Shown here: one piece after another, positions 1-64,000 of the stretch
Layout of the letters: each line of letters begins with the position of its first letter
Numbering within the stretch: the stretch's first letter is position 1
DNA from: Methanospirillum hungatei
Lineage (GTDB): Archaea > Halobacteriota > Methanomicrobia > Methanomicrobiales > Methanospirillaceae
NCBI RefSeq assembly: GCF_019263745.1
Contig: NZ_CP077107.1
Location: 1,860,001-1,924,000 of the forward strand
Length of the DNA: 64,000 nucleotides
Direction of reading: 5' to 3'
Position numbers and translations under genes: made by a program
The notes under the pieces: generated by a model
The model's input: the letters and a program-made list of their open reading frames with translations, nothing else
Told to the model about the DNA's origin: nothing
Database searches by the model: none

Positions 1-465
1 CAGAAGCTCTCCTGTAATGATTGGAACGATTATTGCTGCGATCCACCCTGTTCTTTCTCCACCGGTCAATTTTCCAAGATACCACATGACCGGGACGAGT
101 ATAAGAAATAGTAATGGGGGAACATATGATGCCATAACCATATTTTCAGGTCGAGTCACTGCCCCCAAAAGAACACAGAGAGTTGCACACAGGAAGGGGA
201 ACAAGGGACCCCAGTCAACATCTTTTCCTGTTGGATATGCAGTCATTGGATCAAACCATGCATATTCAGGGTAATTAGCTGTAATCTGCTCAATCTGCCT
301 CATCGAATACCAGGTATCCATAAAAATGAGCTTTTGAACAGGACCGTCGCCAAGATACTCCATTGGCAGAAACCGAAACCACAACCCAGTGAACGATGAT
401 AATAATACAAGAAGGATGAGAAGATAGGTGGAATGAGCTCGCACCCAGGACAAGTCCAACGTCAT
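1..465 (-). CDS. aglB: AglB/STT3-type oligosaccharyltransferase, N-terminal part (cut by window edge)
   Basis: The reverse strand is open from an ATG at 465 to the window edge (155 codons). The protein opens with a membrane helix (about residues 10-28), followed by an extracellular loop with the acidic motif MDTWYSMRQIEQ, then FDPMTAYPTG and DVDWGPLFP, and two more membrane segments. This layout (first acidic DxD-like motif in external loop 1, then a YPTG element) is diagnostic of the AglB/STT3 family, which transfers a lipid-linked glycan to Asn of secreted proteins such as archaellins and S-layer protein. The C-terminal WWDYG domain lies outside the window. It diverges from a flippase and a dolichol-phosphate-type glycosyltransferase, fitting an N-glycosylation locus. 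Family assignment is confident; only the N-terminal part is visible. Confidence 0.9.
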   Translation of the reverse strand, partial: MTLDLSWVRAHSTYLLILLVLLSSFTGLWFRFLPMEYLGDGPVQKLIFMDTWYSMRQIEQITANYPEYAWFDPMTAYPTGKDVDWGPLFPFLCATLCVLLGAVTRPENMVMASYVPPLLFLILVPVMWYLGKLTGGERTGWIAAIIVPIITGELL

Positions 466-773
466 CACAGACTATTTTGAGCTTTTTGTTTATAGTTGAT
501 AGCATTCCTTTTTGCATTATGTGTCCAAAAAAAGAAATACATTTCTTATGCGACCATTTTTAACCTTTACAAATACCGGACATTTATTTTTGAGAGATAA
601 TATATCTTCACTGAGTTGATAATGGATGACAATCCATATAATAAGTCATTCGGAGAAAATTTTTACATTTTAACATGTGCACCAATATCCTTTATTCACA
701 TACAGGATTCAGATAATCATTGAAAAAAGGCATTTACATCACCAGGCTCTCTATAATATCTTAAACACGGACC
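466..773. other. Divergent intergenic region between aglB and the flippase-like gene
   Basis: About 308 bases without a gene. It holds the aglB TATA box near 488-496 and, toward the plus-strand gene, an AT-rich stretch with TATAATATC at 752-760, about 20 nt before the ATG at 774, which may be that gene's promoter. The only other ORF touching it (290-517, minus) is a shadow of the aglB start. I see no RNA gene or repeat. Confidence 0.4.
488..496 (-). promoter_or_regulatory. TATA box of aglB
   Basis: On the minus strand CTATAAAC lies about 25-30 nt upstream of the aglB ATG at 465. Archaeal transcription starts about 25 nt downstream of the TATA box, so the mRNA would begin at or within a few bases of the start codon (leaderless). 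No Shine-Dalgarno sequence precedes the ATG, which fits. Confidence 0.45.
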
Positions 774-1724
774 ATGAAATTTGAATCTCTTTTTCAAATC
801 TTCAAAGAGAGAAAAAACGAATTATTCATCATTAAAGTAATCATCAGTTTAACTCTCATTGCATTTTTGGTATGGTCTTGTAACCTTCAATCAATAATAT
901 CCGAACTCCACTCCGTATCCCTGATATCACTTATTCCAGTTTTTTTTCTTTATGTTTTGACACTTTTTCTTTTATCTCTTCGCTGGCGTTATCTCCTCTG
1001 TTCGATGAATTACAAAATCTCCATAAATGAATCATTTTTAGCATTTTCAGCAGGAATATTACTTTCGGATATCTCTCCCGGAAGAATTGGCGATATGACA
1101 AGACCTTATTTTGTCAGGGATCACATCCCAATAAGCGTGGGTCTTGCATCGGTCATCCTGGACAGATATTGTGACTTTATTGGTAAAATTATATTTTGCG
1201 GATTGGCCGTCCTTCTTTTTTCTTCTTTATTTCCTCAGGAAATGACTATAATTTTTATCATAATCTCAATTATACCGGTATTCCTTTTAAGTATGTCCTG
1301 GATTTACATGGAAAAAGGGCTGACCTTTTTAAACCGGCCATCTTTACAAAGGATCCATCAATTTGGATCTGAAATACATTCGAGTTTAAAAAGACTTACA
1401 AACCCGAAACTCATTCTTCCAGTCGCAACCATGTGGACTATTTTTATAGCATTCATGCATGGTTTTCGGCTCATACTACTTGCTGAAATTCTGGGTTACT
1501 CACTACCCATAGTAGATATTACCATCCTGCAATCACTGGTTAGTTCTCTGGCTCTTGTTCCAATTACACTCTCGGGAATTGGTCTGGTTGAAGGAGGACT
1601 CACCGCTGTTTTTTCATCATATGGAATCCCCCTTGCTACCGGGGTGACTATTGCGGTTCTTGACAGAATAATAACAGTATGTGTTCATATCATATGCGGG
1701 GCAAGGTATGTTATTAAAAAATGA
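774..1724 (+). CDS. Flippase-like membrane protein, LPG synthase TM / UPF0104 family
   Basis: A 316-residue polytopic membrane protein with about seven to eight hydrophobic segments. The conserved block SPGRIGDMTRPYFVRDH (about residues 102-118) followed by ILDRYCDFIGK is the hallmark of the lysylphosphatidylglycerol-synthase transmembrane family (UPF0104). In archaea such proteins often sit beside dolichol-phosphate glycosyltransferases and may help flip lipid-linked sugars; that role is inferred from context, not shown. The ATG at 774 is the first in frame. A dolichol-phosphate-type GT2 follows 75 bases downstream, and a second flippase/GT2 pair lies at 25777-27444. Confidence 0.8.
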   Translation: MKFESLFQIFKERKNELFIIKVIISLTLIAFLVWSCNLQSIISELHSVSLISLIPVFFLYVLTLFLLSLRWRYLLCSMNYKISINESFLAFSAGILLSDISPGRIGDMTRPYFVRDHIPISVGLASVILDRYCDFIGKIIFCGLAVLLFSSLFPQEMTIIFIIISIIPVFLLSMSWIYMEKGLTFLNRPSLQRIHQFGSEIHSSLKRLTNPKLILPVATMWTIFIAFMHGFRLILLAEILGYSLPIVDITILQSLVSSLALVPITLSGIGLVEGGLTAVFSSYGIPLATGVTIAVLDRIITVCVHIICGARYVIKK

Positions 1725-1799
1725 ATTGGTCTTCTTAAACGAAGATTAGAATGGTTTATCATAGATATGACAGAAAATGAATGTATAGGTTTTAGATAA

Positions 1800-2945
1800 A
1801 TGACTCCACTTGTCTCGATTATCATCCCGGCTCTGAATGAAGAAGATACGATTGGTTCCTGTCTGGAAAAAGTGAAAGCAGGATGTCTGAAAAAAAATAT
1901 TTCATATGAGATTATTGTAGCCGATTCGTCAACCGATGCCACCCCGGAGATTGCTCGTGAACATGGGGCACGGGTCATCAAACCAAAGAAACGGGGATAC
2001 GGAAATGCTTATTTATCAGCTTTTTCCCATGCACATGGAGAAATCATTGTTATCGGTGATGCTGATGATACCTATGATTTTTCCATTATTCCAGAACTGA
2101 TTCAACCAATAATCCGTGGAAAGGCAGATTTAGTCATAGGGTCCCGATTAAAAGGAGAAATTCTGCCGAATTCAATGCCATGGCTCCATCAATATATTGG
2201 GAATCCTCTTCTCACCAGGTTACTCAATTTTACATTTCATTCCCGGTTTAGTGATACACATAGTGGAATGAGAGCAATTAGCAAAGAAGCATTGGGAAGA
2301 TTACAGTTGCATACAGGAGGGATGGAGTTTGCATCTGAAATGCTTATTGAAGCTGCACGAAAAGGTCTTGTTGTTGAGGAAATCCCAATTATCTACTATC
2401 CCAGAAAAAGCCCTTCGAAATTACATAGTTTTGCAGATGGATGGCGACATATACGGTTCATTCTACTCTTACGTCCATTGAGATTTTTGATTGTACCCGG
2501 ACTTGTCTTTATCATCACCGGATTATTACTCATGGGAGTAGTAAGTTTTTCCAGAACTGTAGAGTTACAGGGCCTTCATTCATTTATTCTGGGAGACATT
2601 TTCATGCTCGGAGGCCTGCAGTTTCTTTTTTCCGGGCTTGTGATGAAATCATATAGTGTAACACACCGGTTAGATGACTGTGGTCCATGGTTTTCCCGTA
2701 TTCTTAAATACCATTCATTAGAGAAGATTCTGGTTATTGGGTTTATCTTTATGGCTGCAGGTTTTTTGAGTGGATTGTATATATTAGTAAATTATGTGAC
2801 AACTACAGGTCCACTTATGCAGATTACCAACGCTGTATTATCACTTACCAGCGTAATAATCGGACTACAATTAATCTTTACTGCGCTCCATGTAAGTATG
2901 ATGCTTCTGCGTTGTGAACGGGAGGGCTGCGGATTTTTGGGATAA
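1800..2945 (+). CDS. Membrane-anchored GT2 glycosyltransferase, dolichyl-phosphate sugar synthase type
   Basis: A 381-residue protein. The N-terminal about 230 residues form a GT2 GT-A domain: VSIIIPALNEEDTIG at the start, VADSSTDAT, and GDADDTYDF (about residues 81-89) as the DxD-type metal/nucleotide-binding region, then FSDTHSGMRAI, typical of the DPM1/AglD branch. Four hydrophobic segments follow in the C-terminal 140 residues, the usual membrane anchor of archaeal DPM-like enzymes. It probably charges a polyprenyl phosphate with a sugar at the cytoplasmic face. The sugar cannot be deduced. Downstream is a convergent gene, so this is the last gene of its unit. Confidence 0.85.
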   Translation: MTPLVSIIIPALNEEDTIGSCLEKVKAGCLKKNISYEIIVADSSTDATPEIAREHGARVIKPKKRGYGNAYLSAFSHAHGEIIVIGDADDTYDFSIIPELIQPIIRGKADLVIGSRLKGEILPNSMPWLHQYIGNPLLTRLLNFTFHSRFSDTHSGMRAISKEALGRLQLHTGGMEFASEMLIEAARKGLVVEEIPIIYYPRKSPSKLHSFADGWRHIRFILLLRPLRFLIVPGLVFIITGLLLMGVVSFSRTVELQGLHSFILGDIFMLGGLQFLFSGLVMKSYSVTHRLDDCGPWFSRILKYHSLEKILVIGFIFMAAGFLSGLYILVNYVTTTGPLMQITNAVLSLTSVIIGLQLIFTALHVSMMLLRCEREGCGFLG

Positions 2946-2999
2946 ATTATACCAGATTTTCCTTTATTGGTTTATGATAAAAATGCAATATTTTTCATA

Positions 3000-4577
3000 C
3001 TATTCTCCCATACCCAATTTCTCTGGCTCTTGAACCTCCCATCTCACAATGTTTCGGCTTTCTGGATCAAAAACAATTCCAATTTCATATATAGGGAGAA
3101 TATCTTTTCGATATTTCTCTGCATATCCTTTTTTCCGAAGTTGTTCAAGTGGGTTTTCTATTTTTTCCCGATTTGATCCTAATACTTTAAATTCAAACAA
3201 CCAAATTGCTTTATTCGTCTTTATTGTGAGATCTATCTGCCCAAGATTTGTAGTGTCCTCTGGTATTACTTCATATCCAAGACTTGCAAAATACGTATAT
3301 ATAACACTCGCATAATATCCCTCAAACCGGGAGATATGGTTTTTCCGATACCAATCATGAGGAATCGAGGCGAAAAAAGCATGGAACAGAGTATGTAATC
3401 CGGATATATCGCCCGCATCAAGGAGAGCATAAAGACGATCACGATTTTCGGGAGCGTTTCTTCCACTCAGTGCTTCAGAGAAGAGTGTATTTAATGAAGT
3501 CCGAACCTCAATATTTGGAAATCCTAGCACACACCGAAGACCCCGGACAAGATCCGCAGACCATTCTTTTATAGTCAGATACCCACTCTGAAAGAGAAGT
3601 GTCTCCATTCTGATGTGTTCCGGATCAAATGAGCCAAGGATCTCTTCACCGGTTATTAATCCATCATAATCTGCAGGGAGGCGAGGGTCAGTTTTCCAGA
3701 TTTTTATGAGGAATGACGGTGTTCCGGTCTCAAACCAATAAGGTCTAAATATACCCTGATCCAGAAACAAAAGGATATCAAAAGGATTGTAGACAGATTC
3801 ACCGGTCCAGGAGTACCCATTATACCATCTGGAGATGTCATGAATGTCATACCCAGAGATCCTGTCGCCAAAAACGTTGATTAGATCCTGTCCCGTGTAT
3901 CCACAAATAGATGAATATCGTGTGTCTATGGTGATGTCTTTCAGATTATTCAGGCCTGAGAAAATCCCTGTTTTTACAAATTTTGAGACCCCGGTCAGGA
4001 ATACAAATCGCAGGTGAAGATCAAGTGGTTTTATCGCTCCGTAAAAATCCTTGAGAATATCACGCATTTTAGCCGAAAGAGATGGATCTTCAAGATTGTC
4101 AAGAATTGGTTTATCATATTCATCGATGAGGATCACAATTGGGCTTTTTGTCTTTGATGCAATATTTGGAATAAGATAGAAAAGCCGTTCTCCAGGAGAA
4201 CCGTGAGTTTTTTCGGTTTGGTATTGTTCCTCCCACTGGTCTAATATCCGGTCAAGCCTTCCGATGAGATCCTGTTCGATTCTAAAGGTTCCACCAGCAA
4301 AATCAACTCGCAGGACAGGGTACACCTTCTCAAAATCCCATCCGGATTCAGGAGTTGTAAGATATAATCCAGAAAATAGTTCCACTTTCCCAGAGAAGGC
4401 ACAATCGATGGTGTCAATAAACAGGCTTTTTCCAAACCTGCGAGGCCGGGAGAGAAAATAGTATGATCCATTCCGAACGATATCAGAAATAAAGGGCGTT
4501 TTGTCAACATATGCATACCCACCGGTTCGGATCTTTTCAAAAGACTGTATTCCAATGGGAAGTTTCTGAGAGACCAT
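3000..4577 (-). CDS. AAA-ATPase-like protein with C-terminal PD-(D/E)XK nuclease-family domain (DUF1703)
   Basis: A 525-residue protein of the AAA-ATPase_like/DUF1703 type. Residues 1-210 are the ATPase-like part: YVDKTPFI, the P-loop-like RPRRFGKSLFID (Lys near residue 50) and Walker-B-like VILIDEYDKPI (about 146-156). The C-terminal part (about 415-500) has GQIDLTIK followed by WLFEFKV, the D and ExK elements of the PD-(D/E)XK fold. The family is widespread in anaerobes and its role is unknown; a nuclease or defence-type function is inference. A close paralogue lies at 46176-47729 and a more distant one at 50836-52533. ATG at 4577 is kept because the conserved LPIGIQSFEKIR follows at once. 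Confidence 0.85.
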   Translation of the reverse strand: MVSQKLPIGIQSFEKIRTGGYAYVDKTPFISDIVRNGSYYFLSRPRRFGKSLFIDTIDCAFSGKVELFSGLYLTTPESGWDFEKVYPVLRVDFAGGTFRIEQDLIGRLDRILDQWEEQYQTEKTHGSPGERLFYLIPNIASKTKSPIVILIDEYDKPILDNLEDPSLSAKMRDILKDFYGAIKPLDLHLRFVFLTGVSKFVKTGIFSGLNNLKDITIDTRYSSICGYTGQDLINVFGDRISGYDIHDISRWYNGYSWTGESVYNPFDILLFLDQGIFRPYWFETGTPSFLIKIWKTDPRLPADYDGLITGEEILGSFDPEHIRMETLLFQSGYLTIKEWSADLVRGLRCVLGFPNIEVRTSLNTLFSEALSGRNAPENRDRLYALLDAGDISGLHTLFHAFFASIPHDWYRKNHISRFEGYYASVIYTYFASLGYEVIPEDTTNLGQIDLTIKTNKAIWLFEFKVLGSNREKIENPLEQLRKKGYAEKYRKDILPIYEIGIVFDPESRNIVRWEVQEPEKLGMGE

Positions 4578-4639
4578 ATCTGTTATGATATTAATTGCAG
4601 GATATCATCAGATTTGTTATAATTTTTTTTTTGTGATTA

Positions 4640-4741
4640 TCAAAAAAAGGAAAGTGAAGGTCTGGAGCGAATAAATTCTCTGACAAGAGTTGTCTTACCC
4701 ATTTGTCTTCCTCCAGTGATAACGAGAAATGAGAAAGTTAT
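4640..4741 (-). pseudogene. Orphan P-loop fragment of an AAA_14-type ATPase
   Basis: The reverse strand between an in-frame TAA (4742-4744) and TGA (4640-4642) encodes about 33 residues including FLVITGGRQMGKTTLVREFI, a clear Walker A motif as found at the N terminus of AAA_14/DUF4143 ATPases (usual form GxRQxGKTT). There is no start codon and nothing else of the ATPase remains. It sits between the DUF1703 gene and the 3' end of rfbB, so it is read as a decayed gene remnant. Confidence 0.5.
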
Positions 4742-4749
4742 TTACTGGC

Positions 4750-5805
4750 TCATCCATAATTTTTCTTGTAAAAACTCTGGTATTCACCGGAGATCACACT
4801 TTTCACCCAATTTCGATGTACCAGATACCATTGGATTGTGTTCCGGATTCCTTCTTCAAAAGAAGTTTCTGGTACCCACCCTAATTCCCGCTGGATTTTT
4901 GAGGCATCTATTGCATATCTCCGGTCATGACCGAGCCTGTCGGTAACATACGATATCAGGTCTTCATTGATATCCGAATCTCCAGTCATTTCACTAAGAA
5001 ACTGCAATATTGTCTTTACAATAAAGATATTTTCCCGTTCATTTGAACCACCGATATTGTATACTTCACCCGCTTTTCCTTTATGAAAAGCTAGGTCTAT
5101 TGCACGGCAATGATCCATGACATAGAGCCAGTCGCGGATCTGTCGGCCATCTCCATATACCGGAATGGACTGATGATCCAAGGCCCGGGTGATTATCAAA
5201 GGGATGAGTTTTTCCGGGAATTGATATGGCCCATAATTATTCGAGCATCGGGTGATGACCACAGGCATGCTAAAGGTATCATGATATGCTTTTACAATGA
5301 GATCTGATCCTGCTTTACTTGCTGAATAGGGACTATGGGGATCAAGTGGAGTTGTCTCTCTGAAGAGACCATCCGGGCCGAGTGCGCCATAGACCTCGTC
5401 GGTGGATACCTGAAGAAATGTGGTGTTCTCTTTCCATTTTCCATCCCTCAGCCATGCTGTTTTTGCTGCATCAAGGAGCGTATGTGTCCCCAGGATGTTT
5501 GTTCGTAGGAATATGGCAGGATCATGTATGGATCTATCCACATGTGATTCTGCTGCAAAATTGATAACTCCCTGAATGTCATAGCGATTGAATGTAGCTT
5601 TGATCTGTTCAGGATCCGTTATATCTCCTTTCACAAAATGAAATCTCTTCTTCTCCCCTTCTGGGATATTACTTAAATTGTCAAGATTTCCTGCATATGT
5701 AAGAGCATCAAAACCAATTAGGGAGTCACCTGGATGGTCTTTGAGGTACTGGTAGACAAAATTTGAGCCAATAAAACCAGCTACTCCGGTAACAAGAATA
5801 TTCAT
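4750..5805 (-). CDS. rfbB: dTDP-glucose 4,6-dehydratase
   Basis: About 351 residues, an extended short-chain dehydrogenase. It has the NAD-binding GVAGFIGSNF at the N terminus, VSTDEVYGAL and the catalytic YSASKAGSD (Tyr-x3-Lys), and GDGRQIRDWLYV, all typical of RfbB. It converts dTDP-glucose to dTDP-4-keto-6-deoxyglucose, the second step to dTDP-L-rhamnose. The open frame extends seven codons upstream to 5826, but the family starts at MNILVTG, so the ATG at 5805 is chosen; AAGGA precedes it by about 7 nt. It begins just after the stop of rfbD, the last gene of the rfbACDB operon. Confidence 0.93.
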   Translation of the reverse strand: MNILVTGVAGFIGSNFVYQYLKDHPGDSLIGFDALTYAGNLDNLSNIPEGEKKRFHFVKGDITDPEQIKATFNRYDIQGVINFAAESHVDRSIHDPAIFLRTNILGTHTLLDAAKTAWLRDGKWKENTTFLQVSTDEVYGALGPDGLFRETTPLDPHSPYSASKAGSDLIVKAYHDTFSMPVVITRCSNNYGPYQFPEKLIPLIITRALDHQSIPVYGDGRQIRDWLYVMDHCRAIDLAFHKGKAGEVYNIGGSNERENIFIVKTILQFLSEMTGDSDINEDLISYVTDRLGHDRRYAIDASKIQRELGWVPETSFEEGIRNTIQWYLVHRNWVKSVISGEYQSFYKKNYG

Positions 5806-5806
5806 G

Positions 5807-6655
5807 TTATATCCTTCCAATTTCATGTAAAAAGCGATCGACTGCGTCCTGCCATGAAGGCATAGTGTATCCCATTACCTGGGTAATTCCAAAGTTATCA
5901 AGTGCTGAAAAACTGGGACGAATGGCGGGTGTTTTAAATTCACCACTTTTTCCAGGAACAAGATCCCCTGTCCATCCTATTTTTTGAAGGATGTATGAAG
6001 CAAAATCGTATCTTGAACAAAACCCTGCATTGGTGCAATGATATAATCCATATTGACCGGTTTTAATGAGATCAAGAGTCGCTTTTGCAAGATCATAAGT
6101 ATAGGTTGGTGATGATATCTGATCATCGACAACGGTAATTAAATCCTGTTTTTCACTCCATTCCAGAACCTTTTTGACAAAATTCATGTTTCCAGACCCA
6201 AACACCCATGAGATTCGAATGAGATAATAGGAATGTGCATGCCTCAAAACCTGCTGCTCTCCCAGGAGTTTGCTCTCCCCATATTTGCTTATTGGTGTGG
6301 GAAAGTCTACAATTGTATATGGTCTATCTATCTGACCATTAAAGACATAATCCGTAGAATAATGGACCAGAACTGCACCGACCATGTTCGCTGCCAGGGC
6401 AAGGTTCTTCGGTCCTGTTCCATTAACAAAAAATGCCTTCTCCCATTCTTTTTCTGCCATATCAACAGCATTGTATGCAGCACAATTAACAATGAAATCA
6501 GGGTGAGTTTTACTCACATACTCAAGCACAGTATAATAATCAGTGATGTCAAGATCCTGGGAACTACATGGCAGGACTTCATATCGACTTCTTCTACATA
6601 AATTCGTCATATCCTGACCAAGCTGACCATGGGCACCAGTAATGAGCAGTTTCAT
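5807..6655 (-). CDS. rfbD: dTDP-4-dehydrorhamnose reductase
   Basis: 282 residues with the NADPH-binding GAHGQLGQD at the N terminus, STDYVFNG (about residues 104-111) and the catalytic-type YGESKLLGE (Tyr-x3-Lys). These are diagnostic of RfbD/RmlD, which reduces dTDP-4-keto-L-rhamnose to dTDP-L-rhamnose in the last pathway step. The length is normal for the family. It lies 6 nt after rfbC and abuts rfbB, so it is translated from the same polycistronic message. Confidence 0.93.
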   Translation of the reverse strand: MKLLITGAHGQLGQDMTNLCRRSRYEVLPCSSQDLDITDYYTVLEYVSKTHPDFIVNCAAYNAVDMAEKEWEKAFFVNGTGPKNLALAANMVGAVLVHYSTDYVFNGQIDRPYTIVDFPTPISKYGESKLLGEQQVLRHAHSYYLIRISWVFGSGNMNFVKKVLEWSEKQDLITVVDDQISSPTYTYDLAKATLDLIKTGQYGLYHCTNAGFCSRYDFASYILQKIGWTGDLVPGKSGEFKTPAIRPSFSALDNFGITQVMGYTMPSWQDAVDRFLHEIGRI

Positions 6656-6661
6656 GATCTT

Positions 6662-7240
6662 CTAATCCTGGTTGTATAGAAAAGGTGATTTAAGTTCAGC
6701 AAGAGTTGGGTGAATGGTGTCTTTTTCAGATAATATTGGAGATTTTAAACCAATAACGTCAAGGGGCCAGGGTATGGAAAGGGTTGGATCATTCCAGTGG
6801 AGTCCTGCATCTCCCACAGGATAATAGAAATCAGTAACTTTGTACATCACTTCAGTATTATCCTGCAAAACAAGAAATCCATGCGCAAACCCGGTTGGAA
6901 CAAAAAGCATCGCTGGATGTTCCTCACTGAGGATTACTGCAAAATGTTCTCCAAAGGTTGGGGATCCTACCCGGATATCTACCGCTACATCATAGATAGA
7001 ACCCTTTAGGACACGGACCAGTTTTCCCTGTGCATGAGGGTATTGATAATGAAGACCACGAAGCACACCTTTTTGCGACTTTGAATGATTATCCTGGACG
7101 AACTCGTCAATAATACCTGCCTGAGAGAAATCATTTTTATTGTAACTCTCCACAAAGAATCCCCGCGAGTCTTTAAAAAACTGGGGTTCCATAAGAAGGA
7201 CTCCATCAAGAGTTGTTTGTTTTACGGTAATTTTTCCCAT
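6662..7240 (-). CDS. rfbC: dTDP-4-dehydrorhamnose 3,5-epimerase
   Basis: 192 residues, the normal length for RfbC. The cupin-fold signature VLRGLHYQ with the catalytic His and GFAHGFLVL are present, as is DSRGFFVESYN near the N terminus. The enzyme epimerises C3 and C5 of dTDP-4-keto-6-deoxyglucose. Its ATG at 7240 directly follows the rfbA stop at 7241-7243, so the two genes are tightly coupled. Confidence 0.93.
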   Translation of the reverse strand: MGKITVKQTTLDGVLLMEPQFFKDSRGFFVESYNKNDFSQAGIIDEFVQDNHSKSQKGVLRGLHYQYPHAQGKLVRVLKGSIYDVAVDIRVGSPTFGEHFAVILSEEHPAMLFVPTGFAHGFLVLQDNTEVMYKVTDFYYPVGDAGLHWNDPTLSIPWPLDVIGLKSPILSEKDTIHPTLAELKSPFLYNQD

Positions 7241-8125
7241 TTATTCCCTTCTATTTCCATTGGCAAGAGCAATCAGGTATTGGCCATATTCAGTTTTATC
7301 CAGACAATTTGCCAACTCTAAAAGTTGATTGCGGGTAATATACCCCTGCTGGTATGCGATCTCTTCAATACAGGCTACGTACAGTCCTTGTCTTTTTTGA
7401 ATTGTCTCTATGAATTGAGCGGCTTCAAGGAGAGAGTCATGAGTCCCGGAATCAAGCCATGCCATCCCTCTACCAAAAAGTTCCACCTTCAGGTTTCCCT
7501 TTTCCAGATATTTTTTATTTACATCAGTAATCTCAATTTCTCCACGTGCTGAGGGTTTCAGATTTTTCGCAATGGATACTACGTCATTATCATAGAAATA
7601 TAAACCAGGAACAGCAAAGTGGGATTTTGGTTTTTGGGGTTTTTCTTCAATTGAGATGGCGTTTCCATCCAAATCAAATTCGACAACACCAAATGCTGTG
7701 GGATCTCGGACATAATATCCAAAAATTGTTGCTCCGCTTTCATGTGCCACAGCCCGTTTGAGAATTTCAGAAAAGTGCTGACCATAAAATATGTTATCAC
7801 CCAATATCAGGGCAACCCGGTCAGAACCAATAAACTTTTCTCCAACAATAAATGCATCTGCGAGTCCTCGTGGCTCCTCCTGGATTGCATAAGAAAGAGA
7901 GAGGCCTAATTGTTTCCCATCTCCAAAGAGTTCCTCATATAGTGGAAGATCACGAGGGGTAGAGATGAGCAAAATCTCTTTTATCCCGGATAACATGAGA
8001 ATGGAGAGGGGATAATAAATCAGAGGTTTATCATAAACCGGAAGCAGGTGCTTTGATATTGTCTTTGTCAAAGGGTACAGTCGAGTTCCTGCTCCTCCGG
8101 CAAGAATAATTCCTTTTATCGTCAC
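7241..8125 (-). CDS. rfbA: Glucose-1-phosphate thymidylyltransferase
   Basis: 294 residues, first gene of the dTDP-rhamnose operon. The nucleotidyltransferase signature [11 protein letters not shown] is at residues 10-20, followed by [17 protein letters not shown], and ILGDNIFYG carries the metal-binding Asp; all are typical of RfbA/RmlA. It joins dTTP and glucose-1-phosphate. The start is a GTG at 8125; no in-frame ATG is close and the sequence from residue 4 (KGIILAGG) matches the usual N terminus. No Shine-Dalgarno is visible and a TATA box lies about 20-25 nt upstream, suggesting a leaderless message. Confidence 0.92.
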
Positions 8126-8143
8126 AAGTCATCAATGAGGTGG

Positions 8144-8151
8144 TATAATAA
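8144..8151 (-). promoter_or_regulatory. TATA box of the rfbACDB operon
   Basis: On the minus strand TTATTATA lies about 19-26 nt upstream of the rfbA GTG, in the 63-base gap between the divergent rfbA and the GT4 gene. This spacing predicts transcription starting very close to the start codon. Confidence 0.35.
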
Positions 8152-8188
8152 GTGTTAGATTAAATCATAATAATATCTTGGCTCTTGC

Positions 8189-9331
8189 ATGAACATTTAT
8201 GCTTCATTACACCGATTAATAATTCAGATTTGTGTGAAAGTCGCTATTTTTCATGACTATTTTTCAACTATTGGCGGGGGTGAAAGAGTGGTTATGGCAA
8301 TTGCAAATTGCCTTCATGCAGATATCTATACTACTGATTGTTCAATGCCAGAATGGTTTGATCCTTTGAAAAAAACTCATTCATTAGGAGAAGTATCAGA
8401 AAAGCCTTTTTTGAGACAGATGGGAGCGGCGAAACTGTTTTGGCAGAGCGATCTGTCAGATAAGTATGATATGTTTGTTTTTAGTGGAAACTGGGCTCAT
8501 CATGCCTCCCGAAATCATAATCCTTCACTTTATTACTGTCATACACCAATAAGGGCACTCTATGATCTGTACCCGGTTTTTCAAAATCGCTTCCCATATC
8601 CGATTAGAACCGCATTCTCGAGTTGGGCATCGGTCATGAGAGTCCTGGATAGGCAATCAATAAAGAAAATTGATGGCATTGTTGCAAATTCGAAAAATGT
8701 TCAAGGACGAATCAGACAATATTACTTCCGTGAAGCCCCTGTCATATACCCTCCAGTTGATACGTCCCTTTATTCCTGTCGAGAGTGTGAGAACTATTGG
8801 TTGTCAGTAAATCGTCTTTATCCGGAAAAACGGATTGATCTTCAGATTGAAGCATTCTCCCATATGCCTGACCAAAACCTGATCATTGTTGGCGGTACAA
8901 GTTCAGGAGATCATGCAGCTCCGTACTCTCAATATATCAGAAGAATCGCCGATACGCATAGCAACGTCACAATTCTTGGTCAAATTCCGGATTTTGAATT
9001 AATAAATCTTTATTCACACTGCCGAGGACTCATATGTACAGCGATTGATGAAGATTTTGGAATTACTCCATTAGAAGCAATGGCGAGTGGAAAACCAGTT
9101 ATCGCCGTTGCAGAAGGGGGATTTGTTGAGACTGTCACCCCGGAATGCGGGAAGTTAATACAACCTGATGTGAAATCAATTATTGAGGCAGTGGAAAAAA
9201 TATCCCGTCATCCGGAAACATATCTTGAAGCCTGTAAGATGAGAGCATCTGAATTTGATATTAAGATCTTTAATACTGCTATCATCAATGCAGTGACAAA
9301 AACTTATGAAACATGGTCACATTCAGTATAA
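8189..9331 (+). CDS. GT4-family glycosyltransferase
   Basis: 380 residues. The N-terminal Rossmann half holds VAIFHDYFSTIGGGERV and the C-terminal half the GT4 signature EDFGITPLEAMASGKPV with the E-x7-E catalytic/donor-binding pair, preceded by VNRLYPEKRIDLQIEAF. It transfers a sugar from a nucleotide donor during glycan assembly; substrate unknown. Family members normally begin at the residue equivalent to the GTG at 8234 (VKVAIFHDY), so the true start may be there rather than the ATG at 8189. It begins the plus-strand export cluster and overlaps the next gene by 19 bases. Confidence 0.85.
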   Translation: MNIYASLHRLIIQICVKVAIFHDYFSTIGGGERVVMAIANCLHADIYTTDCSMPEWFDPLKKTHSLGEVSEKPFLRQMGAAKLFWQSDLSDKYDMFVFSGNWAHHASRNHNPSLYYCHTPIRALYDLYPVFQNRFPYPIRTAFSSWASVMRVLDRQSIKKIDGIVANSKNVQGRIRQYYFREAPVIYPPVDTSLYSCRECENYWLSVNRLYPEKRIDLQIEAFSHMPDQNLIIVGGTSSGDHAAPYSQYIRRIADTHSNVTILGQIPDFELINLYSHCRGLICTAIDEDFGITPLEAMASGKPVIAVAEGGFVETVTPECGKLIQPDVKSIIEAVEKISRHPETYLEACKMRASEFDIKIFNTAIINAVTKTYETWSHSV

Positions 9332-10269
9332 TTATTCCGAACTATAACGGGATTGCATTTCTTGGACCATGTATTGACTCTATACTTGCCCAAGAATTTC
9401 AGGACTTTGAAATAATTCTAGTAGATAATGCATCAAAAGATAGAAGTGTATCGTTTGTTCGTGTAACATATCCAGATGTTCAAATAATCATGAATCATCA
9501 GAATCGCGGATATGCAGGAGGGTGTAATGATGGTGCCCGGGTAGCAAAAGGTGATTTTTTTCTTTTCCTGAATACTGACACAACGCTCCACCCACAATTC
9601 CTAATAAAAATACATGAAGGAATATCTGAATATCCTAATTATGGGATGTATGCACCGAAAATGCTGTATCCAGATGGAAGAATTAACTCTACTGGTATAT
9701 GTTTCTCGCTATCCGGAGCAGCCTGGGACCGGGGAATGGGAGAAGAAGATACCGGACAATATAACAATTCTGAAGATATCCTCGGACCATGTGGAGGAGC
9801 AGCAGTGTTTAGAAAAGAGACTTTTTTTGATGCTGGTGAATTTGATGATGATTTTTTTTTATTTATGGAGGATGTCGATCTTGTCTTCCGGGTACAATGT
9901 GCAGGATGGAAATGCAGATACATACCAGATGCCGTGGTGTTTCATCATCACGGAGGAACAGCCGGGGTTGATTCCGACATTACAATATATTATGGAAATC
10001 GAAATATTCTCTGGTATCCAGTCAAGGTTTTTCCATTATGGTTATTGTTATTATCTATGCCATGGATAATTGGGCGGACAATCGGAATAATTATTTATTA
10101 TACATTTCATGGAAAAGGGAAAATTGCAATCCAATCTAAGTGGGATGCGCTCAGGGGCCTTTTTTTAATGGTAAAAAAAAGAAGGTATATTAGCCATGCT
10201 CATTTTCAAATTTCTAGTATCCGACACTGCTTTTTTGGTTTCGCATTCAATAATAAAAGATTTTTATAA
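9313..10269 (+). CDS. GT2-family glycosyltransferase, rhamnosyltransferase-like
   Basis: 318 residues. The N terminus FSIIIPNYNGIAFL, then LVDNASKDRS, FLNTDTTLHP (the DxD-type motif), GPCGGAAVFRKETF and FLFMEDVDLVFRV are the ordered motifs of the WcaE/rhamnosyltransferase-like GT2 branch. A hydrophobic stretch near residues 232-258 may contact the membrane. Given the rhamnose operon 1 kb away, a rhamnosyltransferase role is plausible but not proven. It overlaps the upstream GT4 gene by 19 bases and shares one base with the next gene. Confidence 0.85.
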   Translation: MVTFSIIIPNYNGIAFLGPCIDSILAQEFQDFEIILVDNASKDRSVSFVRVTYPDVQIIMNHQNRGYAGGCNDGARVAKGDFFLFLNTDTTLHPQFLIKIHEGISEYPNYGMYAPKMLYPDGRINSTGICFSLSGAAWDRGMGEEDTGQYNNSEDILGPCGGAAVFRKETFFDAGEFDDDFFLFMEDVDLVFRVQCAGWKCRYIPDAVVFHHHGGTAGVDSDITIYYGNRNILWYPVKVFPLWLLLLSMPWIIGRTIGIIIYYTFHGKGKIAIQSKWDALRGLFLMVKKRRYISHAHFQISSIRHCFFGFAFNNKRFL

Positions 10270-10805
10270 TGATACAAAAAATTGATATGAATAAGTTAAA
10301 AATAAATTCATTTCCATTAGTCAGCATTGTAATTCCAAATTATAACGGTCTTCAATATTTGGAGAGATGTCTCAATTCAGTTCAGAATCAATCTTACACC
10401 AATACAGAGACGATATTTGTTGATAATGGATCTGTTGACGAAAGTTGTGATTACGTCGCAAAAAATTTCCCTTGGGTTTTGATAATAAAAAATTCAAAAA
10501 ACCTCGGATTTTCAGGCGGAGTAAACACTGGCATTCGGGCATCGAAGGGTGAATATATTTTTACTCTCAATACTGATACAGAACTTGATCCGGATTGTCT
10601 TTTGCATTTAGTTCATGAATTAGAATTATTTCCCAATGTTGGATTATGCGGGCCGAAGGTACTGTTCTTTGATGGAAAAATTAATTCGACGGGGTTGAAT
10701 AAAATTCTTACTAAATGTAAAGCAATTTCAAGAGATTTAGTATTGTTTACAAAAATGTTTGATGGTGTTAATCCTTCATCACGGATATTATTATCCCCTA
10801 ATTAG
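10269..10805 (+). CDS. Truncated GT2-family glycosyltransferase
   Basis: 178 residues, homologous to the N-terminal half of its upstream neighbour: VSIVIPNYNGLQYLERC, VDNGSVDES, NLGFSGGVNTGI and LNTDTELDPD are present. The sequence stops shortly after KVLFFDGKINSTG, so the acceptor-side block with the ED catalytic-base motif, found at about residues 155-200 in the neighbour, is missing. It probably lacks activity and may be a decaying duplicate of the 9313 gene. The next gene starts 12 bases downstream, so translation coupling may have preserved the reading frame. Confidence 0.7.
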   Translation: MIQKIDMNKLKINSFPLVSIVIPNYNGLQYLERCLNSVQNQSYTNTETIFVDNGSVDESCDYVAKNFPWVLIIKNSKNLGFSGGVNTGIRASKGEYIFTLNTDTELDPDCLLHLVHELELFPNVGLCGPKVLFFDGKINSTGLNKILTKCKAISRDLVLFTKMFDGVNPSSRILLSPN

Positions 10806-10817
10806 GAAGTTTTTAAG

Positions 10818-11597
10818 ATGGCAATTTTTAATCATAGTAATTTATTATGGAATTTCGTTAAAAGAGACCTACAACAACGCTATGTTGGTTCTCTTCTTGG
10901 TATTTACTGGTCATTTATCAATCCTCTCGTTACATTAATCATTTATATCATTGTTTTTGGTTTTTTTTTAAAAATGAGAATTCCAGGAAGTGACAGTATC
11001 TTTGATTTCTCCCTCTACTTCGCTGCAGGGTTTCTTCCTTGGGTTGCGTTTCAGTCCACGGTAATGAGAGCATCCCAGGCAATTATTGATAATAAAAACT
11101 ATATCAAAAAAGTGCCATTTCCCAGTGAGATATTTCCGATCTATATTACCATATCAGAATCAATCAACCTCGTAATCGGTCTTTTGATATATTTCCTGAT
11201 CTTTTTTACTCTCAAGGGAATTCCGGGGATTATGGTTCTGATTCTACCTTTTCTTATCATTCTACAAATATTTTTTACTCTGGGTTTTTCTTTCCTGTTC
11301 TCAGCTGCAACTGTTTTTTTCAGGGACATTCCACAGATAATAAATTCAGTATTTCAGGTGTGGTTCTGGGTTACTCCAATTGTGTATGTTATTACCATTG
11401 TGCCTGAAGAGATCAGGTGGATACTCTATCTGAATCCCCTGTATTATATTTTGGAATTTTATCGGGATTCACTACTTTATAATACATTTCCTGATATGAT
11501 GAATATGGGAGTTATTATACTTATTACAATTGTGCTCTTCGCTCTCTCTCTATATATATTTCGCTCTGTTAAGCGGGGGTTTGGTGAATTAATATGA
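10818..11597 (+). CDS. ABC-2 type polysaccharide/polyol-phosphate export permease (Wzm/TagG-like)
   Basis: 259 residues with six hydrophobic segments. The N-terminal LLWNFVKRDLQQRYVGSLLG and IYWSFINPL are hallmarks of the ABC-2 polysaccharide export permease family, as is the near-terminal LNPLYYILEFYRD. It forms the membrane channel that moves a lipid-linked glycan across the membrane, powered by the ATPase encoded next, with which it overlaps by 4 bases (ATGA). A weak AGGA precedes the ATG. Confidence 0.9.
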   Translation: MAIFNHSNLLWNFVKRDLQQRYVGSLLGIYWSFINPLVTLIIYIIVFGFFLKMRIPGSDSIFDFSLYFAAGFLPWVAFQSTVMRASQAIIDNKNYIKKVPFPSEIFPIYITISESINLVIGLLIYFLIFFTLKGIPGIMVLILPFLIILQIFFTLGFSFLFSAATVFFRDIPQIINSVFQVWFWVTPIVYVITIVPEEIRWILYLNPLYYILEFYRDSLLYNTFPDMMNMGVIILITIVLFALSLYIFRSVKRGFGELI

Positions 11598-13318
11598 ATG
11601 AATATGCCATTGAAGTAAATAACCTTTCAAAGATGTTTAAATTGTATCCATCTCAGGGAAAACGACTACTTGATTATGTTTCTTTCGGTAAAAAGAAATA
11701 TTATCAGGAATTCTGGGCACTCCAAGATATTTCCTTTACCGTGCCCAAAGGATCTACATTCGGCATTCTCGGGCAGAATGGGTCAGGAAAAAGTACTCTC
11801 CTCTCAATCCTTGCCGGAGTATTAGAGCCATCCGGAGGTTTTTTTTTGGCAAGGGGGAAAGTATCTGCGATATTGGAATTAGGTGCCGGGTTCCATCCGG
11901 AGTTTACCGGACGAGCAAACGTGTACATGTATGGCTCGATTATGGGTCTTTCGAAAGAGGAGGTTGATAAGCGGATGTCAGATATAATCTACTTTTCAGA
12001 ACTTGGTGATTTTATCGACCAACCTCTCCGTACATATTCATCAGGTATGTATGCCAGACTTGCATTCTCTGTTGCGGTGAATGTAAATGCAGATATTCTT
12101 ATTGTTGATGAAGCACTGGCTGTCGGGGATGCACTTTTTCAGCATCGATGTTTTCGTAAGATCCACGAAATGAAAGAATCCGGAAAAACAATCCTTTATG
12201 TTGGTCACGATACTGAAGCAGTCCGGGGCCTGTGTGATCATGCAATGATTCTGGATGGGGGACGTATGCTTGAATTAGGGGATTCAGCGATGATTGCAAA
12301 TAAATATCTAGCCTTGATTGCTGAACGTGAGCAGAAATATTATGAAGCCAATCTTCAGGAGTATGGAGAAAAACCGGATGAGAATTGGGAGACAATATAT
12401 AATTTCATTGATCACCTGGCAAAAGCGGATAAGAAGATCCAGACACCTGAAAGTATTCGGGAATTGCGAGTTGATATAAAAAATGCACCAAGAAGAACAA
12501 TCTTTGCTCATCCCCCTTCTGAGTTACAGTACCGTGTTCCGGTAAATCCTGGGACCATGTTATCATTTGCGATCGGTATTTATCCAAGTGCATACGATTT
12601 TATTGCTCATGGGATGCGTTTCTCTGTGATAATCAATGATGATGTGGTTTTTTCTCATGTCCTTGAACCTCATGAGAATACATCCGACCGGGGCTGGCAT
12701 AACCAGATGATCAGTCTTTCTGCATATGAGGGAAAAGATGTAATTATCCGGTTTATTACTGAGGGTTCCCAGCAGGATATCAGTTACTGCTGGGGAGGGT
12801 GGGGATGGCCTGTATTGTTATGTCCAATTAATCCAAAAGTGAGTCAGAATTTAGAAAGACCAAAGATAAGGACCGGGACCCGTAGGATTGAAATTATTGA
12901 AGCGAAAATATGTGATGAGAAGGGATTATCAGTTTCTTCAATTGAATATGGAGATTATTTTTATATCCACATGATAATTAAGGCAAATGAATCTATTAAT
13001 GAACCAATAACAGTTGGTACAACAGTTCGAAATAAGCACGTTACGATAACGGGAATCAACACGTTATGGGGAAAATGTGATATTAAATCTTTAGAGAGGA
13101 ACGAACAATTAAAAGTGTCTTTCAAATATCATGGTATATTAACTTCCGGTATTTATTTTATTACACCAGCAGTTGCTCTTGCTGATAATAATTCTAATGA
13201 AATCGAAAGATTTGATCGATTTGAAGATGAACTAATATTAAATATTAAATCTAAAATGAAATTTGAAGGATTTGTAAATCTTTCAGATGGAATAATAATA
13301 GGATCAGAAAATAATTAG
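11594..13318 (+). CDS. ABC transporter ATP-binding protein, Wzt-like with C-terminal glycan-binding domain
   Basis: 574 residues. Residues 1-240 are the nucleotide-binding domain: Walker A GQNGSGKST (about 60-68), signature YSSGMYARLA (about 148-157), Walker B ILIVDEALAVGD (about 168-179). The C-terminal about 140 residues (from RTGTRRIEIIEAKICD) match the Wzt C-terminal beta-sandwich that recognises the modified end of an O-antigen. Between them (about 290-415) lies an extra beta-rich segment with GWHNQMISLSAYEGKDVIIRF, resembling jelly-roll carbohydrate-binding modules. Standard Wzt proteins are about 400-450 residues, so this one is larger. It overlaps the permease by 4 bases. Confidence 0.88.
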   Translation: MNEYAIEVNNLSKMFKLYPSQGKRLLDYVSFGKKKYYQEFWALQDISFTVPKGSTFGILGQNGSGKSTLLSILAGVLEPSGGFFLARGKVSAILELGAGFHPEFTGRANVYMYGSIMGLSKEEVDKRMSDIIYFSELGDFIDQPLRTYSSGMYARLAFSVAVNVNADILIVDEALAVGDALFQHRCFRKIHEMKESGKTILYVGHDTEAVRGLCDHAMILDGGRMLELGDSAMIANKYLALIAEREQKYYEANLQEYGEKPDENWETIYNFIDHLAKADKKIQTPESIRELRVDIKNAPRRTIFAHPPSELQYRVPVNPGTMLSFAIGIYPSAYDFIAHGMRFSVIINDDVVFSHVLEPHENTSDRGWHNQMISLSAYEGKDVIIRFITEGSQQDISYCWGGWGWPVLLCPINPKVSQNLERPKIRTGTRRIEIIEAKICDEKGLSVSSIEYGDYFYIHMIIKANESINEPITVGTTVRNKHVTITGINTLWGKCDIKSLERNEQLKVSFKYHGILTSGIYFITPAVALADNNSNEIERFDRFEDELILNIKSKMKFEGFVNLSDGIIIGSENN

Positions 13319-13327
13319 GTGTTACAA

Positions 13328-14704
13328 ATGTTAGATTGGACTGGAGAAAGATATTTACCTTATATTGATTTTTGGGATGTAGAGATACATTATGAACACC
13401 TGCATCGTTATGCCTTTGCATCGCACCTTGTTCGTGGCAAAGATGTCCTGGATCTTGCATCAGGTGAAGGATATGGTAGTTATATACTTGCCAGAGAAGC
13501 AAGCAAAGTTGTTGGAATTGACATTGATCCAGAATCAGTCAGACATGCTGAAAACCGTTACTTTAAAGCAAATCTTGAATATATCCAAGGATCAATATGC
13601 AATGTTCCAATCCCCGGAGAAGGACTTTTTGATGTCATAGTCTGTTTTGAAGCAATGGAACATATTGAGAATCATGAACAGCTGGTTTCTGAAATAAAAC
13701 GGCTTTTAAAAAAGGATGGGCTGATTATTATCTCAACACCAAATAAACAGGTATATACAGATGAACCTGATTATCACAATCCATTTCATGTAAAAGAACT
13801 CTATTTCAATGAATTTAAACATCTTCTTAAGAATTATTTCTCGGATGTTGCGTTCTTTGGGCAAAGGGTATTAGCAGGATCACTTCTTTGGAGTCTATAT
13901 CCTCAAGGGAACTTTAATGCCATCGATTTTAAGATGAAAAGAGATGAGAATTCCTTTAATTTCACTGAAGATGATAATAATATAGTATACTATGTTGCAA
14001 TTGCATCAAATAGAGATTTAGGTGACCTTAAAAGCACACGCAGTTGTTGTATTGATATATCTAACACCCTGATTTCAAAGAAAAATGCCCACATAAAGCA
14101 GATACAGGGGGACTGTGATAACCGAGTTCAGGACTACGAAAACAGGATTCTGGGCTACGAAAGCCGTGTTCAGGACTACGAAAACAGGATTCTGGGCTAC
14201 GAAAGCCGTGTTCAGGACTACGAAAACAGGATTCTGGGCTACGAAAACCAAGTTCAGGAGTACGAGGCTCATATTCAGGGCTACGAAAACCAAGTTCAGG
14301 AGTACGAGGCTCATATTCAGGGCTACGAAAACCAAGTTCAGGAGTACGAGGCTCATATTCAGGGCTACAAAAACCAAGTTCAGGAGTACGAGGCTCATAT
14401 TCAGGGCTACAAAAACCAAGTTCAGGAGTACGAGGCTCATATTCAGGGCTACAAAAACCAAGTTCAGGAGTACGAGGCTCATATTCAGGGCTACGAAAAC
14501 CAAGTTCAGGAGTACGAGGCTCATATTCAGGGCTACAAAAACCAAGTTCAGGAGTACGAAGTAAAAATTACACAATTAAATCAAGAGAGAGAAGATCAAG
14601 TAAGTCAATTATTACAGGAACTTAGTAGATTTAAAGATAGTATAATATGGCAATTATTAGTAAAACTCCATAATATTAGAGGAAATTTAAATTCTAAAAG
14701 TTAA
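13328..14704 (+). CDS. SAM-dependent methyltransferase with long heptad-repeat coiled coil (WbdD-like candidate)
   Basis: About 458 residues. Residues 1-210 are a class I methyltransferase: VLDLASGEGYGSYIL (motif I), VVGIDIDPESV (motif II), FDVIVCFEAMEHI and DGLIIISTPNK. From about residue 270 follow ten 14-residue repeats, then a polar helix and the C-terminal KDSIIWQLLVKLHNI. The repeat places I/V and Y alternately 3 and 4 residues apart, a regular coiled coil. The frame is open from a GTG at 13319, but AGGTG at 13317-13321 lies 6 nt before the ATG at 13328, so that ATG is chosen. Directly downstream of Wzm/Wzt-like genes, it resembles bacterial WbdD, which caps and measures export-ready chains; no kinase domain is visible. 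Confidence 0.8.
   Translation: MLDWTGERYLPYIDFWDVEIHYEHLHRYAFASHLVRGKDVLDLASGEGYGSYILAREASKVVGIDIDPESVRHAENRYFKANLEYIQGSICNVPIPGEGLFDVIVCFEAMEHIENHEQLVSEIKRLLKKDGLIIISTPNKQVYTDEPDYHNPFHVKELYFNEFKHLLKNYFSDVAFFGQRVLAGSLLWSLYPQGNFNAIDFKMKRDENSFNFTEDDNNIVYYVAIASNRDLGDLKSTRSCCIDISNTLISKKNAHIKQIQGDCDNRVQDYENRILGYESRVQDYENRILGYESRVQDYENRILGYENQVQEYEAHIQGYENQVQEYEAHIQGYENQVQEYEAHIQGYKNQVQEYEAHIQGYKNQVQEYEAHIQGYKNQVQEYEAHIQGYENQVQEYEAHIQGYKNQVQEYEVKITQLNQEREDQVSQLLQELSRFKDSIIWQLLVKLHNIRGNLNSKS
14135..14554 (+). repeat. Ten tandem 42-bp repeats encoding 14-residue double heptads
   Basis: Ten in-frame copies of 42 bases. The first two units read YENRILGYESRVQD, the third is a hybrid, and the last seven follow YEAHIQGYENQVQE with E/K variation at one site. 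The late units are almost identical at DNA level, which points to recent unit duplication or conversion. Because 42 is a multiple of three and lacks stops in other frames, two other long ORFs appear over the array. Confidence 0.97.
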
Positions 14705-14818
14705 AGAAAAACCGCATATCACTGCATTATCAAAGGTTGATAAAAAAAGAACAGAAATAATCAACATTTTCCAAACAAAACAATTCAAAAAAATCGATAT
14801 AAATTTGAGATGATTTAG
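14705..14818. other. Intergenic spacer
   Basis: 114 AT-rich bases between the methyltransferase and the 1126-residue protein. It contains no recognisable gene. GAGATGATTTAG just before the ATG at 14819 may act as a weak ribosome binding site. Confidence 0.3.
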
Positions 14819-17800
14819 ATGAGTAAACACACCTATATCCAGTTCATTACTTTTATTCAGGGATGCCAAGACTATAGATATATAAAAAAATCAATATATT
14901 TTGATCCCAACTGGTATACTAGTAAATATCGTGATGTCGCGGTTTTTGGGATTAATCCGGCATGGCATTACGCACACTATGGATGGCGTGAACATAGGAA
15001 CCCCGGCCCCAATTTCTCTACACAATTTTACCTCAATAATTATCCAGATATTAAGAAGGCAGGAATTAATCCACTTATCCATTATGAGAAGATTGGTTTC
15101 AGTGAGGGGCGATTACCTAAACCAGATCTTCTAGGATTGAATAGAGATAATAAAGTTCATTCAATCAAATCTTTTACATCACAATCTGTAACTATCATGG
15201 AGGATGTCGAACAGAAAATAAATCACAGTAATATCCAATCTGTTGATATCATTAAAAAGAATGTCACAGATACTGTCGGATGGCAAATTTTTCTCTTTTT
15301 AAAAAGAAAATTTTTTCATTTTTTATGGCACCCGATATCCAATTTAATTGAGAGAAATATCTCTCTTTTTCATGATGGACTAATAATTCTGAAAAAAGAT
15401 GGTTTCAAGGCATTAATTATTGCTGCCAAGAGGCACATAAAAAATTGCAAAAATCCAAAATATACCCAATTTATAGGGAAAAGAGATGGTTTTGGGGAGA
15501 AATATTCAATTAATCCCACCCAATTCATAATGTTAACTGATAAAAAAATAGTTGTACATGCCCATGTTTATTACATTGATTTGTTTGATGAAATCTGCGA
15601 ATTTTTACAAAACATTCCCTACAATTTTACATTACTCATCTCTGTTACACAACATGAACATAAACAAGTAATTACTGAAAAGTTAAAACAAATTCCACAT
15701 CTGGAATATTCGATTATAAGAGTAGTGGAAAACCGTGGACGAGACCTTGCGCCACTTTTTGTTGAATTTGAATCAATCATTAGGGAATATGATTACATCT
15801 GCCACATTCATACAAAAAAATCATTATACAGCGGGAAAGAACAAAAAAACTGGCGAAAACATCTTTTTGAAGGTGTACTCGGCTCAGAACAACTCATTCG
15901 CGCCATTTTTACTGCATTTCTAAAAGATCCGAAATTAGGCATAATATATCCTGAGATTTTTCCAGAACTGACATATATCGCATGTACTTGGTTATCAAAT
16001 AAAAATCTAGGATCAATAATTGCAAATCGGTTAAACATTCAATTTGATCCCGATATTTATTTTGATTACCCTATAGGTTCGATATTTTGGATAAAGCGCG
16101 AAGCATTAGAACCATTATTAGACTTAAATCTCCAGTTAACTGATTTTCCTGAAGAATCAGGCCAAAATGATGGAACTCTGCAACATGCTCTTGAAAGATG
16201 TTTTGTTTTATCAGCACAAAGTAAAGGATTTCATCATTTAGTAGTAACAAATCCAAAACTACTGCATTTAAGTTATAAAAGTAGTAAAAATTTTCAAAAA
16301 TATTTTTGTCAACCATCAATTATTGAGATTCTTCCATTTATATCCGTTGTCTCCTTTGATCTCTTTGATACTCTGCTGATAAGACCTTTCGCAACACCAC
16401 ATATGGTATTCAGTTACCTTGAAGAGCGAATCTTCTCAGAATATGGTATTAAGGGGTTTAAAAATTTACGACAAAAAGCAGAGAGTTTCGCTCGTAAAAA
16501 GAAAAATTACCAGGGTGATGTAAAACTTTCAGAAATTTATGCAACCCTATCAGAAATTTCCCCAATTGATAATAAAACGGCATCTGAAATGCTAAACTTG
16601 GAATTCTCCACGGAACTGGAAATTCTTATCCCCCGAAAAGAGGTTATTGATGCCGCTAGAGAAGCAAAAAATCTAGGAAAACGCTTGATTCTAATATCTG
16701 ATACCTATTTTGAAGAGACTCATATCAGGCATATTCTCGAAAGTAAAGGTATTGATTTTTTTGACAAACTATATTTATCCAGTGAAACAGGGAAAAGAAA
16801 AGATAGGGGGGATTTATGGGATTATGTAATTGAATCTGAAGGTCTAATTCCGGATAAATATTTGCATGTTGGAGATAATGAAGAAACTGATTGGCAAAGA
16901 CTCTTTGATAAAGGATACGGCATTATTATTCATGTAATTCGTCCAACTGCACTTTTTCAAATGACAGATTTTGGGGCACAATTATGGTCAACCAGTGATC
17001 CATACAAGAACTGGAGAGATAACCTTCTTTTCGGCAAGTATGCAAATTTTTTTTGCTTAAAACCAAACAATAATCGAATGTTCTCATCTTCTTTATCAAT
17101 TGAAGAACCCTATTCTTTTGGGTACATTGTTTTCGGTCCTATAATTTTTAACTTTATTGTGTGGCTGATAAAAAATTCACAGAAAAAGAGGTGTGATCAT
17201 CTCTGGTTTTTAGCCAGGGAGGGACACTTATTACATAGTGCATATATGTTAGTGGTTAACCATCTAAAAAAAACAGATGAGAATGTAAAATATCCAACCA
17301 GTGAATATTTTTTATGTTCGCGGCGTTCAGTAACTTTTCCTTTATTACAAATGGAGTCAGATCTCCATATTCTGCTAGATGGAGAATATAGAGGAAATTT
17401 GCGAGATTTTTTTACTAAAAGATTAAATGTCTCCTCATTATCAAATATTGAGGATATTCTTGGATCACAAATCCTTGAGATGAAGATCTCATTACCGGAG
17501 GATTATACCATATTATTTGGACATTTACAAAAAGTCTTACCTCAATTATTAGTGGAAGCTCAAAAAGAACGTGAATTATTTCTTGCTTATTGTCATAGCA
17601 TGGGTTTTGATGAAGAAGCACAGATAGGAGTTGTCGATCTGGGATATTCAGGGACAATTCAAAAAGCTCTGATGGAACTACTATGTTCAGATATCCATGG
17701 ATATTATTTTATTACTTCAAATTATTCTAAAAAAGTAAATCGAGCAACAGTTTTTGAAGCATATTATGGAAAAATTTTGGATCCTTCTGATATCAGACAA

Positions 17801-18199
17801 TATCCACTCTTTATGTATAGTCTGTTACTTGAGGCAGTTTTAACCAGTCCGAAAGGGCAGTTAATCAGGTTTTCATCTGGTTTATCCGGAGATATTTATC
17901 CGGTTTTCAAAGAAGCAGGAAAGTCACAAATTGAGTTCACTCGAATTGATCAGATTCATAAAGGAATACTGACATTTATTGAGGAGATGTTGGATCAATT
18001 CGGGGATTATGCATTGGAAATTGAATTCCCGATACAAAATGCTCAGAGATGTTTCATAGATGTTGTTAATGGGGCTATAGATATTGGAGGATTGAAAGGC
18101 ACTTTATCAGTAGAGGATGATCATACAGGGATGGGCGAGATTAATGTTTTAAAACATTACAACGATGTGTTAAGACAACATAATCCTCATGATAATTGA
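14819..18199 (+). CDS. Multidomain RgpF-like / HAD-fold polysaccharide protein
   Basis: 1126 residues. Residues about 25-85 contain two copies of a short FDP.WY...YRDV...GINPAWHYAHYGWREHRNP-type module seen at the start of many glycosyltransferases. Residues about 240-480 match the rhamnan synthesis protein F family (VVHAHVYYIDLFDEI, NRGRDLAPLF, HIHTKKS, YPIGSIFWIKREAL). Residues about 510-690 form a HAD-like domain: FDLFDTLL (nucleophile Asp motif), ISDTYF and GDNEETDW. The remaining 400 residues carry FLAREGHLL and VVDLGYSGTIQKAL, a C-terminal region often paired with such HAD domains. It probably acts in assembling or modifying the exported glycan. It is the last gene before the mobile-element zone. 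Confidence 0.75.
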   Translation: MSKHTYIQFITFIQGCQDYRYIKKSIYFDPNWYTSKYRDVAVFGINPAWHYAHYGWREHRNPGPNFSTQFYLNNYPDIKKAGINPLIHYEKIGFSEGRLPKPDLLGLNRDNKVHSIKSFTSQSVTIMEDVEQKINHSNIQSVDIIKKNVTDTVGWQIFLFLKRKFFHFLWHPISNLIERNISLFHDGLIILKKDGFKALIIAAKRHIKNCKNPKYTQFIGKRDGFGEKYSINPTQFIMLTDKKIVVHAHVYYIDLFDEICEFLQNIPYNFTLLISVTQHEHKQVITEKLKQIPHLEYSIIRVVENRGRDLAPLFVEFESIIREYDYICHIHTKKSLYSGKEQKNWRKHLFEGVLGSEQLIRAIFTAFLKDPKLGIIYPEIFPELTYIACTWLSNKNLGSIIANRLNIQFDPDIYFDYPIGSIFWIKREALEPLLDLNLQLTDFPEESGQNDGTLQHALERCFVLSAQSKGFHHLVVTNPKLLHLSYKSSKNFQKYFCQPSIIEILPFISVVSFDLFDTLLIRPFATPHMVFSYLEERIFSEYGIKGFKNLRQKAESFARKKKNYQGDVKLSEIYATLSEISPIDNKTASEMLNLEFSTELEILIPRKEVIDAAREAKNLGKRLILISDTYFEETHIRHILESKGIDFFDKLYLSSETGKRKDRGDLWDYVIESEGLIPDKYLHVGDNEETDWQRLFDKGYGIIIHVIRPTALFQMTDFGAQLWSTSDPYKNWRDNLLFGKYANFFCLKPNNNRMFSSSLSIEEPYSFGYIVFGPIIFNFIVWLIKNSQKKRCDHLWFLAREGHLLHSAYMLVVNHLKKTDENVKYPTSEYFLCSRRSVTFPLLQMESDLHILLDGEYRGNLRDFFTKRLNVSSLSNIEDILGSQILEMKISLPEDYTILFGHLQKVLPQLLVEAQKERELFLAYCHSMGFDEEAQIGVVDLGYSGTIQKALMELLCSDIHGYYFITSNYSKKVNRATVFEAYYGKILDPSDIRQYPLFMYSLLLEAVLTSPKGQLIRFSSGLSGDIYPVFKEAGKSQIEFTRIDQIHKGILTFIEEMLDQFGDYALEIEFPIQNAQRCFIDVVNGAIDIGGLKGTLSVEDDHTGMGEINVLKHYNDVLRQHNPHDN

Positions 18200-18216
18200 C
18201 ATTACTGATCTTAAAG

Positions 18217-18304
18217 CCGACACTCGGCACCAAAAAATTCACTCATAATATTTTTCCACATGCGGCCCTATCAATCGAACAATATCTCTTAATTCATCTG
18301 TGAA
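18217..18304 (-). mobile_element. Right-end remnant of ISb (IS1634-type)
   Basis: These 88 bases match the last 88 bases of the full-length ISb (39633-39720) in reverse orientation with about two differences. They include the terminal repeat CCGACACTCGGCACC and the last codons of the transposase. At 18304/18305 the match stops exactly at the 3' end of the group II intron. The flank TTAAAG at 18211-18216 has no matching duplication elsewhere in the window. Confidence 0.85.
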
Positions 18305-18344
18305 GTCGAATAGGGAGAAGAGATTACTCCCTTCCCCCCTTCTA

Positions 18345-18380
18345 AGAACCGTACGTGAATCCTTTCGATTCATACGGCTC
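18345..18380 (-). ncRNA. Group II intron domain V
   Basis: On the minus strand the 36-base segment begins GAGCCGTATG and ends CGTACGGTTCT, forming the conserved domain V hairpin with a GAAA-type tetraloop and AGC/GTT-type base. The second copy at 25543-25577 has compensating changes in the distal stem, supporting a real RNA structure. A purine-rich linker and a domain VI-like hairpin follow toward 18305. Confidence 0.85.
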
Positions 18381-18544
18381 AAGTACCTTACAACCCGAAT
18401 TTCGGGCGGTAGATAGGAAAGTAAGTTAATTTCACTTGAACATCTGGCGTTCTTTTCTTCATCCTCTTGATACGATTGAGAAAGTACTCTCTGTCAAGAA
18501 AAGGATTCCTGTCGAGTTTAACCATGAAATGCCTTCTGATTGAT

Positions 18545-20269
18545 CCCACGTTCCGCAGATCCTTTTATAAAATTCAATTAATCATAAAAGCTTAACTATA
18601 AATACTTCCTGATCGATCTCTATGGATAAACGATGAATTTCGATGATATCTTCGTATCAGATTCAGATCGGACAATCGGTCATCTTGGACTTGTTGCTGG
18701 TAGTTATGATGAACTGAATATTGGTCAGATAATTGATAATTTCATTCCAAAAACAGGTCCACATCACTTGACACATGGCGATATTGTTAAAGCAATGGTC
18801 ATAAATGGCCTAGGATATATTGAACGGCGGCTTTATCTTTTTCCTGCATTTTTTACCGATATCTCCCTCACTCGTCTTTTTAACAAGGAGATCACTCCAA
18901 CACAATTGAATGATGATCTTCTGGGTCGGACTTTAGATGCAATTCATGCGTTTGGAGAAACCGAAATGTTCAATCATATTGTATCGGAATGCCTTGAAAG
19001 AGACCAATTCGCAATCAATTTAGTAAATAACGATACTACCAACTTTAGTGTCCATGGAAACTATGACTCAGACAGCAATACTGAAGAAATTGAGATAACG
19101 CATGGTCATCCAAAGGATGGTCGCTGGGATCTTAAACGATTTGCACTTGGAATGGCAACCAATCAACATGGAATTCCTCTTCTTCTTCAGACATTCTCAG
19201 GGAATGAGTCTGATAAAAAAGCACTCCTTGAGATCATAACGAAAGTTAAAAAGAACCTCAATGTTGCAGAAAAAGTCATTCATGTAGCAGATTCAGCATT
19301 CTATACTGAAGAAAATCTTCAGACGCTCGGCTTTCATACCTTCTGGATATCACGTGTTCCCTTAACAATATCTGAAGCTGAGTCTCTTCGAAAAACTTCT
19401 GAATCTTTCACTTCCTGCGAAGACAGTCGTTATTCATACTATTGCTCATCATCCAATTACGCCGGAGTCAGACAAACTTGGATTGTCTTTCATTCAAGTG
19501 AACAACAAAGAAAAAAAGAGAAGGATTTTGATAAAAAAGTAGAGAAAGAACTCATACGAGCTCAAAAATCCCTAAAACACCTGGCCTGTAAACGTTTTGC
19601 CTGTGAACCCGATGCCAGAAGTGCTGCTGCCGAATGGGTTTCGAAACACCCGTGGGTAATTTTTGATACTTGTTCTATAAAACAAGTTCACGAGCGATTA
19701 GAGAAGAAACGGGGACGGCCTGGAAAAGATGAAACGCTCATACTGAAATATGTTATTGAGGCTGATATCTCACTAAATTTTACTGAATTAGAAAAAGAAA
19801 AGTCAATTCTTGGCAGATTTATTATTGCGACAAATGATCTGGATTTGGATCCTGAAACCACGTTAAACTATTATAAAGGTCAATCACAGGTCGAAAAAGG
19901 ATTCAGGTTTCTGAAGGATAAAACTTTCCGGGTATCTGACGTATTTCTTAAAAATACTGAGAGAATTCAGGCTTTGGCAATGATCATGGTTCTTTGTCTA
20001 TATGTATACGCCGTAACAGAGTACAAGTTACGGAAAAGTCTCAAAGAGACTAATGAAACAGTGCCGAATCAAACAGGTAAACCAACTCAAAAACCAACAT
20101 TACGCTGGATTTTCTTTTTATTTCGAAGAATTAGAGAACTCTCACTTCGGATTGATGGCAGAATCGTCACCAAAGTTCTCAATTTGGATAAAACGATTCG
20201 GAAATTATTAGATTGCTTGGGACGCATCATGAAAAATATTATTTCACATAACAAACTGCGGAATGTGGG
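18545..20269 (+). mobile_element. ISa copy 1 (IS1634-type), 1725 bp
   Basis: Terminal inverted repeats CCCACGTTCCGCAG (left) and CTGCGGAATGTGGG (right), flanked by the 6-bp direct repeat ATTGAT at 18539-18544 and 20270-20275. It encodes a DUF4277/DDE transposase and lies inside the group II intron maturase gene. A second, split ISa reconstructs to 1726 bp, showing that this copy has lost one base. Confidence 0.92.
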
Positions 20270-20426
20270 ATTGATGTTTCAGAGAACATTTTTAGTGTCT
20301 GTTCCTCCGAACAAAATACCCAGTTCCGATTCCCTTTCTTTGACCAGTATCGTTGTGCTACCCATTTGCGTCCCTTATCAGGATGCCTTCGTTTCGCCCA
20401 TTGCCACAGTTGATTCCATAGAATAA
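18633..20426 (+). CDS. ISa transposase with frameshifted C terminus
   Basis: A DDE transposase of the IS1634 type. The N terminus has the DUF4277 region (TIGHLGLVAGSYDEL, ERRLYLFPAFF), then DTTNFSVHG, a likely catalytic Asp region, GNESDKKALLEI and HVADSAFYTEENL, and the YKGQSQVEKGFRFLKDKTF block carrying the catalytic Glu. Compared with the copy at 39721-40100, one base is missing near 20200. The last 16 codons are therefore out of frame, and the ORF runs beyond the IS end at 20269 to 20426 in maturase DNA. The native protein would be about 538 residues; this 597-residue version may still work but has a foreign tail. Confidence 0.85.
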   Translation: MNFDDIFVSDSDRTIGHLGLVAGSYDELNIGQIIDNFIPKTGPHHLTHGDIVKAMVINGLGYIERRLYLFPAFFTDISLTRLFNKEITPTQLNDDLLGRTLDAIHAFGETEMFNHIVSECLERDQFAINLVNNDTTNFSVHGNYDSDSNTEEIEITHGHPKDGRWDLKRFALGMATNQHGIPLLLQTFSGNESDKKALLEIITKVKKNLNVAEKVIHVADSAFYTEENLQTLGFHTFWISRVPLTISEAESLRKTSESFTSCEDSRYSYYCSSSNYAGVRQTWIVFHSSEQQRKKEKDFDKKVEKELIRAQKSLKHLACKRFACEPDARSAAAEWVSKHPWVIFDTCSIKQVHERLEKKRGRPGKDETLILKYVIEADISLNFTELEKEKSILGRFIIATNDLDLDPETTLNYYKGQSQVEKGFRFLKDKTFRVSDVFLKNTERIQALAMIMVLCLYVYAVTEYKLRKSLKETNETVPNQTGKPTQKPTLRWIFFLFRRIRELSLRIDGRIVTKVLNLDKTIRKLLDCLGRIMKNIISHNKLRNVGLMFQRTFLVSVPPNKIPSSDSLSLTSIVVLPICVPYQDAFVSPIATVDSIE

Positions 20427-22141
20427 AATCCATTCTGTTAAATGTTTTCGTTGAGGCGATATGTCGGTGATAATTTGTCCACCCAATAATAATTGGGTTG
20501 AGTTTCTGAATCACCTTGTCCTGATTCCAGGCGGCAGCTTTAAGAAGAACCAATCCGATTTTCCGGGTAATCTTCTTCACAGACTCTTTGGATGGCTTCA
20601 TCAGGAGAACCCCTCTGTATTTACGTATATTAATACCCAAGAAATCAAACCCATCATTGATGTGCGTGATTTTCGTCTTGGATTCAGATAGTGTTAATCC
20701 CCTTTTTGCAAGAAAGTCGCTGATAAGGGATTTTACTTCTTCAGCAATTTCTTTGGTGGGAGTAGTGACCACGAAATCGTCCGCATATCTGACAAAATGT
20801 ACTTTCATCTTTGGATACCTTTCCATAATCAGATCTTCCATTCCATCGAGTGCCATATTAGCAAGGATCGGTGAAATGATGCCACCTTGTGGTGTTCCTT
20901 GATCGGTTGGGAACAAGTTCTGTTCGTAGATATATCCTGACTTTAAGAACTGGTTTAAGATCGATAAATCAATCAGAACATTTTCTTTAAGCCATTGATG
21001 AGAGATGTTGTCAAAGCATCCTTTAATGTCGCCTTCAAGTATCCATTCTGCCCCGGTTTTATGCCATAGGCAAACGTATAGGTACTGAGATGCATCTTGA
21101 GTACTACGGAACAGTCTAAATCCGAATGACCGAGAATCAGCAAGAGTTTCTGCAACTGGTTGAAGAGTAAAGGCATATAATGCCTGCATTGCCCGGTCGT
21201 ACATTGTTGGGATAGAAAGAGGACGTTTCGTATCTTTACCAGGTTTAGGAATATATATCCGCTTTAAAGGTTGAGCTTTGTATTGTTTATCTGAAAGACT
21301 TAATGCTGCCTGCATCTTATCTTTCGAAGAGGTCCAAAGTTCACCATCAATACCTGGAGTTCTCTTCCCACGGTTGTGAGTGACAATCCGTATCGCAAGG
21401 AGTTTTGCGTGGAATGAATGAGAAAGAAGATACTGAAGCCGTTTCGCTAAATTATACTTACCTTCATTAACTGCCTTTGCAATCTGGGTCTGCAGCCTAT
21501 TAACCGTTTCTCTCACATTCTTCCAGTCAATGGAATCCCATTGTTGGGAGAGAGAAATATTTGCACGTTTCTCGCTCTTTGGCGTCGTTGAATGACGTAC
21601 ATTCATAGATTTGCCTCCCTTCTTTGCCGTAAAGTACCTGCAGCAAGTCAGCACCCTTTCGGGTTGGAGAGACTCCTATCCTGTCAATTGCAGACAGACA
21701 TTTGCTTTTTGCTGCTTCCTCTCCCGTCTATACCTTCAGTTTTTCTCACGAAGTTCTTACCTCATTGAGGAGCATATCCAGGTTACCAAGTTCTGATATT
21801 CAGATAATTCAGATGTTTTAGGAGCCATCTTTAGACCGGGAACCATCTGTCCGTTCGACATATTGTGTGGGTTACCAATACATCCTGATTCCATACCTTT
21901 TGGTTCAAGCGTAGTCAACCAGTTTTCGCTTGTCGCCGATTACGATCCATACGATGATTCAACATATGTTTCTCCATGACATCCTTTCCCTTGCAGATGA
22001 ACAAGTTCTGGTTACCTGTTTTCCCCACGTTGTCCCATAGGCTTCACACCATTCCGTTACCAGAATCGCATGCTATGGTAGGGATATTCCGAGCGGATGG
22101 AATAGCATTACGCAATCTGAAATACCAGCTACATGTCACAC

Positions 22142-23862
22142 ACCCACATTCGCCAGATCTCTTAAATTAATTATATAATAGTAAACTATATAACTAAGTT
22201 TTATTCAATATCTATTAAGAATGGAATCCCTGGAAATTCCTCTTCAAATAGACTCGATTAAATCAATTGATCATCTTGGAATTGTAGCAGGAACATTCCA
22301 CAAACTTGGTTTGGCTCAAATAATCGATCAAGCTCTCCCCAAAACTGGCAGCACCGATTATCCAGTTCTCAAATATTATTAGCTTTTATTCCCAACGGCC
22401 TCGGATTTACCGAGAGACGTCTATATCTTTTTCCGGAATACTGTCAAAACCTTGATCTCGAAAGACTGATAGGTCCAGATATTTCAGCCAGTCATTTCAA
22501 CGAATCTGTATTAGGTCGATTAATGGATCAAATCCATGCCTATGGACCCACAAAGTTATTTACAGACCTAGTTACTCAAATGTTTACCGTTTACAAGGAG
22601 AAATTACAACTCGGTCACGTAGATACAACAAATTTCAGTGTTCATGGTGAATATGAAAACGGTTCTGGAGATAGTTGTATCAGAATTACAAAAGGACATC
22701 CAAAAGATAAACGATGGGATCTCAAACGATTCGTTCTCAGTCTAGTGGTGAATCAACACGGCATTCCGATATTTGCTCGGGCTCATGATGGAAACGAGTC
22801 AGATAAGGAGACATTAGTCAAAACCATTCTCTCTCTAAAAGAATCTTTTGAATTTGATCCTGATGTCATATTTATGGGAGATAGTGCCCTCTATACTGAA
22901 AAGAATATCAATTCTCTAGGCAATGAAACAAAATGGATCTCCAATGTTCCTGCTACGATTAACGAGATGACCGAACTCCTGAAAGCAGATGTGAATTTGG
23001 TTCCTACATCTGATCCCAGATATTCCTGCTGTTCCGTAAACTCTACTTATGGAGGGATCCTCCAAAAATGGATCATTGTCTCATCTGAAGAAATGAAAGT
23101 TCGTGAGGAAAAAACATTTGATAAAAACCTTGAAAAGCGATACAAGGTTGCAATAAAAGGATTGAAAGAGGTCACGACTATCCTTTATGAATGTGAAGCG
23201 GATGCCAGAAATGCTCTTACACGTTATCTGGATAAGGCATCATTGGTGGCTCTGAGTGAATCTGATGTTAAAATTGTTCATAAACGAGCAAATGGTAAGC
23301 GGGGGAGACCAAAAGAAGGTGAAGTTCTCCTGGCGAAATATCAAATAAAGGCCTCTGTCAAACCAAATCAGAAGACAATTGAGAAAGAACGTGCTTCCCT
23401 GGGCAGGTTTATTCTTGCAACAAATGTTCTCGATCTGGATGGTGAAGCAGTACTCAACCATTATAAAGGACAAATGCTGGTTGAACAAGGATTTCGATTC
23501 TTAAAAGACAAATCGTTCAGAGTTGCTGAAGTGTATCTGAAAAATGAGAGACGTATTGAGGCATTATGTATGATTATGGTTCTTTGCCTCATGATTTATG
23601 CATATACTGAGTGGTTAATGAGAAAGCGGTTGCAAGAAGAAAAGTCGTCTGTTTTGAATCAAAAGAAAAAACCAACTCAAAAGCCAACCTTAAAATGGAT
23701 TTTCTTTAAGTTCAGGGAAATAAAATCCTGCACTCTCGTATTCAATGATAGATTATGCTCATCAGTTCAACGATTGAGTCCAGAGAACTTAAAGATACTA
23801 CATTTGCTTGGACCGGAGTATGAAAAATTCTACACCTGAAAAAAGATCTGGCGAATGTGGGT
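22142..23862 (+). mobile_element. ISc (IS1634-type), about 1721 bp
   Basis: Bounded by inverted repeats ACCCACATTCGCCAGATCT at 22142 and its complement ending at 23862. No target duplication is visible: the left flank is the intron 5' end and the right flank is ISb sequence. The transposase is related to, but clearly different from, those of ISa and ISb. Confidence 0.85.
22221..23839 (+). pseudogene. ISc transposase, frameshifted
   Basis: An ATG at 22221 opens a frame with SIDHLGIVAGTFHKLGLAQIID, the normal start of this family, but it ends at a TAG near 22379. The rest continues in another frame from about 22355 (LLAFIPNGLGFTERRLYLFPEYC) to 23839, with DTTNFSVHGEYE, GNESDKETLV, MGDSALYTE and YKGQMLVEQGFRFLKDKSF. 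A single-base loss around 22350 explains the break. The downstream ORF alone (438 residues from 22523) lacks the N-terminal region. Confidence 0.85.
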
Positions 23863-24016
23863 TTGTCTATTATCCCTGAGACTATGCCTAAATGAGCGAT
23901 GGTCACATTTGAATCAGCAACGATGGACATTATTCAAAAAGAGTATACAACGCACTCAGATTTAAATGTTTGTACTAAAAATAGGTTTCGTAACACTCGT
24001 TGCTGCCGAGTGTCGG
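23863..24016 (-). mobile_element. Left-end remnant of ISb
   Basis: 154 bases matching the first 154 bases of the ISb at 38008 in reverse orientation, with one difference. It includes the terminal repeat CCGACACTCGGCAGC and the transposase start, here a proper ATG (MSIVADSNVTIAHLG), which is ATA in the 38-kb copy. It is cut by ISc at 23862. The flank at 24017-24022 is the ATAAAG target inside ISa. Confidence 0.9.
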
Positions 24017-25262
24017 CTTTATAATAGTTTAACGTGGTTTCAGGATCCAAATCCAGATCATTTGTCGCAATAATAAATCTGCCAAGAATTGACTTTTCTT
24101 TTTCTAATTCAGTAAAATTTAGTGAGATATCAGCCTCAATAACATATTTCAGTATGAGCGTTTCATCTTTTCCAGGCCGTCCCCGTTTCTTCTCTAATCG
24201 CTCGTGAACTTGTTTTATAGAACAAGTATCAAAAATTACCCACGGGTGTTTCGAAACCCATTCGGCAGCAGCACTTCTGGCATCGGGTTCACAGGCAAAA
24301 CGTTTACAGGCCAGGTGTTTTAGGGATTTTTGAGCTCGTATGAGTTCTTTCTCTACTTTTTTATCAAAATCCTTCTCTTTTTTTCTTTGTTGTTCACTTG
24401 AATGAAAGACAATCCAAGTTTGTCTGACTCCGGCGTAATTGGATGATGAGCAATAGTATGAATAACGACTGTCTTCGCAGGAAGTGAAAGATTCAGAAGT
24501 TTTTCGAAGAGACTCAGCTTCAGATATTGTTAAGGGAACACGTGATATCCAGAAGGTATGAAAGCCGAGCGTCTGAAGATTTTCTTCAGTATAGAATGCT
24601 GAATCTGCTACATGAATGACTTTTTCTGCAACATTGAGGTTCTTTTTAACTTTCGTTATGATCTCAAGGAGTGCTTTTTTATCAGACTCATTCCCTGAGA
24701 ATGTCTGAAGAAGAAGAGGAATTCCATGTTGATTGGTTGCCATTCCAAGTGCAAATCGTTTAAGATCCCAGCGACCATCCTTTGGATGACCATGCGTTAT
24801 CTCAATTTCTTCAGTATTGCTGTCTGAGTCATAGTTTCCATGGACACTAAAGTTGGTAGTATCGTTATTTACTAAATTGATTGCGAATTGGTCTCTTTCA
24901 AGGCATTCCGATACAATATGATTGAACATTTCGGTTTCTCCAAACGCATGAATTGCATCTAAAGTCCGACCCAGAAGATCATCATTCAATTGTGTTGGAG
25001 TGATCTCCTTGTTAAAAAGACGAGTGAGGGAGATATCGGTAAAAAATGCAGGAAAAAGATAAAGCCGCCGTTCAATATATCCTAGGCCATTTATGACCAT
25101 TGCTTTAACAATATCGCCATGGGTCAAGTGATGTGGACCTGTTTTTGGAATGAAGTTATCAATTATCTGACCAATATTCAGTTCATCATAACTACCAGCA
25201 ACAAGTCCAAGATGACCGATTGTCCGATCTGAATCTGATACGAAGATATCATCGAAATCCAT
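24017..25262 (-). pseudogene. ISa transposase, N-terminal 415 codons
   Basis: Starts MDFDDIFVSDSDRTIGHLG at 25262 and is almost identical to the copy-1 transposase until LDLDPETTLNYYK, where ISb interrupts it. The ORF then reads about 28 codons into ISb and stops at 23934. It lacks the block with the catalytic Glu, so it is inactive alone. Confidence 0.9.
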
Positions 25263-25350
25263 CGTTTATCCATAGAGATCGATCAGGAAGTATTTATAGT
25301 TAAGCTTTTATGATTAATTGAATTTTATAAAAGGATCTGCGGAACGTGGG
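24017..25350 (-). mobile_element. Left part of split ISa copy 2
   Basis: Reverse-oriented ISa from its left terminal repeat (CCCACGTTCCGCAG, ending at 25350) to the ISb insertion point at 24017. It is nearly identical to copy 1. The target ATAAAG recurs at 39721-39726, where the missing right part of this ISa resumes. The two parts (1334 + 398 bases minus the 6-bp duplication) give 1726 bp, one more than copy 1, as expected from copy 1's single-base deletion. Confidence 0.9.
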
Positions 25351-25440
25351 AGTTCATTAGTTCTTAGTTTTGTTTGCATTTTCATCGATTCAAACATCAC
25401 TAAGAGCACATTTATTTTTTGTTAGTGGCAAACTTGGGCT
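25351..25440 (-). mobile_element. Left end of ISf
   Basis: On the minus strand it begins AGCCCAAGTTTGCCACT at 25440, the inverted complement of the right end at 41627-41643. It ends at the ISa insertion point at 25351. Its last bases supply the missing start of the ISf transposase (MKMQTKLRTNEL), which joins in frame to the coding sequence at 40119 through a shared AACT. Confidence 0.75.
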
Positions 25441-25617
25441 TTATCAATCGCATGGAAAGAATGAAGCGAAGAACTCCAGATGTCCAAGTGAAACTAAACT
25501 ACTTTCCTAAATGCCGCCCGAAATTCGGGTTGTAAGGTGCTTGAGCCGTATGAATTGAAAGGTTCACGTACGGTTCTTAGAAGGGGGGAAGGGAGTAATC
25601 TCTTCTCTCTATTCGAC
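25441..25617 (+). mobile_element. 3' fragment of a second group II intron copy
   Basis: Plus-strand fragment with the last 30 codons of a maturase (INRMERMKRRTPDVQVKLNY, stop TAA at 25533-25535), then domain V at 25543-25577 and a domain VI region ending TATTCGAC at 25617. It is about 85% identical to the tail of the first intron. The 5' part is missing; ISf lies against its left end. Confidence 0.85.
25543..25577 (+). ncRNA. Group II intron domain V (second copy)
   Basis: GAGCCGTATG at the start and CGTACGGTTCT at the end form the conserved stem with a GAAA-type loop. Relative to the first copy the distal stem differs by paired substitutions. Confidence 0.8.
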
Positions 25618-25776
25618 TGTAATTTTAAAATTGACTAAATTGAAAAAACCATCAAATTTAAACTTGATTTCAGAATAGATGATTTTTAAAATTATTCATT
25701 GAAAATTATCTACTGCCGAGTGTCGGTTACTTTATCTTTTAATCGTAATTAAATATTAACCGATGAGATCTTAAGA
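25618..25776. other. Spacer with a solo ISb-like terminal repeat
   Basis: AT-rich, no ORF. TGCCGAGTGTCGG at 25714-25726 equals the outer 13 bases of the ISb terminal repeat, but the adjoining sequence is not ISb. It could be the end of a related, decayed element. The core CCGAGTGTCGG is itself a short hairpin and lies just downstream of the flippase stop, so a role at the operon end is also possible. Confidence 0.4.
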
Positions 25777-26763
25777 TCACTCTGATGGATCAATTTCCTT
25801 TTTTATTACAGATAAACTAATTCCCAAATACCATGTGCTAATAATTCCTGAAACAACAATGCAAACAAACATCATTGCATTTGCAACTATTGTGTAAGCA
25901 AAAGCAGTGTTGGAATTAATCCCAAAAGCAGTCAATCCCATAATGCCAAAATAATGATATGTGCCAATATTCCCTGGTGATGATGGAATCATTATTCCAA
26001 AATTAATTATAATCATTGTGAAGATGGCAATAAAAAAAAGAGAGGAGTTGGAAATATTAAATGCCATTAATAAAATAAAATACACGCAAGCTTCAATTAA
26101 CCAAATCAAAATCGAACAGATTAAAGTAAAAAATGTTTGACAGCCATTTTTTAACATACCTAAACCAAGAAATAATTTTTCCAAGCAATTTTTAATTTTT
26201 AAGTCGTAATTACCTGGAAGAAAAAAAAGGAAGAAAGAAACCAAGGTAATAGTTTTTGATTGATAATATGTAGAGATTAGGATTATTATGATTCCTCCAA
26301 AAAATAGAGATGATGTAAAAACCCCTAGATTGCGTACCCATTCAGGAAAGGGATAAATTATCAATAAAATACTTAAAAATAAAACGAGGATTATCCCATC
26401 AAATATTCGTTCAAGAATGATTGAAGATAATGAGGCAATTTTGCTAATATTTTCTTTTATACCAATTAAATATGCCCTAACAAATTCTCCTAAACGCAAA
26501 GGTAAAAATGTATTTGCCATGAATCCAACAAAAAGAACACAAAAAATTGATGTAAATTGAATATTTTTCACCGATTTTAACATAATTTGCCATCTTATCC
26601 CACGTAATATGTAACTAAACAAAAAAAATGCAGCAGCAGCAAATATTAAAATTATATTAACATTAGATAATGAAGAAATAAATTCTTCTAAATTAAAATT
26701 TTTAAAACATAAAACAATAAAAAAAAAACTTAAAATAATTCCAAAAATAGTAATTTTTTTCAT
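25777..26763 (-). CDS. Flippase-like membrane protein, LPG synthase TM / UPF0104 family
   Basis: 328 residues with about eight hydrophobic segments. LRGIRWQIMLKSV, FLPLRLGEFVRAYLIG and ILERIFDGIILVLFL match the UPF0104/LPG synthase transmembrane family, as in the protein at 774-1724 but only distantly similar. Last gene of the heptose operon, 21 bases after the GT2 gene. It may translocate a lipid-linked sugar or intermediate; this is inferred from its repeated pairing with DPM-like GT2 enzymes. Confidence 0.8.
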   Translation of the reverse strand: MKKITIFGIILSFFFIVLCFKNFNLEEFISSLSNVNIILIFAAAAFFLFSYILRGIRWQIMLKSVKNIQFTSIFCVLFVGFMANTFLPLRLGEFVRAYLIGIKENISKIASLSSIILERIFDGIILVLFLSILLIIYPFPEWVRNLGVFTSSLFFGGIIIILISTYYQSKTITLVSFFLFFLPGNYDLKIKNCLEKLFLGLGMLKNGCQTFFTLICSILIWLIEACVYFILLMAFNISNSSLFFIAIFTMIIINFGIMIPSSPGNIGTYHYFGIMGLTAFGINSNTAFAYTIVANAMMFVCIVVSGIISTWYLGISLSVIKKEIDPSE

Positions 26764-26784
26764 AATTATCGATAATTAGACTAA

Positions 26785-27444
26785 TTAAAATTTTAAGTGA
26801 AATAATCTTTTAATGGTCCACATTGTACTAGAAAATGCTCTCATTGTAACATCCCCAATGCGCTCATTATAATCAATTGGAATTTCTTTCATTTTATATC
26901 CCATTTGAATAGGTTTTATTAATAATTCTACAGGAAAGGCTGCACCTGCAGGGTTCCATTGAATGTTGTGTATCATTTCTTTTTTATATGCTCGCATACC
27001 GGAGTGAATATCGGTAGTTTGAATTCCAAATAGTAATTTTGTTGAAAAAGCAAAAAACCAATTGGCAAGATAATTACCAAAGGGCATGTTTTTAGGCTTT
27101 TTATTACCTAAACGTGATGCATTGACAATATCATATCCCTGTTCCATCCAATAAACTAATTCTGGAATCTTTTTTGTAGGGTAGGTATCATCACAATCAA
27201 GGGTAATAATTATTTCATTATTTGCAGACATTAATGCCAATTCCATTGCTTTCCCATATCCTTGAGGAGGATATTGGCGGATAACTTTACACCCTAATTC
27301 ATGAGCAATATCAGGAGTCTTATCAGTACTACTATCCACAATCAAAATTTCAGAATCAGGAACAATACAATTAATATCATTAATGACTTTTGATATTGCT
27401 CGTTCTTCATTTAAAGTAATCATGACAACAGAAATATTTGACAT
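26785..27444 (-). CDS. GT2 glycosyltransferase, dolichyl-phosphate mannose synthase-like
   Basis: 219 residues, a bare GT-A domain without the membrane anchor of the 1800-2945 gene. ISVVMITLNEERAIS, IVDSSTDKT, TLDCDDTYPT (DxD-type) and TTDIHSGMRAYKKE are the DPM1/AglD-branch motifs. It probably transfers a sugar to polyprenyl phosphate. Its donor may be the GDP-heptose made by this operon, which is a guess from context. It lies 13 bases after the methyltransferase gene. Confidence 0.82.
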   Translation of the reverse strand: MSNISVVMITLNEERAISKVINDINCIVPDSEILIVDSSTDKTPDIAHELGCKVIRQYPPQGYGKAMELALMSANNEIIITLDCDDTYPTKKIPELVYWMEQGYDIVNASRLGNKKPKNMPFGNYLANWFFAFSTKLLFGIQTTDIHSGMRAYKKEMIHNIQWNPAGAAFPVELLIKPIQMGYKMKEIPIDYNERIGDVTMRAFSSTMWTIKRLFHLKF

Positions 27445-27457
27445 AAAAATCGCCCTT

Positions 27458-28237
27458 TTATTTATGAGGTTTAGCTATAAATATAAATTGAAATGAAAAG
27501 AAATTTTTCCAGATTTTTGCTAATTTATATTCAATTGGATATATCCTCTTCAAGTAAAATTGGTATTGCCTTGACTGAATAATCATCCTAGGATCTACTT
27601 GAGGAACGCCATTTCGAACAAACCAGCTTTTTATCCAAGGTACAAAGGGCCGGATAAAATTTGGCGTAATATCAAGTAAAAGGATTTCATACCCGGCCTT
27701 TTGAATCAATATTTTTGCTGTTTTTCTTGTAAAAAACCGGATGTGCGTTTTATCCAATGTACCTGTATCTTTATAAGTAAAAGAACCGAAAAGTAAAGAA
27801 AATCGAACATTCCAAGTTGCAATATTAGGTATGGAAGCGATTATTGTGCCACTTGGTTTAAGAAATTGAATGTATTTACTTAATAAATCTGCTGGATCAT
27901 ATATATGCTCAAGGATATCTGCAAAGATAATTAAATCAAATTTTTCATTCACAATTTCCTCTGGAAGATTCTCTAATTCAGTAGCATTAGAAACAAACGC
28001 ACCATTTATACGATCTTTTGCAACAGAAACTGCATATTTTGAGATATCTATCCCATAAACAATATTATTCCTCTTTTGAAGTTCTTCTCCCAATGCTCCA
28101 AAGCCACACCCCACATCCAAAATTTTCAAATTTGAGCCAACATGTTTTACTATTCCTTGATTAATATCCTCAAAATAGTGATAATTTTCTTTTTTATCAT
28201 GTACCATTATTTTAACCACATCCAATTCCATGAGCAT
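27458..28237 (-). CDS. Class I SAM-dependent methyltransferase
   Basis: 259 residues. LKILDVGCGFGALGEELQ is motif I, YGIDISKYAV motif II, FDLIIFADILEHI the acceptor motif and GTIIASIPNIATW motif III. The context suggests methylation of a sugar. The ATG at 28235-28237 overlaps the hddA stop (TAATG), so the two genes are translationally coupled; a second ATG lies two codons downstream. Confidence 0.85.
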   Translation of the reverse strand: MLMELDVVKIMVHDKKENYHYFEDINQGIVKHVGSNLKILDVGCGFGALGEELQKRNNIVYGIDISKYAVSVAKDRINGAFVSNATELENLPEEIVNEKFDLIIFADILEHIYDPADLLSKYIQFLKPSGTIIASIPNIATWNVRFSLLFGSFTYKDTGTLDKTHIRFFTRKTAKILIQKAGYEILLLDITPNFIRPFVPWIKSWFVRNGVPQVDPRMIIQSRQYQFYLKRIYPIEYKLAKIWKNFFSFQFIFIAKPHK

Positions 28238-29232
28238 TATTTTTTCATGTTAAATAAAATTTTTGCCCCTTCGAAGTCAAACCTGAACCTCATTGGTTTG
28301 AGCCCTTTTTCTTTCATTGCACGAGTAAGAAGATCATGTTTTTCAGGTGCATAAAACATAAAAAATCCACCTCCTCCGGCACCCATAATTTTACCGCCAA
28401 TAGCTCCATTTTTCAGAGCAATTTCATAGCAGGAATCAATAAAGGGGTTAGAAATATTTTTTGAAAGTTGTTTTTTATTGTTCCAATGAACATCAAGAAG
28501 TTCCCCGAATTTATCCAAATTTCCATTTTCAAATGCATTCCTAGTATCATAGCCAATTTTTTTAATCTGATGCAGAGAATCAATAACATCAGATTCATCT
28601 TTTATACTTTTTTCATTTTGTTCTGACAAAATATCTGATGCACTTCGTTCGATGCCAGTATAATATAACAGAACATTTCTCTCCAATTCATCTATTGCAT
28701 CATCACTCATTTTAATAGGATCTACAACCACATCGCCATTTTTTTCAAAAGTGAGAGTGGTAATTCCACCAAAAGCACTAATATATTGATCCTGTTTTCC
28801 AATCGGTTGTCCAAGTTTCTCAATTTCAATCATACATGCTTCTTCTGCTAATTGCTTTTGAGATAGATAATCACGATTATATGCATGCAGGGCATTGAGA
28901 AGAGAAACAGTAAAACTACTTGATGACCCGAGTCCACAATTTGCAGGGACATCTGCAATAGACACGAGCTCAATACCGCATCCATCATGTGGTTGCACAT
29001 GTCGGAGAGCTTCCTTAAAGATTCCATGCTGGATTTCTTCATATGAATCCACAATTTCAGTTTTAGAATAACCTAAACGAATTGTGTTGTAAAAACGCCT
29101 GTTTGCAGATATAAAAATATATTTATCTATTGCCCCGGAGATTAAAAAACCTCCGTATTTCGAATAATACGATTCCAGGTCAGTACCTCCTCCTCCGAGG
29201 GAAATCCTTACAGGTGCTCTTGAGATTATCAT
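28237..29232 (-). CDS. hddA: D-glycero-D-manno-heptose 7-phosphate kinase (GHMP family)
   Basis: 331 residues of the GHMP kinase superfamily. N-terminal SRAPVRISLGGGGTDLESYY is typical of HddA, VPANCGLGSSSSFTV (about residues 93-107) is the ATP-binding loop and GGKIMGAGGGGFF is motif 3. In bacteria HddA phosphorylates D-glycero-D-manno-heptose 7-phosphate at C1. Presence of gmhA, gmhB and hddC in the same operon makes this substrate more likely than another sugar kinase role. Confidence 0.85.
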   Translation of the reverse strand: MIISRAPVRISLGGGGTDLESYYSKYGGFLISGAIDKYIFISANRRFYNTIRLGYSKTEIVDSYEEIQHGIFKEALRHVQPHDGCGIELVSIADVPANCGLGSSSSFTVSLLNALHAYNRDYLSQKQLAEEACMIEIEKLGQPIGKQDQYISAFGGITTLTFEKNGDVVVDPIKMSDDAIDELERNVLLYYTGIERSASDILSEQNEKSIKDESDVIDSLHQIKKIGYDTRNAFENGNLDKFGELLDVHWNNKKQLSKNISNPFIDSCYEIALKNGAIGGKIMGAGGGGFFMFYAPEKHDLLTRAMKEKGLKPMRFRFDFEGAKILFNMKK

Positions 29233-29244
29233 AGTATTCTTCCA

Positions 29245-29943
29245 TTATTTATAATTATTCAGAATATACTGACTAAATTCTTCCATACCTTTATGCGATC
29301 CGACTTCATAAAATCTCTTCTTTGCTTCATAAGCTGATAACTCATTTTGTGCAATTAATTGTTGAAGGACCATCTCTAATGGATAAACATGGTTTATTGG
29401 AATTAGATCCAGTACCTTTTTTCTAAATAGCAAAATACCATAATCTATGTAATCTAAATCACCCAGAATGTTCTTTTTATCGTATTTTGAGACCATTCCA
29501 TTTAAAACCAACACATTACTTATATCAAATTGGTTTTGATTTCTATAGACAACCATGAGAGCTTGCTTTTCAGATTTTTTAAAAAGACTGTAAACAGATT
29601 CAAAGTCCAAAAAAAGATATGAATCCCCATATATAACGAAAAATTCATCCCAAACAAGCGACTCTGCTTTCTTTATTGCACCACCGGTACCTAAAAGTGT
29701 GTCACCATCTTTACTATATAAAATAGACACTCCAAACTTTGAACCGTCCCCAAAGTACCCTTCAATTTTTTCTGAAAGATGACCAACACATAAAATAATA
29801 TTAAAAATACCTGCTTTTTTTAAAAATCTAATTTGATACTCAAGAAAAGGTTTGTTGTTTATTAAAACCATCGATTTAGGAATAGTTTCTGTAATTGGTC
29901 TCAATCGGGTTGCCAACCCTCCCGCAAGAATTACAACCTGCAT
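29245..29943 (-). CDS. hddC: Sugar-1-phosphate nucleotidyltransferase, HddC-like (heptose-1-P guanylyltransferase)
   Basis: 232 residues. N-terminal VVILAGGLATRLRPITETIPK is the nucleotidyltransferase signature, with KPFLEYQIRFL, GTGGAIKKAE and VIYGDSYLFLDF carrying the metal-binding Asp. Length and motifs fit the HddC group that forms GDP-D-glycero-alpha-D-manno-heptose. Nucleotide specificity cannot be read from sequence; the call rests on the operon context. The start directly abuts the end of the epimerase gene. Confidence 0.8.
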   Translation of the reverse strand: MQVVILAGGLATRLRPITETIPKSMVLINNKPFLEYQIRFLKKAGIFNIILCVGHLSEKIEGYFGDGSKFGVSILYSKDGDTLLGTGGAIKKAESLVWDEFFVIYGDSYLFLDFESVYSLFKKSEKQALMVVYRNQNQFDISNVLVLNGMVSKYDKKNILGDLDYIDYGILLFRKKVLDLIPINHVYPLEMVLQQLIAQNELSAYEAKKRFYEVGSHKGMEEFSQYILNNYK

Positions 29944-30888
29944 TTATACAGCACCAAGTTCTTTAATCAGTGCTTTAATAGTTAAATGAACTGCTTCATC
30001 GGATGTATATTTTGCCTTCCAACCAAGAGTATTGATTTTTAGACAATCGCACCGGTATTGTGGAACATCTCCTGGCCACCCACGATCTGAACCTGTGTAT
30101 TTACATTTGGTATTAGTGAGCTTCATTTCTTCTAATACCATTCGTGCAATTTTTTGGACACTGGTTGATGAATCACATCCCAAATTAAAAACATTTACTC
30201 GATCCTTAGAGTTGAAAAGACCAAATAATATCCCTTCGATACAATCATTTACTTCAAGGTATGGTTTCTCTTGTGTTCCATCTCCAAGGATTTCAAGTTC
30301 TAAAGGATTCTTTTTTAATTTATTAATAAAATCAAAAATTACTCCATGTGTTCCACGATCTCCAACAACATTAGCAAAACGATAAATCCATCCTTGTAAA
30401 CCAAAAGTATTACAAAAGGCGCTAATGAGGCCTTCTGAAGCTAATTTCCCGGCACCATACAGAGAAATCGGCAATACGGGACCAAAATCTTCATGTATGG
30501 GTTTTACAGGGACTTCACCATATATTGTTCCACTGGATGAGAATACAATTTTATTAATATTATTAACTCTCATCGCTTCTAGAACATTATATGTTACGAT
30601 TGTTTCCTGATGTAGATCTAACGATGTGTCGATATTACCTAATCTGGCATCAGGATTTGCAGCAAGATGAAAGACAATATCATGATTCTCAATCGAACGA
30701 ATAAGCAAGTCCTTATCTAAAAGATCTCCTTTAATCAAGGCAAAATTGTTGTTTTTGTGATGATGATGGATAAAACTTTCTCTACCAGAAGATAGATTAT
30801 CAAAAACCGTTACAGAACCAATTTTTATCAGATGATCAACCAGATGACTTCCAATAAAACCTGCACCACCAGTGACAAAGGCTTTCAT
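29944..30888 (-). CDS. NAD-dependent epimerase/dehydratase (extended SDR)
   Basis: 314 residues. FVTGGAGFIGSHLVDHL is the NAD-binding site, FSSSGTIYGEV and SLYGAGKLASEG give the Ser and Tyr-x3-Lys of an extended short-chain dehydrogenase. It resembles UDP-glucose 4-epimerases and GDP-sugar epimerases. In this operon it might modify GDP-heptose or make another donor. Its ATG overlaps the end of the upstream FAD gene by 4 bases. Confidence 0.82.
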   Translation of the reverse strand: MKAFVTGGAGFIGSHLVDHLIKIGSVTVFDNLSSGRESFIHHHHKNNNFALIKGDLLDKDLLIRSIENHDIVFHLAANPDARLGNIDTSLDLHQETIVTYNVLEAMRVNNINKIVFSSSGTIYGEVPVKPIHEDFGPVLPISLYGAGKLASEGLISAFCNTFGLQGWIYRFANVVGDRGTHGVIFDFINKLKKNPLELEILGDGTQEKPYLEVNDCIEGILFGLFNSKDRVNVFNLGCDSSTSVQKIARMVLEEMKLTNTKCKYTGSDRGWPGDVPQYRCDCLKINTLGWKAKYTSDEAVHLTIKALIKELGAV

Positions 30889-32168
30889 ATTAATTCCTTA
30901 TTTACAGTATTGGCTAAATCCATCGCACTTCGAATACATGCATCCATATTAAGATACTTATATTCCGCGAAACGCCCACATAATTCTATGCCCTGATCCT
31001 TCAAATAACTTTGAATAATAGCCAAATTTTGAGAGTATTCCAAATCAGGAATGACATATGCATATTGAGTTCTATTAATATCTGTTTCACATACATCTTC
31101 TTTTTTGAAAAAATCCTCCTCAACAAGACTATTGATGACACTATCAATAATTTCATCGTCAGTCATGTTCCAAATGGTATCTCCATTATTCGCAGTTATT
31201 TCTGCCATAATCGATGATTTTCCAGCAGGAACATTATTTATACTGAAATACTTATTAAAGCATATACGATGAAATAGGTGGTGTGGATCAGGGATATAAA
31301 CCGCGGTTTTATCTGATAAATTCTCAACATTCACCCCAATCATTACAACGATCAGAGAATTATATCTGAGCTTCTTAGCTGTATCCAAAATGTGATGAGG
31401 AACATCTTCTAACGCGTTTAATAAATTAAATATTGGTATCGTAGAAATAATTCTATCAAATTTTCTATCATCAACCCCATTGCTTACAACCCATTGATCT
31501 GCTTGACGACTAATACTCGTAACCTCAAAATTATTGGAGACATTGGTAATTTTATTCTTAATGGCCTCAATTAATCCTTGAATTCCTCCTGAAATAGGAT
31601 AGTAAAAATATAATTGATGTACATATCCTTCTGTTTCAATTCCGATTGCGGATTTTATAATATCTTCTACAGGGGGTTTAGGAACTCTTTCAACCCAATC
31701 GAGTCCCATTAATTCAATATCAATATTCCAGATCTTCTCATTATATGGAATAAGATACTTCTCCGCAATTCCTTTTCCAAAAGTATAATAAATCCACTCC
31801 TTAAAGTTGGTAGGTTTGGGAAATGAATTATTTATAAAATGAAATAAGCATTCATAATTATCATTTTTTGGAATCTCAGATAGGCCATTTTCAAATGGAT
31901 ATTTTACTAATCCTTTTTTGAACAGGACTTTGTTATTTCGATAATGTCGATCTACATTTTTATCTAATACCGACACCATAAAATCCAAAACCTCCTGATC
32001 TTTTGAAAAAATTATATGGCCACCCCAATCATAGGAAAAACCATTTTTTGTGAAGGTTCTACATAGTCCTCCACAAACAGGATCCTTTTCGATTACCTCA
32101 GCTTCACATTGTAAAAAGTAAGCTAAAGTTAGCCCAGTTAATCCACCTCCTAATATTCCGATTTTCAT
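30885..32168 (-). CDS. FAD-dependent oxidoreductase, protoporphyrinogen-oxidase/UDP-galactopyranose-mutase-like
   Basis: 427 residues. N-terminal IGILGGGLTGLTLAYFLQ is an FAD-binding Rossmann motif, with IEKDPVCGGLCRTF and YDWGGHIIF. LIPYNEKIWNID is typical of a group of amine-oxidase-like proteins found in glycan loci and related to UDP-galactopyranose mutase. The reaction is unknown; ring contraction or sugar oxidation are possibilities. It overlaps the epimerase gene by 4 bases (ATGA). Confidence 0.75.
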   Translation of the reverse strand: MKIGILGGGLTGLTLAYFLQCEAEVIEKDPVCGGLCRTFTKNGFSYDWGGHIIFSKDQEVLDFMVSVLDKNVDRHYRNNKVLFKKGLVKYPFENGLSEIPKNDNYECLFHFINNSFPKPTNFKEWIYYTFGKGIAEKYLIPYNEKIWNIDIELMGLDWVERVPKPPVEDIIKSAIGIETEGYVHQLYFYYPISGGIQGLIEAIKNKITNVSNNFEVTSISRQADQWVVSNGVDDRKFDRIISTIPIFNLLNALEDVPHHILDTAKKLRYNSLIVVMIGVNVENLSDKTAVYIPDPHHLFHRICFNKYFSINNVPAGKSSIMAEITANNGDTIWNMTDDEIIDSVINSLVEEDFFKKEDVCETDINRTQYAYVIPDLEYSQNLAIIQSYLKDQGIELCGRFAEYKYLNMDACIRSAMDLANTVNKELI

Positions 32169-32210
32169 ACAATAAGCCCCATAATGTTAAAAATAAAGTA
32201 AAAAAAATAA

Positions 32211-32927
32211 TTATATTTTGTACCCTGCACTTTGTGCATCAGCATAAAACATATGAACCGTTTCTAATGAGAGTTCAGAAAGATCTTTTCCCACAAGTGA
32301 TAATTTTTTAAGAATGTCATTGGTGATGGTTATTATGTGGCAACCGCATTTTTCAGCCTGAAAGAGATTTAATAATTCACGAGTACTTGCCCATAATAAT
32401 TCTGTCTTTTCATTAGGTTTTAATATTGCTGCTGCTTCTGACATGATTGGAATAGGATCACAACCCGTATCAGCGATGCGCCCTGCAAAAATCGAAACAA
32501 TCGCAGGAGTTTCTGGAGATAACACTTCAAATACCCCTTTAACTTGATTGAGAGTCAAAATGGCGGTTATATTTAACTGGAGACCATCATGAGAGAGTTT
32601 CTTAATAAGGGGGATTGAAAATTCTCCCTTTGTATTGGTGATTGGGATTTTAATGTACACATTTTTTCCCCATCCAGAGATAATTTTTGCTTCCCGCTCC
32701 ATATTCTGAAAATCGTCTGAAAAAACCTCAAATGAAATTGGTAGATCAGGAATTAATTTTATTACCTCTTTTGCAAACTTTTCATAATCCTGGACTCCAG
32801 CCTTTTTCATTAAAGTTGGATTAGTAGTAAAACCACTTACTATTCCTTTGTTATATTCTTCAATCATACCATTGAGATCAGCGCCATCTGCAAAAAGTTT
32901 TATATTTAAATTTTTTAATTGACTCAT
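32211..32927 (-). CDS. Transaldolase-family protein
   Basis: 238 residues. IKLFADGADL at the N terminus, GFTTNPTLMKKAG, VYIKIPIT with the Schiff-base Lys, and VSIFAGRIADTG are transaldolase/fructose-6-phosphate aldolase motifs. Transaldolase can produce sedoheptulose 7-phosphate, the substrate of GmhA encoded in the same operon, so it likely feeds heptose synthesis. It overlaps gmhB by 4 bases. Confidence 0.88.
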   Translation of the reverse strand: MSQLKNLNIKLFADGADLNGMIEEYNKGIVSGFTTNPTLMKKAGVQDYEKFAKEVIKLIPDLPISFEVFSDDFQNMEREAKIISGWGKNVYIKIPITNTKGEFSIPLIKKLSHDGLQLNITAILTLNQVKGVFEVLSPETPAIVSIFAGRIADTGCDPIPIMSEAAAILKPNEKTELLWASTRELLNLFQAEKCGCHIITITNDILKKLSLVGKDLSELSLETVHMFYADAQSAGYKI

Positions 32928-33508
32928 ACTTTATTCCAGTTTTCCAAAATTATTTCAATTGATTCCTTTAAATTCTTTACGATAAATCCCGGTGAAGAAA
33001 ATTTTTGATATTCCACAGAGAGAGGATATTTCACAAGAATCGTTTTTACTCCTGCAGCAATTCCACATTCAATATCAGAATCTCTGTCACCAATCATCCA
33101 GGAATTATGTATTTCAATATTGAACTTTTTCGAGGCCTTTTTTATAAAATATGGGCTTGGTTTTCGACATTCACATTGAAATGAATAATCTGGAATTATT
33201 CCATTTGGATGATGATAACAATAATAATATTCTTCGATGTTGATCCCCTTTTTTTTTAACATCTGATCTAACGCATGATGGACGTCTTTTAGTTTCTGAA
33301 GGGTTGTTTTCCCTTTTGCATAATCCGGTTGATTCGAAATAACAAATAATTTAAATCCAGCTTTTTGAAGAGCACAGAGCGATTGAATTACATTAGGTAA
33401 AAATATTAATTCTTCAGGAGAATGAGGGGGTTCATATTCATTTGTTACTTGATTTAGCACCAAATCATTTAGAGTACCGTCTCTGTCCAGAAATACTGCC
33501 GATTCCAT
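32924..33508 (-). CDS. gmhB: D-glycero-D-manno-heptose 1,7-bisphosphate 7-phosphatase
   Basis: 194 residues, histidinol-phosphatase/GmhB subgroup of HAD phosphatases. FLDRDGTLN carries the nucleophile and acid Asp, VISNQPDYAKG is motif II, CYHHPNG followed by CECRKPSP forms the Cys/His zinc site typical of GmhB, and IGDRDSDIECG is motif IV. It removes the 7-phosphate before nucleotide activation. Seven bases separate it from gmhA. Confidence 0.88.
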   Translation of the reverse strand: MESAVFLDRDGTLNDLVLNQVTNEYEPPHSPEELIFLPNVIQSLCALQKAGFKLFVISNQPDYAKGKTTLQKLKDVHHALDQMLKKKGINIEEYYYCYHHPNGIIPDYSFQCECRKPSPYFIKKASKKFNIEIHNSWMIGDRDSDIECGIAAGVKTILVKYPLSVEYQKFSSPGFIVKNLKESIEIILENWNKV

Positions 33509-33514
33509 AAAAAA

Positions 33515-34120
33515 TTACTTCGTGCTTTCCCACTTCATTTCATATTTTTGCATTTCCGGGCTAGAGACAATTAAATGCCATATTACTGCCTGAAAGGCTT
33601 CTGTCTGTGGTGTCACCGTTTTCTCATTGACAGTAGGGATAATTACACAGGCATCAGCAACTTTAGCAGTATAACCTCCATCTCGCCCTACAATGCCTAT
33701 AACCGGTGATCCAATCTCTTTTGCTAATTTCAAAGCCTTTACAAGGTTCACACTAATATTTTTTTCCTCATTTCCTCCTCCAACAGAAAAAACAAAGATA
33801 CAATCGTTCTTGTTAAAATGGCTTTCCTTTAGCCAGTTTTCAAATATTGTTTCCCATCCATCATCATTTACTCTGGCAGTTAACTCAGATACATTGTCTG
33901 TTGGGGCATAAGACTCAATTCCAGCAATTTTCCGAAAATCGTTGACAGCATGAGATGCGTGACCCGCTCCTCCACCAACTCCAAGAATGAATAGCCTACC
34001 ATTATTCTCTCTAAGCTTTTGTAAAATCTGAATCATTTTTTTTATTTCATTACAATCAATAGAATAAATGATACTGCATGCATCTTCAAGAAATCCGGAA
34101 ATATAGTTGTCATCTTTCAT
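33515..34120 (-). CDS. gmhA: Sedoheptulose 7-phosphate isomerase (SIS domain)
   Basis: 201 residues with a single SIS domain: LFILGVGGGAGHASHAVNDF, the phosphate-binding IFVFSVGGGNEEKNIS and VIGIVGRDGG. TPQTEAFQAVIWHLI near the C terminus matches the GmhA pattern. It isomerises sedoheptulose 7-phosphate to D-glycero-D-manno-heptose 7-phosphate. First gene of the minus-strand operon, which reads on through 25777; an 80-base AT-rich divergent promoter region separates it from the 34201 gene. Confidence 0.85.
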   Translation of the reverse strand: MKDDNYISGFLEDACSIIYSIDCNEIKKMIQILQKLRENNGRLFILGVGGGAGHASHAVNDFRKIAGIESYAPTDNVSELTARVNDDGWETIFENWLKESHFNKNDCIFVFSVGGGNEEKNISVNLVKALKLAKEIGSPVIGIVGRDGGYTAKVADACVIIPTVNEKTVTPQTEAFQAVIWHLIVSSPEMQKYEMKWESTK

Positions 34121-34200
34121 AATATTACCATTTTTTCATAACCTGAAATAATACAAACCAAACACTTCATAATCTTTAGATAGAAATAATTAAATTAGAC

Positions 34201-37200
34201 ATGGTATCATCTCAAAATGAATTATCTCAATCAAAAGCGTATCAGTTGCCAATAGATGTTTTTGCAATCGTCTCTTTTATTTGTTCACTCTATTATTTCT
34301 ACTTATTTACTATACTCATTGATAGTAGAAATTTTCCTGTAACTTCTTTTTTAAATAGAATTATTGGAGTTGGTATCTTAAATGGTGTAGATACTGCAAT
34401 AAGAACTAAGTTTTATCTATTTGCGATTATATCGACAGGAGTTCTCGCAATATTCTTAGTAATAGCCATAGAGAAGTATTTCTCTAAAATTATGTCAAAC
34501 GGGTTATTTAATGCAGAACGCAATTATCTTGCATTTTTTTCTATATTAGGCATTACAAATTTATTCCTTTTTTTTATATCAAAAAACCACCTTTTCCAGT
34601 TTAATTTACACCTCATATTTACATTGATGTGCTGTCTAATTTTCTTAATAATTGTAAAAAATTATTCAATTAAATTTCATAAAAGCGAGGGATTTTTAAA
34701 AGATTTTCATTTTATGCATATATTTTTTACCATTCCATTTGTCACATCATTTTTATTTCTAGTTTTAAAAAATGATGGATTTATTATTGATTTTTATTCG
34801 CTTGTAATTTATTTCTATCAATTTCTTATTTTAATAATTATTTATTATATATATTTACCTAAAATTAATATTCGAATTTTTGATCCCAATTATCGTAATA
34901 TTTTAATTTGTAGCTTAGTGCCAATTTGTTTTTATCCCGTATCAATCCCTTTAACAAACGAACTCCAATTTTGGCTATCTAGATGGTTATTTATTGATGC
35001 AAGAATTCTTTCATTAATCATTTTTATATTATTTATCATGATGAGCTTTATGCTCTATCATTATCAACTAAAAGAGAAACGGGCATATATTAACATAGAA
35101 TCGTGTCAAAATAATTATGTTCTCCCTGCAATTCTATCAGCTCTCATAATTTTTAGCAATTATGTTTCAGGAGGTAGTTTTACCCAAGTATTGAGGGGGA
35201 ATGTATTTGAACATGGATTAACAAGTACTGTGATTCAGCAATTATTTGATTATGGTGCTTTTCCTCAAATCGATATTGCAAATCCTCATGGGTTCATGGA
35301 TATATACTCTCCAATCCTTTATTCGTTCATTAATGGATATTATCCTTTTGATTGTTTTTTATGGTCATGGATAACCCCTTTATTAGTTGCACTATTGAGT
35401 TATTTTTTATTGAAAGAATTTATGGAAGGATCTACAGCATTTTTCTTAGTCATTTTTCTTCCACTTTTAGGAATATTACCAGATGAACATTGCATTATTA
35501 TATTTTTATCTGCAATCCTTTTTGTCAAATTTTTAAGAAATTCGCATTTATGTAATTTTATTTTATTGGAATTAGTAATTCTTTTTGGTATTACTTTAAG
35601 GCCTGAAGCAGGAATAGCATCACTTTTCGCAGTATTACTGATAACATTTTTAATGATATATTCCAAATTAGGCACAGATATCAAGAAAAATTTAAATTTT
35701 ATATTTCCTTACTGTATCAGTACAATTACTATATTAATAATATTTGGATTTATCTTCATTTTTTTATGTTATATTTCGGATACTCCTTTAATATCTCCAA
35801 TTATACGAATAATTAATATGTATATTATTAATGATCCTTCTGGGACCTATCCTGATCTTTTTTCAAATTATGACATTAAAGTTGTTCTTCAATATGCATT
35901 ATTCCCTTTATTTTCATTATCGATTCTAGTTTTTTTTATATGGAGTTTATTATTTAAACGGAATTCATTTAATTATCAGTTAATTATTATTGTATTTATT
36001 TCAATCGCATCCCTATTCTTATCCCAACGAGGTATTCAACGCCATTCTCTTATGGAATCATTCTCATTATTTTACACTCTTGTTTTAGCTTGTTTAATTC
36101 CATTCGTTTGGTGTCAACAGAAAAAAATTTTTTCAATAATCTTTCTTATCATTATTCTTATTTGTGGAGGACTAATTACACAAATTCCATTAAATTCATT
36201 TCAAACAGATTTCTCAAATAGTTTTTTTTCTTTTAATAATTGGCATGAACATGAAAACCGAGTTCAGATTCACAAAAATGAATTTAATGAATATAATGGT
36301 GTTTATGATCTCGGTATCTATTTACAACAATTTTTGAAACATAATGAAACATATTACGATCTTTCGAATTTCCTCCTTCCATTCACAATATTACGTAAAG
36401 AATATATTCCTCATTCAGTAATTACTCCAAATGCTGGAGAATGGTTTCAAAATGAGACAATTCAATCATTACGAGATAATTTAGATAACATTCCAATTGT
36501 TATTACTGGGGGATGGCATATTGATGGGATTCCAACCGAATTTCGAAATTATCGAATTGCTGAATATATATATAATAATTATAGGCCTATTGGAAAAATT
36601 GATATGTTTGAAGTATGGCTTCGAAATGACCTCAATCAGAATCTATATACTCCTAATTTGGGCCAAGTAGAGAGTATCCCATTCTTGATTGAAACACCAG
36701 AAATCCATAATATTAAAATAGAGAATAAAAATAGTAGTATTATTTTACAATCAGAAAACGACGATCCATATATTGCCAATTTAATTTTTAATAGATCTTA
36801 TATTCAGAAAATACTATCTGCATCTACAACATTAAATTTATTTTATTATTCGGATACAAATGGTCAGATACAAATTTTTTATTCTATTAATGGATCTCCA
36901 TATTGCGAAAAAAATTCGATGTTCGGAAATATATATGAATCAAAATCAGAAGAAAACCTTTTTAGTATAACTATCCCTCATGAAATTAACAACATCACTA
37001 GTTTTAGAATGGATCCACCTAATAACAGCAATTTAACTTTAAGAAGCGGATTCATTACTCCATCTTTTGATTTTAAATTGGATACTAAAATCAATCGTGA
37101 TTTTTCTCTTAAAAAATTACCTTATATCTGGGGAACTTTTGATTCATATTCTATGTTTTTAAAGAAACCAATAATGAGTCTATTAAAAGAAGGAGGAATG

Positions 37201-37512
37201 AATATTGGCAACAATGAACCAATATTATTTTCAAACATACCTAATATAATTGACAAAAAATCAGGTAACTATTTATATCTCAGAATAAAAAGTGATGAAG
37301 CCGGTGATATTTCTATTAAATATGGAAATGATCCTCAATCACAAGAAATACCTGCAATTATAAATTTTAATCTACATCCAAATTACAAATCAGTAGATTA
37401 TTTAATTCGAATCAGTTCCCAATGGGAGTGGTATCAAGAGGTAAAATACTTTGAGCTAGTATCATCAGTACCGATATTTTTAGAGAAATTTGAGATTTTA
37501 AAAGGCGATTAA
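34201..37512 (+). CDS. Large polytopic membrane protein, GT-C-like, with C-terminal soluble domain
   Basis: 1103 residues. Residues 1-670 contain about fifteen hydrophobic segments; the first extracytoplasmic loops hold acidic residues as in GT-C transferases, but no diagnostic signature is evident. Residues about 680-1103 are soluble and Asn-rich, probably outside the cell, with beta-strand-like spacing. It may be a lipid-sugar-dependent glycosyltransferase or another surface-glycan assembly factor. It is the most AT-rich gene of the window (many A/T-ending codons), divergent from gmhA and flanked on its right by IS remains, which suggests transfer. I do not recognise the family with confidence. 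Confidence 0.6.
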   Translation: MVSSQNELSQSKAYQLPIDVFAIVSFICSLYYFYLFTILIDSRNFPVTSFLNRIIGVGILNGVDTAIRTKFYLFAIISTGVLAIFLVIAIEKYFSKIMSNGLFNAERNYLAFFSILGITNLFLFFISKNHLFQFNLHLIFTLMCCLIFLIIVKNYSIKFHKSEGFLKDFHFMHIFFTIPFVTSFLFLVLKNDGFIIDFYSLVIYFYQFLILIIIYYIYLPKINIRIFDPNYRNILICSLVPICFYPVSIPLTNELQFWLSRWLFIDARILSLIIFILFIMMSFMLYHYQLKEKRAYINIESCQNNYVLPAILSALIIFSNYVSGGSFTQVLRGNVFEHGLTSTVIQQLFDYGAFPQIDIANPHGFMDIYSPILYSFINGYYPFDCFLWSWITPLLVALLSYFLLKEFMEGSTAFFLVIFLPLLGILPDEHCIIIFLSAILFVKFLRNSHLCNFILLELVILFGITLRPEAGIASLFAVLLITFLMIYSKLGTDIKKNLNFIFPYCISTITILIIFGFIFIFLCYISDTPLISPIIRIINMYIINDPSGTYPDLFSNYDIKVVLQYALFPLFSLSILVFFIWSLLFKRNSFNYQLIIIVFISIASLFLSQRGIQRHSLMESFSLFYTLVLACLIPFVWCQQKKIFSIIFLIIILICGGLITQIPLNSFQTDFSNSFFSFNNWHEHENRVQIHKNEFNEYNGVYDLGIYLQQFLKHNETYYDLSNFLLPFTILRKEYIPHSVITPNAGEWFQNETIQSLRDNLDNIPIVITGGWHIDGIPTEFRNYRIAEYIYNNYRPIGKIDMFEVWLRNDLNQNLYTPNLGQVESIPFLIETPEIHNIKIENKNSSIILQSENDDPYIANLIFNRSYIQKILSASTTLNLFYYSDTNGQIQIFYSINGSPYCEKNSMFGNIYESKSEENLFSITIPHEINNITSFRMDPPNNSNLTLRSGFITPSFDFKLDTKINRDFSLKKLPYIWGTFDSYSMFLKKPIMSLLKEGGMNIGNNEPILFSNIPNIIDKKSGNYLYLRIKSDEAGDISIKYGNDPQSQEIPAIINFNLHPNYKSVDYLIRISSQWEWYQEVKYFELVSSVPIFLEKFEILKGD

Positions 37513-37560
37513 CCTCACCTCCCGAAAACCTTTAGGCACATAGATTGATTACAACGCTTA
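37509..37560 (-). pseudogene. 3' tail of an IS4-type transposase (first copy)
   Basis: On the minus strand ATCAATCTATGTGCCTAAAGG encodes INLCA-stop, matching the LNLCA-stop end of the transposase at 37735. The following GGGAGGTGAGGTTAAT is shared with the copy ending at 37714. This is a second, shorter remnant of the same element, about 205 bases away. Confidence 0.5.
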
Positions 37561-37734
37561 GATCTGAACAGTTTGACCGGACGAATTGAACACCCATACC
37601 GCTGAAACTAAGCAGTTCAAACGCATAGTTGAACACTTTCCCTTCTCATTTAATTTCTAACCTCTTTTATGTGTTATCTTTACATCGGCTCATCGTGGAA
37701 AAGTGTGGGTTAATTAACCTCACCTCCCGGATCT
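37561..37734. other. IS-derived spacer
   Basis: No ORF. It lies between the two remnants of the same transposase 3' end and contains CGTGGAAAAGTGTGGG near 37694-37709, possibly part of an insertion sequence terminus. Confidence 0.3.
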
Positions 37735-38007
37735 TTAGGCACATAAATTAAGTGTGTCTAAAATTTCTCTGTTTTTCTTACTGACTTTAGACAGCAGAGT
37801 TTCTCCTTGAGATAACTCAAACACTTTGATCTTTTCGAGTTCGAGAAGGAGTTTTTCGACAGAATATTTTGTAGCAAGTCCTGTCTCCTTCATGATGGTT
37901 TGCAACCTCATTCGAATAATAAGAGCAATGAAAACCATGAACAAATATCCACGTACAGAATCCTCTCTCCTCGCATTGAGGGGTAATGTTTCCAAATCAT
38001 TTTTCAT
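37735..38007 (-). pseudogene. C-terminal fragment of an IS4-type transposase
   Basis: About 90 codons, starting near KNDLETLPLNARREDSVRG and ending ILDTLNLCA. VRGYLFMVFIALIIRMRL is a typical C-terminal element of IS4-superfamily transposases. The open frame continues upstream into ISb (to 38058), but those codons belong to the ISb left end inserted at 38008. It lacks the catalytic region. Confidence 0.7.
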
Positions 38008-39720
38008 CCGACACTCGGCAGCAACGAGTGTTACGAAACCTATTTTTAGTACAAACATTTAAATCTGAGTGCGTTGTATACTCTTTTTGAATAATATCCA
38101 TCGTTGCTGATTCAAATGTGACCATCGCTCATTTAGGCATAGTCTCAGGGATAATAGACAAACTTGGAATTTGTGAATATATCGATCGTTTCATTCCCAA
38201 AAAACGTAGTCATATTGTCACTCATGGCCAGGCAGTGAAAGCATTACTTCTCAATTGCCTGGGTTTTACTGAGCGTCGACTTTACCTGATGCCAGAATAC
38301 TTTGATGATGTTGCAACCGAACGTTTAATTGGCGAGGAAATTGAAGCAAAGCATTTGAATCAGTACTTATTTGGTGAAACTCTTGATGCGATAGCCGCTG
38401 CAGGTCCAACAGAGTTATTCACCGGTATCATCCTTGAAATCCTTGATAATCTTCTCCATGGAGTTCTTCGACTTCATTATGATACAACAACGATCAGTGT
38501 AACAGGAGAGTATGATGAAGAACTAAATACTCGCCTGATTAAGCTGGTTCGAGGGCATTCTAAAGATCACCGCAATGATTTGAAACAGTTAGTCCTATGT
38601 TTAGTAACGGATCAACGTGGGATTCCTGTTTTTATGGAGCCTTTATCTGGTAATGCCTCAGATAAAAAGACTTTAATTCGAACCATTCAGGAAGTTCGAA
38701 AGAATTTCAACACAGACCAGAAAGTTTACCATATGGCTGATTCAGCCCTTTACGCCGCAAAAATGGTTCAAGATCTAGGTTCTCACTGTTACTGGATAAC
38801 TCATGTTCCTGAAACGATTAAGGAGGTAAAAACTATCCTCAAATCTGACGTTGAGTGGATTCCATGTTCGGATGCCCGGTATAAGTATGCTGCTTTCGAT
38901 AGTAAGTATGGCGGTATCGATCAAAAATGGTTTTTATTCCACTCTGAAGAGAGACATAAAGCCAGCATCAAACATGATATTGAAAAAATAGAAGATAAAC
39001 TGGAGAAAAGTCAGACTGCCCTGAATAAATCATTGGTCAACGGGTTTGCATGTGAAAATGATGCACGTCTCGCTGTAGAAAGATGGATGTCAAAGCATAA
39101 GCGATACATCCTTTCTGATATTGAAATTACATGTGATAACAAAAAACCCTCAGGGAAGGTTGGGAGACCGAAAAAAGGTGAGGTTCTTGAGAAATGGTAT
39201 TCTGTTTCATGCAAATTAACCCTAAACCAGGAGGTTATTCAAAAAGAGCAAGCAATGATGGGTAGGTTTATTCTCGCGAGCAATGACACTACCGTCGATC
39301 CGAACACCTGTCTTGAATATTATAAGGAACAAAATGCCGTTGAAAGAGGATTCAGGTTCATAAAGGGGAATTCATTTCATGCATCCGAGGTTTATCTGGA
39401 AAATTCAAATCGTGTTGCAGCCTTATCCATGATAATGGTTCTATGCCTTCTTGTATATTCGTTCACAGAGTGGGTAGTTCGTGAGACATTGAAAATTGAG
39501 AAGAAACAAATCCGGGATCAAAAAGGAAAACCAACTCAGAGACCATCTGCAAAATGGTTGTTCTTCATGTTCAGAAGAGTAAGGCAGATTAAGGAAATTG
39601 ATAATTCCATAATAATTGTGCGAATTTTAAATTTCACAGATGAATTAAGAGATATTGTTCGATTGATAGGGCCGCATGTGGAAAAATATTATGCGTAAAT
39701 TTTTTGGTGCCGAGTGTCGG
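38008..39720 (+). mobile_element. ISb, full length (IS1634-type), 1713 bp
   Basis: Terminal inverted repeats CCGACACTCGGCAGC (left) and GGTGCCGAGTGTCGG (right), one mismatch. The left flank is TTTCAT and the right flank ATAAAG, so there is no target duplication here. ATAAAG instead matches the flank of the ISb left end at 24016, within the same ISa. This shows that the element's ends have been exchanged by recombination. Confidence 0.93.
38118..39698 (+). CDS. ISb transposase
   Basis: 526 residues from a GTG at 38118. IAHLGIVSGIIDKLGI and ERRLYLMPEYF form the DUF4277 N-terminal region; YDTTTISVTGEY, GNASDKKTLI and MADSALYAAKM belong to the DDE core; EYYKEQNAVERGFRFIKG carries the catalytic Glu. 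In the related copy at 23863-24016 the gene starts with ATG nine codons upstream (MSIVADSNV). Here that codon (38094-38096) is ATA, so translation would need the GTG. Otherwise the gene is complete. Confidence 0.88.
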   Translation: MTIAHLGIVSGIIDKLGICEYIDRFIPKKRSHIVTHGQAVKALLLNCLGFTERRLYLMPEYFDDVATERLIGEEIEAKHLNQYLFGETLDAIAAAGPTELFTGIILEILDNLLHGVLRLHYDTTTISVTGEYDEELNTRLIKLVRGHSKDHRNDLKQLVLCLVTDQRGIPVFMEPLSGNASDKKTLIRTIQEVRKNFNTDQKVYHMADSALYAAKMVQDLGSHCYWITHVPETIKEVKTILKSDVEWIPCSDARYKYAAFDSKYGGIDQKWFLFHSEERHKASIKHDIEKIEDKLEKSQTALNKSLVNGFACENDARLAVERWMSKHKRYILSDIEITCDNKKPSGKVGRPKKGEVLEKWYSVSCKLTLNQEVIQKEQAMMGRFILASNDTTVDPNTCLEYYKEQNAVERGFRFIKGNSFHASEVYLENSNRVAALSMIMVLCLLVYSFTEWVVRETLKIEKKQIRDQKGKPTQRPSAKWLFFMFRRVRQIKEIDNSIIIVRILNFTDELRDIVRLIGPHVEKYYA

Positions 39721-40100
39721 ATAAAGGTCAATCACAGGTCGAAAAAGGATTCAGGTTTCTGAAGGATAAAACGTTCCGGGTATCTGACGTATTTCTTAAA
39801 AATACTGGGAGAATTCAGGCTTTGGCAATGATCATGGTTCTTTGTCTATATGTATACGCCGTAACAGAGTACAAGTTACGGAAAAGTCTCAAAGAGACTA
39901 ATGAAACAGTGCCGAATCAAACCGGTAAACCAACTCAAAAACCAACATTACGCTGGATTTTCTTTTTATTTCGAAGAGTTAGAGAACTCTCACTTCGGAT
40001 TGAAGGCAGAATCGTCACCAAAGTTCTCAATTTGGATAAAACGATTCGAAAAATTATTCGATTGCTTGGGACGCATCATGAAAAATACTATTTCACATAA
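39721..40100 (+). pseudogene. ISa transposase, C-terminal 126 codons
   Basis: Contains the YREK-like block with the catalytic Glu (SQVEKGFRFLKDKTF), MIMVLCLYVYAVTEYKLRK and the native C terminus. It has no start codon of its own; the apparent ATG at 39714 lies in the ISb end. Confidence 0.88.
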
Positions 40101-40118
40101 CAAACTGCGGAATGTGGG
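39721..40118 (+). mobile_element. Right part of split ISa copy 2
   Basis: Begins with ATAAAG, the duplicated ISb target, and continues as ISa from YKGQSQVEKGFRF to the right terminal repeat CTGCGGAATGTGGG at 40118. The transposase frame ends correctly here with LLGTHHEKYYFT-stop at 40100, showing the native C terminus that is frameshifted in copy 1. Its left part lies at 24017-25350. Confidence 0.92.
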
Positions 40119-41521
40119 AACTTGAACCGAATGACAATATATCTTTTCCTATCGGAACCATTTTTCTTGTTGATAAGCTGTATGAAGTCCTGAACTTAAG
40201 CGATATCTTCGGGAAACACAAGACGAGGGGTATAGATATCAATAGTCTGCTTCGGGCCCTCATCAGCTACAAATTGACAGATAACTTCAGCATCAAAAGA
40301 TCTCACGAGTGGATCAACCGACCTGAAGTGCTTGAGGAATTTTCCCTCTGTTCTTTCAGTGAGAGAACACTGTACCGCGTCCTTGAAATTCTTGGTGCTA
40401 ATCGGGAAGAAATCATCTCTGACATCCAGGATATCCTTTTTTCTCGGTACGATTTCGAGCATACCAACATCAACATGGACTGGACCAGCATTGTCCTTCA
40501 TGGCACTGAGGTCCGACTTGGAAAGTATGGGTACAGCCGGGATCATCGACCAGATAAAAAACAGATCACCGTTGGTGTTACAGAACTTTCCGACCCGATT
40601 AATATCCCAATTGGGATGACAATCGAACCTGGTAACCTCAATGATCAGACCCACTTTAAGAAGACATATCGACAGTCTAGAAACCGGTTGAAAGAGGATT
40701 CTCTGGTAATATTCGATAAAGGAGCGAATAGTGTCGCTAATACCCAGATGATCCGGGCAGATAATCTCCAGTACATTACCGGAAAGAAGCTCAACAAGAG
40801 CGACGACAAGATCATCGCTGAGTTTGAAACCAATAATCCTCAGGTTATTGATGTAGAATCAGGTATTCGCGGAATTAAAATAGAGAAACCAAACAGTACC
40901 AACTATCTCTACTTCTCAAAAAAGCTACAGAAAGAGTAGCTGGAATCCAGAGCCCGAAAAGTCGTTCGGGAGATAAAAGAAGCAAAGGTCATTCAGGAGA
41001 GTATTGATAAGAATAAAGCTCTTCCAAAACGATTCAGGATAAACAATCTTCTTGTGGAGGTGGACTACTCCATCCAAACAAAGCTGATTGAACTCTCCGA
41101 AGATGATGCTGTAAGGCTTCTTGAAGAAAAGTTCATCACTGGGAGAGAGGGATTTTTCTGCCTGAAATCGAGCAAGAATTTGACACTTACTGAAGCCCTT
41201 CTAACCTATCGAAAAAAGGACTCAATTGAGAAGATATTCAACTCTCTCAAGAACGAAATCGAGATCAAACCATTGCGTGTATGGACCGATAACAGTATTT
41301 ACGGAGCATTAATCATTGGATTTATCGCACAGTTATTTGTCTCACTGATCCGATTTGAGATCCCGGAACTGAAGCATACGTCAACGAAATTCATCAAAAC
41401 GGCGCTATCGAATTTGACAGTTACCGTTGATTCATGGATGAGGAAGACAAAAAGGTTCATTCACTCCAATTTTGATGCCATAAACACGATGATTTTGTAC
41501 CATAATTGGGGGATTTCATGA
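40119..41521 (+). pseudogene. ISf transposase, 5'-truncated, with in-frame TAG
   Basis: An IS4/IS1634-superfamily transposase. NMDWTSIVLHG, LGKYGYSRDHRPDKKQI and EPGNLNDQTHF cover the first catalytic Asp region, LVIFDKGANS the second, and TYRKKDSIEKIFNSLKNEIEI the Glu region. The reading frame is interrupted by TAG at 40937-40939 and continues in the same frame to 41521. Its N terminus, cut off by ISa, is found at 25351-25388 reversed (MKMQTKLRTNEL). About 480 codons if restored. Confidence 0.8.
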
Positions 41522-41643
41522 AGTTTTGATGGAAAAATAGTCAACTGTCAAAATCATTTTTCTGATGAAATTATTAGAAAAATTAGATCGTGAGAGGGGA
41601 TGATCTCAAAGGGTGTCTAAAGTAAAAGTGGCAAACTTGGGCT
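40119..41643 (+). mobile_element. Right part of ISf, interrupted by ISa
   Basis: Runs from the ISa junction at 40118 to the terminal repeat AGTGGCAAACTTGGGCT at 41627-41643, whose inverted complement is at 25424-25440. Together with 25351-25440 it gives an element of about 1.6 kb. The flanks ATAA (41644-41647 and, reversed, 25441-25444) match as a possible 4-bp target duplication. Confidence 0.75.
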
Positions 41644-41960
41644 ATAAATCACGTGATATGGTTGAAAAACACTTTGATACGTTCAAAAATGAATTGAGAA
41701 CTGACAAAATTTACCTGCGAAGTAATGAGGCACTTTTTGGGCATATCTTTGTTTCATTTATCTGTTTATGCATATATTGTGCAATCTTGAACCGTTTGAA
41801 GGCAGCCAATCTTTTAACTCAAATATCTCCGCACGATCTCCTTACAAAATTCAGTAAAGTGTACTCATATCAGGTGGGAGAGGGTCCTGAATTGTCAGAG
41901 GTTCCGAAGAGGGTTCGGGACTTGTCGCGCAAATTAAATTATCAGATATTCCCTAACTGA
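41644..41960 (+). pseudogene. C-terminal fragment of another IS4-type transposase
   Basis: About 105 codons. SRDMVEKHFDTFKNELRTDK is the conserved block around the catalytic Glu of IS4-superfamily transposases, followed by a hydrophobic helix and a C terminus ending NYQIFPN. The frame runs in from the ISf end, but the real fragment begins at 41644. Confidence 0.7.
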
Positions 41961-41968
41961 TGCCGAGT

Positions 41969-42148
41969 TCAGGGTCCATGACTACTCACTCCGAAAATTA
42001 GGACATACAACAGATATACGGGATTAATTTTTCGAAATCGTTTGACAAATCCGGTTTCACGCGATTTTTCAAATAAAAAATCATAAGGAAGTAATTTATC
42101 CTGCCACGTTCCAAGATGTTCTGGGTCGTTTGGGAGAGGTTTTTGCAT
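41969..42148 (-). pseudogene. N-terminal fragment of an IS4-type transposase
   Basis: 59 codons from ATG 42148 (MQKPLPNDPEHLGTW) through KINPVYLLYVLIFGVSSH, then a stop at 41969. A strong ribosome binding site AGGAGGAT lies immediately upstream and a 9-bp hairpin just before that, so the original gene start is intact while the rest is lost at about 41975. It may belong to the same element type as the C-terminal fragment at 37735-38007. Confidence 0.5.
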
Positions 42149-42159
42149 ATCCTCCTATT

Positions 42160-42185
42160 GACCCTACGATGCTCACCGTAGGGTC
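42160..42185. promoter_or_regulatory. Hairpin upstream of the transposase start
   Basis: GACCCTACG and CGTAGGGTC form a perfect 9-bp stem with an 8-base loop, 11 bases upstream of the transposase ATG at 42148. Such leader hairpins are known to limit transposase translation from outside transcripts; that role here is inferred. Confidence 0.5.
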
Positions 42186-42366
42186 GCGCGAAAATATATA
42201 AAGGTTTCTATTTTGTCTCGATTTATTGTCAAAATTTAGTAACACTCCGAATGTCGAAATCAACAATAGGTTGGCTAAAGATCACTTTGATGGAAATTGA
42301 TCCTATTATTGTTAGTAATGCTGAATAGGATGATGGGCTCTATTCAACTATGGGAAATTGGAGGTT
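42186..42366. other. AT-rich spacer
   Basis: No ORF recognised. It contains AAATATATAAAGG near 42191-42204, a TATA-like element in either orientation, probably the promoter of the truncated transposase on the minus strand, and then the 3' flank of the protease gene. Confidence 0.3.
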
Positions 42367-45300
42367 TTATTGTACAATTGCCTTACAGATATCACCGTTA
42401 ATTCCATATTGAAATGACTTATCTGTTCTACCGTCAAGATCATTGTCAAAGAACCACCATCTAATGGATGGACGGAACATTGCAATACCTACCTTCCCAT
42501 TTCCTGTCCAGTCACCCACAAGTGGGATGTCTCCGTTAATTCCATATTGAAATGATTTATCTGTTCTACCGTCAAGATCATTGTCAAAGAACCACCATCC
42601 AATGGATGGACGGAACATTGCAATACCTACCTTCCCATTTCCTGTCCAGTCACCCACAAGTGGGACGTCTCCGTTAATTCCATATCGAAATGATTTATCT
42701 GTTCTACCGTCAAGATCATTGTCAAAGAACCACCATCCAATGGATGGACGGAACATTGCAATACCTACCTTCCCATTTCCTGTCCAGTCACCCACAAGTG
42801 GGATGTCTCCGTTAATTCCATATTGAAATGATTTATCTGTTCTACCGTCAAGATCATTGTCAAAGAACCACCATCCAATGGATGGACGGAACATTGCAAT
42901 ACCTACCTTCCCATTTCCTGTCCAGTCACCCACAAGTGGGATGTCTCCGTTAATTCCATATTGAAATGATTTATCTGTTCTACCGTCAAGATCATTGTCA
43001 AAGAACCACCATCCAATGGATGGACGGAACATTGCAATACCTACCTTCCCATTTCCTGTCCAGTCACCCACAAGTGGGATGTCTCCGTTAATTCCATATT
43101 GAAATGATTTATCTGTTCTACCGTCAAGATCATTGTCAAAGAACCACCATCCAATGGATGGACGGAACATTGCAATACCATTGGATATTTCTATTACATG
43201 GACACTCTGCAACGCATTCACCCGGCCCCCGGTCACACACTTCCCGGACAAACCACTCTTTTTATCCACCCCACTCAGTATTGCCTGCTTCACCTGTGCA
43301 ACCGTGTACCCTGATTTCACCGCCTTAATTAATGCAGCAATCCCGGCAACATGCGGTGTCGCCATCGAGGTTCCTGACATATATGTATACGATCCTCCCC
43401 GGTAGGTACTATATATGCTCACACCCGGTGCAGCAACATCGACGGTACTTGCTCCATAATTGGAAAACGAAGCAAGACTATCGCGATGATCTGTTGCAGC
43501 AACAGCAATAATATTTGCATTTGGCAGAGCACTCGGAGATTGTGGTGAAACATCAGTATTTGAACCATCATTTCCAGCTGCACAGATAAACAATGCATCT
43601 GAATACTGGCTTATCGCGTCCTGAAGAGCTGTATCAGTACCATAGCCCCCCCAGGAGTTCGAGAAGATCCGGACACCACGGTTATATCCCCAGGCAAAGG
43701 CTTCTATTGCATCACTCGTATACCCGGAACCGGATGAACTAAGGAACTTGAGCGGCATGATCTTGACATTCCAGTTCACACCAACCACACCAATACCATT
43801 GTTACCAACTGCCCCGATGGTTCCGGCACAATGGGTACCATGTCCATTGTCGTCCATCGGGTTGGTAGTCCCGGTAATTGCGTTATACCCACCGACCATA
43901 TTGGCCTTAAGGTCCGGATGGTTATAATCAACTCCTGTGTCAACAACCCCCACAATGACACTTGTTGAACCCTTTGTTACAGCCCAGGCTTCCGGAGCGT
44001 CGATGTCAGCATCAGCTGTTCCTCCAGTCTGCCCGGTATTGTGTAAACCCCAGAGATATGATGCATATGGATCATTTGAGATCGAACTGGTGGATCCGGA
44101 AGGGGTTAAACTGCCCTGTACTGTCGTGGTCTGCCCACCGGTTACCGTCGCAGATGTAGTATAATCATTATAATTCGGGAGTTTGTTGGTAACCGAATGA
44201 GTACCTGCGGTAACGGATGAGAGTGTATTCGGGGTATTTTTCCCGGTGTCAGTTCCGTCCAGCCAGATTCTTGCACCAGTCGGATTTGAAGAGTTATAAA
44301 TGGATCCGGTCTGTGTGCTGGCACCATAATTTACATTAAATATAGAGAAATAATGGCTCTGATACCCATTGGATGAACGACCACTATAATCCATATTCAT
44401 TTTTAATCTGAACAGACCATTCGGACGTCCGCTGTTGCTTCCCCAGCTGTTCAGGACTATCCAGTACCGCTGGTTCGGATCACTGCTGGAATCATCGTAC
44501 CCGACAATAATAACCGCATGACCGCCTCCGGATGATCCATATACCTTGTTATTGTAGGTGTCCGGATTCCAGAGGGCAGCTTCTGTATGACCTGACCAGT
44601 ACGAGCTAAATGCACTCCAGGAGGAACTGTCCGGGAGGAAGAATGCCCACCAGACAGCTTTGTTTGCATCAATCTGTGCCTTGATATTGGCAATCGCCTG
44701 TGCCTGGGAGACACGATATGTAGAAAGCCAGCTGGTTGATATGCTGGTTACCGGATGGTTCGGGGTTGTTGAGATGCTCGATGCAGGAGTCTGTGCTCCA
44801 CACCCGTACGAACAGGCATACCGGTCATTGTAATACGCATTCGTATTTGACCACGGGATGACCTGTTTAAATCCAGAGGTGCTATAGAAATTTGCAAACG
44901 TGCTTGCCCATCCACCATTACATGCTCCTGTGGTAGCACTCCCGCCATTGTAATTTGAATCAAAATACTGTATGGACAAGCGATCTTTTATACCGTTCTG
45001 AACGGTGAGGGCATTTTCAATAACCCCTGTCGAGGCCCAGACCCAGCAGTTGCCACAATTCCCCTGGTTCCGTTCTGATGGAGTATACTGAATGTTGGAG
45101 AGCAGGCTTTTACTTCCCAGAGTGGTAGAAAGGGGGGCATTTTTTACCTTGACTGCAGCATTATATTCACTCTGTATCCGAGCTACATCTTCGAGGGAGA
45201 AGTGCATGTATCCAAATCCTTCAGACTCATTCGTAGCTGATACAGGACCAGTTGACACACCAGAACTGACAGCCGGATTCTGGATAGCTGGTGGAGAAGG

Positions 45301-45984
45301 AGTCGTGGTCGAACCAGTCGATGGTACGTGTGCGGTACCCTGGACCACATTAGTCCGGTACGAGATCGCTTTTTCATTTACCTGCACAGGGATATGAATC
45401 GGTTCCACTGGAGAAGCATGATAGATATAATCGGGCTGAGCGTACTCAACCATTGGATTCATCTTGTACAGACCGATAGCCTTCATCGTCCCGGTACTAT
45501 TTGGAACACTCACAACCTGCATACCCTCAACACCCAGGGTTTTTGCATCAGCAATGACCATCGCACCTAAAGCTGCATGCGCCTCGGCCTGAATCTGGCT
45601 GACTGATGATTGTGAAGACAGACCAGAGGTTTTAAACTTAACAATTACCCGATCCGGTGCATATGACTGATTCATCATTGGTGCAGCCTTAGAGGCATTG
45701 ACGGATGCAGTAGCCTGCTCCTGTTCACTTTGCCCGGTTAGGTAACTGCCCATAACCGGAGAATGAACTATTCCGACCGGAGATCTGCTGACAGGTGGGC
45801 CAGCTGCCGGAGAGACAGGACTCACGACTGATGGCGGTGAATAATGAGTGGGAAGCGGAACATCAGGAGTTTTAACCACCGCTGAAAGAACAGGAACTCC
45901 TCCATCCGGAGCCGCCGCTATTGTTTGTAAACCGGCGCCTATTAGCATAAGGAAAATTAAAACGAATATTATTTGTTTCATCAT
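42367..45984 (-). CDS. Secreted dual protease: papain-like (C1A) and subtilisin-like (S8) domains with 46-residue repeats
   Basis: 1205 residues. A signal peptide (MKQIIFVLIFLMLIGAGLQ) precedes a Pro/Ser-rich linker and an I9-type propeptide (PDRVIVKFKTSG). Residues about 300-550 are a C1A cysteine protease: NQGNCGNCWVWAS (Cys near 314), GGGHAVIIVGYDD (His near 489), VLNSWGSN (Asn near 511). A PEGA domain follows (about 557-635). Residues about 645-925 are a subtilase: VVDTGVDYNHPDL (Asp), NGHGTHCAGT (His), AAGND and GTSMATPHVAG (Ser near 869). Six repeats of GIAMFRPSIGWWFFDNDLDG type end the protein abruptly at GDICKAIVQ. The start at 45984 is supported by GGGTGAT 5 nt upstream. It likely processes or degrades extracellular protein. 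Confidence 0.9.
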   Translation of the reverse strand: MMKQIIFVLIFLMLIGAGLQTIAAAPDGGVPVLSAVVKTPDVPLPTHYSPPSVVSPVSPAAGPPVSRSPVGIVHSPVMGSYLTGQSEQEQATASVNASKAAPMMNQSYAPDRVIVKFKTSGLSSQSSVSQIQAEAHAALGAMVIADAKTLGVEGMQVVSVPNSTGTMKAIGLYKMNPMVEYAQPDYIYHASPVEPIHIPVQVNEKAISYRTNVVQGTAHVPSTGSTTTPSPPAIQNPAVSSGVSTGPVSATNESEGFGYMHFSLEDVARIQSEYNAAVKVKNAPLSTTLGSKSLLSNIQYTPSERNQGNCGNCWVWASTGVIENALTVQNGIKDRLSIQYFDSNYNGGSATTGACNGGWASTFANFYSTSGFKQVIPWSNTNAYYNDRYACSYGCGAQTPASSISTTPNHPVTSISTSWLSTYRVSQAQAIANIKAQIDANKAVWWAFFLPDSSSWSAFSSYWSGHTEAALWNPDTYNNKVYGSSGGGHAVIIVGYDDSSSDPNQRYWIVLNSWGSNSGRPNGLFRLKMNMDYSGRSSNGYQSHYFSIFNVNYGASTQTGSIYNSSNPTGARIWLDGTDTGKNTPNTLSSVTAGTHSVTNKLPNYNDYTTSATVTGGQTTTVQGSLTPSGSTSSISNDPYASYLWGLHNTGQTGGTADADIDAPEAWAVTKGSTSVIVGVVDTGVDYNHPDLKANMVGGYNAITGTTNPMDDNGHGTHCAGTIGAVGNNGIGVVGVNWNVKIMPLKFLSSSGSGYTSDAIEAFAWGYNRGVRIFSNSWGGYGTDTALQDAISQYSDALFICAAGNDGSNTDVSPQSPSALPNANIIAVAATDHRDSLASFSNYGASTVDVAAPGVSIYSTYRGGSYTYMSGTSMATPHVAGIAALIKAVKSGYTVAQVKQAILSGVDKKSGLSGKCVTGGRVNALQSVHVIEISNGIAMFRPSIGWWFFDNDLDGRTDKSFQYGINGDIPLVGDWTGNGKVGIAMFRPSIGWWFFDNDLDGRTDKSFQYGINGDIPLVGDWTGNGKVGIAMFRPSIGWWFFDNDLDGRTDKSFQYGINGDIPLVGDWTGNGKVGIAMFRPSIGWWFFDNDLDGRTDKSFRYGINGDVPLVGDWTGNGKVGIAMFRPSIGWWFFDNDLDGRTDKSFQYGINGDIPLVGDWTGNGKVGIAMFRPSIRWWFFDNDLDGRTDKSFQYGINGDICKAIVQ
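42388..43179 (-). repeat. Six tandem 138-bp repeats (46 residues each)
   Basis: Five full copies and one partial (102 bases) of a unit that reads GIAMFRPSIGWWFFDNDLDG and then RTDKSFQYGINGDIPLVGDW plus TGNGKV. Copies are almost identical in DNA, with variants at single positions (Q/R, I/V, G/R). The acidic DNDLDGRTD resembles calcium-binding FG-GAP/VCBS-type loops. The array ends mid-unit. Confidence 0.95.
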
Positions 45985-46025
45985 GATTGATCACCCGTAA
46001 AAACTCAAATGTTAATACGCAATTA

Positions 46026-46036
46026 TTATATATAAT
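46026..46036 (-). promoter_or_regulatory. TATA box of the dual protease gene
   Basis: ATTATATATAA on the minus strand lies about 45-50 nt upstream of the ATG at 45984. A start about 25 nt downstream leaves a leader of about 20 nt containing the GGGTGAT ribosome binding site. Confidence 0.5.
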
Positions 46037-46175
46037 GCTGCTCAAGCGCTAGATACCTTATATTGTGTGAATGATTTATGGCAGCCCATTAGGCAACACC
46101 CATTATTATCTTTTAAATAGTTGATAAAAATCAACAAACACCAGATTTTTCAGATTACGAATCAGGTAACCTGAA

Positions 46176-47729
46176 TCATCGTCCTACTTCCCATGACACG
46201 ATATTTCGTATGGTCGGATCAAAGATAACACCAATCTCGTATACAGAAAGTTCTGTCCCATAATATTTTTGAGCATATCCCTTCATCCGAATCTGATCAA
46301 GAGGTCTTTTCTCAATTCCCAGATTAGGACCGAGAACCTTAAACTCAAAGATCCAGATGGCATTATGTGTTTGAACAGTCAGATCTATCCTTCCATGATT
46401 TGTAGTATCTTCCGGAATTACCTGGTATCCAAGAGATGCAAAGCAGGTGTAAAAAACACTCGCATAATACCCTTCGAACCGTGCGATTTGGTTTTTTCGA
46501 TACCAGTCATGAGGAATGGATGCAAAAAACCTTAAAAAGAAATCATGGAGTCCAGAGATATTTTCTGTTTCAAGCAGATCATATAGGCTGGACCGGTAGT
46601 ATGTAATATTTCTGCCAGTTAGTGCTTCAGAGAAAAGGATGTTTAATGATGTCCTTACTTCAATATTCGGGTATCCTATGATGCAGGACAGACCTCGCAC
46701 TGCATCTGCAGTCCATTCCCGGATGGTCAGGTACCCACTCTGATAAAGCAGAGTCTCCATCCTAATCTGTTCAGGATCAAATGAACCGAGGATCTCTTCA
46801 CCAATGACCATACCATCATAGTCGGCAGGAGACCTGGGATCTGCTTTCCAGATTTTTAAAAGAAATGATGGAGTCCCTGTCTCAAACCAAAAAGGCCTGA
46901 ATACTCCCTCGTCAAAAAATAATAAAATATCAAATGGATTGTAAACTGATTCCCCCAGCCATGAATATCCATTATACCATCTTGAAATCTCTTTAAGATC
47001 AAATGATGTGACCCTTTCCCGAAAAACAGTGAGCAGATCTTCTTCTGTATACCCACATATAGATGAATACCGCTTATCAAGGGTGATATCTTTCAGGTTA
47101 TTCAAACCAGAAAAGATACCGGTCTTTGAAAATTTTGATACGCCAGTCAAAAAGACAAACCGAATATACACATCAAGGGGTTTAATGGCCCCATAAAAAT
47201 CCTTGAGTTGATCCCTTAAATTTACTACAACGGATAGATCTTCCAGATTGTCAAGAATTGGTTTGTCATACTCGTCAACAAGAAGAACTACTTGAGTTTT
47301 ACTAATCTCTGCGATTTGAGGAATGAGGTATAGCATCCGCTCGCCAGGTGAGCCCTCTGTTTGTCTTGTCTGAAAACGATCTTCCCATTCATCGAGTAAC
47401 CTGTCAAGACGTTCCCGAAGATCCTCCGGTTTCCGGATAGTACCCCCTGCAAAATCTACCCGTAGGACCGGGTATATTTTCTCAAAATCCCATCCGGAAT
47501 CAGGAGTCGTGAGATATAGACCTTCAAAGAGGTCTTTTCTACCGGAAAATGCACAATCCAGAGTATCTATAAAGAGACTTTTTCCAAAACGGCGAGGTCT
47601 TGAAAGAAAGTAGTATTTGCCTGTGTTGTATAGGGATGAAATATACCTGGTTTTGTCGACATACAAATAATTGTGGGTTCTTATCTCTGAAAACGATTGA
47701 ATTCCTATTGGAAGATTTGAACCGGGCAT
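46176..47729 (-). CDS. AAA-ATPase-like protein with PD-(D/E)XK nuclease-family domain (DUF1703), paralogue 2
   Basis: 517 residues, closely similar along its length to the protein at 3000-4577. YVDKTRYISS, FLSRPRRFGKSLFIDTL (P-loop-like), VVLLVDEYDKPI (Walker B-like), ITLDKRYSSICGYTEEDL, and the C-terminal GRIDLTVQ and WIFEFKVLG (PD-(D/E)XK). ATG 47729 precedes the conserved LPIGIQSFSEIRT. Function unknown. It stands alone, downstream of a decayed region and upstream of the protease gene's promoter. Confidence 0.85.
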   Translation of the reverse strand: MPGSNLPIGIQSFSEIRTHNYLYVDKTRYISSLYNTGKYYFLSRPRRFGKSLFIDTLDCAFSGRKDLFEGLYLTTPDSGWDFEKIYPVLRVDFAGGTIRKPEDLRERLDRLLDEWEDRFQTRQTEGSPGERMLYLIPQIAEISKTQVVLLVDEYDKPILDNLEDLSVVVNLRDQLKDFYGAIKPLDVYIRFVFLTGVSKFSKTGIFSGLNNLKDITLDKRYSSICGYTEEDLLTVFRERVTSFDLKEISRWYNGYSWLGESVYNPFDILLFFDEGVFRPFWFETGTPSFLLKIWKADPRSPADYDGMVIGEEILGSFDPEQIRMETLLYQSGYLTIREWTADAVRGLSCIIGYPNIEVRTSLNILFSEALTGRNITYYRSSLYDLLETENISGLHDFFLRFFASIPHDWYRKNQIARFEGYYASVFYTCFASLGYQVIPEDTTNHGRIDLTVQTHNAIWIFEFKVLGPNLGIEKRPLDQIRMKGYAQKYYGTELSVYEIGVIFDPTIRNIVSWEVGR

Positions 47730-48141
47730 ATCTTTTCTATATTATATTTGGAAAGCCTTCAGGATTTGTATAGAAAGATGATTTATATACGAATGCCGGT
47801 TCACCAAGGCTATCCACCAAAAAGTGGAACTGAGTGGAATAGTATGCTGAAATACTACTCATGAGTGCAATTACAAGGTCATCCGATACTTCCCTGCTAA
47901 TCTTGAGGATCCCAACAACAATTATGAAATATCATGAAAAATGAACAGATGGATAAGAGAGAAGGATTTTAAACGAGTTAAAAAAATGCAGATATTGCTG
48001 TAACACAAAATGAGACTGAAAAATCAATAAACCATTTATCAAATACCATTGAGTTTTAACTCTTCGATCAGCAAGAGCGATGTAATCATATTATCAAAGA
48101 AGGCTGATTTCTATCGTCAAAAATAGTAAAATTTAGAATAA
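47730..48141. other. Intergenic region with a possible gene relic
   Basis: About 410 bases. On the minus strand 47737-47862 is an open frame of 41 codons from ATG (MSSISAYYSTQFHF), and the frame stays open upstream for about 20 more codons without a start. I recognise no family. The remainder is AT-rich without visible features. Confidence 0.3.
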
Positions 48142-48546
48142 TTATTTCTTTTTCTTATCCATAGCCTGCTGTTTGACCAGGTTCCGGATACGATCCGCAG
48201 TACTCCCTTTGAAATCCACAAGATCACGTTCATGGACCGTCATTGCAGATTCTGATGAGGGCACATCGGTAATTGCATCGGCCAAGACATGATCCAGTTT
48301 CTTTGCCCGCTCCCAGCATTCAAGTGCTTCATCATTCCGGCCCAGCCCTCCAGATAATGTGATTGCCTTAAACGCCCAGAGGTCCGGATTAGAGGGGTAT
48401 ATCGCAAGCGCCTGATCATATTTATCTACCGCCTCCTCGTACTTCCCCTGGTAGGCAAGTTGATCTGCTTCCAGTGCAAACGCATCTGCCTTATTGAGAA
48501 GCACATCACGCTTACTAAGAAATTTATGAGTAGTATTTTCTGCCAT
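48142..48546 (-). CDS. Small TPR-repeat protein
   Basis: 134 residues. Two tetratricopeptide-like units: residues about 20-52 (ADQLAYQGKYEEAVDKYDQALAIYP is split across the first TPR) and about 53-87 (PDLWAFKAITLSGGLGRNDEALECW). The tail is Lys-rich (QQAMDKKKK). No signal peptide, so cytoplasmic; probably an adaptor. It diverges from the 328-residue protein gene across 107 bases. Confidence 0.75.
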   Translation of the reverse strand: MAENTTHKFLSKRDVLLNKADAFALEADQLAYQGKYEEAVDKYDQALAIYPSNPDLWAFKAITLSGGLGRNDEALECWERAKKLDHVLADAITDVPSSESAMTVHERDLVDFKGSTADRIRNLVKQQAMDKKKK

Positions 48547-48653
48547 ATTCCTGATTCTTTCTCATTGGTTGGATCAATATTTATGCTTTCACTATATGAA
48601 AAATGACACATTCACATCGCTGCCGTAAAATACGATGATGACCAAATATCTCG

Positions 48654-49640
48654 ATGTCCATGGAAAATAAGTACGAGATATCATCCTCTCTTCAGTCTCT
48701 CCTCGATCATATTGAAGAACAGCTGGGAACAACGATTCACCTTTCCCGGAAACAGGAAGCTCCTCGGAAAGGAATATTGCTGGATCAATATACATATCCG
48801 GGCTCACGAAATGTCATCGCATTTTCCAATCAGCAGATAGGAATGCTCAAAGACTTTGTGATTGCCCAGAATGCAATAAAACTCCTGCTCAGGGGTATTG
48901 CCGCGAAAAATAATGGATTTAAAGTCCTCTCTTTTGATGCTAAATCTGCAACCGCCGGCATGGAGCAGATCTACCTTGATGTCTTAAAGGATGAAAAGAC
49001 CAGGCATCTTGACTTTTGGATCAAGAAGAAACTGATGTTTTATCTATACATGCTCTTTCACGAGTCAATAATCGATCTTCCATGGACGTTGCTCTCAAAT
49101 GTCGTTGTAGCGAAACTCTGTCCGGTTATGCGTAACGCGCAGGTATATTATCTCATGAAAGAGAGCATGCGTGATATGCATGATCTGGTTTCATTTAAGG
49201 ACTATATTCCACGGCGATATTTTGTCATGCATAACGGGATGTTCTTCGCCCGAGACCTGATGCTCGGTGAGGTCATGAGCGAGATGAAATTGAACCCCAT
49301 GATCAATATTCCTGAACTGAAAAAATTCAAAAACCTGAACCTCATGGAGATGCTCACGCACCGGTGGCAGAAAAATCCGTGGTACCAGACCAAACTTGTT
49401 GGTGATGCCATGGTCAATATCTTAAAAGAACTCAAAGTTGCTTCGGTTTGTGAACATCCCCGTCCGGAGACATATTATCAGATATACCAGGTGGGAGAGG
49501 AGATAACAAACCGGTGGATCCGACTGATGCAGATTGAGAAATATTATTTCTGGGACACTCCTGCACATCAGGCTGCGGCGATCAAAAACCAGGATGAGTT
49601 CGAAAAAGAAGCGCGTATGACGATTTTTGGTGAAGTCTAA
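48654..49640 (+). CDS. Unrecognised protein of 328 residues
   Basis: A complete, well-formed ORF without a signal peptide. It is helical and rich in Met, Lys and aromatic residues; a FHESIIDLPWTLL segment near residue 137 is hydrophobic but interrupted by charges. I do not recognise a domain. The ATG at 48660 (MENKYEI) is an alternative start. The HEAT-repeat membrane protein follows 20 bases downstream, so they are probably co-transcribed and may act together. Confidence 0.6.
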   Translation: MSMENKYEISSSLQSLLDHIEEQLGTTIHLSRKQEAPRKGILLDQYTYPGSRNVIAFSNQQIGMLKDFVIAQNAIKLLLRGIAAKNNGFKVLSFDAKSATAGMEQIYLDVLKDEKTRHLDFWIKKKLMFYLYMLFHESIIDLPWTLLSNVVVAKLCPVMRNAQVYYLMKESMRDMHDLVSFKDYIPRRYFVMHNGMFFARDLMLGEVMSEMKLNPMINIPELKKFKNLNLMEMLTHRWQKNPWYQTKLVGDAMVNILKELKVASVCEHPRPETYYQIYQVGEEITNRWIRLMQIEKYYFWDTPAHQAAAIKNQDEFEKEARMTIFGEV

Positions 49641-49660
49641 TCTGCATTTTGGAGATGACA

Positions 49661-50773
49661 GTGCTCGATAAGATCCTGACTTACATTCATGTGCACCGGG
49701 GATACATAGAACCCGGAAAAATTCTTATCATAGCACTTTTAGCGCTCATTTCACTTTTTGTATCAATCTATGTTCTCTGGGAGAGTCCTTGGACAGGATT
49801 TCGGTTTATTTATGTCTTCATTCCCCACCTGTATTTAATACCAATCATTCTTCTGGCACTCTGGTATCCGAAATCCGGCTTAAGATTGGTTGGTATTATT
49901 CTGGTATCAGTAATCTTGTTTGCAATATTTGCTGACGTGTTTGGGTATCAGTTTAGTATTGCATTTGTGATGCTCTATACCGGTCTGGATCTTGCAACCA
50001 TTATGGTCCTTCTCCTTTATGTGAAAGACCGCAGGCTTGTTGAGATGGTTTTGACAGACCTGATTGAAAGGGGAGAGCGGAAAAAAGAAGAAACCTTCTC
50101 TAAGTTTTGTGGGGATTTTGACACTATTATTAATGCACTTGGGAGTGAGGATGAAAAAGAGAGAGAAGAGGCAGTAGATGCTCTTTCCGAATTATCTGAT
50201 CCACGTATTGTTCTCCCCCTGATTCATGCATTAAGCGATGATAGTGCATATGTCCGTCGAAGTGCTGCTGATGCATTGGGCCGGACCGGGGCCATAAAAG
50301 CGGTCAAACCGCTTATGAAAGCTCTGACTGACGATGACCGGTATGTGAAGGAAACTGCGGCTGAGGCACTCGGGCATCTGGGAGATTTGGCTGTGCCAGA
50401 GTTAATGCAGGGAGTGCATGATAAAGACTGGAGAGTCCGGGTCGGATCCCTCGTAGCCTTACGGGTCACGTCTGGAAAAATACCAACTCTTGATCCCATA
50501 ATCGGGGCATTATACGATGAATCTCATTATGTCAGACGAGAGGCTGTAAAAACCTTGGGGAGAATTGGTAACTCAACCATTACACCATATATTATCCAGG
50601 CTACGAAAGATACTGATGCAGGAGTCAGACTTCGGGCAATCAAGGCTCTTGGAAAATTAGGCGGTGAGGATGAGATCATTTCTGTTCTGAACCGGTGTTC
50701 ACAGGATGAAGATAGTGTCGTCCGGGTCAGAGCACGGGAAGAGCTGGATAAAATGAAGAGAGATGAGGATTGA
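49661..50773 (+). CDS. Membrane protein with C-terminal HEAT-like repeats
   Basis: About 370 residues. The N-terminal 130 residues have four hydrophobic segments (for example ILIIALLALISLFVSIYVL). From about residue 155 come five to six PBS-lyase-type HEAT repeats: DPRIVLPLIHALSDDSAYVR, AIKAVKPLMKALTDDDRYVK and so on, each with the ADALG/AEALG helix. Such repeats form protein-binding solenoids. GGAGATGA at 49651-49658 gives ideal spacing to the GTG at 49661, whereas the ATG at 49655 would sit inside this ribosome binding site; GTG is therefore chosen. Confidence 0.78.
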   Translation: MLDKILTYIHVHRGYIEPGKILIIALLALISLFVSIYVLWESPWTGFRFIYVFIPHLYLIPIILLALWYPKSGLRLVGIILVSVILFAIFADVFGYQFSIAFVMLYTGLDLATIMVLLLYVKDRRLVEMVLTDLIERGERKKEETFSKFCGDFDTIINALGSEDEKEREEAVDALSELSDPRIVLPLIHALSDDSAYVRRSAADALGRTGAIKAVKPLMKALTDDDRYVKETAAEALGHLGDLAVPELMQGVHDKDWRVRVGSLVALRVTSGKIPTLDPIIGALYDESHYVRREAVKTLGRIGNSTITPYIIQATKDTDAGVRLRAIKALGKLGGEDEIISVLNRCSQDEDSVVRVRAREELDKMKRDED

Positions 50774-50835
50774 CAAGATATTTGATAACAAATCCGGTCG
50801 GGTATCTGTTTTATGGGTGGTATAGGTGAGGTTTT

Positions 50836-52533
50836 TTATGGTTTATCTGGAATTTTTTCTCTCACGAAAATTCGTTTTCCCTGTAGAATGATTGCAAGAG
50901 ACCTCACCTGTTGTGGAGGAATACCGGCATTGTGAACTGCTGCATGATATACATTCTTATGTATCTGGGTCAATGCACGGGTACAAGCCTCTTCGATATT
51001 TTCTTCCAGACCGATTGACTTGAACTCAATAATGTAACCTGTCTGGTATCGGGAAGTTTTTGGGATCATGAGGATATCAGCCCGGCCATATCCTGATTCT
51101 GTATTTGATTTGATCTCGTAGACAATCCTCAAATTCGCAAGGAGGCCTAGGACAAATGCATGAAAGACCGCTTCTGGTAGTTTCGCGAGATCATACATGC
51201 TGACAAGGGTCAAGGTGAGTTCCTGAAGTACCTGCTCAAGAACGATTGATGGTTTATCTTCCAGAAAAACGGAGATAAATTGTTTTACACCTGGCTGAAC
51301 TCCATCTTCCAGTGTATAATTTACAAACTGACGATAGGCAACAGCTATCTCCTGATTTGGAATTTTTAACGAATATGTCAGGAGGGTTTCATCATATTCC
51401 GCCCACTCCGGAGTGTCAGCATTCAGGTAACCGGAGTAGTATAAAAAACTCCAGATATTGACAGGGCTCTTTCCAATATCGCGAAAGGTGATGGTCTCGT
51501 TGATCGGATACCTGAGTTCTTCTCCGGATAACAGGCGTTCCAGATCTTTTTTGATCTCAAGGCCTCCTCCATTGAGTTCTTCGTATATGAGTGCGTTTGA
51601 TGAGGTGTTCAGCCAGTGTGGTCCTGGAGGAGCGGGAAAATTATCTATGTAATTCGAGACAGACCAGGGATTATATATCGTTTTTGTACCGAAGGAATAT
51701 CCATTATACCATTCACGAACGGTTTTTGCCTGATCAATGAGATGGAAGTCAATTAGGATTTTTTCAACCTCCTCTTCGGTAAACCCAAATTGGTGGGCTA
51801 ATGTATTGGGGAGCAAGGTTGTGCAGATCTTGAGATTGTTTAGTTCGGAGAAAATAGACTCTTTTGCAATTCGCAGGATACCTGTAATAACGGCACGGTA
51901 CAAAGAAGACGCATTATCGTGTTTGAGACCCCCTCCAAGCCAGAACCTCATGAACTGAGAGATTTCTTCGTAATATCCGTTTGTCCATGCTTCAATCATC
52001 GGTGCATCATACTCATCGATGATTACCACAACCGGTTTTTGATAATACTGGTAACAATTGAGGATGAGCTCTTTCAGGCTCCCATAGAGATCATCAACGT
52101 CTGCCTGTTCTCTACAGATACGTAAAAAACGATCCTTTTTTCCATTATCCAGAGAGGAAATCAGAACAGAAAAGGAAGAGAAAAGGCGCGACATTTCGGT
52201 TCGTACTGCTGCAAGAAAACTCTCATATGAAGACCTTTTGAAATCTTTTAAACTAATAAAGATGACTGGGTACTGACCCTGGTACTCCATGTATTGAGGA
52301 TATTTTATAATCTCAAGACCCTCGAAAAGATATGCATTGCTTGTCTCGTTTTTTTCAAAAAAGTACCGGAGCATGGTCATGTTGAGGGTCTTGCCAAACC
52401 TCCGGGGACGAGGGAGCAGGGTAACATCACTTCCTTCTATTATTTCCTTTATCAAGAGGGATTTATCTACGAAGTAGCCATTTTCATCACGCAGTTTTTT
52501 AAAATCGTCTGTGCCGATCCGGAATTGTGGCAT
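50836..52533 (-). CDS. AAA-ATPase-like protein with PD-(D/E)XK nuclease-family domain (DUF1703), divergent type
   Basis: About 565 residues. IGTDDFKKLRDENGYFVDKSLL, the P-loop-like LLPRPRRFGKTLNMTML, VVVIIDEYDAPMIEAW (Walker B-like), and the C-terminal SGYGRADILMIP and GYIIEFKSIG (D and ExK of the PD-(D/E)XK fold). This is the other common subgroup of the family, only distantly related to the two at 3000 and 46176. The open frame extends to a TTG at 52572, but MPQFRIGTDDF at 52533 with AGGA upstream is the usual start. A decayed copy of its 3' end lies at 52630-52711. Confidence 0.85.
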   Translation of the reverse strand: MPQFRIGTDDFKKLRDENGYFVDKSLLIKEIIEGSDVTLLPRPRRFGKTLNMTMLRYFFEKNETSNAYLFEGLEIIKYPQYMEYQGQYPVIFISLKDFKRSSYESFLAAVRTEMSRLFSSFSVLISSLDNGKKDRFLRICREQADVDDLYGSLKELILNCYQYYQKPVVVIIDEYDAPMIEAWTNGYYEEISQFMRFWLGGGLKHDNASSLYRAVITGILRIAKESIFSELNNLKICTTLLPNTLAHQFGFTEEEVEKILIDFHLIDQAKTVREWYNGYSFGTKTIYNPWSVSNYIDNFPAPPGPHWLNTSSNALIYEELNGGGLEIKKDLERLLSGEELRYPINETITFRDIGKSPVNIWSFLYYSGYLNADTPEWAEYDETLLTYSLKIPNQEIAVAYRQFVNYTLEDGVQPGVKQFISVFLEDKPSIVLEQVLQELTLTLVSMYDLAKLPEAVFHAFVLGLLANLRIVYEIKSNTESGYGRADILMIPKTSRYQTGYIIEFKSIGLEENIEEACTRALTQIHKNVYHAAVHNAGIPPQQVRSLAIILQGKRIFVREKIPDKP

Positions 52534-52629
52534 ATTGGAATCCTGAGTTAATGAATGATAATTATCCTTCAACGCAGATATGAGTTTTTAATATTGAATA
52601 ATGGTTGTCCGGTGTTATTTTTTTTAGTT

Positions 52630-52711
52630 TTATCGGGAGTTTTTTTCATGACGTGAATTCGGTTTCCCTACTGAATGATTGCGAAAGACCGCGCCTGTAG
52701 TGGAGGAGAAA
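52630..52711 (-). pseudogene. Relic of a DUF1703 gene 3' end
   Basis: The minus strand reads PPLQARSFAII, a stop codon, then GNRIHVMKKTPDKT. This aligns with the C terminus of the intact gene upstream (PPQQVRSLAIILQGKRIF then VREKIPDKP). About 80 bases remain, so a second copy once stood here or a tandem duplication was deleted. Confidence 0.6.
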
Positions 52712-53036
52712 CGAGATTATATATACTAATTAAAAATTAGAGTGTTTAATCAGTTCTGTTATTGGCAATGGTCCCATATTCACTATGAATAATATTGTAT
52801 CCAAATCAGGAACGCGCCGTGATTTTTCTAAATTTTTCTATTTGATTAAAAAAAGGAAATAAACTGATAAAGCAAGATAAATCAAAATATCTTTAGGATC
52901 GCGATAATTACCAATAATTGAGATATGTGAAAAAAACCAATACCCAGAATATTTTCTCAAAGATTACTATTTCATTGATCACACGACTCGAAAAGTATTT
53001 TATTCCAATTTAAAAAGTACTAAAAGGGGATAACAC
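52712..53036. other. Intergenic region upstream of the first archaellin
   Basis: About 325 AT-rich bases. No ORF is recognised. AAAAGTATTTTATTCC near 52990-53005 could serve as TATA element and GGGGAT at 53026-53031 as ribosome binding site for the gene at 53037. Confidence 0.35.
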
Positions 53037-53582
53037 ATGTATGCAAAAAATGAGGGATTCACTGGGCTTGAATCAGCTATTATTCTAATAGCATTCGTCG
53101 TTGTGGCAGCAGTTTTTGGAATGTCAGTCTTAAGCTCTGGGTTTTTTACCGCAGGAAAGACAGAAGAAGTTACCGTTTCCGGATACAAACAAGCATCTTC
53201 AGCGATGTACATGGAAGGGGCAGTTTATGCATACCTTGGAAATGATAACCGATTGGATCATGTTGAATTTTCTGCAGGTGTTCTAGAAACAGGCCAACCT
53301 CAGGATTTGTCCAAGCTCGTTATTGTATATACCCATTCATCCAATGGAGAGATAAGAACATATGAATATGGAGGTCCAGGGGGGGCCGTTGGCTTGAAAT
53401 TCGGAGTTGAACATGGACCTATTATGTTTCCGGGAGATAAGCAAATATTTACTCTGAAAGATGTTGGCGGACCCATACCTGCAGGTTGGTTTACTATTGA
53501 ATTAAAGCCACAAATGGGACCATCTACCTTTGTTACGTATCATTTAAGTCAGACATTTGCCGGGGGGCCTGTTTTATACTAA
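53037..53582 (+). CDS. flaB: Archaellin-family protein (divergent)
   Basis: 181 residues. A short charged leader MYAKNEG is followed by FTGLESAIILIAFVVVAAVF, the class III signal peptide and assembly helix of archaellins; FlaK-type peptidase would cut after Gly7. The C-terminal domain is beta-rich and ends PSTFVTYHLSQTFAGG, parallel to the other two archaellins but with low similarity (about one third). GGGGATAACAC precedes the ATG. It may form a minor or basal filament subunit. Confidence 0.85.
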   Translation: MYAKNEGFTGLESAIILIAFVVVAAVFGMSVLSSGFFTAGKTEEVTVSGYKQASSAMYMEGAVYAYLGNDNRLDHVEFSAGVLETGQPQDLSKLVIVYTHSSNGEIRTYEYGGPGGAVGLKFGVEHGPIMFPGDKQIFTLKDVGGPIPAGWFTIELKPQMGPSTFVTYHLSQTFAGGPVLY

Positions 53583-53659
53583 CAAATCTTATTTTTACGA
53601 GCAAATGAGGTTAGAGAGGATTTTCATTTTATAAATCACGAAACTGGAACCAAACATTA

Positions 53660-53720
53660 CTTTTATATATAAATAAAGCAATAGTGAGATAGTCTGGGTG
53701 ATCCAGACAGGTGAATAGAC
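53660..53720 (+). promoter_or_regulatory. Archaellin promoter and leader with hairpin (copy 1)
   Basis: TATA box TTATATATAA at 53663-53672; hairpin GTCTGG (53692-53697), loop GTGAT, CCAGAC (53703-53708); ribosome binding site AGGTGA at 53709-53714, 6 nt before the ATG at 53721. The segment recurs nearly unchanged at 54390-54450. Confidence 0.8.
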
Positions 53721-54248
53721 ATGAAGAAAGAAGCAGCATTTTCCGGTCTCGAAGCGGCAATCGTCCTGATTGCCTTTGTTGTAGTGGCCGCAGTGTTTTC
53801 CTATGTCATGCTGGGTGCGGGATTTTTCGCTACTCAGAAGTCACAGGAAGTTACCTATTCAGGTGTAAAACAGTCGACATCAAACCTCGTACTAGATGGT
53901 CAATTATATGGGAACTACGATAGTACAGATGGCGATGTAGATACGATTGAATTTTATCTATCAATTCCAGAAGGTGGTCAGCCACAAGATATTGGCGAAG
54001 TCGTTTTTGTTTATAGTTTAGAAGGCGGTATTGGGGAAGAGAGAACTCTTGGTACCGGTATTACAATTGACCCAGCATTAACGAATGATATTCTTGTCCC
54101 TACCGAAAAGGTAAAGGTCACGTTAACTCCAACCGACACACCAGTACCAGGTGAGACATTTACTATTGAAATCAAACCAAAAATTGGAGCATCTACTCTT
54201 ATCGCCAAGACCCTAGCTACGGGATACACTGGCGGAGTGATTATTTAA
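53721..54248 (+). CDS. flaB: Archaellin
   Basis: 175 residues. MKKEA leader, then AFSGLEAAIVLIAFVVVAAV, the conserved archaellin N-terminal helix with the class III signal peptide, and VMLGAGFFATQKSQEVTYSG. The C-terminal domain forms the filament surface and is the part that differs between copies. It belongs to the type studied as the main filament protein of Methanospirillum hungatei. No Asn-x-Ser/Thr cluster is prominent. It has its own promoter. Confidence 0.95.
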   Translation: MKKEAAFSGLEAAIVLIAFVVVAAVFSYVMLGAGFFATQKSQEVTYSGVKQSTSNLVLDGQLYGNYDSTDGDVDTIEFYLSIPEGGQPQDIGEVVFVYSLEGGIGEERTLGTGITIDPALTNDILVPTEKVKVTLTPTDTPVPGETFTIEIKPKIGASTLIAKTLATGYTGGVII

Positions 54249-54389
54249 TTCAACTTTTTCTCAATCTTTCTTTTTGGTTATTTCTACTGTAAATTTTCAT
54301 GCAAAGAACAATTGTTCAAAAACAATGTTCGAGAATTAGTATACTAACTTTAAATTTTGATTCTAAATTATAAAGAGTTCAGACCACTA

Positions 54390-54450
54390 GTTTTATATAT
54401 AAATAAAGCAATAGTGAGATAGTCTGGGTGATCCAGACAGGTGAATAGAC
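54390..54450 (+). promoter_or_regulatory. Archaellin promoter and leader with hairpin (copy 2)
   Basis: Identical in layout to the element at 53660: TATA box at 54393-54402, GTCTGG stem at 54422-54427 and CCAGAC at 54433-54438, AGGTGA at 54439-54444, ATG at 54451. Confidence 0.8.
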
Positions 54451-54972
54451 ATGAAGAAAGAAGCAGCATTTTCCGGTCTCGAAGCAGCAATCGTTCTGAT
54501 TGCCTTTGTTGTTGTGGCCGCAGTGTTTTCATATGTCATGCTGGGAGCAGGATTCTTTGCTACTCAGAAGTCTCAGGAAGTTACCTATTCAGGTGTGAAA
54601 CAGTCGACATCTAATCTCGTATTAGATGGACAATTGTATGGAAGTCTTACAGGAACAACAACGAACAAGATCAATCTTTACCTTTCAATTCCTGAAGGTG
54701 GACAACCTCAGAAAATGAGAGAAGTCACATATGTATGGAGTTTGAGCGGTGGAAAAGCAAGAGATTTAAGTGGTTCAGCCGGCTATACTGCAGTTGGTAG
54801 CGCTGGAACGACTATTCTTCGGCCAACAGAAAAGATAAAGGTCACATTGAATCCAAATCCAGGTCCGGCACCGGGGAATTCGTTTACCATTGAAATTAAA
54901 CCAAAAGTTGGTGCATCTACACTTGTTGCAAAAACACTTGCAACCGGGTATGATGGTGGAGTAATCATTTAA
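54451..54972 (+). CDS. flaB: Archaellin
   Basis: 173 residues. The first 55 residues are identical to those of the gene at 53721 apart from silent DNA changes, and the end (IEIKPKVGASTLVAKTLATGY) is nearly so; the central surface part differs (for example KMREVTYVWSLSGGKARDL). It has its own promoter, so the two can be expressed separately and both could enter the filament. Downstream TTACCCTCTTTTTTG may be a T-rich terminator. Confidence 0.95.
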   Translation: MKKEAAFSGLEAAIVLIAFVVVAAVFSYVMLGAGFFATQKSQEVTYSGVKQSTSNLVLDGQLYGSLTGTTTNKINLYLSIPEGGQPQKMREVTYVWSLSGGKARDLSGSAGYTAVGSAGTTILRPTEKIKVTLNPNPGPAPGNSFTIEIKPKVGASTLVAKTLATGYDGGVII

Positions 54973-54990
54973 ATTACCCTCTTTTTTGAT
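54973..54990 (+). terminator. T-rich transcription terminator candidate after the archaellin
   Basis: CCCTCTTTTTTG follows the stop at 54972. Archaeal terminators are short T tracts on the coding strand. A similar tract (TTTTTC, CTTTTTGG) follows the archaellin at 54248. Confidence 0.3.
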
Positions 54991-55008
54991 CCAATTGATC
55001 TGTTCATA

Positions 55009-55929
55009 TCATATGATTTTCATATGACATCGAATGGAGATTATTCCAGTAAACAGTGCAATTATTATTGATATCATACTTAAAGGAATATTCTGATTCT
55101 TATTCGAAGAATTGTTATCTCCTTCTAATAATATTTCGAGATATTGTTGGTACATAGTATTATTTGAATTTAGCCGAACAGCATGTTCCATTGCAATAAC
55201 AGATTCGGTTACATTTTTCAGCGAATACTCTTCCAGGGATAAAGCAAACCAACCCCGATGATCATCAGGTTCTAACTCTATATAATGGACATAAGCATTT
55301 CTGGCCATCAAATGATTACCAAACGATCCATACAACACGCCAATAAAATACCATGGTTTTGCATATGATGGATCTACCCGTGTTGCATTTTCATAGGCCT
55401 GTAGGGCTAAATTGTACTTTCCATCTTGCTCGTAGGCTTGTCCAAGATTAAATAAGGCATATGAGTCGTTGGGATAGAAATCCAGATATTTTCCATAAGA
55501 TTTTACTGACTGCGAATAACGCTTCAATCCGTAATTTGCAACACCATGATAGAATAAAACTTCAGGATTACCATTTTTCCGTATTGAATCATTAAAATAT
55601 TGCTCTGCAATCTCCATATTCCCAAGCATTAAATGTGTTAATCCAATTTTATACAGGATGTCCGAGTCATCAGGGGATATCTCATACGCATTCTGATAAT
55701 TTTTTAATGCAAGGACAAAATCCCCATTTTCAAAAAAATTTTCTCCTTGTATTAACCAATTAGACAAAGTCTCATTATTCTTGAAATCACTGTCCGTATT
55801 CAGAGAATCTCCTGTCTGTTCTGCATTAACAAGACCGAGCACGAATACAAGTATCGAGACCACCAACAGTTTGGATATAATGCTCCTGCTTTTCAATCTA
55901 CATAATACATGGCACTTTTCTTTATTCAT
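55009..55929 (-). CDS. Exported TPR-repeat protein with C-terminal membrane anchor
   Basis: About 306 residues. An N-terminal hydrophobic segment (SKLLVVSILVFVLGLVNA) serves as signal or anchor, followed by about six TPR units (for example NYQNAYEISPDDSDILYKIG and FNLGQAYEQDGKYNLALQAY), and the C terminus has another hydrophobic stretch (MISIIIALFTGIISI). The open frame extends to 56013, but MNKEKCHVL at 55929 with AGGT 5 nt upstream is the likely start. Divergent from the GT-C-like gene at 56100; the same pair is repeated at 57992/59014. Confidence 0.75.
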   Translation of the reverse strand: MNKEKCHVLCRLKSRSIISKLLVVSILVFVLGLVNAEQTGDSLNTDSDFKNNETLSNWLIQGENFFENGDFVLALKNYQNAYEISPDDSDILYKIGLTHLMLGNMEIAEQYFNDSIRKNGNPEVLFYHGVANYGLKRYSQSVKSYGKYLDFYPNDSYALFNLGQAYEQDGKYNLALQAYENATRVDPSYAKPWYFIGVLYGSFGNHLMARNAYVHYIELEPDDHRGWFALSLEEYSLKNVTESVIAMEHAVRLNSNNTMYQQYLEILLEGDNNSSNKNQNIPLSMISIIIALFTGIISIRCHMKII

Positions 55930-56099
55930 GCAATACCTTTCTCCCAGCCAATTATTATGCCAGTTACAACGTTTTTGAATAATCATAATAAAAAGATTAT
56001 TCAAGGTTACCACTCTATTTGCATTTCATAGTATAAGGCACAACTTCCAGATAATAGTGCCATTAACTATAATCATATAAAAAAATAATAGTTGATCAC

Positions 56100-57938
56100 A
56101 TGCATATTACCCGTTTAAGACCATGTTTATCGGAAAACACAGGTTTTCTAAAAACAGATCTCATCATAATGTGCATATTGGCCGGGATATCCTTTGTGTG
56201 CTGTTTCGCTATCACCACCCCCGGCATATTGATGAATGATGAATGGATTACTCTGAATCAACTTTATCAAATATCTCATAATTCACAAATTACCTTTAAT
56301 GAAGGAAAATACGGTACATTATTTACAGGAGAATTAGACTCATATTTTGTAGCCAAACAGAATTATCTGGCGTATAGTTTATTTCTTCCAGTTGTCTCTT
56401 TACCTGTGTTACATATAATCCATGTCACATCAGATAATTTTAGATTGTTATTTTTATGCATATGGGCAAGCATCGGATACATCACCCTCGCCCTATTTAG
56501 AAAATTTTTTGTATATAATAAACGGGATGAAATAATCTCTCTGTGTTTGTTTATTATTTTTACAGCACTTTTCATCTCAAACATCATTTTTTACCGACCA
56601 TTCCCCGCAGAAAGTGAAATCAGACCTGTTGAGACAGCGGCCATAATTTTCATGGGGAGTGTACTTTTCAGCCTCATGACACCCCTTTTATATGGCACTT
56701 TCATCCAATTTTTAAACAATAGGAAAACTGCAATTATATCTTCAATCATTACATTATGTTGTTCATCATATCTGATATGGGCCGGATCAGCAAAAGATCA
56801 TATATTAGTGGCTTTTCTTGTCACCTGTATTTTTTTTCTGATCTCTCTGATTATTAACCATCAATCAGGAGTAAGATGGTTTTTTTTATTTTTGATCTGC
56901 GGTCTGCTTTGCTGGGCAAGAACCGAGTATGGAGTTGTGGTATTATTAGGATTGGTTGGATGGTTTGTTTGGAAAAACATTTTTCCACAATATGTAGATA
57001 AAAGACGCTCACTCCAAAAAATAATAATCGCAGTAGGATGGGCAGGAGGAGGGACTCTATGTGGTTTAATTCCATTTTTCTATAATAATATTATAACAAC
57101 CAAAAATCCATTTATCCCCCCTCAATACATCTATATTGCTACTCGAAATTTGCCAGTGGATCAAACTGCAGAGATAATTGAATCGAATGCTATAACCCAC
57201 ATAAATAGCGGAGTATTTTCGATGATATGGAAGGTTATTTCATTCTACATGCCGGATAGCATAGATATATCTGATTTATATGGGATAATGATAGATCCAC
57301 AAAACGGAGGAGTGGGTATTCTTTTTATCGTTCCATTGCTGCTTCCTGCATGTGGATTTTTTTTTGCACATAGAAAGAATATTCACAAGAATTATACGGT
57401 CAAATCTCAAATGATGATTCATTTTGCAATATTTTTTATCTTTATATCATTTCTTGCCTACCTCAGGGTATTACACGGTTCAAATGTAAGTTTTGGAGTG
57501 TTACCAGACATGAGATACTATTCCCCCCTGTATGTTCCACTAAATATCGTATCAATACTTCTTTTATCGCCCATTATCTCCTCAACTACTGAAAAAGTCT
57601 TTAAGATATTTATAACTGCAATAATGTGTTTTCCAATATCGTACATTCTAATAATTTTGAGTTTATCAACCCAAGGTGCATCATTTCAGGATTTTATGGT
57701 TCCGTTGGAATATATGATGATAGTTTTTGGAATATTGAGTATTATTTTAGCAACTATATCAAAGGAATATCCATTTTCAAACAAAACCTTACTTTATGTC
57801 ATTTTAATTCTGGTTGTAATTCCCCTGACATTTCAGATAATCGACACTGTTATTACTGGTCATCAAAAACCAAACGGATATACTTATTGGTTACCAATAT
57901 TAGAATTTACATTTGGGAAATATTTCATATCCCTATAA
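56100..57938 (+). CDS. GT-C-like polytopic membrane protein
   Basis: 612 residues with about twelve hydrophobic segments. After the first one the extracytoplasmic loop contains ILMNDEWITLNQLYQ and NEGKYGTLFTGELDSYF; an acidic pair at this place is typical of GT-C enzymes that use lipid-linked sugars. GLLCWARTEYGVVVLLGL and LPDMRYYSPLYVPL are shared with the paralogue at 59014 (about 40% similar). It probably transfers or polymerises a sugar outside the membrane. The family is not identified more exactly. Confidence 0.68.
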   Translation: MHITRLRPCLSENTGFLKTDLIIMCILAGISFVCCFAITTPGILMNDEWITLNQLYQISHNSQITFNEGKYGTLFTGELDSYFVAKQNYLAYSLFLPVVSLPVLHIIHVTSDNFRLLFLCIWASIGYITLALFRKFFVYNKRDEIISLCLFIIFTALFISNIIFYRPFPAESEIRPVETAAIIFMGSVLFSLMTPLLYGTFIQFLNNRKTAIISSIITLCCSSYLIWAGSAKDHILVAFLVTCIFFLISLIINHQSGVRWFFLFLICGLLCWARTEYGVVVLLGLVGWFVWKNIFPQYVDKRRSLQKIIIAVGWAGGGTLCGLIPFFYNNIITTKNPFIPPQYIYIATRNLPVDQTAEIIESNAITHINSGVFSMIWKVISFYMPDSIDISDLYGIMIDPQNGGVGILFIVPLLLPACGFFFAHRKNIHKNYTVKSQMMIHFAIFFIFISFLAYLRVLHGSNVSFGVLPDMRYYSPLYVPLNIVSILLLSPIISSTTEKVFKIFITAIMCFPISYILIILSLSTQGASFQDFMVPLEYMMIVFGILSIILATISKEYPFSNKTLLYVILILVVIPLTFQIIDTVITGHQKPNGYTYWLPILEFTFGKYFISL

Positions 57939-57991
57939 ATTTTTAAAAGAGTAAATAAATTTTCTGCAACAAGTAAAGGAAAACCTATCCC

Positions 57992-58933
57992 CTATTTTCT
58001 ATATATTATTATAATACTCATGCAACCAATAATAAATAATAATAAAATAATAAATCGATCATCTAGTCGCTCACTTACGGCCCCTAATTCTATGGAGTTT
58101 TTTTCATCGATATACAACTTTAAGTGTTCAGAATAGATTTGATTCGTTGGATCAATTTCAATAGCCTGATGTAATGCCTCTATTGACGCATTCAACATCT
58201 TATCATCATGAAGGGATTTGGCATAGTAAAACCAGCCTATATCATCATCAGGATCCAAGGATGTATAATTCTCAAAGGCCATCCATGCTAATGAGATGTT
58301 TCCGAATGAGAGAAATATTTTACCTTTGTTCATCCAAGGTCCAGGAAGGGCAGGGTCTGAGATAATGGCATTATCATATGCCTGAACAGCTAGATCAAAT
58401 TTTCGTATCTGTTCATATGCGATACCCAAATGAATCCATGCCTGCGGATCATGAGGATGTATACGTGATGCATTTTTAAGGAGGGAGACTGCATCATTAT
58501 ATTGACCCAACTCTGATTTTACAACTCCCGCATAATAAAAGAGATTAAAAAAGGGATTATTATCTTCATATGCCTTGCTAAAGTAATGATCTGCCTGGAA
58601 CATATTCCCAGAATGATATGCATTAAGACCTAGATTGTAATAGATTTGGGAGTGGTTACTACTATATTGCAGTGTTTTTTCAAAATCCTTTTGAGCGGCT
58701 TCATGTTTTCCCAGATTCATATTGATTAAACCGCGAAGATTGAGAGCAGAACCATTCGTTTCATTTATTGAAATAATATCATTAACCATCTTCAATGATG
58801 CTTCATAATCACCCTTCTGATAGAAATCTATTGATTTTATAAAAAGGGAATTTTCTAAATTATCCGCTCCATCAATTATTCCAAAAATTGCCAGAAAGAA
58901 GGAGAGAAAGAAAAGAACACGATATAAGTGCAT
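57992..58933 (-). CDS. Exported TPR-repeat protein with C-terminal membrane anchor, paralogue
   Basis: 313 residues. The signal peptide YRVLFFLSFFLAIFGIIDG is followed by about seven TPR units (YQKGDYEASLKMVNDII, NLGLNAYHSGNMFQADHYF, WIHLGIAYEQIRKFDLAV and others), and a terminal helix FIILLLFIIGCMSIIII. It matches the protein at 55009 in architecture and in the second half of the TPR array. Probably faces outward and is anchored at its C terminus. Divergent from the GT-C-like gene at 59014. Confidence 0.78.
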   Translation of the reverse strand: MHLYRVLFFLSFFLAIFGIIDGADNLENSLFIKSIDFYQKGDYEASLKMVNDIISINETNGSALNLRGLINMNLGKHEAAQKDFEKTLQYSSNHSQIYYNLGLNAYHSGNMFQADHYFSKAYEDNNPFFNLFYYAGVVKSELGQYNDAVSLLKNASRIHPHDPQAWIHLGIAYEQIRKFDLAVQAYDNAIISDPALPGPWMNKGKIFLSFGNISLAWMAFENYTSLDPDDDIGWFYYAKSLHDDKMLNASIEALHQAIEIDPTNQIYSEHLKLYIDEKNSIELGAVSERLDDRFIILLLFIIGCMSIIIIYRK

Positions 58934-59013
58934 ATGAAAAATTTGTTTTAAAGCTAGATAGGTGATTCTACAAGACCACGGATTTAAACATATGAGAAAA
59001 GAAATATTATGTG

Positions 59014-60834
59014 ATGTTTCATTTGGATGAGAATAATAAAGTCGATCTTGTAATAATGCTCATCCTAGCAGGTTTATCATTTTGTCTTTGTTTTTCCATT
59101 TCCTCTCCATCATTATTTATCACTGATGAATGGATCACAACAAACCAACTAAATCAACTATTCACTGGTTCTCAGCTTATAGAAAACGAAGGTAAATATG
59201 GAAGACTTTTTTCTGGAGAACTGAGTGCTTATTTTACAACACGTGATAATTACCTTGCGTATAGCCTGATGTTGCCTTTCCTGGCGATCCCATCCTTATT
59301 AATAATTCATACTTTTGGAGATTTTTTCCGTTTACTTTTTCTAATCGGATGGTTTGTTGCCGGAACACTGTCTCTCCTTGGATGTATTACATTATCATCC
59401 AGATTCCAATATAAAAATTTAGAGAAAGTATTTATTATTTTTCTATTCTTATTCTTAGGATTTTTTCTTTTAAACCTTTATTTCTACCAGCCATTTGAGA
59501 CAACTTGGGATGACAGTCCGGTAGAATCTGCAGCAATAGTATTTACCTGCGAAATACTCTGTGCTCTCATTGCACCGATGATATACACAACTTTCCGATC
59601 ATTACTACTATCACGGACGATATCGATTCTCGGAGCAATGTCAGTCATCTCATGTTCCTCATATCTGTTCTGGTCAGGATCAGCAAAAGACCATATATTA
59701 ATAGCATTTGTTGTGGCATGTCTCATCCTGACGTTTTCTATAAACCGATGCTCTAATTCATTGCCAAAGACCTTTGGGGTTTTTTTCATTGGTGGATTAA
59801 TTTGCTGGGCTAGACCGGAATATGGATCAATTATATTAATTGGTTTGGCTTTATGGGAAATGGTATCCATTCTAACAAAGAATACTGGCAATTTTGGTAT
59901 TCTTAATATGAATAATTTTAAACGGATTCTTGCAGGAACTATTGGTTCAATTGCTGGGCTTTTACCATTTTTCCTAAATAACTTTCTAATAACACAAAAT
60001 CCCTTATTACCCCCTCAATATCATTATGTAGTAAATAGTAGATTTGTGGAGACGGCATCCATAATTCAGAATGGTGGTTTTAACAATAGTAGTATCTTTC
60101 AGGATGTTACGTCATATATATTCTATGCAATACATTTCTTTGTCCCGAACATCCAAACAATACATGTTGATTTATACTACCTCTTAATGAACCCTCTAAA
60201 TGGAGGGATAGGCATTCTTCTCATGAGCCCGATTTTTCTGCCAGCTCTTGTTTATGGGATCAAATCGCGAGATCAATGTAGTAAAATATTTACTACAGAG
60301 ATTAAAAAACAGACATATTTTTGTTTTTTTATCATCGGAATTACCATTATTGCCTATGCCCGTGTAATGCATGGATCAATAATGAGTGAGGGGAGCCTAC
60401 CTGACATGCGATATTTTTCACCTCTCTATATTCCAATGGGAATCTCCTCGGTTCTCCTATTCTCACCACTCATAAGAAAAAACCAAAAAGGATGGCTTTT
60501 CTATTCAACCATATCTCTAATACTTCTGAGTCCACTCATGATCATAATATCCGGATATATTTTTGCAGGTTTTTCAATTCTTCAATATCGATCCTTGATG
60601 ATTGCGATTGTTCTCATGATATATCTCCTACTTATGGGATCTGCAATCATCAAAAGGGACATATGGTTATCAAAAAGGATTTTCCCTATTTTTTATGGAG
60701 TTTTGATCAGTATCCCAATTTCTATTCAATTTATGATGGTTCTTTTTTATACTCATGCAAAAATGAACGGGTATCCTTTCTGGTTGCCAACGGTGCAATA
60801 TGTATTCACTCATATTTTTCATTTGATATATTAG
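59014..60834 (+). CDS. GT-C-like polytopic membrane protein, paralogue
   Basis: 606 residues, about twelve hydrophobic segments. Shares ITDEWITTNQLNQ, NEGKYGRLFSGELSAYF, NYLAYSLMLPFLAIP, GLICWARPEYGSIIL and LPDMRYFSPLYIP with the protein at 56100. ATG at 59014 follows a GTG at 59011; either could serve. Placement after the archaellins and paired with a TPR protein suggests a role in a surface glycan, perhaps on the archaellum, as inference. Confidence 0.68.
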   Translation: MFHLDENNKVDLVIMLILAGLSFCLCFSISSPSLFITDEWITTNQLNQLFTGSQLIENEGKYGRLFSGELSAYFTTRDNYLAYSLMLPFLAIPSLLIIHTFGDFFRLLFLIGWFVAGTLSLLGCITLSSRFQYKNLEKVFIIFLFLFLGFFLLNLYFYQPFETTWDDSPVESAAIVFTCEILCALIAPMIYTTFRSLLLSRTISILGAMSVISCSSYLFWSGSAKDHILIAFVVACLILTFSINRCSNSLPKTFGVFFIGGLICWARPEYGSIILIGLALWEMVSILTKNTGNFGILNMNNFKRILAGTIGSIAGLLPFFLNNFLITQNPLLPPQYHYVVNSRFVETASIIQNGGFNNSSIFQDVTSYIFYAIHFFVPNIQTIHVDLYYLLMNPLNGGIGILLMSPIFLPALVYGIKSRDQCSKIFTTEIKKQTYFCFFIIGITIIAYARVMHGSIMSEGSLPDMRYFSPLYIPMGISSVLLFSPLIRKNQKGWLFYSTISLILLSPLMIIISGYIFAGFSILQYRSLMIAIVLMIYLLLMGSAIIKRDIWLSKRIFPIFYGVLISIPISIQFMMVLFYTHAKMNGYPFWLPTVQYVFTHIFHLIY

Positions 60835-60908
60835 GTCATATCATTCAAATGAGGAGCCATCTAAAATACCATAATATTCCTCTAAAATATTAATTAGCGT
60901 TGAGAAAA

Positions 60909-61748
60909 TTAATTAATATAAATATCATGATATAAATTTTTTAGAATTTTTCCCGTCATTTTCAGTTCATTCAGGTTCATCGGTCGATGGTGGAGACCTA
61001 ACCCATTTTCCTGATGTATTGGTTGAATTCCCTTATTGTAGATTTGATCTATCATAATGTATACAAAAATAGGAAATAAACGATCACATTCCTTTCTTAA
61101 TTTTATTAAATCAATGCCATTAGGAAAAAAGAAGAACCTTTTTAAAATCGGCCCAGTATCAATTCCAGAATCAACAATATGGGCGCTCACACCGATTCCA
61201 TCATGGTAAAATATTGACCAGAAAAATGAATCTAGTGAACGGTGATAGGGTAATATTCCAGGATGAAGATTTATAATATTATATTCGTTCGTGAGTATTT
61301 CAGGTTTTATAATCCATTGACTACTAGCCAGGAATGCCCAGGTAATCCCATTGTTTATGAGAATAGTTTTTGTTATTTGGGTCGATAAGTTTTTGACAGG
61401 ATAAAAACTAATCCCACGGTTACTCAATTGATATGAAAAAATTGCAGATCTAATCATTCCAATTATAATAAAAAAAGGTTTTATAATAAAAGGTGGAAGG
61501 AACAAAAATACTGAAAAACCAAACAGTTTAATTAAAGCGATTAATCTCTCGGTCCATTTTGTTGAATTCTGCCAAGTAAAAAGAAGATGATTACGTTTAA
61601 AAATAATTTGAGATGCAGTAAAAATAAATCGAAAATCGGTTTCAAAAATTACGATAGGAAGGTCCCTCATTCTCGTCATGAGGTAATCTATTGTATGAAG
61701 TGTTTTTTTGCACCCTGCAGTTCCCAAAATTGCAAACACATTATTCAT
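60909..61748 (-). CDS. Formyltransferase-family protein
   Basis: About 279 residues. NIINLHPGILPYHRSLDSFFW and GVSAHIVDSGIDTGPIL carry the Asn, His and Asp of the formyl-transferase active site (the usual HPSLLP-type motif). Proteins of this kind in glycan clusters formylate amino sugars using N10-formyl-tetrahydrofolate; in methanogens the cofactor could be a pterin. A hydrophobic segment (VFLFLPPFIIKPFF) sits mid-protein, unusual for the family. The start at 61748 (MNNVFAILG) follows the deacetylase stop by one base (TAATATG), so the genes are coupled. Confidence 0.75.
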   Translation of the reverse strand: MNNVFAILGTAGCKKTLHTIDYLMTRMRDLPIVIFETDFRFIFTASQIIFKRNHLLFTWQNSTKWTERLIALIKLFGFSVFLFLPPFIIKPFFIIIGMIRSAIFSYQLSNRGISFYPVKNLSTQITKTILINNGITWAFLASSQWIIKPEILTNEYNIINLHPGILPYHRSLDSFFWSIFYHDGIGVSAHIVDSGIDTGPILKRFFFFPNGIDLIKLRKECDRLFPIFVYIMIDQIYNKGIQPIHQENGLGLHHRPMNLNELKMTGKILKNLYHDIYIN

Positions 61749-61749
61749 A

Positions 61750-62523
61750 TTAAAAATCCTGATATAACGTAATGATCTTTTTTCCCGCTGAAAAGACATT
61801 ATCCATAATTAAGCTCACAGAGTACATTACTGGAGAATTATTCCATCTTTCAGGGTGTATATTTAAATATAAAAAAGGGGGTTTTTCTTTATAAATAAAT
61901 TCAATCAATTCCTGAGTTGTATGAATTTGACGAAAATAGAATATCCCCCCAGACATATGATCGCGAAGATTATTTTTTCCATTCCATGCCCGACCAGTAT
62001 CTGTAAAATAGAGAAAATTAGCCGGTATATCATACGCTTCACCAATAATCCCAAGGTCAGACAGCGAATAATAATTCCAAAGAAGCCGATTATCATATGG
62101 AGAGAGAGGAGAACCGTGCATACTCACAGTACGAATTGGAATAATTTCACGAAAAATTGACAATTCTTTTTGAAATAAAACCCAGGCTGAACTTATATCT
62201 CCTTTGGTTTTACAAAGGACTTCGTAATGATATCCAATTTCATGACCATATGAATATAGCAATTTCATAACAAGTGGAGAGAAGGTACTAGGATATCTAA
62301 AGTAGTAGGAAGATTTAATGCCCATTTTTTTTTCTAAATGGGCCATCCTTTCCGCATTATTAACCCATCGATCAATATCATGGCGAATTATTACGATTTT
62401 TTTGTCATAGATAGGAGTATTGGAAAAAGTCGAAAGGAATTCTGCTACTGAATAAAAATTATAAGACGATTTAGTTAATCTAGCACAGAGGTCAATGTAT
62501 GCCTGGTGCGTAAAATCAAACAT
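61750..62523 (-). CDS. Polysaccharide deacetylase-like protein (NodB fold)
   Basis: About 257 residues. IVIIRHDIDRWVNNAERMAHLE gives the catalytic/metal Asp motif, SYYFRYPSTFSP the RYP motif, and YGHEIGYHYEV the His motif of the carbohydrate esterase 4-like fold. SMHGSPLSPYDN matches the metal/active-site region of a subgroup common in glycan clusters. It may remove an acetyl group from a sugar before formylation by the next gene. Start at ATG 62523 (a GTG precedes it). Confidence 0.75.
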   Translation of the reverse strand: MFDFTHQAYIDLCARLTKSSYNFYSVAEFLSTFSNTPIYDKKIVIIRHDIDRWVNNAERMAHLEKKMGIKSSYYFRYPSTFSPLVMKLLYSYGHEIGYHYEVLCKTKGDISSAWVLFQKELSIFREIIPIRTVSMHGSPLSPYDNRLLWNYYSLSDLGIIGEAYDIPANFLYFTDTGRAWNGKNNLRDHMSGGIFYFRQIHTTQELIEFIYKEKPPFLYLNIHPERWNNSPVMYSVSLIMDNVFSAGKKIITLYQDF

Positions 62524-62630
62524 CACTTATAAATAATTTTGATTGTATTTACATATAACATTCTCATAGATAGAATGAAGATATTAGTTGATTTAATTAA
62601 AGATTTCTGTAGTATGTATATTAGTAAATA

Positions 62631-63863
62631 ATGAAGAAAATCTTCCTCATTTCATGTATGGTTAAAATACTATTTCTCACTAGCTCATACCCGGCCCATC
62701 AAGAAGACGTTCATAGTATGTTTATGAGAGATTTAACTTTAGCTATTACAATCAAGGAATATGAGGTAATTGTTCTTTGCCCCAATCAACCAGGACTTCG
62801 TTGTTATGAGGTTCAGGATGGTATCAAAATTTTTCGATTTCCTTACTGGTTTACTCGAACAGGACAACTGTTAAATAAAAAGGGAGGGATTATTCCGTCG
62901 ATTACTCAATCACCTTTAGCAATTTTTCAGTTATTCCTATTTTCAGCATGTCAATTACTGTTTGCATTTAAAATCGCGAAAAATGAGAAAATTGATCTTA
63001 TTCACTCTCATTGGATAATCCCTCAGGGACTGATAGGGGCTGCTATCAGTTTTTTTACAGGTATTCCACATATTTTATCAATTCACGGTACGGATATTCA
63101 TATCATTCATTCATACAGGATCGCATATCCCTGGATGAGAGTGATAGCAAAATATTCTGATCATATCACCTCAAATAGTCAACATACATATAAACGGATT
63201 CGCAGAATACTCCCAAACAAAATCATTAATATTATTCCAATGGGGATACACCCGGAAGAGTATTCAATAATTCAGAGACACAATAAAGAAAAAAAAATTC
63301 TTTTTGTAGGTAGGTTAATTGGATGGAAAGGAGTAGAATATCTTATAAAAGCACAACAAATTATCCAGAATAAAAGTTCTTTATGTGTCCAACTAAATAT
63401 TATCGGTGATGGACCTGATAAAGAAAAGTTAATTGAATTATCGCAAAGGTTAAAAATTTTATCACATATTTCCTTTCTCGGAAGAATTACCAGGGATTCA
63501 CTTTTACATTATTATTCTAATGCTGACGTTTTTGTTCTGCCTTCTATTATCCATAATAACCAGACAGAAGGCCTCGGTGTGGTTCTCCTTGAAGCCATGG
63601 CATCAGGGGTCCCAGTTATCGGTAGCAATATCGGAGGTATTCCGGACATCATCGAGGACGGTGTAAACGGGCTTCTTGTTTCACCTGGTGATCCACAGGG
63701 TTTGGCTGATGCAATAATTCAAATCCTTGAAAATCCAGAACTTGCTGCTCGGTTCAGAGAGGCTGGACTAAAGACCGTTCGGGATCGCTTTTCCTGGGAT
63801 AAAATAAGTGACCAGTTTATTGAAGTATATCAGGAAGTATTACATGAATCAAATGAGGTCTGA
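62631..63863 (+). CDS. GT4-family glycosyltransferase
   Basis: 410 residues. N-terminal VKILFLTSSYPAHQEDVHSMF, the middle ILSIHGTDIHIIHS, the linker KILFVGRLIGWKGVEYLI and the C-terminal TEGLGVVLLEAMASGVPVIG (E-x7-E) are GT4 hallmarks. Family N termini fit MVKILFLTSSYP, so the ATG at 62658 is a plausible alternative start. The downstream methyltransferase gene overlaps it by 20 bases. Sugar unknown. Confidence 0.87.
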   Translation: MKKIFLISCMVKILFLTSSYPAHQEDVHSMFMRDLTLAITIKEYEVIVLCPNQPGLRCYEVQDGIKIFRFPYWFTRTGQLLNKKGGIIPSITQSPLAIFQLFLFSACQLLFAFKIAKNEKIDLIHSHWIIPQGLIGAAISFFTGIPHILSIHGTDIHIIHSYRIAYPWMRVIAKYSDHITSNSQHTYKRIRRILPNKIINIIPMGIHPEEYSIIQRHNKEKKILFVGRLIGWKGVEYLIKAQQIIQNKSSLCVQLNIIGDGPDKEKLIELSQRLKILSHISFLGRITRDSLLHYYSNADVFVLPSIIHNNQTEGLGVVLLEAMASGVPVIGSNIGGIPDIIEDGVNGLLVSPGDPQGLADAIIQILENPELAARFREAGLKTVRDRFSWDKISDQFIEVYQEVLHESNEV

Positions 63864-64000
63864 ATACCAGGAAGGATATTCACAAATCAATCCAGCAGTT
63901 TTAAATATAAATGACAGAATGGATAAAGCAAAAAAAATTCAATTGGTATTGGACGATTATTTTAAAAATGACAGGAATTTCGGGATAGTTGTTGATATTG
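63844..64000 (+). CDS. SAM-dependent methyltransferase, N-terminal part (cut by window edge)
   Basis: An ATG at 63844 (MNQMRSEYQEGYSQI) opens a frame to the window edge. KKIQLVLDDYFKNDRNFGIVVDIG ends at the start of the SAM-binding motif I. Spacing and sequence are typical of class I methyltransferases in glycan loci. It overlaps the GT4 gene by 20 bases, so it is translated from the same message; ATG 63853 is an alternative start. Confidence 0.6.
   Translation, partial: MNQMRSEYQEGYSQINPAVLNINDRMDKAKKIQLVLDDYFKNDRNFGIVVDI

What the first reader, a model, noticed from the sequence alone, without database searches (positions are those of the whole stretch)
13328..14704. Possible archaeal WbdD-like chain terminator with an expandable molecular ruler
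The methyltransferase directly downstream of the Wzm/Wzt-like exporter has ten near-identical 14-residue double heptads with I/V at one core position and Y at the other. At 1.5 A per residue the 140-residue array would be about 21 nm if helical. In E. coli O9a, WbdD methylates/phosphorylates the chain end, its coiled coil sets chain length, and the Wzt C-terminal domain recognises the cap (established knowledge). Here the Wzt-like protein also has such a C-terminal domain. The inference is an archaeal system in which a methylated end stops growth and the number of 42-bp units tunes glycan length, perhaps varying between cells. It lacks the kinase domain of WbdD.
Basis: partly seen in the sequence, partly recalled or inferred. 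Interest (0 to 1): 0.85.

Follow-up and report, generated by a model that had tools for sequence, protein, structure and literature searches.

The report
Archaeal glycan chain terminator with repeats
A methane-producing archaeon encodes, next to a sugar-chain exporter, an enzyme that probably caps growing surface sugar chains and carries a long rod built of ten near-identical 42-base repeats; related archaeal cassettes carry rods made of different repeats or different enzyme heads, so rod length may be an evolvable ruler for sugar-chain length, although the length control itself is untested.

Summary
ORF 13328-14704 is a class I methyltransferase followed by ten 42-bp (14-aa) units plus half a unit, with V/I at heptad a and Y at d. 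AlphaFold2 gives one helix, residues 247-437 (about 28 nm). The gene abuts Wzm/Wzt (with Wzt_C) and precedes an RgpF-type protein, the wzm-wzt-wbdD-wbdA order of E. coli O8, whose WbdD also lacks a kinase. Best reading: a kinase-less methyl-capping chain terminator with a coiled-coil spacer. It works like WbdD O8 or WsaE but is not a close sequence relative of WbdD.

Comparison adds most. A syntenic Methanoperedens cassette has a 460-aa homologue whose coil is five near-perfect 105-bp repeats of unrelated sequence. Other Methanomicrobiales pair the same exporter with other heads (methyltransferase-kinase-like, or another methyltransferase) and coil repeats of 84, 63 or 21 bp. Clean arrays in terminators are all multiples of 21 bp (p about 1e-4). 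So head swapping and in-register re-amplification of the coil recur.

Variation between cells and length control are untested; in E. coli O8 the gene has one length in all full-length rows examined. Archaeal homologues of one known terminator were already noted (Kelly 2024). New variant of a known kind.

The parts
4750..8125 (-). RmlB (4750-5826), RmlD (5807-6655), RmlC (6662-7240), RmlA (7241-8125): dTDP-rhamnose supply
   Evidence: Pfam
8189..10805 (+). Glycosyltransferases: GT4-type 8189-9331, GT2 9313-10269, short GT2 10269-10805
   Evidence: Pfam
10818..11597 (+). Wzm-like ABC-2 membrane subunit
   Evidence: PF01061 2.8e-18
11594..13318 (+). Wzt-like ATPase; ATP-binding domain, a middle region of about 170 residues shared with sister cassettes, and Wzt_C at residues 425-563
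   Evidence: PF00005 and PF14524; identities
13328..14704 (+). Proposed chain terminator: methyltransferase plus coiled coil, 458 aa (alternative GTG start 13319)
13376..14053 (+). Methyltransferase head, residues 17-242
   Evidence: Pfam PF08241 1.9e-21; AF2
14066..14638 (+). Predicted continuous helix, residues 247-437
   Evidence: AF2
14123..14542 (+). Ten 42-bp units, three of one block and seven of another; a half unit follows
   Evidence: TRF; units
14642..14689 (+). C-terminal helix, residues 439-454, with the S-I-I-W-Q-L-L-V-K-L-H motif shared with terminators bearing other heads; candidate membrane or polymerase contact
   Evidence: AF2; sequence comparison
14819..18199 (+). RgpF plus HAD protein, 1126 aa; candidate polymerase component
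   Evidence: PF05045 2.3e-54; fused to a homologous methyltransferase-coil in L045

Best explanation
The ORF is the chain terminator of an ABC-transporter-dependent surface polysaccharide, probably rhamnose-containing. Inferred mechanism: the protein oligomerises through its coil; the C-terminal end of the coil sits at the membrane and holds the polymerase (RgpF-like protein and/or the GTs); the N-terminal methyltransferase lies about 28 nm away and O-methylates the non-reducing end once the chain is long enough to reach it; the methyl cap stops growth and is recognised by the C-terminal domain of Wzt for export. The coil is renewed by in-register amplification of heptad multiples, so its length can change in whole-heptad steps over evolution. 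Shown here: domain anatomy, helical prediction, gene order, homologues, repeat statistics. Inferred: activity, oligomer, capping, ruler action, Wzt_C recognition.
For: Head, coil and short C-terminal helix. Gene order wzm-wzt-MTase-polymerase as in E. coli O8, whose protein has the same layout without a kinase (PMC3482155). Rml genes and Wzt_C in the cluster. Relatives fuse head and coil to RgpF, WbsX or GT2 modules. Syntenic Methanoperedens cassette with a homologous head and an unrelated five-fold 105-bp coil, 460 vs 458 aa. The same exporter type in other Methanomicrobiales is followed by methyltransferase-kinase-like or other methyltransferase heads plus coils, as in known O7-type terminators (PMC11231755). 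Arrays in terminators are multiples of 21 bp, 8 of 8 vs 5 of 25 elsewhere. Wzt_C is 65-84% identical among cassettes with kinase-like heads but 35-40% to the one with another head, whose ATPase is 85-93% identical.
Against: No biochemical evidence. The head is not specifically close to WbdD. Window and L050, with the same class of head, share only 28% in Wzt_C, and several relatives have Wzt without that domain. Tail lengths of unfused relatives range widely, 55-221 aa. WsaE methylates independently of chain length in vitro (PMC2943079). The oligomer could not be modelled.
Confidence: 0.68

Rival explanations
1. The protein is a scaffold and accessory methyltransferase that assembles the polymerase at the membrane but does not set chain length; the coil only holds the complex together.
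For: In E. coli O101/O162 a methyltransferase-coil protein is needed for one segment of the glycan, and its ruler role is only proposed (PMC13168486). Coil lengths in the family range widely.
Against: In characterised systems with this layout the coil sets length and the head terminates (PMC11231755). The same exporter type is paired with several alternative heads at the same place, which suits a capping role.
Confidence: 0.17
2. The protein is a terminator, but the near-identical array is a neutral product of slippage or unequal exchange in heptad-encoding DNA; the coil must only be long enough, and the unit number has no tuned meaning.
For: Low-complexity heptad DNA is prone to amplification; arrays of other genes occur in the same loci, including one in this window (42388-43179). 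Unit sequence and number differ between cassettes.
Against: Arrays are denser in terminator ORFs (9 per 116 kb vs 32 per 1,220 kb) and keep the heptad register. Window and L050 tails have nearly the same length, 213 and 215 aa, despite unrelated units (only two cases).
Confidence: 0.12
3. The cluster is decayed or silent, and the ORF has no present function.
For: Head absent from the other genomes of the genus; transposase and group II intron maturase genes just downstream; one GT2 ORF is short (10269-10805).
Against: The main ORFs are open, abutting and full length; Rml genes, exporter and polymerase-like gene are complete.
Confidence: 0.03

Closest known systems
E. coli O8 WbdD (kinase-less), strain IAI1 ECIAI1_RS10615
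   Same: Gene order wzm-wzt-methyltransferase-large GT; methyltransferase, coil, S-x-S-W motif, no kinase
   Different: Only 27% identity over 106 aa of the head; different length (425 aa) with extra residues after the coil; no near-identical array; mannan rather than probable rhamnan; bacterial
E. coli O9a / K. pneumoniae O3 WbdD
   Same: Head, coil, C-terminal region, Wzt_C exporter; established coiled-coil ruler (PMC3482155, PMC11231755)
   Different: Has a kinase domain that the window protein lacks; weak sequence match, 6e-4
Geobacillus stearothermophilus WsaE
   Same: Kinase-less methyltransferase that caps a polyrhamnan; rml genes, wzm and wzt in the cluster, wzm/wzt/wsaE overlapping (PMC2943079)
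   Different: Fused to two rhamnosyltransferase domains; here the polymerase-like protein is separate; sequence not compared here
K. pneumoniae O7 ORF6 and its reported Methanoculleus marisnigri homologue
   Same: Terminator head, coil, polymerase; archaeal homologue already reported (PMC11231755)
   Different: Head is methyltransferase-kinase with an added carbohydrate-binding domain; GT modules fused; no tandem array reported in the text searched
E. coli O101/O162 MT protein
   Same: Methyltransferase plus coil, no kinase described (PMC13168486)
   Different: Its loss removes one glycan segment; ruler role proposed, not shown; sequence not compared here

Membership tests
Coiled-coil chain terminators of ABC-transporter-dependent glycans (functional class: WbdD O8/O9a, WsaE, O7 ORF6) | N-terminal terminating enzyme domain | tested here: met
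   Class I methyltransferase; enzymatic role not tested
Coiled-coil chain terminators of ABC-transporter-dependent glycans (functional class: WbdD O8/O9a, WsaE, O7 ORF6) | Extended coiled coil after the catalytic domain | tested here: met
   Heptad a/d pattern and predicted helix 247-437; monomer model only
Coiled-coil chain terminators of ABC-transporter-dependent glycans (functional class: WbdD O8/O9a, WsaE, O7 ORF6) | Oligomer (trimer in WbdD) | not testable with these tools
   No multimer prediction available
Coiled-coil chain terminators of ABC-transporter-dependent glycans (functional class: WbdD O8/O9a, WsaE, O7 ORF6) | C-terminal membrane-associated amphipathic helix and polymerase recruitment site | tested here: inconclusive
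   Short helix 439-454 with a motif shared across archaeal terminators with other heads; binding not tested
Coiled-coil chain terminators of ABC-transporter-dependent glycans (functional class: WbdD O8/O9a, WsaE, O7 ORF6) | Encoded with Wzm/Wzt and a polymerase | tested here: met
Coiled-coil chain terminators of ABC-transporter-dependent glycans (functional class: WbdD O8/O9a, WsaE, O7 ORF6) | Caps the non-reducing end and sets chain length | not testable with these tools
   Needs experiment
WbdD sequence family | Head closer to WbdD than to other methyltransferases | tested here: not met
   phmmer 6e-4 to WbdD against 6e-14 to 3l8d; WbdD not within E 1e-6 in the profile search nor among the 50 best Foldseek rows
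WbdD sequence family | Kinase domain (O9a type) | tested here: not met
   O8 WbdD lacks it too
Wzt with C-terminal carbohydrate-recognition domain (upstream partner) | Wzt_C, PF14524 | tested here: met
   1.2e-21; the only one in the genome
Variable-number (phase-variable) repeat locus | Copy number differs between strains or cells | not testable with these tools

The most novel reading that the evidence does not exclude
In methanogenic archaea the terminator coils are evolvable, possibly fast-mutating rulers: unequal exchange between identical 21n-bp units changes coil length in whole heptads, giving heritable stepwise changes in surface-glycan length, while terminator heads and Wzt_C domains are swapped as cassettes.
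Probability: 0.17. Interest if true: 0.85.

Novelty: new variant of a known kind. Interest (0 to 1): 0.6.

Why it matters
Chain termination by a capping enzyme on a coiled-coil ruler is worked out in a few Gram-negative serotypes. Here the same logic appears in archaeal surface-glycan loci, in a kinase-less form, with natural coils built of identical in-register units: a ready-made set of different rulers on the same exporter type (42 bp x 10.5, 105 x 5, 84 x 3.2, 63 x 2.7, 21 x at least 3.5). It offers a natural test of whether coil length in heptads predicts glycan length, and of whether Wzt_C tracks the terminator head.

Tried and rejected
Searched sister species for orthologues to count units: none in the genus, so no strain-level comparison. 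Searched the Methanoperedens family for more copies: only one distant further match, in a different context (L139). Tested whether the head is specifically WbdD by sequence, profile and fold: it is a generic class I methyltransferase with UbiG-like and sugar-methyltransferase neighbours. AF2 of the Wzt C-terminal half was too poor to use (pLDDT 53). Gene tree: heads of archaea and bacteria intermingle; the window is sister to a Methanocorpusculaceae sequence (97/95), most deeper forks unsupported. E. coli O8 used as a test of within-species ruler variation: one length, so no support for variability there. L141 appears mis-assembled after the coil and was not used for coil length. Considered and dropped: a beta or solenoid fold for the repeats (AF2 helix, heptad periodicity); a genome-wide tendency to tandem repeats as the whole explanation. 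No paper in the held library was found to describe tandem repeats in these coils; most subscription papers are not held, including the original ruler paper.

Full report
Observation. The ORF at 13328-14704 (GTG alternative at 13319) encodes 458 residues: a class I methyltransferase, then ten 14-residue units plus a half unit. There are two blocks, three RVQDYENRILGYE(S/N) and seven QVQEYEAHIQGY(E/K)N; the seven differ at a single base, the three at one or two, and the blocks from each other at 11-13 of 42 bases, which suggests two rounds of amplification. The two 21-bp halves of a unit also resemble each other (13-15 of 21), so the array looks built from a heptad. Heptad position a is V/I and d is Y throughout the array.

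Fold. AlphaFold2 with 18 homologues gives a methyltransferase (17-242), one uninterrupted helix 247-437, a break, and a short helix 439-454; confidence is high for the first units and falls towards the end. Oligomeric state could not be tested. There is no kinase domain and no room for one between head and coil.

Surroundings. RmlB, RmlD, RmlC and RmlA (4750-8125, minus strand), three glycosyltransferase ORFs, Wzm, Wzt with a Wzt_C domain, this ORF, and an RgpF-plus-HAD protein form a glycan cluster. Wzm, Wzt and the ORF overlap or abut. This is the gene order of the E. coli O8 locus in strain IAI1 (wzm, wzt, methyltransferase, large glycosyltransferase). The O8 protein is also methyltransferase, coil and an S-x-S-W motif with no kinase; the literature describes O8 WbdD as a simple methyltransferase (PMC3482155), and WsaE as a kinase-less cap-adding methyltransferase for a polyrhamnan (PMC2943079). 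The RgpF part is found fused to a relative of the methyltransferase-coil in a Dehalococcoidia contig (L045), and other relatives are fused to WbsX or GT2 modules, which supports a shared pathway.

Relatives of the head. The head is absent from other genomes of the genus, and only three other genomes of 232 in the order have a match under 1e-40. Named relatives are scattered over archaea and bacteria, and the tree mixes them, consistent with horizontal transfer. The order is Methanomicrobiales: contig lengths of G136 and G342 equal those of the Methanoculleus sediminis and Methanocorpusculaceae records.

The Methanoperedens cassette. Locus L050 has Rml genes, Wzm (59% identical), Wzt (ATPase 76%, with Wzt_C) and a homologous head (51%), followed by a coil of five 105-bp (35-aa) repeats that differ at only a few bases. 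That unit shows only chance-like resemblance to the window unit (19 of 42 bases at best). Total length is 460 against 458 residues, and the tail after the head 215 against 213. Two arrays of unrelated sequence in the same place of the same cassette imply separate amplification. The equal length is suggestive, but n = 2, and tails of other unfused relatives range from 55 to 221 residues.

Same exporter, other heads. Searching with the Wzt C-terminal half found related cassettes in other Methanomicrobiales. In L130, L141, L142 and L143 the next gene has an unrelated methyltransferase followed by a kinase-like segment (57-66% identical among themselves; the segment carries a D-x4-N ... ID motif by eye; no Pfam kinase hit) and a coil. 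In L140 it is a third methyltransferase with a 21-bp array in which the contig ends; the contig of L142 also ends in its coil repeat. L146, in a genome of 2,478,101 bp (from memory the size of M. marisnigri JR1; same genus group as Methanoculleus sediminis), has the L140 type of head, an 84-bp repeat, the motif SVVWRLLMKFHN and fused GT2 modules. The window has SIIWQLLVKLHN and L143 SIVWQLTMKFHY at the same place, so the end of the coil is shared by terminators with unrelated heads. Kelly et al. 2024 already reported O7 ORF6 homologues in M. marisnigri (PMC11231755), so archaeal occurrence as such is not new.

Repeat statistics. In all fetched loci plus the window, TRF arrays of score 100 or more occur at 9 per 116 kb in terminator ORFs and 32 per 1,220 kb elsewhere. 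Among arrays whose period is a multiple of 3, 8 of 8 in terminators are multiples of 21 against 5 of 25 elsewhere, Fisher p = 9e-5; one of the five outside arrays (L146) turned out to be in a terminator, so the contrast is understated. One weak terminator array (L093, consensus 43, 9% indels) was left out. Multiples of 21 are what a coiled coil requires; the result shows that amplification has kept the heptad register, not that it tunes length. The loci are partly related and were selected by homology, so the p-value is approximate.

Wzt_C and head. ATPase identities among cassettes are 71-94%, but Wzt_C identities differ: 65-84% among the four cassettes with methyltransferase-kinase-like heads, 35-40% between these and L140 with a different head, 26-29% to the window. 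This is what recognition of different caps would predict for L140. However, window and L050, with the same class of head, share only 28% in Wzt_C, and several relatives have Wzt without the domain, so the coupling is supported in one contrast only.

Bacterial check of variability. The O8 WbdD gene matched in 302 of 5,426 E. coli genomes over at least 80% of its length; all 59 full-length rows in an evenly spread list show a 1278-bp single-piece match. A coil without near-identical units does not vary there; this neither supports nor excludes variability in the archaeal arrays.

Conclusion. The protein most likely works as a kinase-less methyl-capping terminator with a coiled-coil spacer (0.68 for the whole mechanism; the terminator role alone is more secure than the ruler role). 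By anatomy and gene context it belongs with the functional class of coiled-coil terminators, but not with the WbdD sequence family. The new elements are the recurrent, in-register re-amplification of the coil and the swapping of heads on one exporter type in archaea. Variation between cells remains a hypothesis.

Noticed in passing
window 42388-43179 (ORF 42367-45984, -): Another tandem array: 138-bp unit, 5.7 copies, 98% matches, in a 1205-aa ORF; not a multiple of 21 bp.
   Followed up: no
window 18633-25262: Transposase (DUF4277/DDE) whose 3' end overlaps a group II intron maturase ORF on the other strand (20239-21654), followed by two more transposase ORFs; a similar transposase fragment lies near the Methanoculleus cassette (L040 18203-18967).
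   Followed up: no
window 10269-10805: GT2 ORF of only 178 aa directly before Wzm; looks truncated.
   Followed up: no
window 12329-12850 (Wzt residues about 246-420); also L050, L130, L140-L144: Region between the Wzt ATPase and Wzt_C, conserved among these archaeal cassettes (40-72% identity) and without a Pfam match; possibly a second carbohydrate-binding domain. A similar stretch ends a membrane protein in L146 (8066-10015).
   Followed up: partly
L044 (Methanoculleus sediminis) and L146: Very similar Wzt of 250 aa without Wzt_C, followed by different terminator heads: head swapping also occurs where Wzt has no recognition domain.
   Followed up: partly
L050 5625-6209: 194-aa ORF between Wzm and Wzt that starts like an acylphosphatase and ends in a repetitive coil.
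   Followed up: no
L112 7971-8210 (Methanophagales MAG): Head next to Wzm/Wzt that breaks off after about 60 residues; decayed or frameshifted.
   Followed up: no
L042 3982-8883: 1634-aa ORF in which about 580 residues with apparently two further methyltransferase-like domains precede the head, coil and GT2 modules.
   Followed up: no
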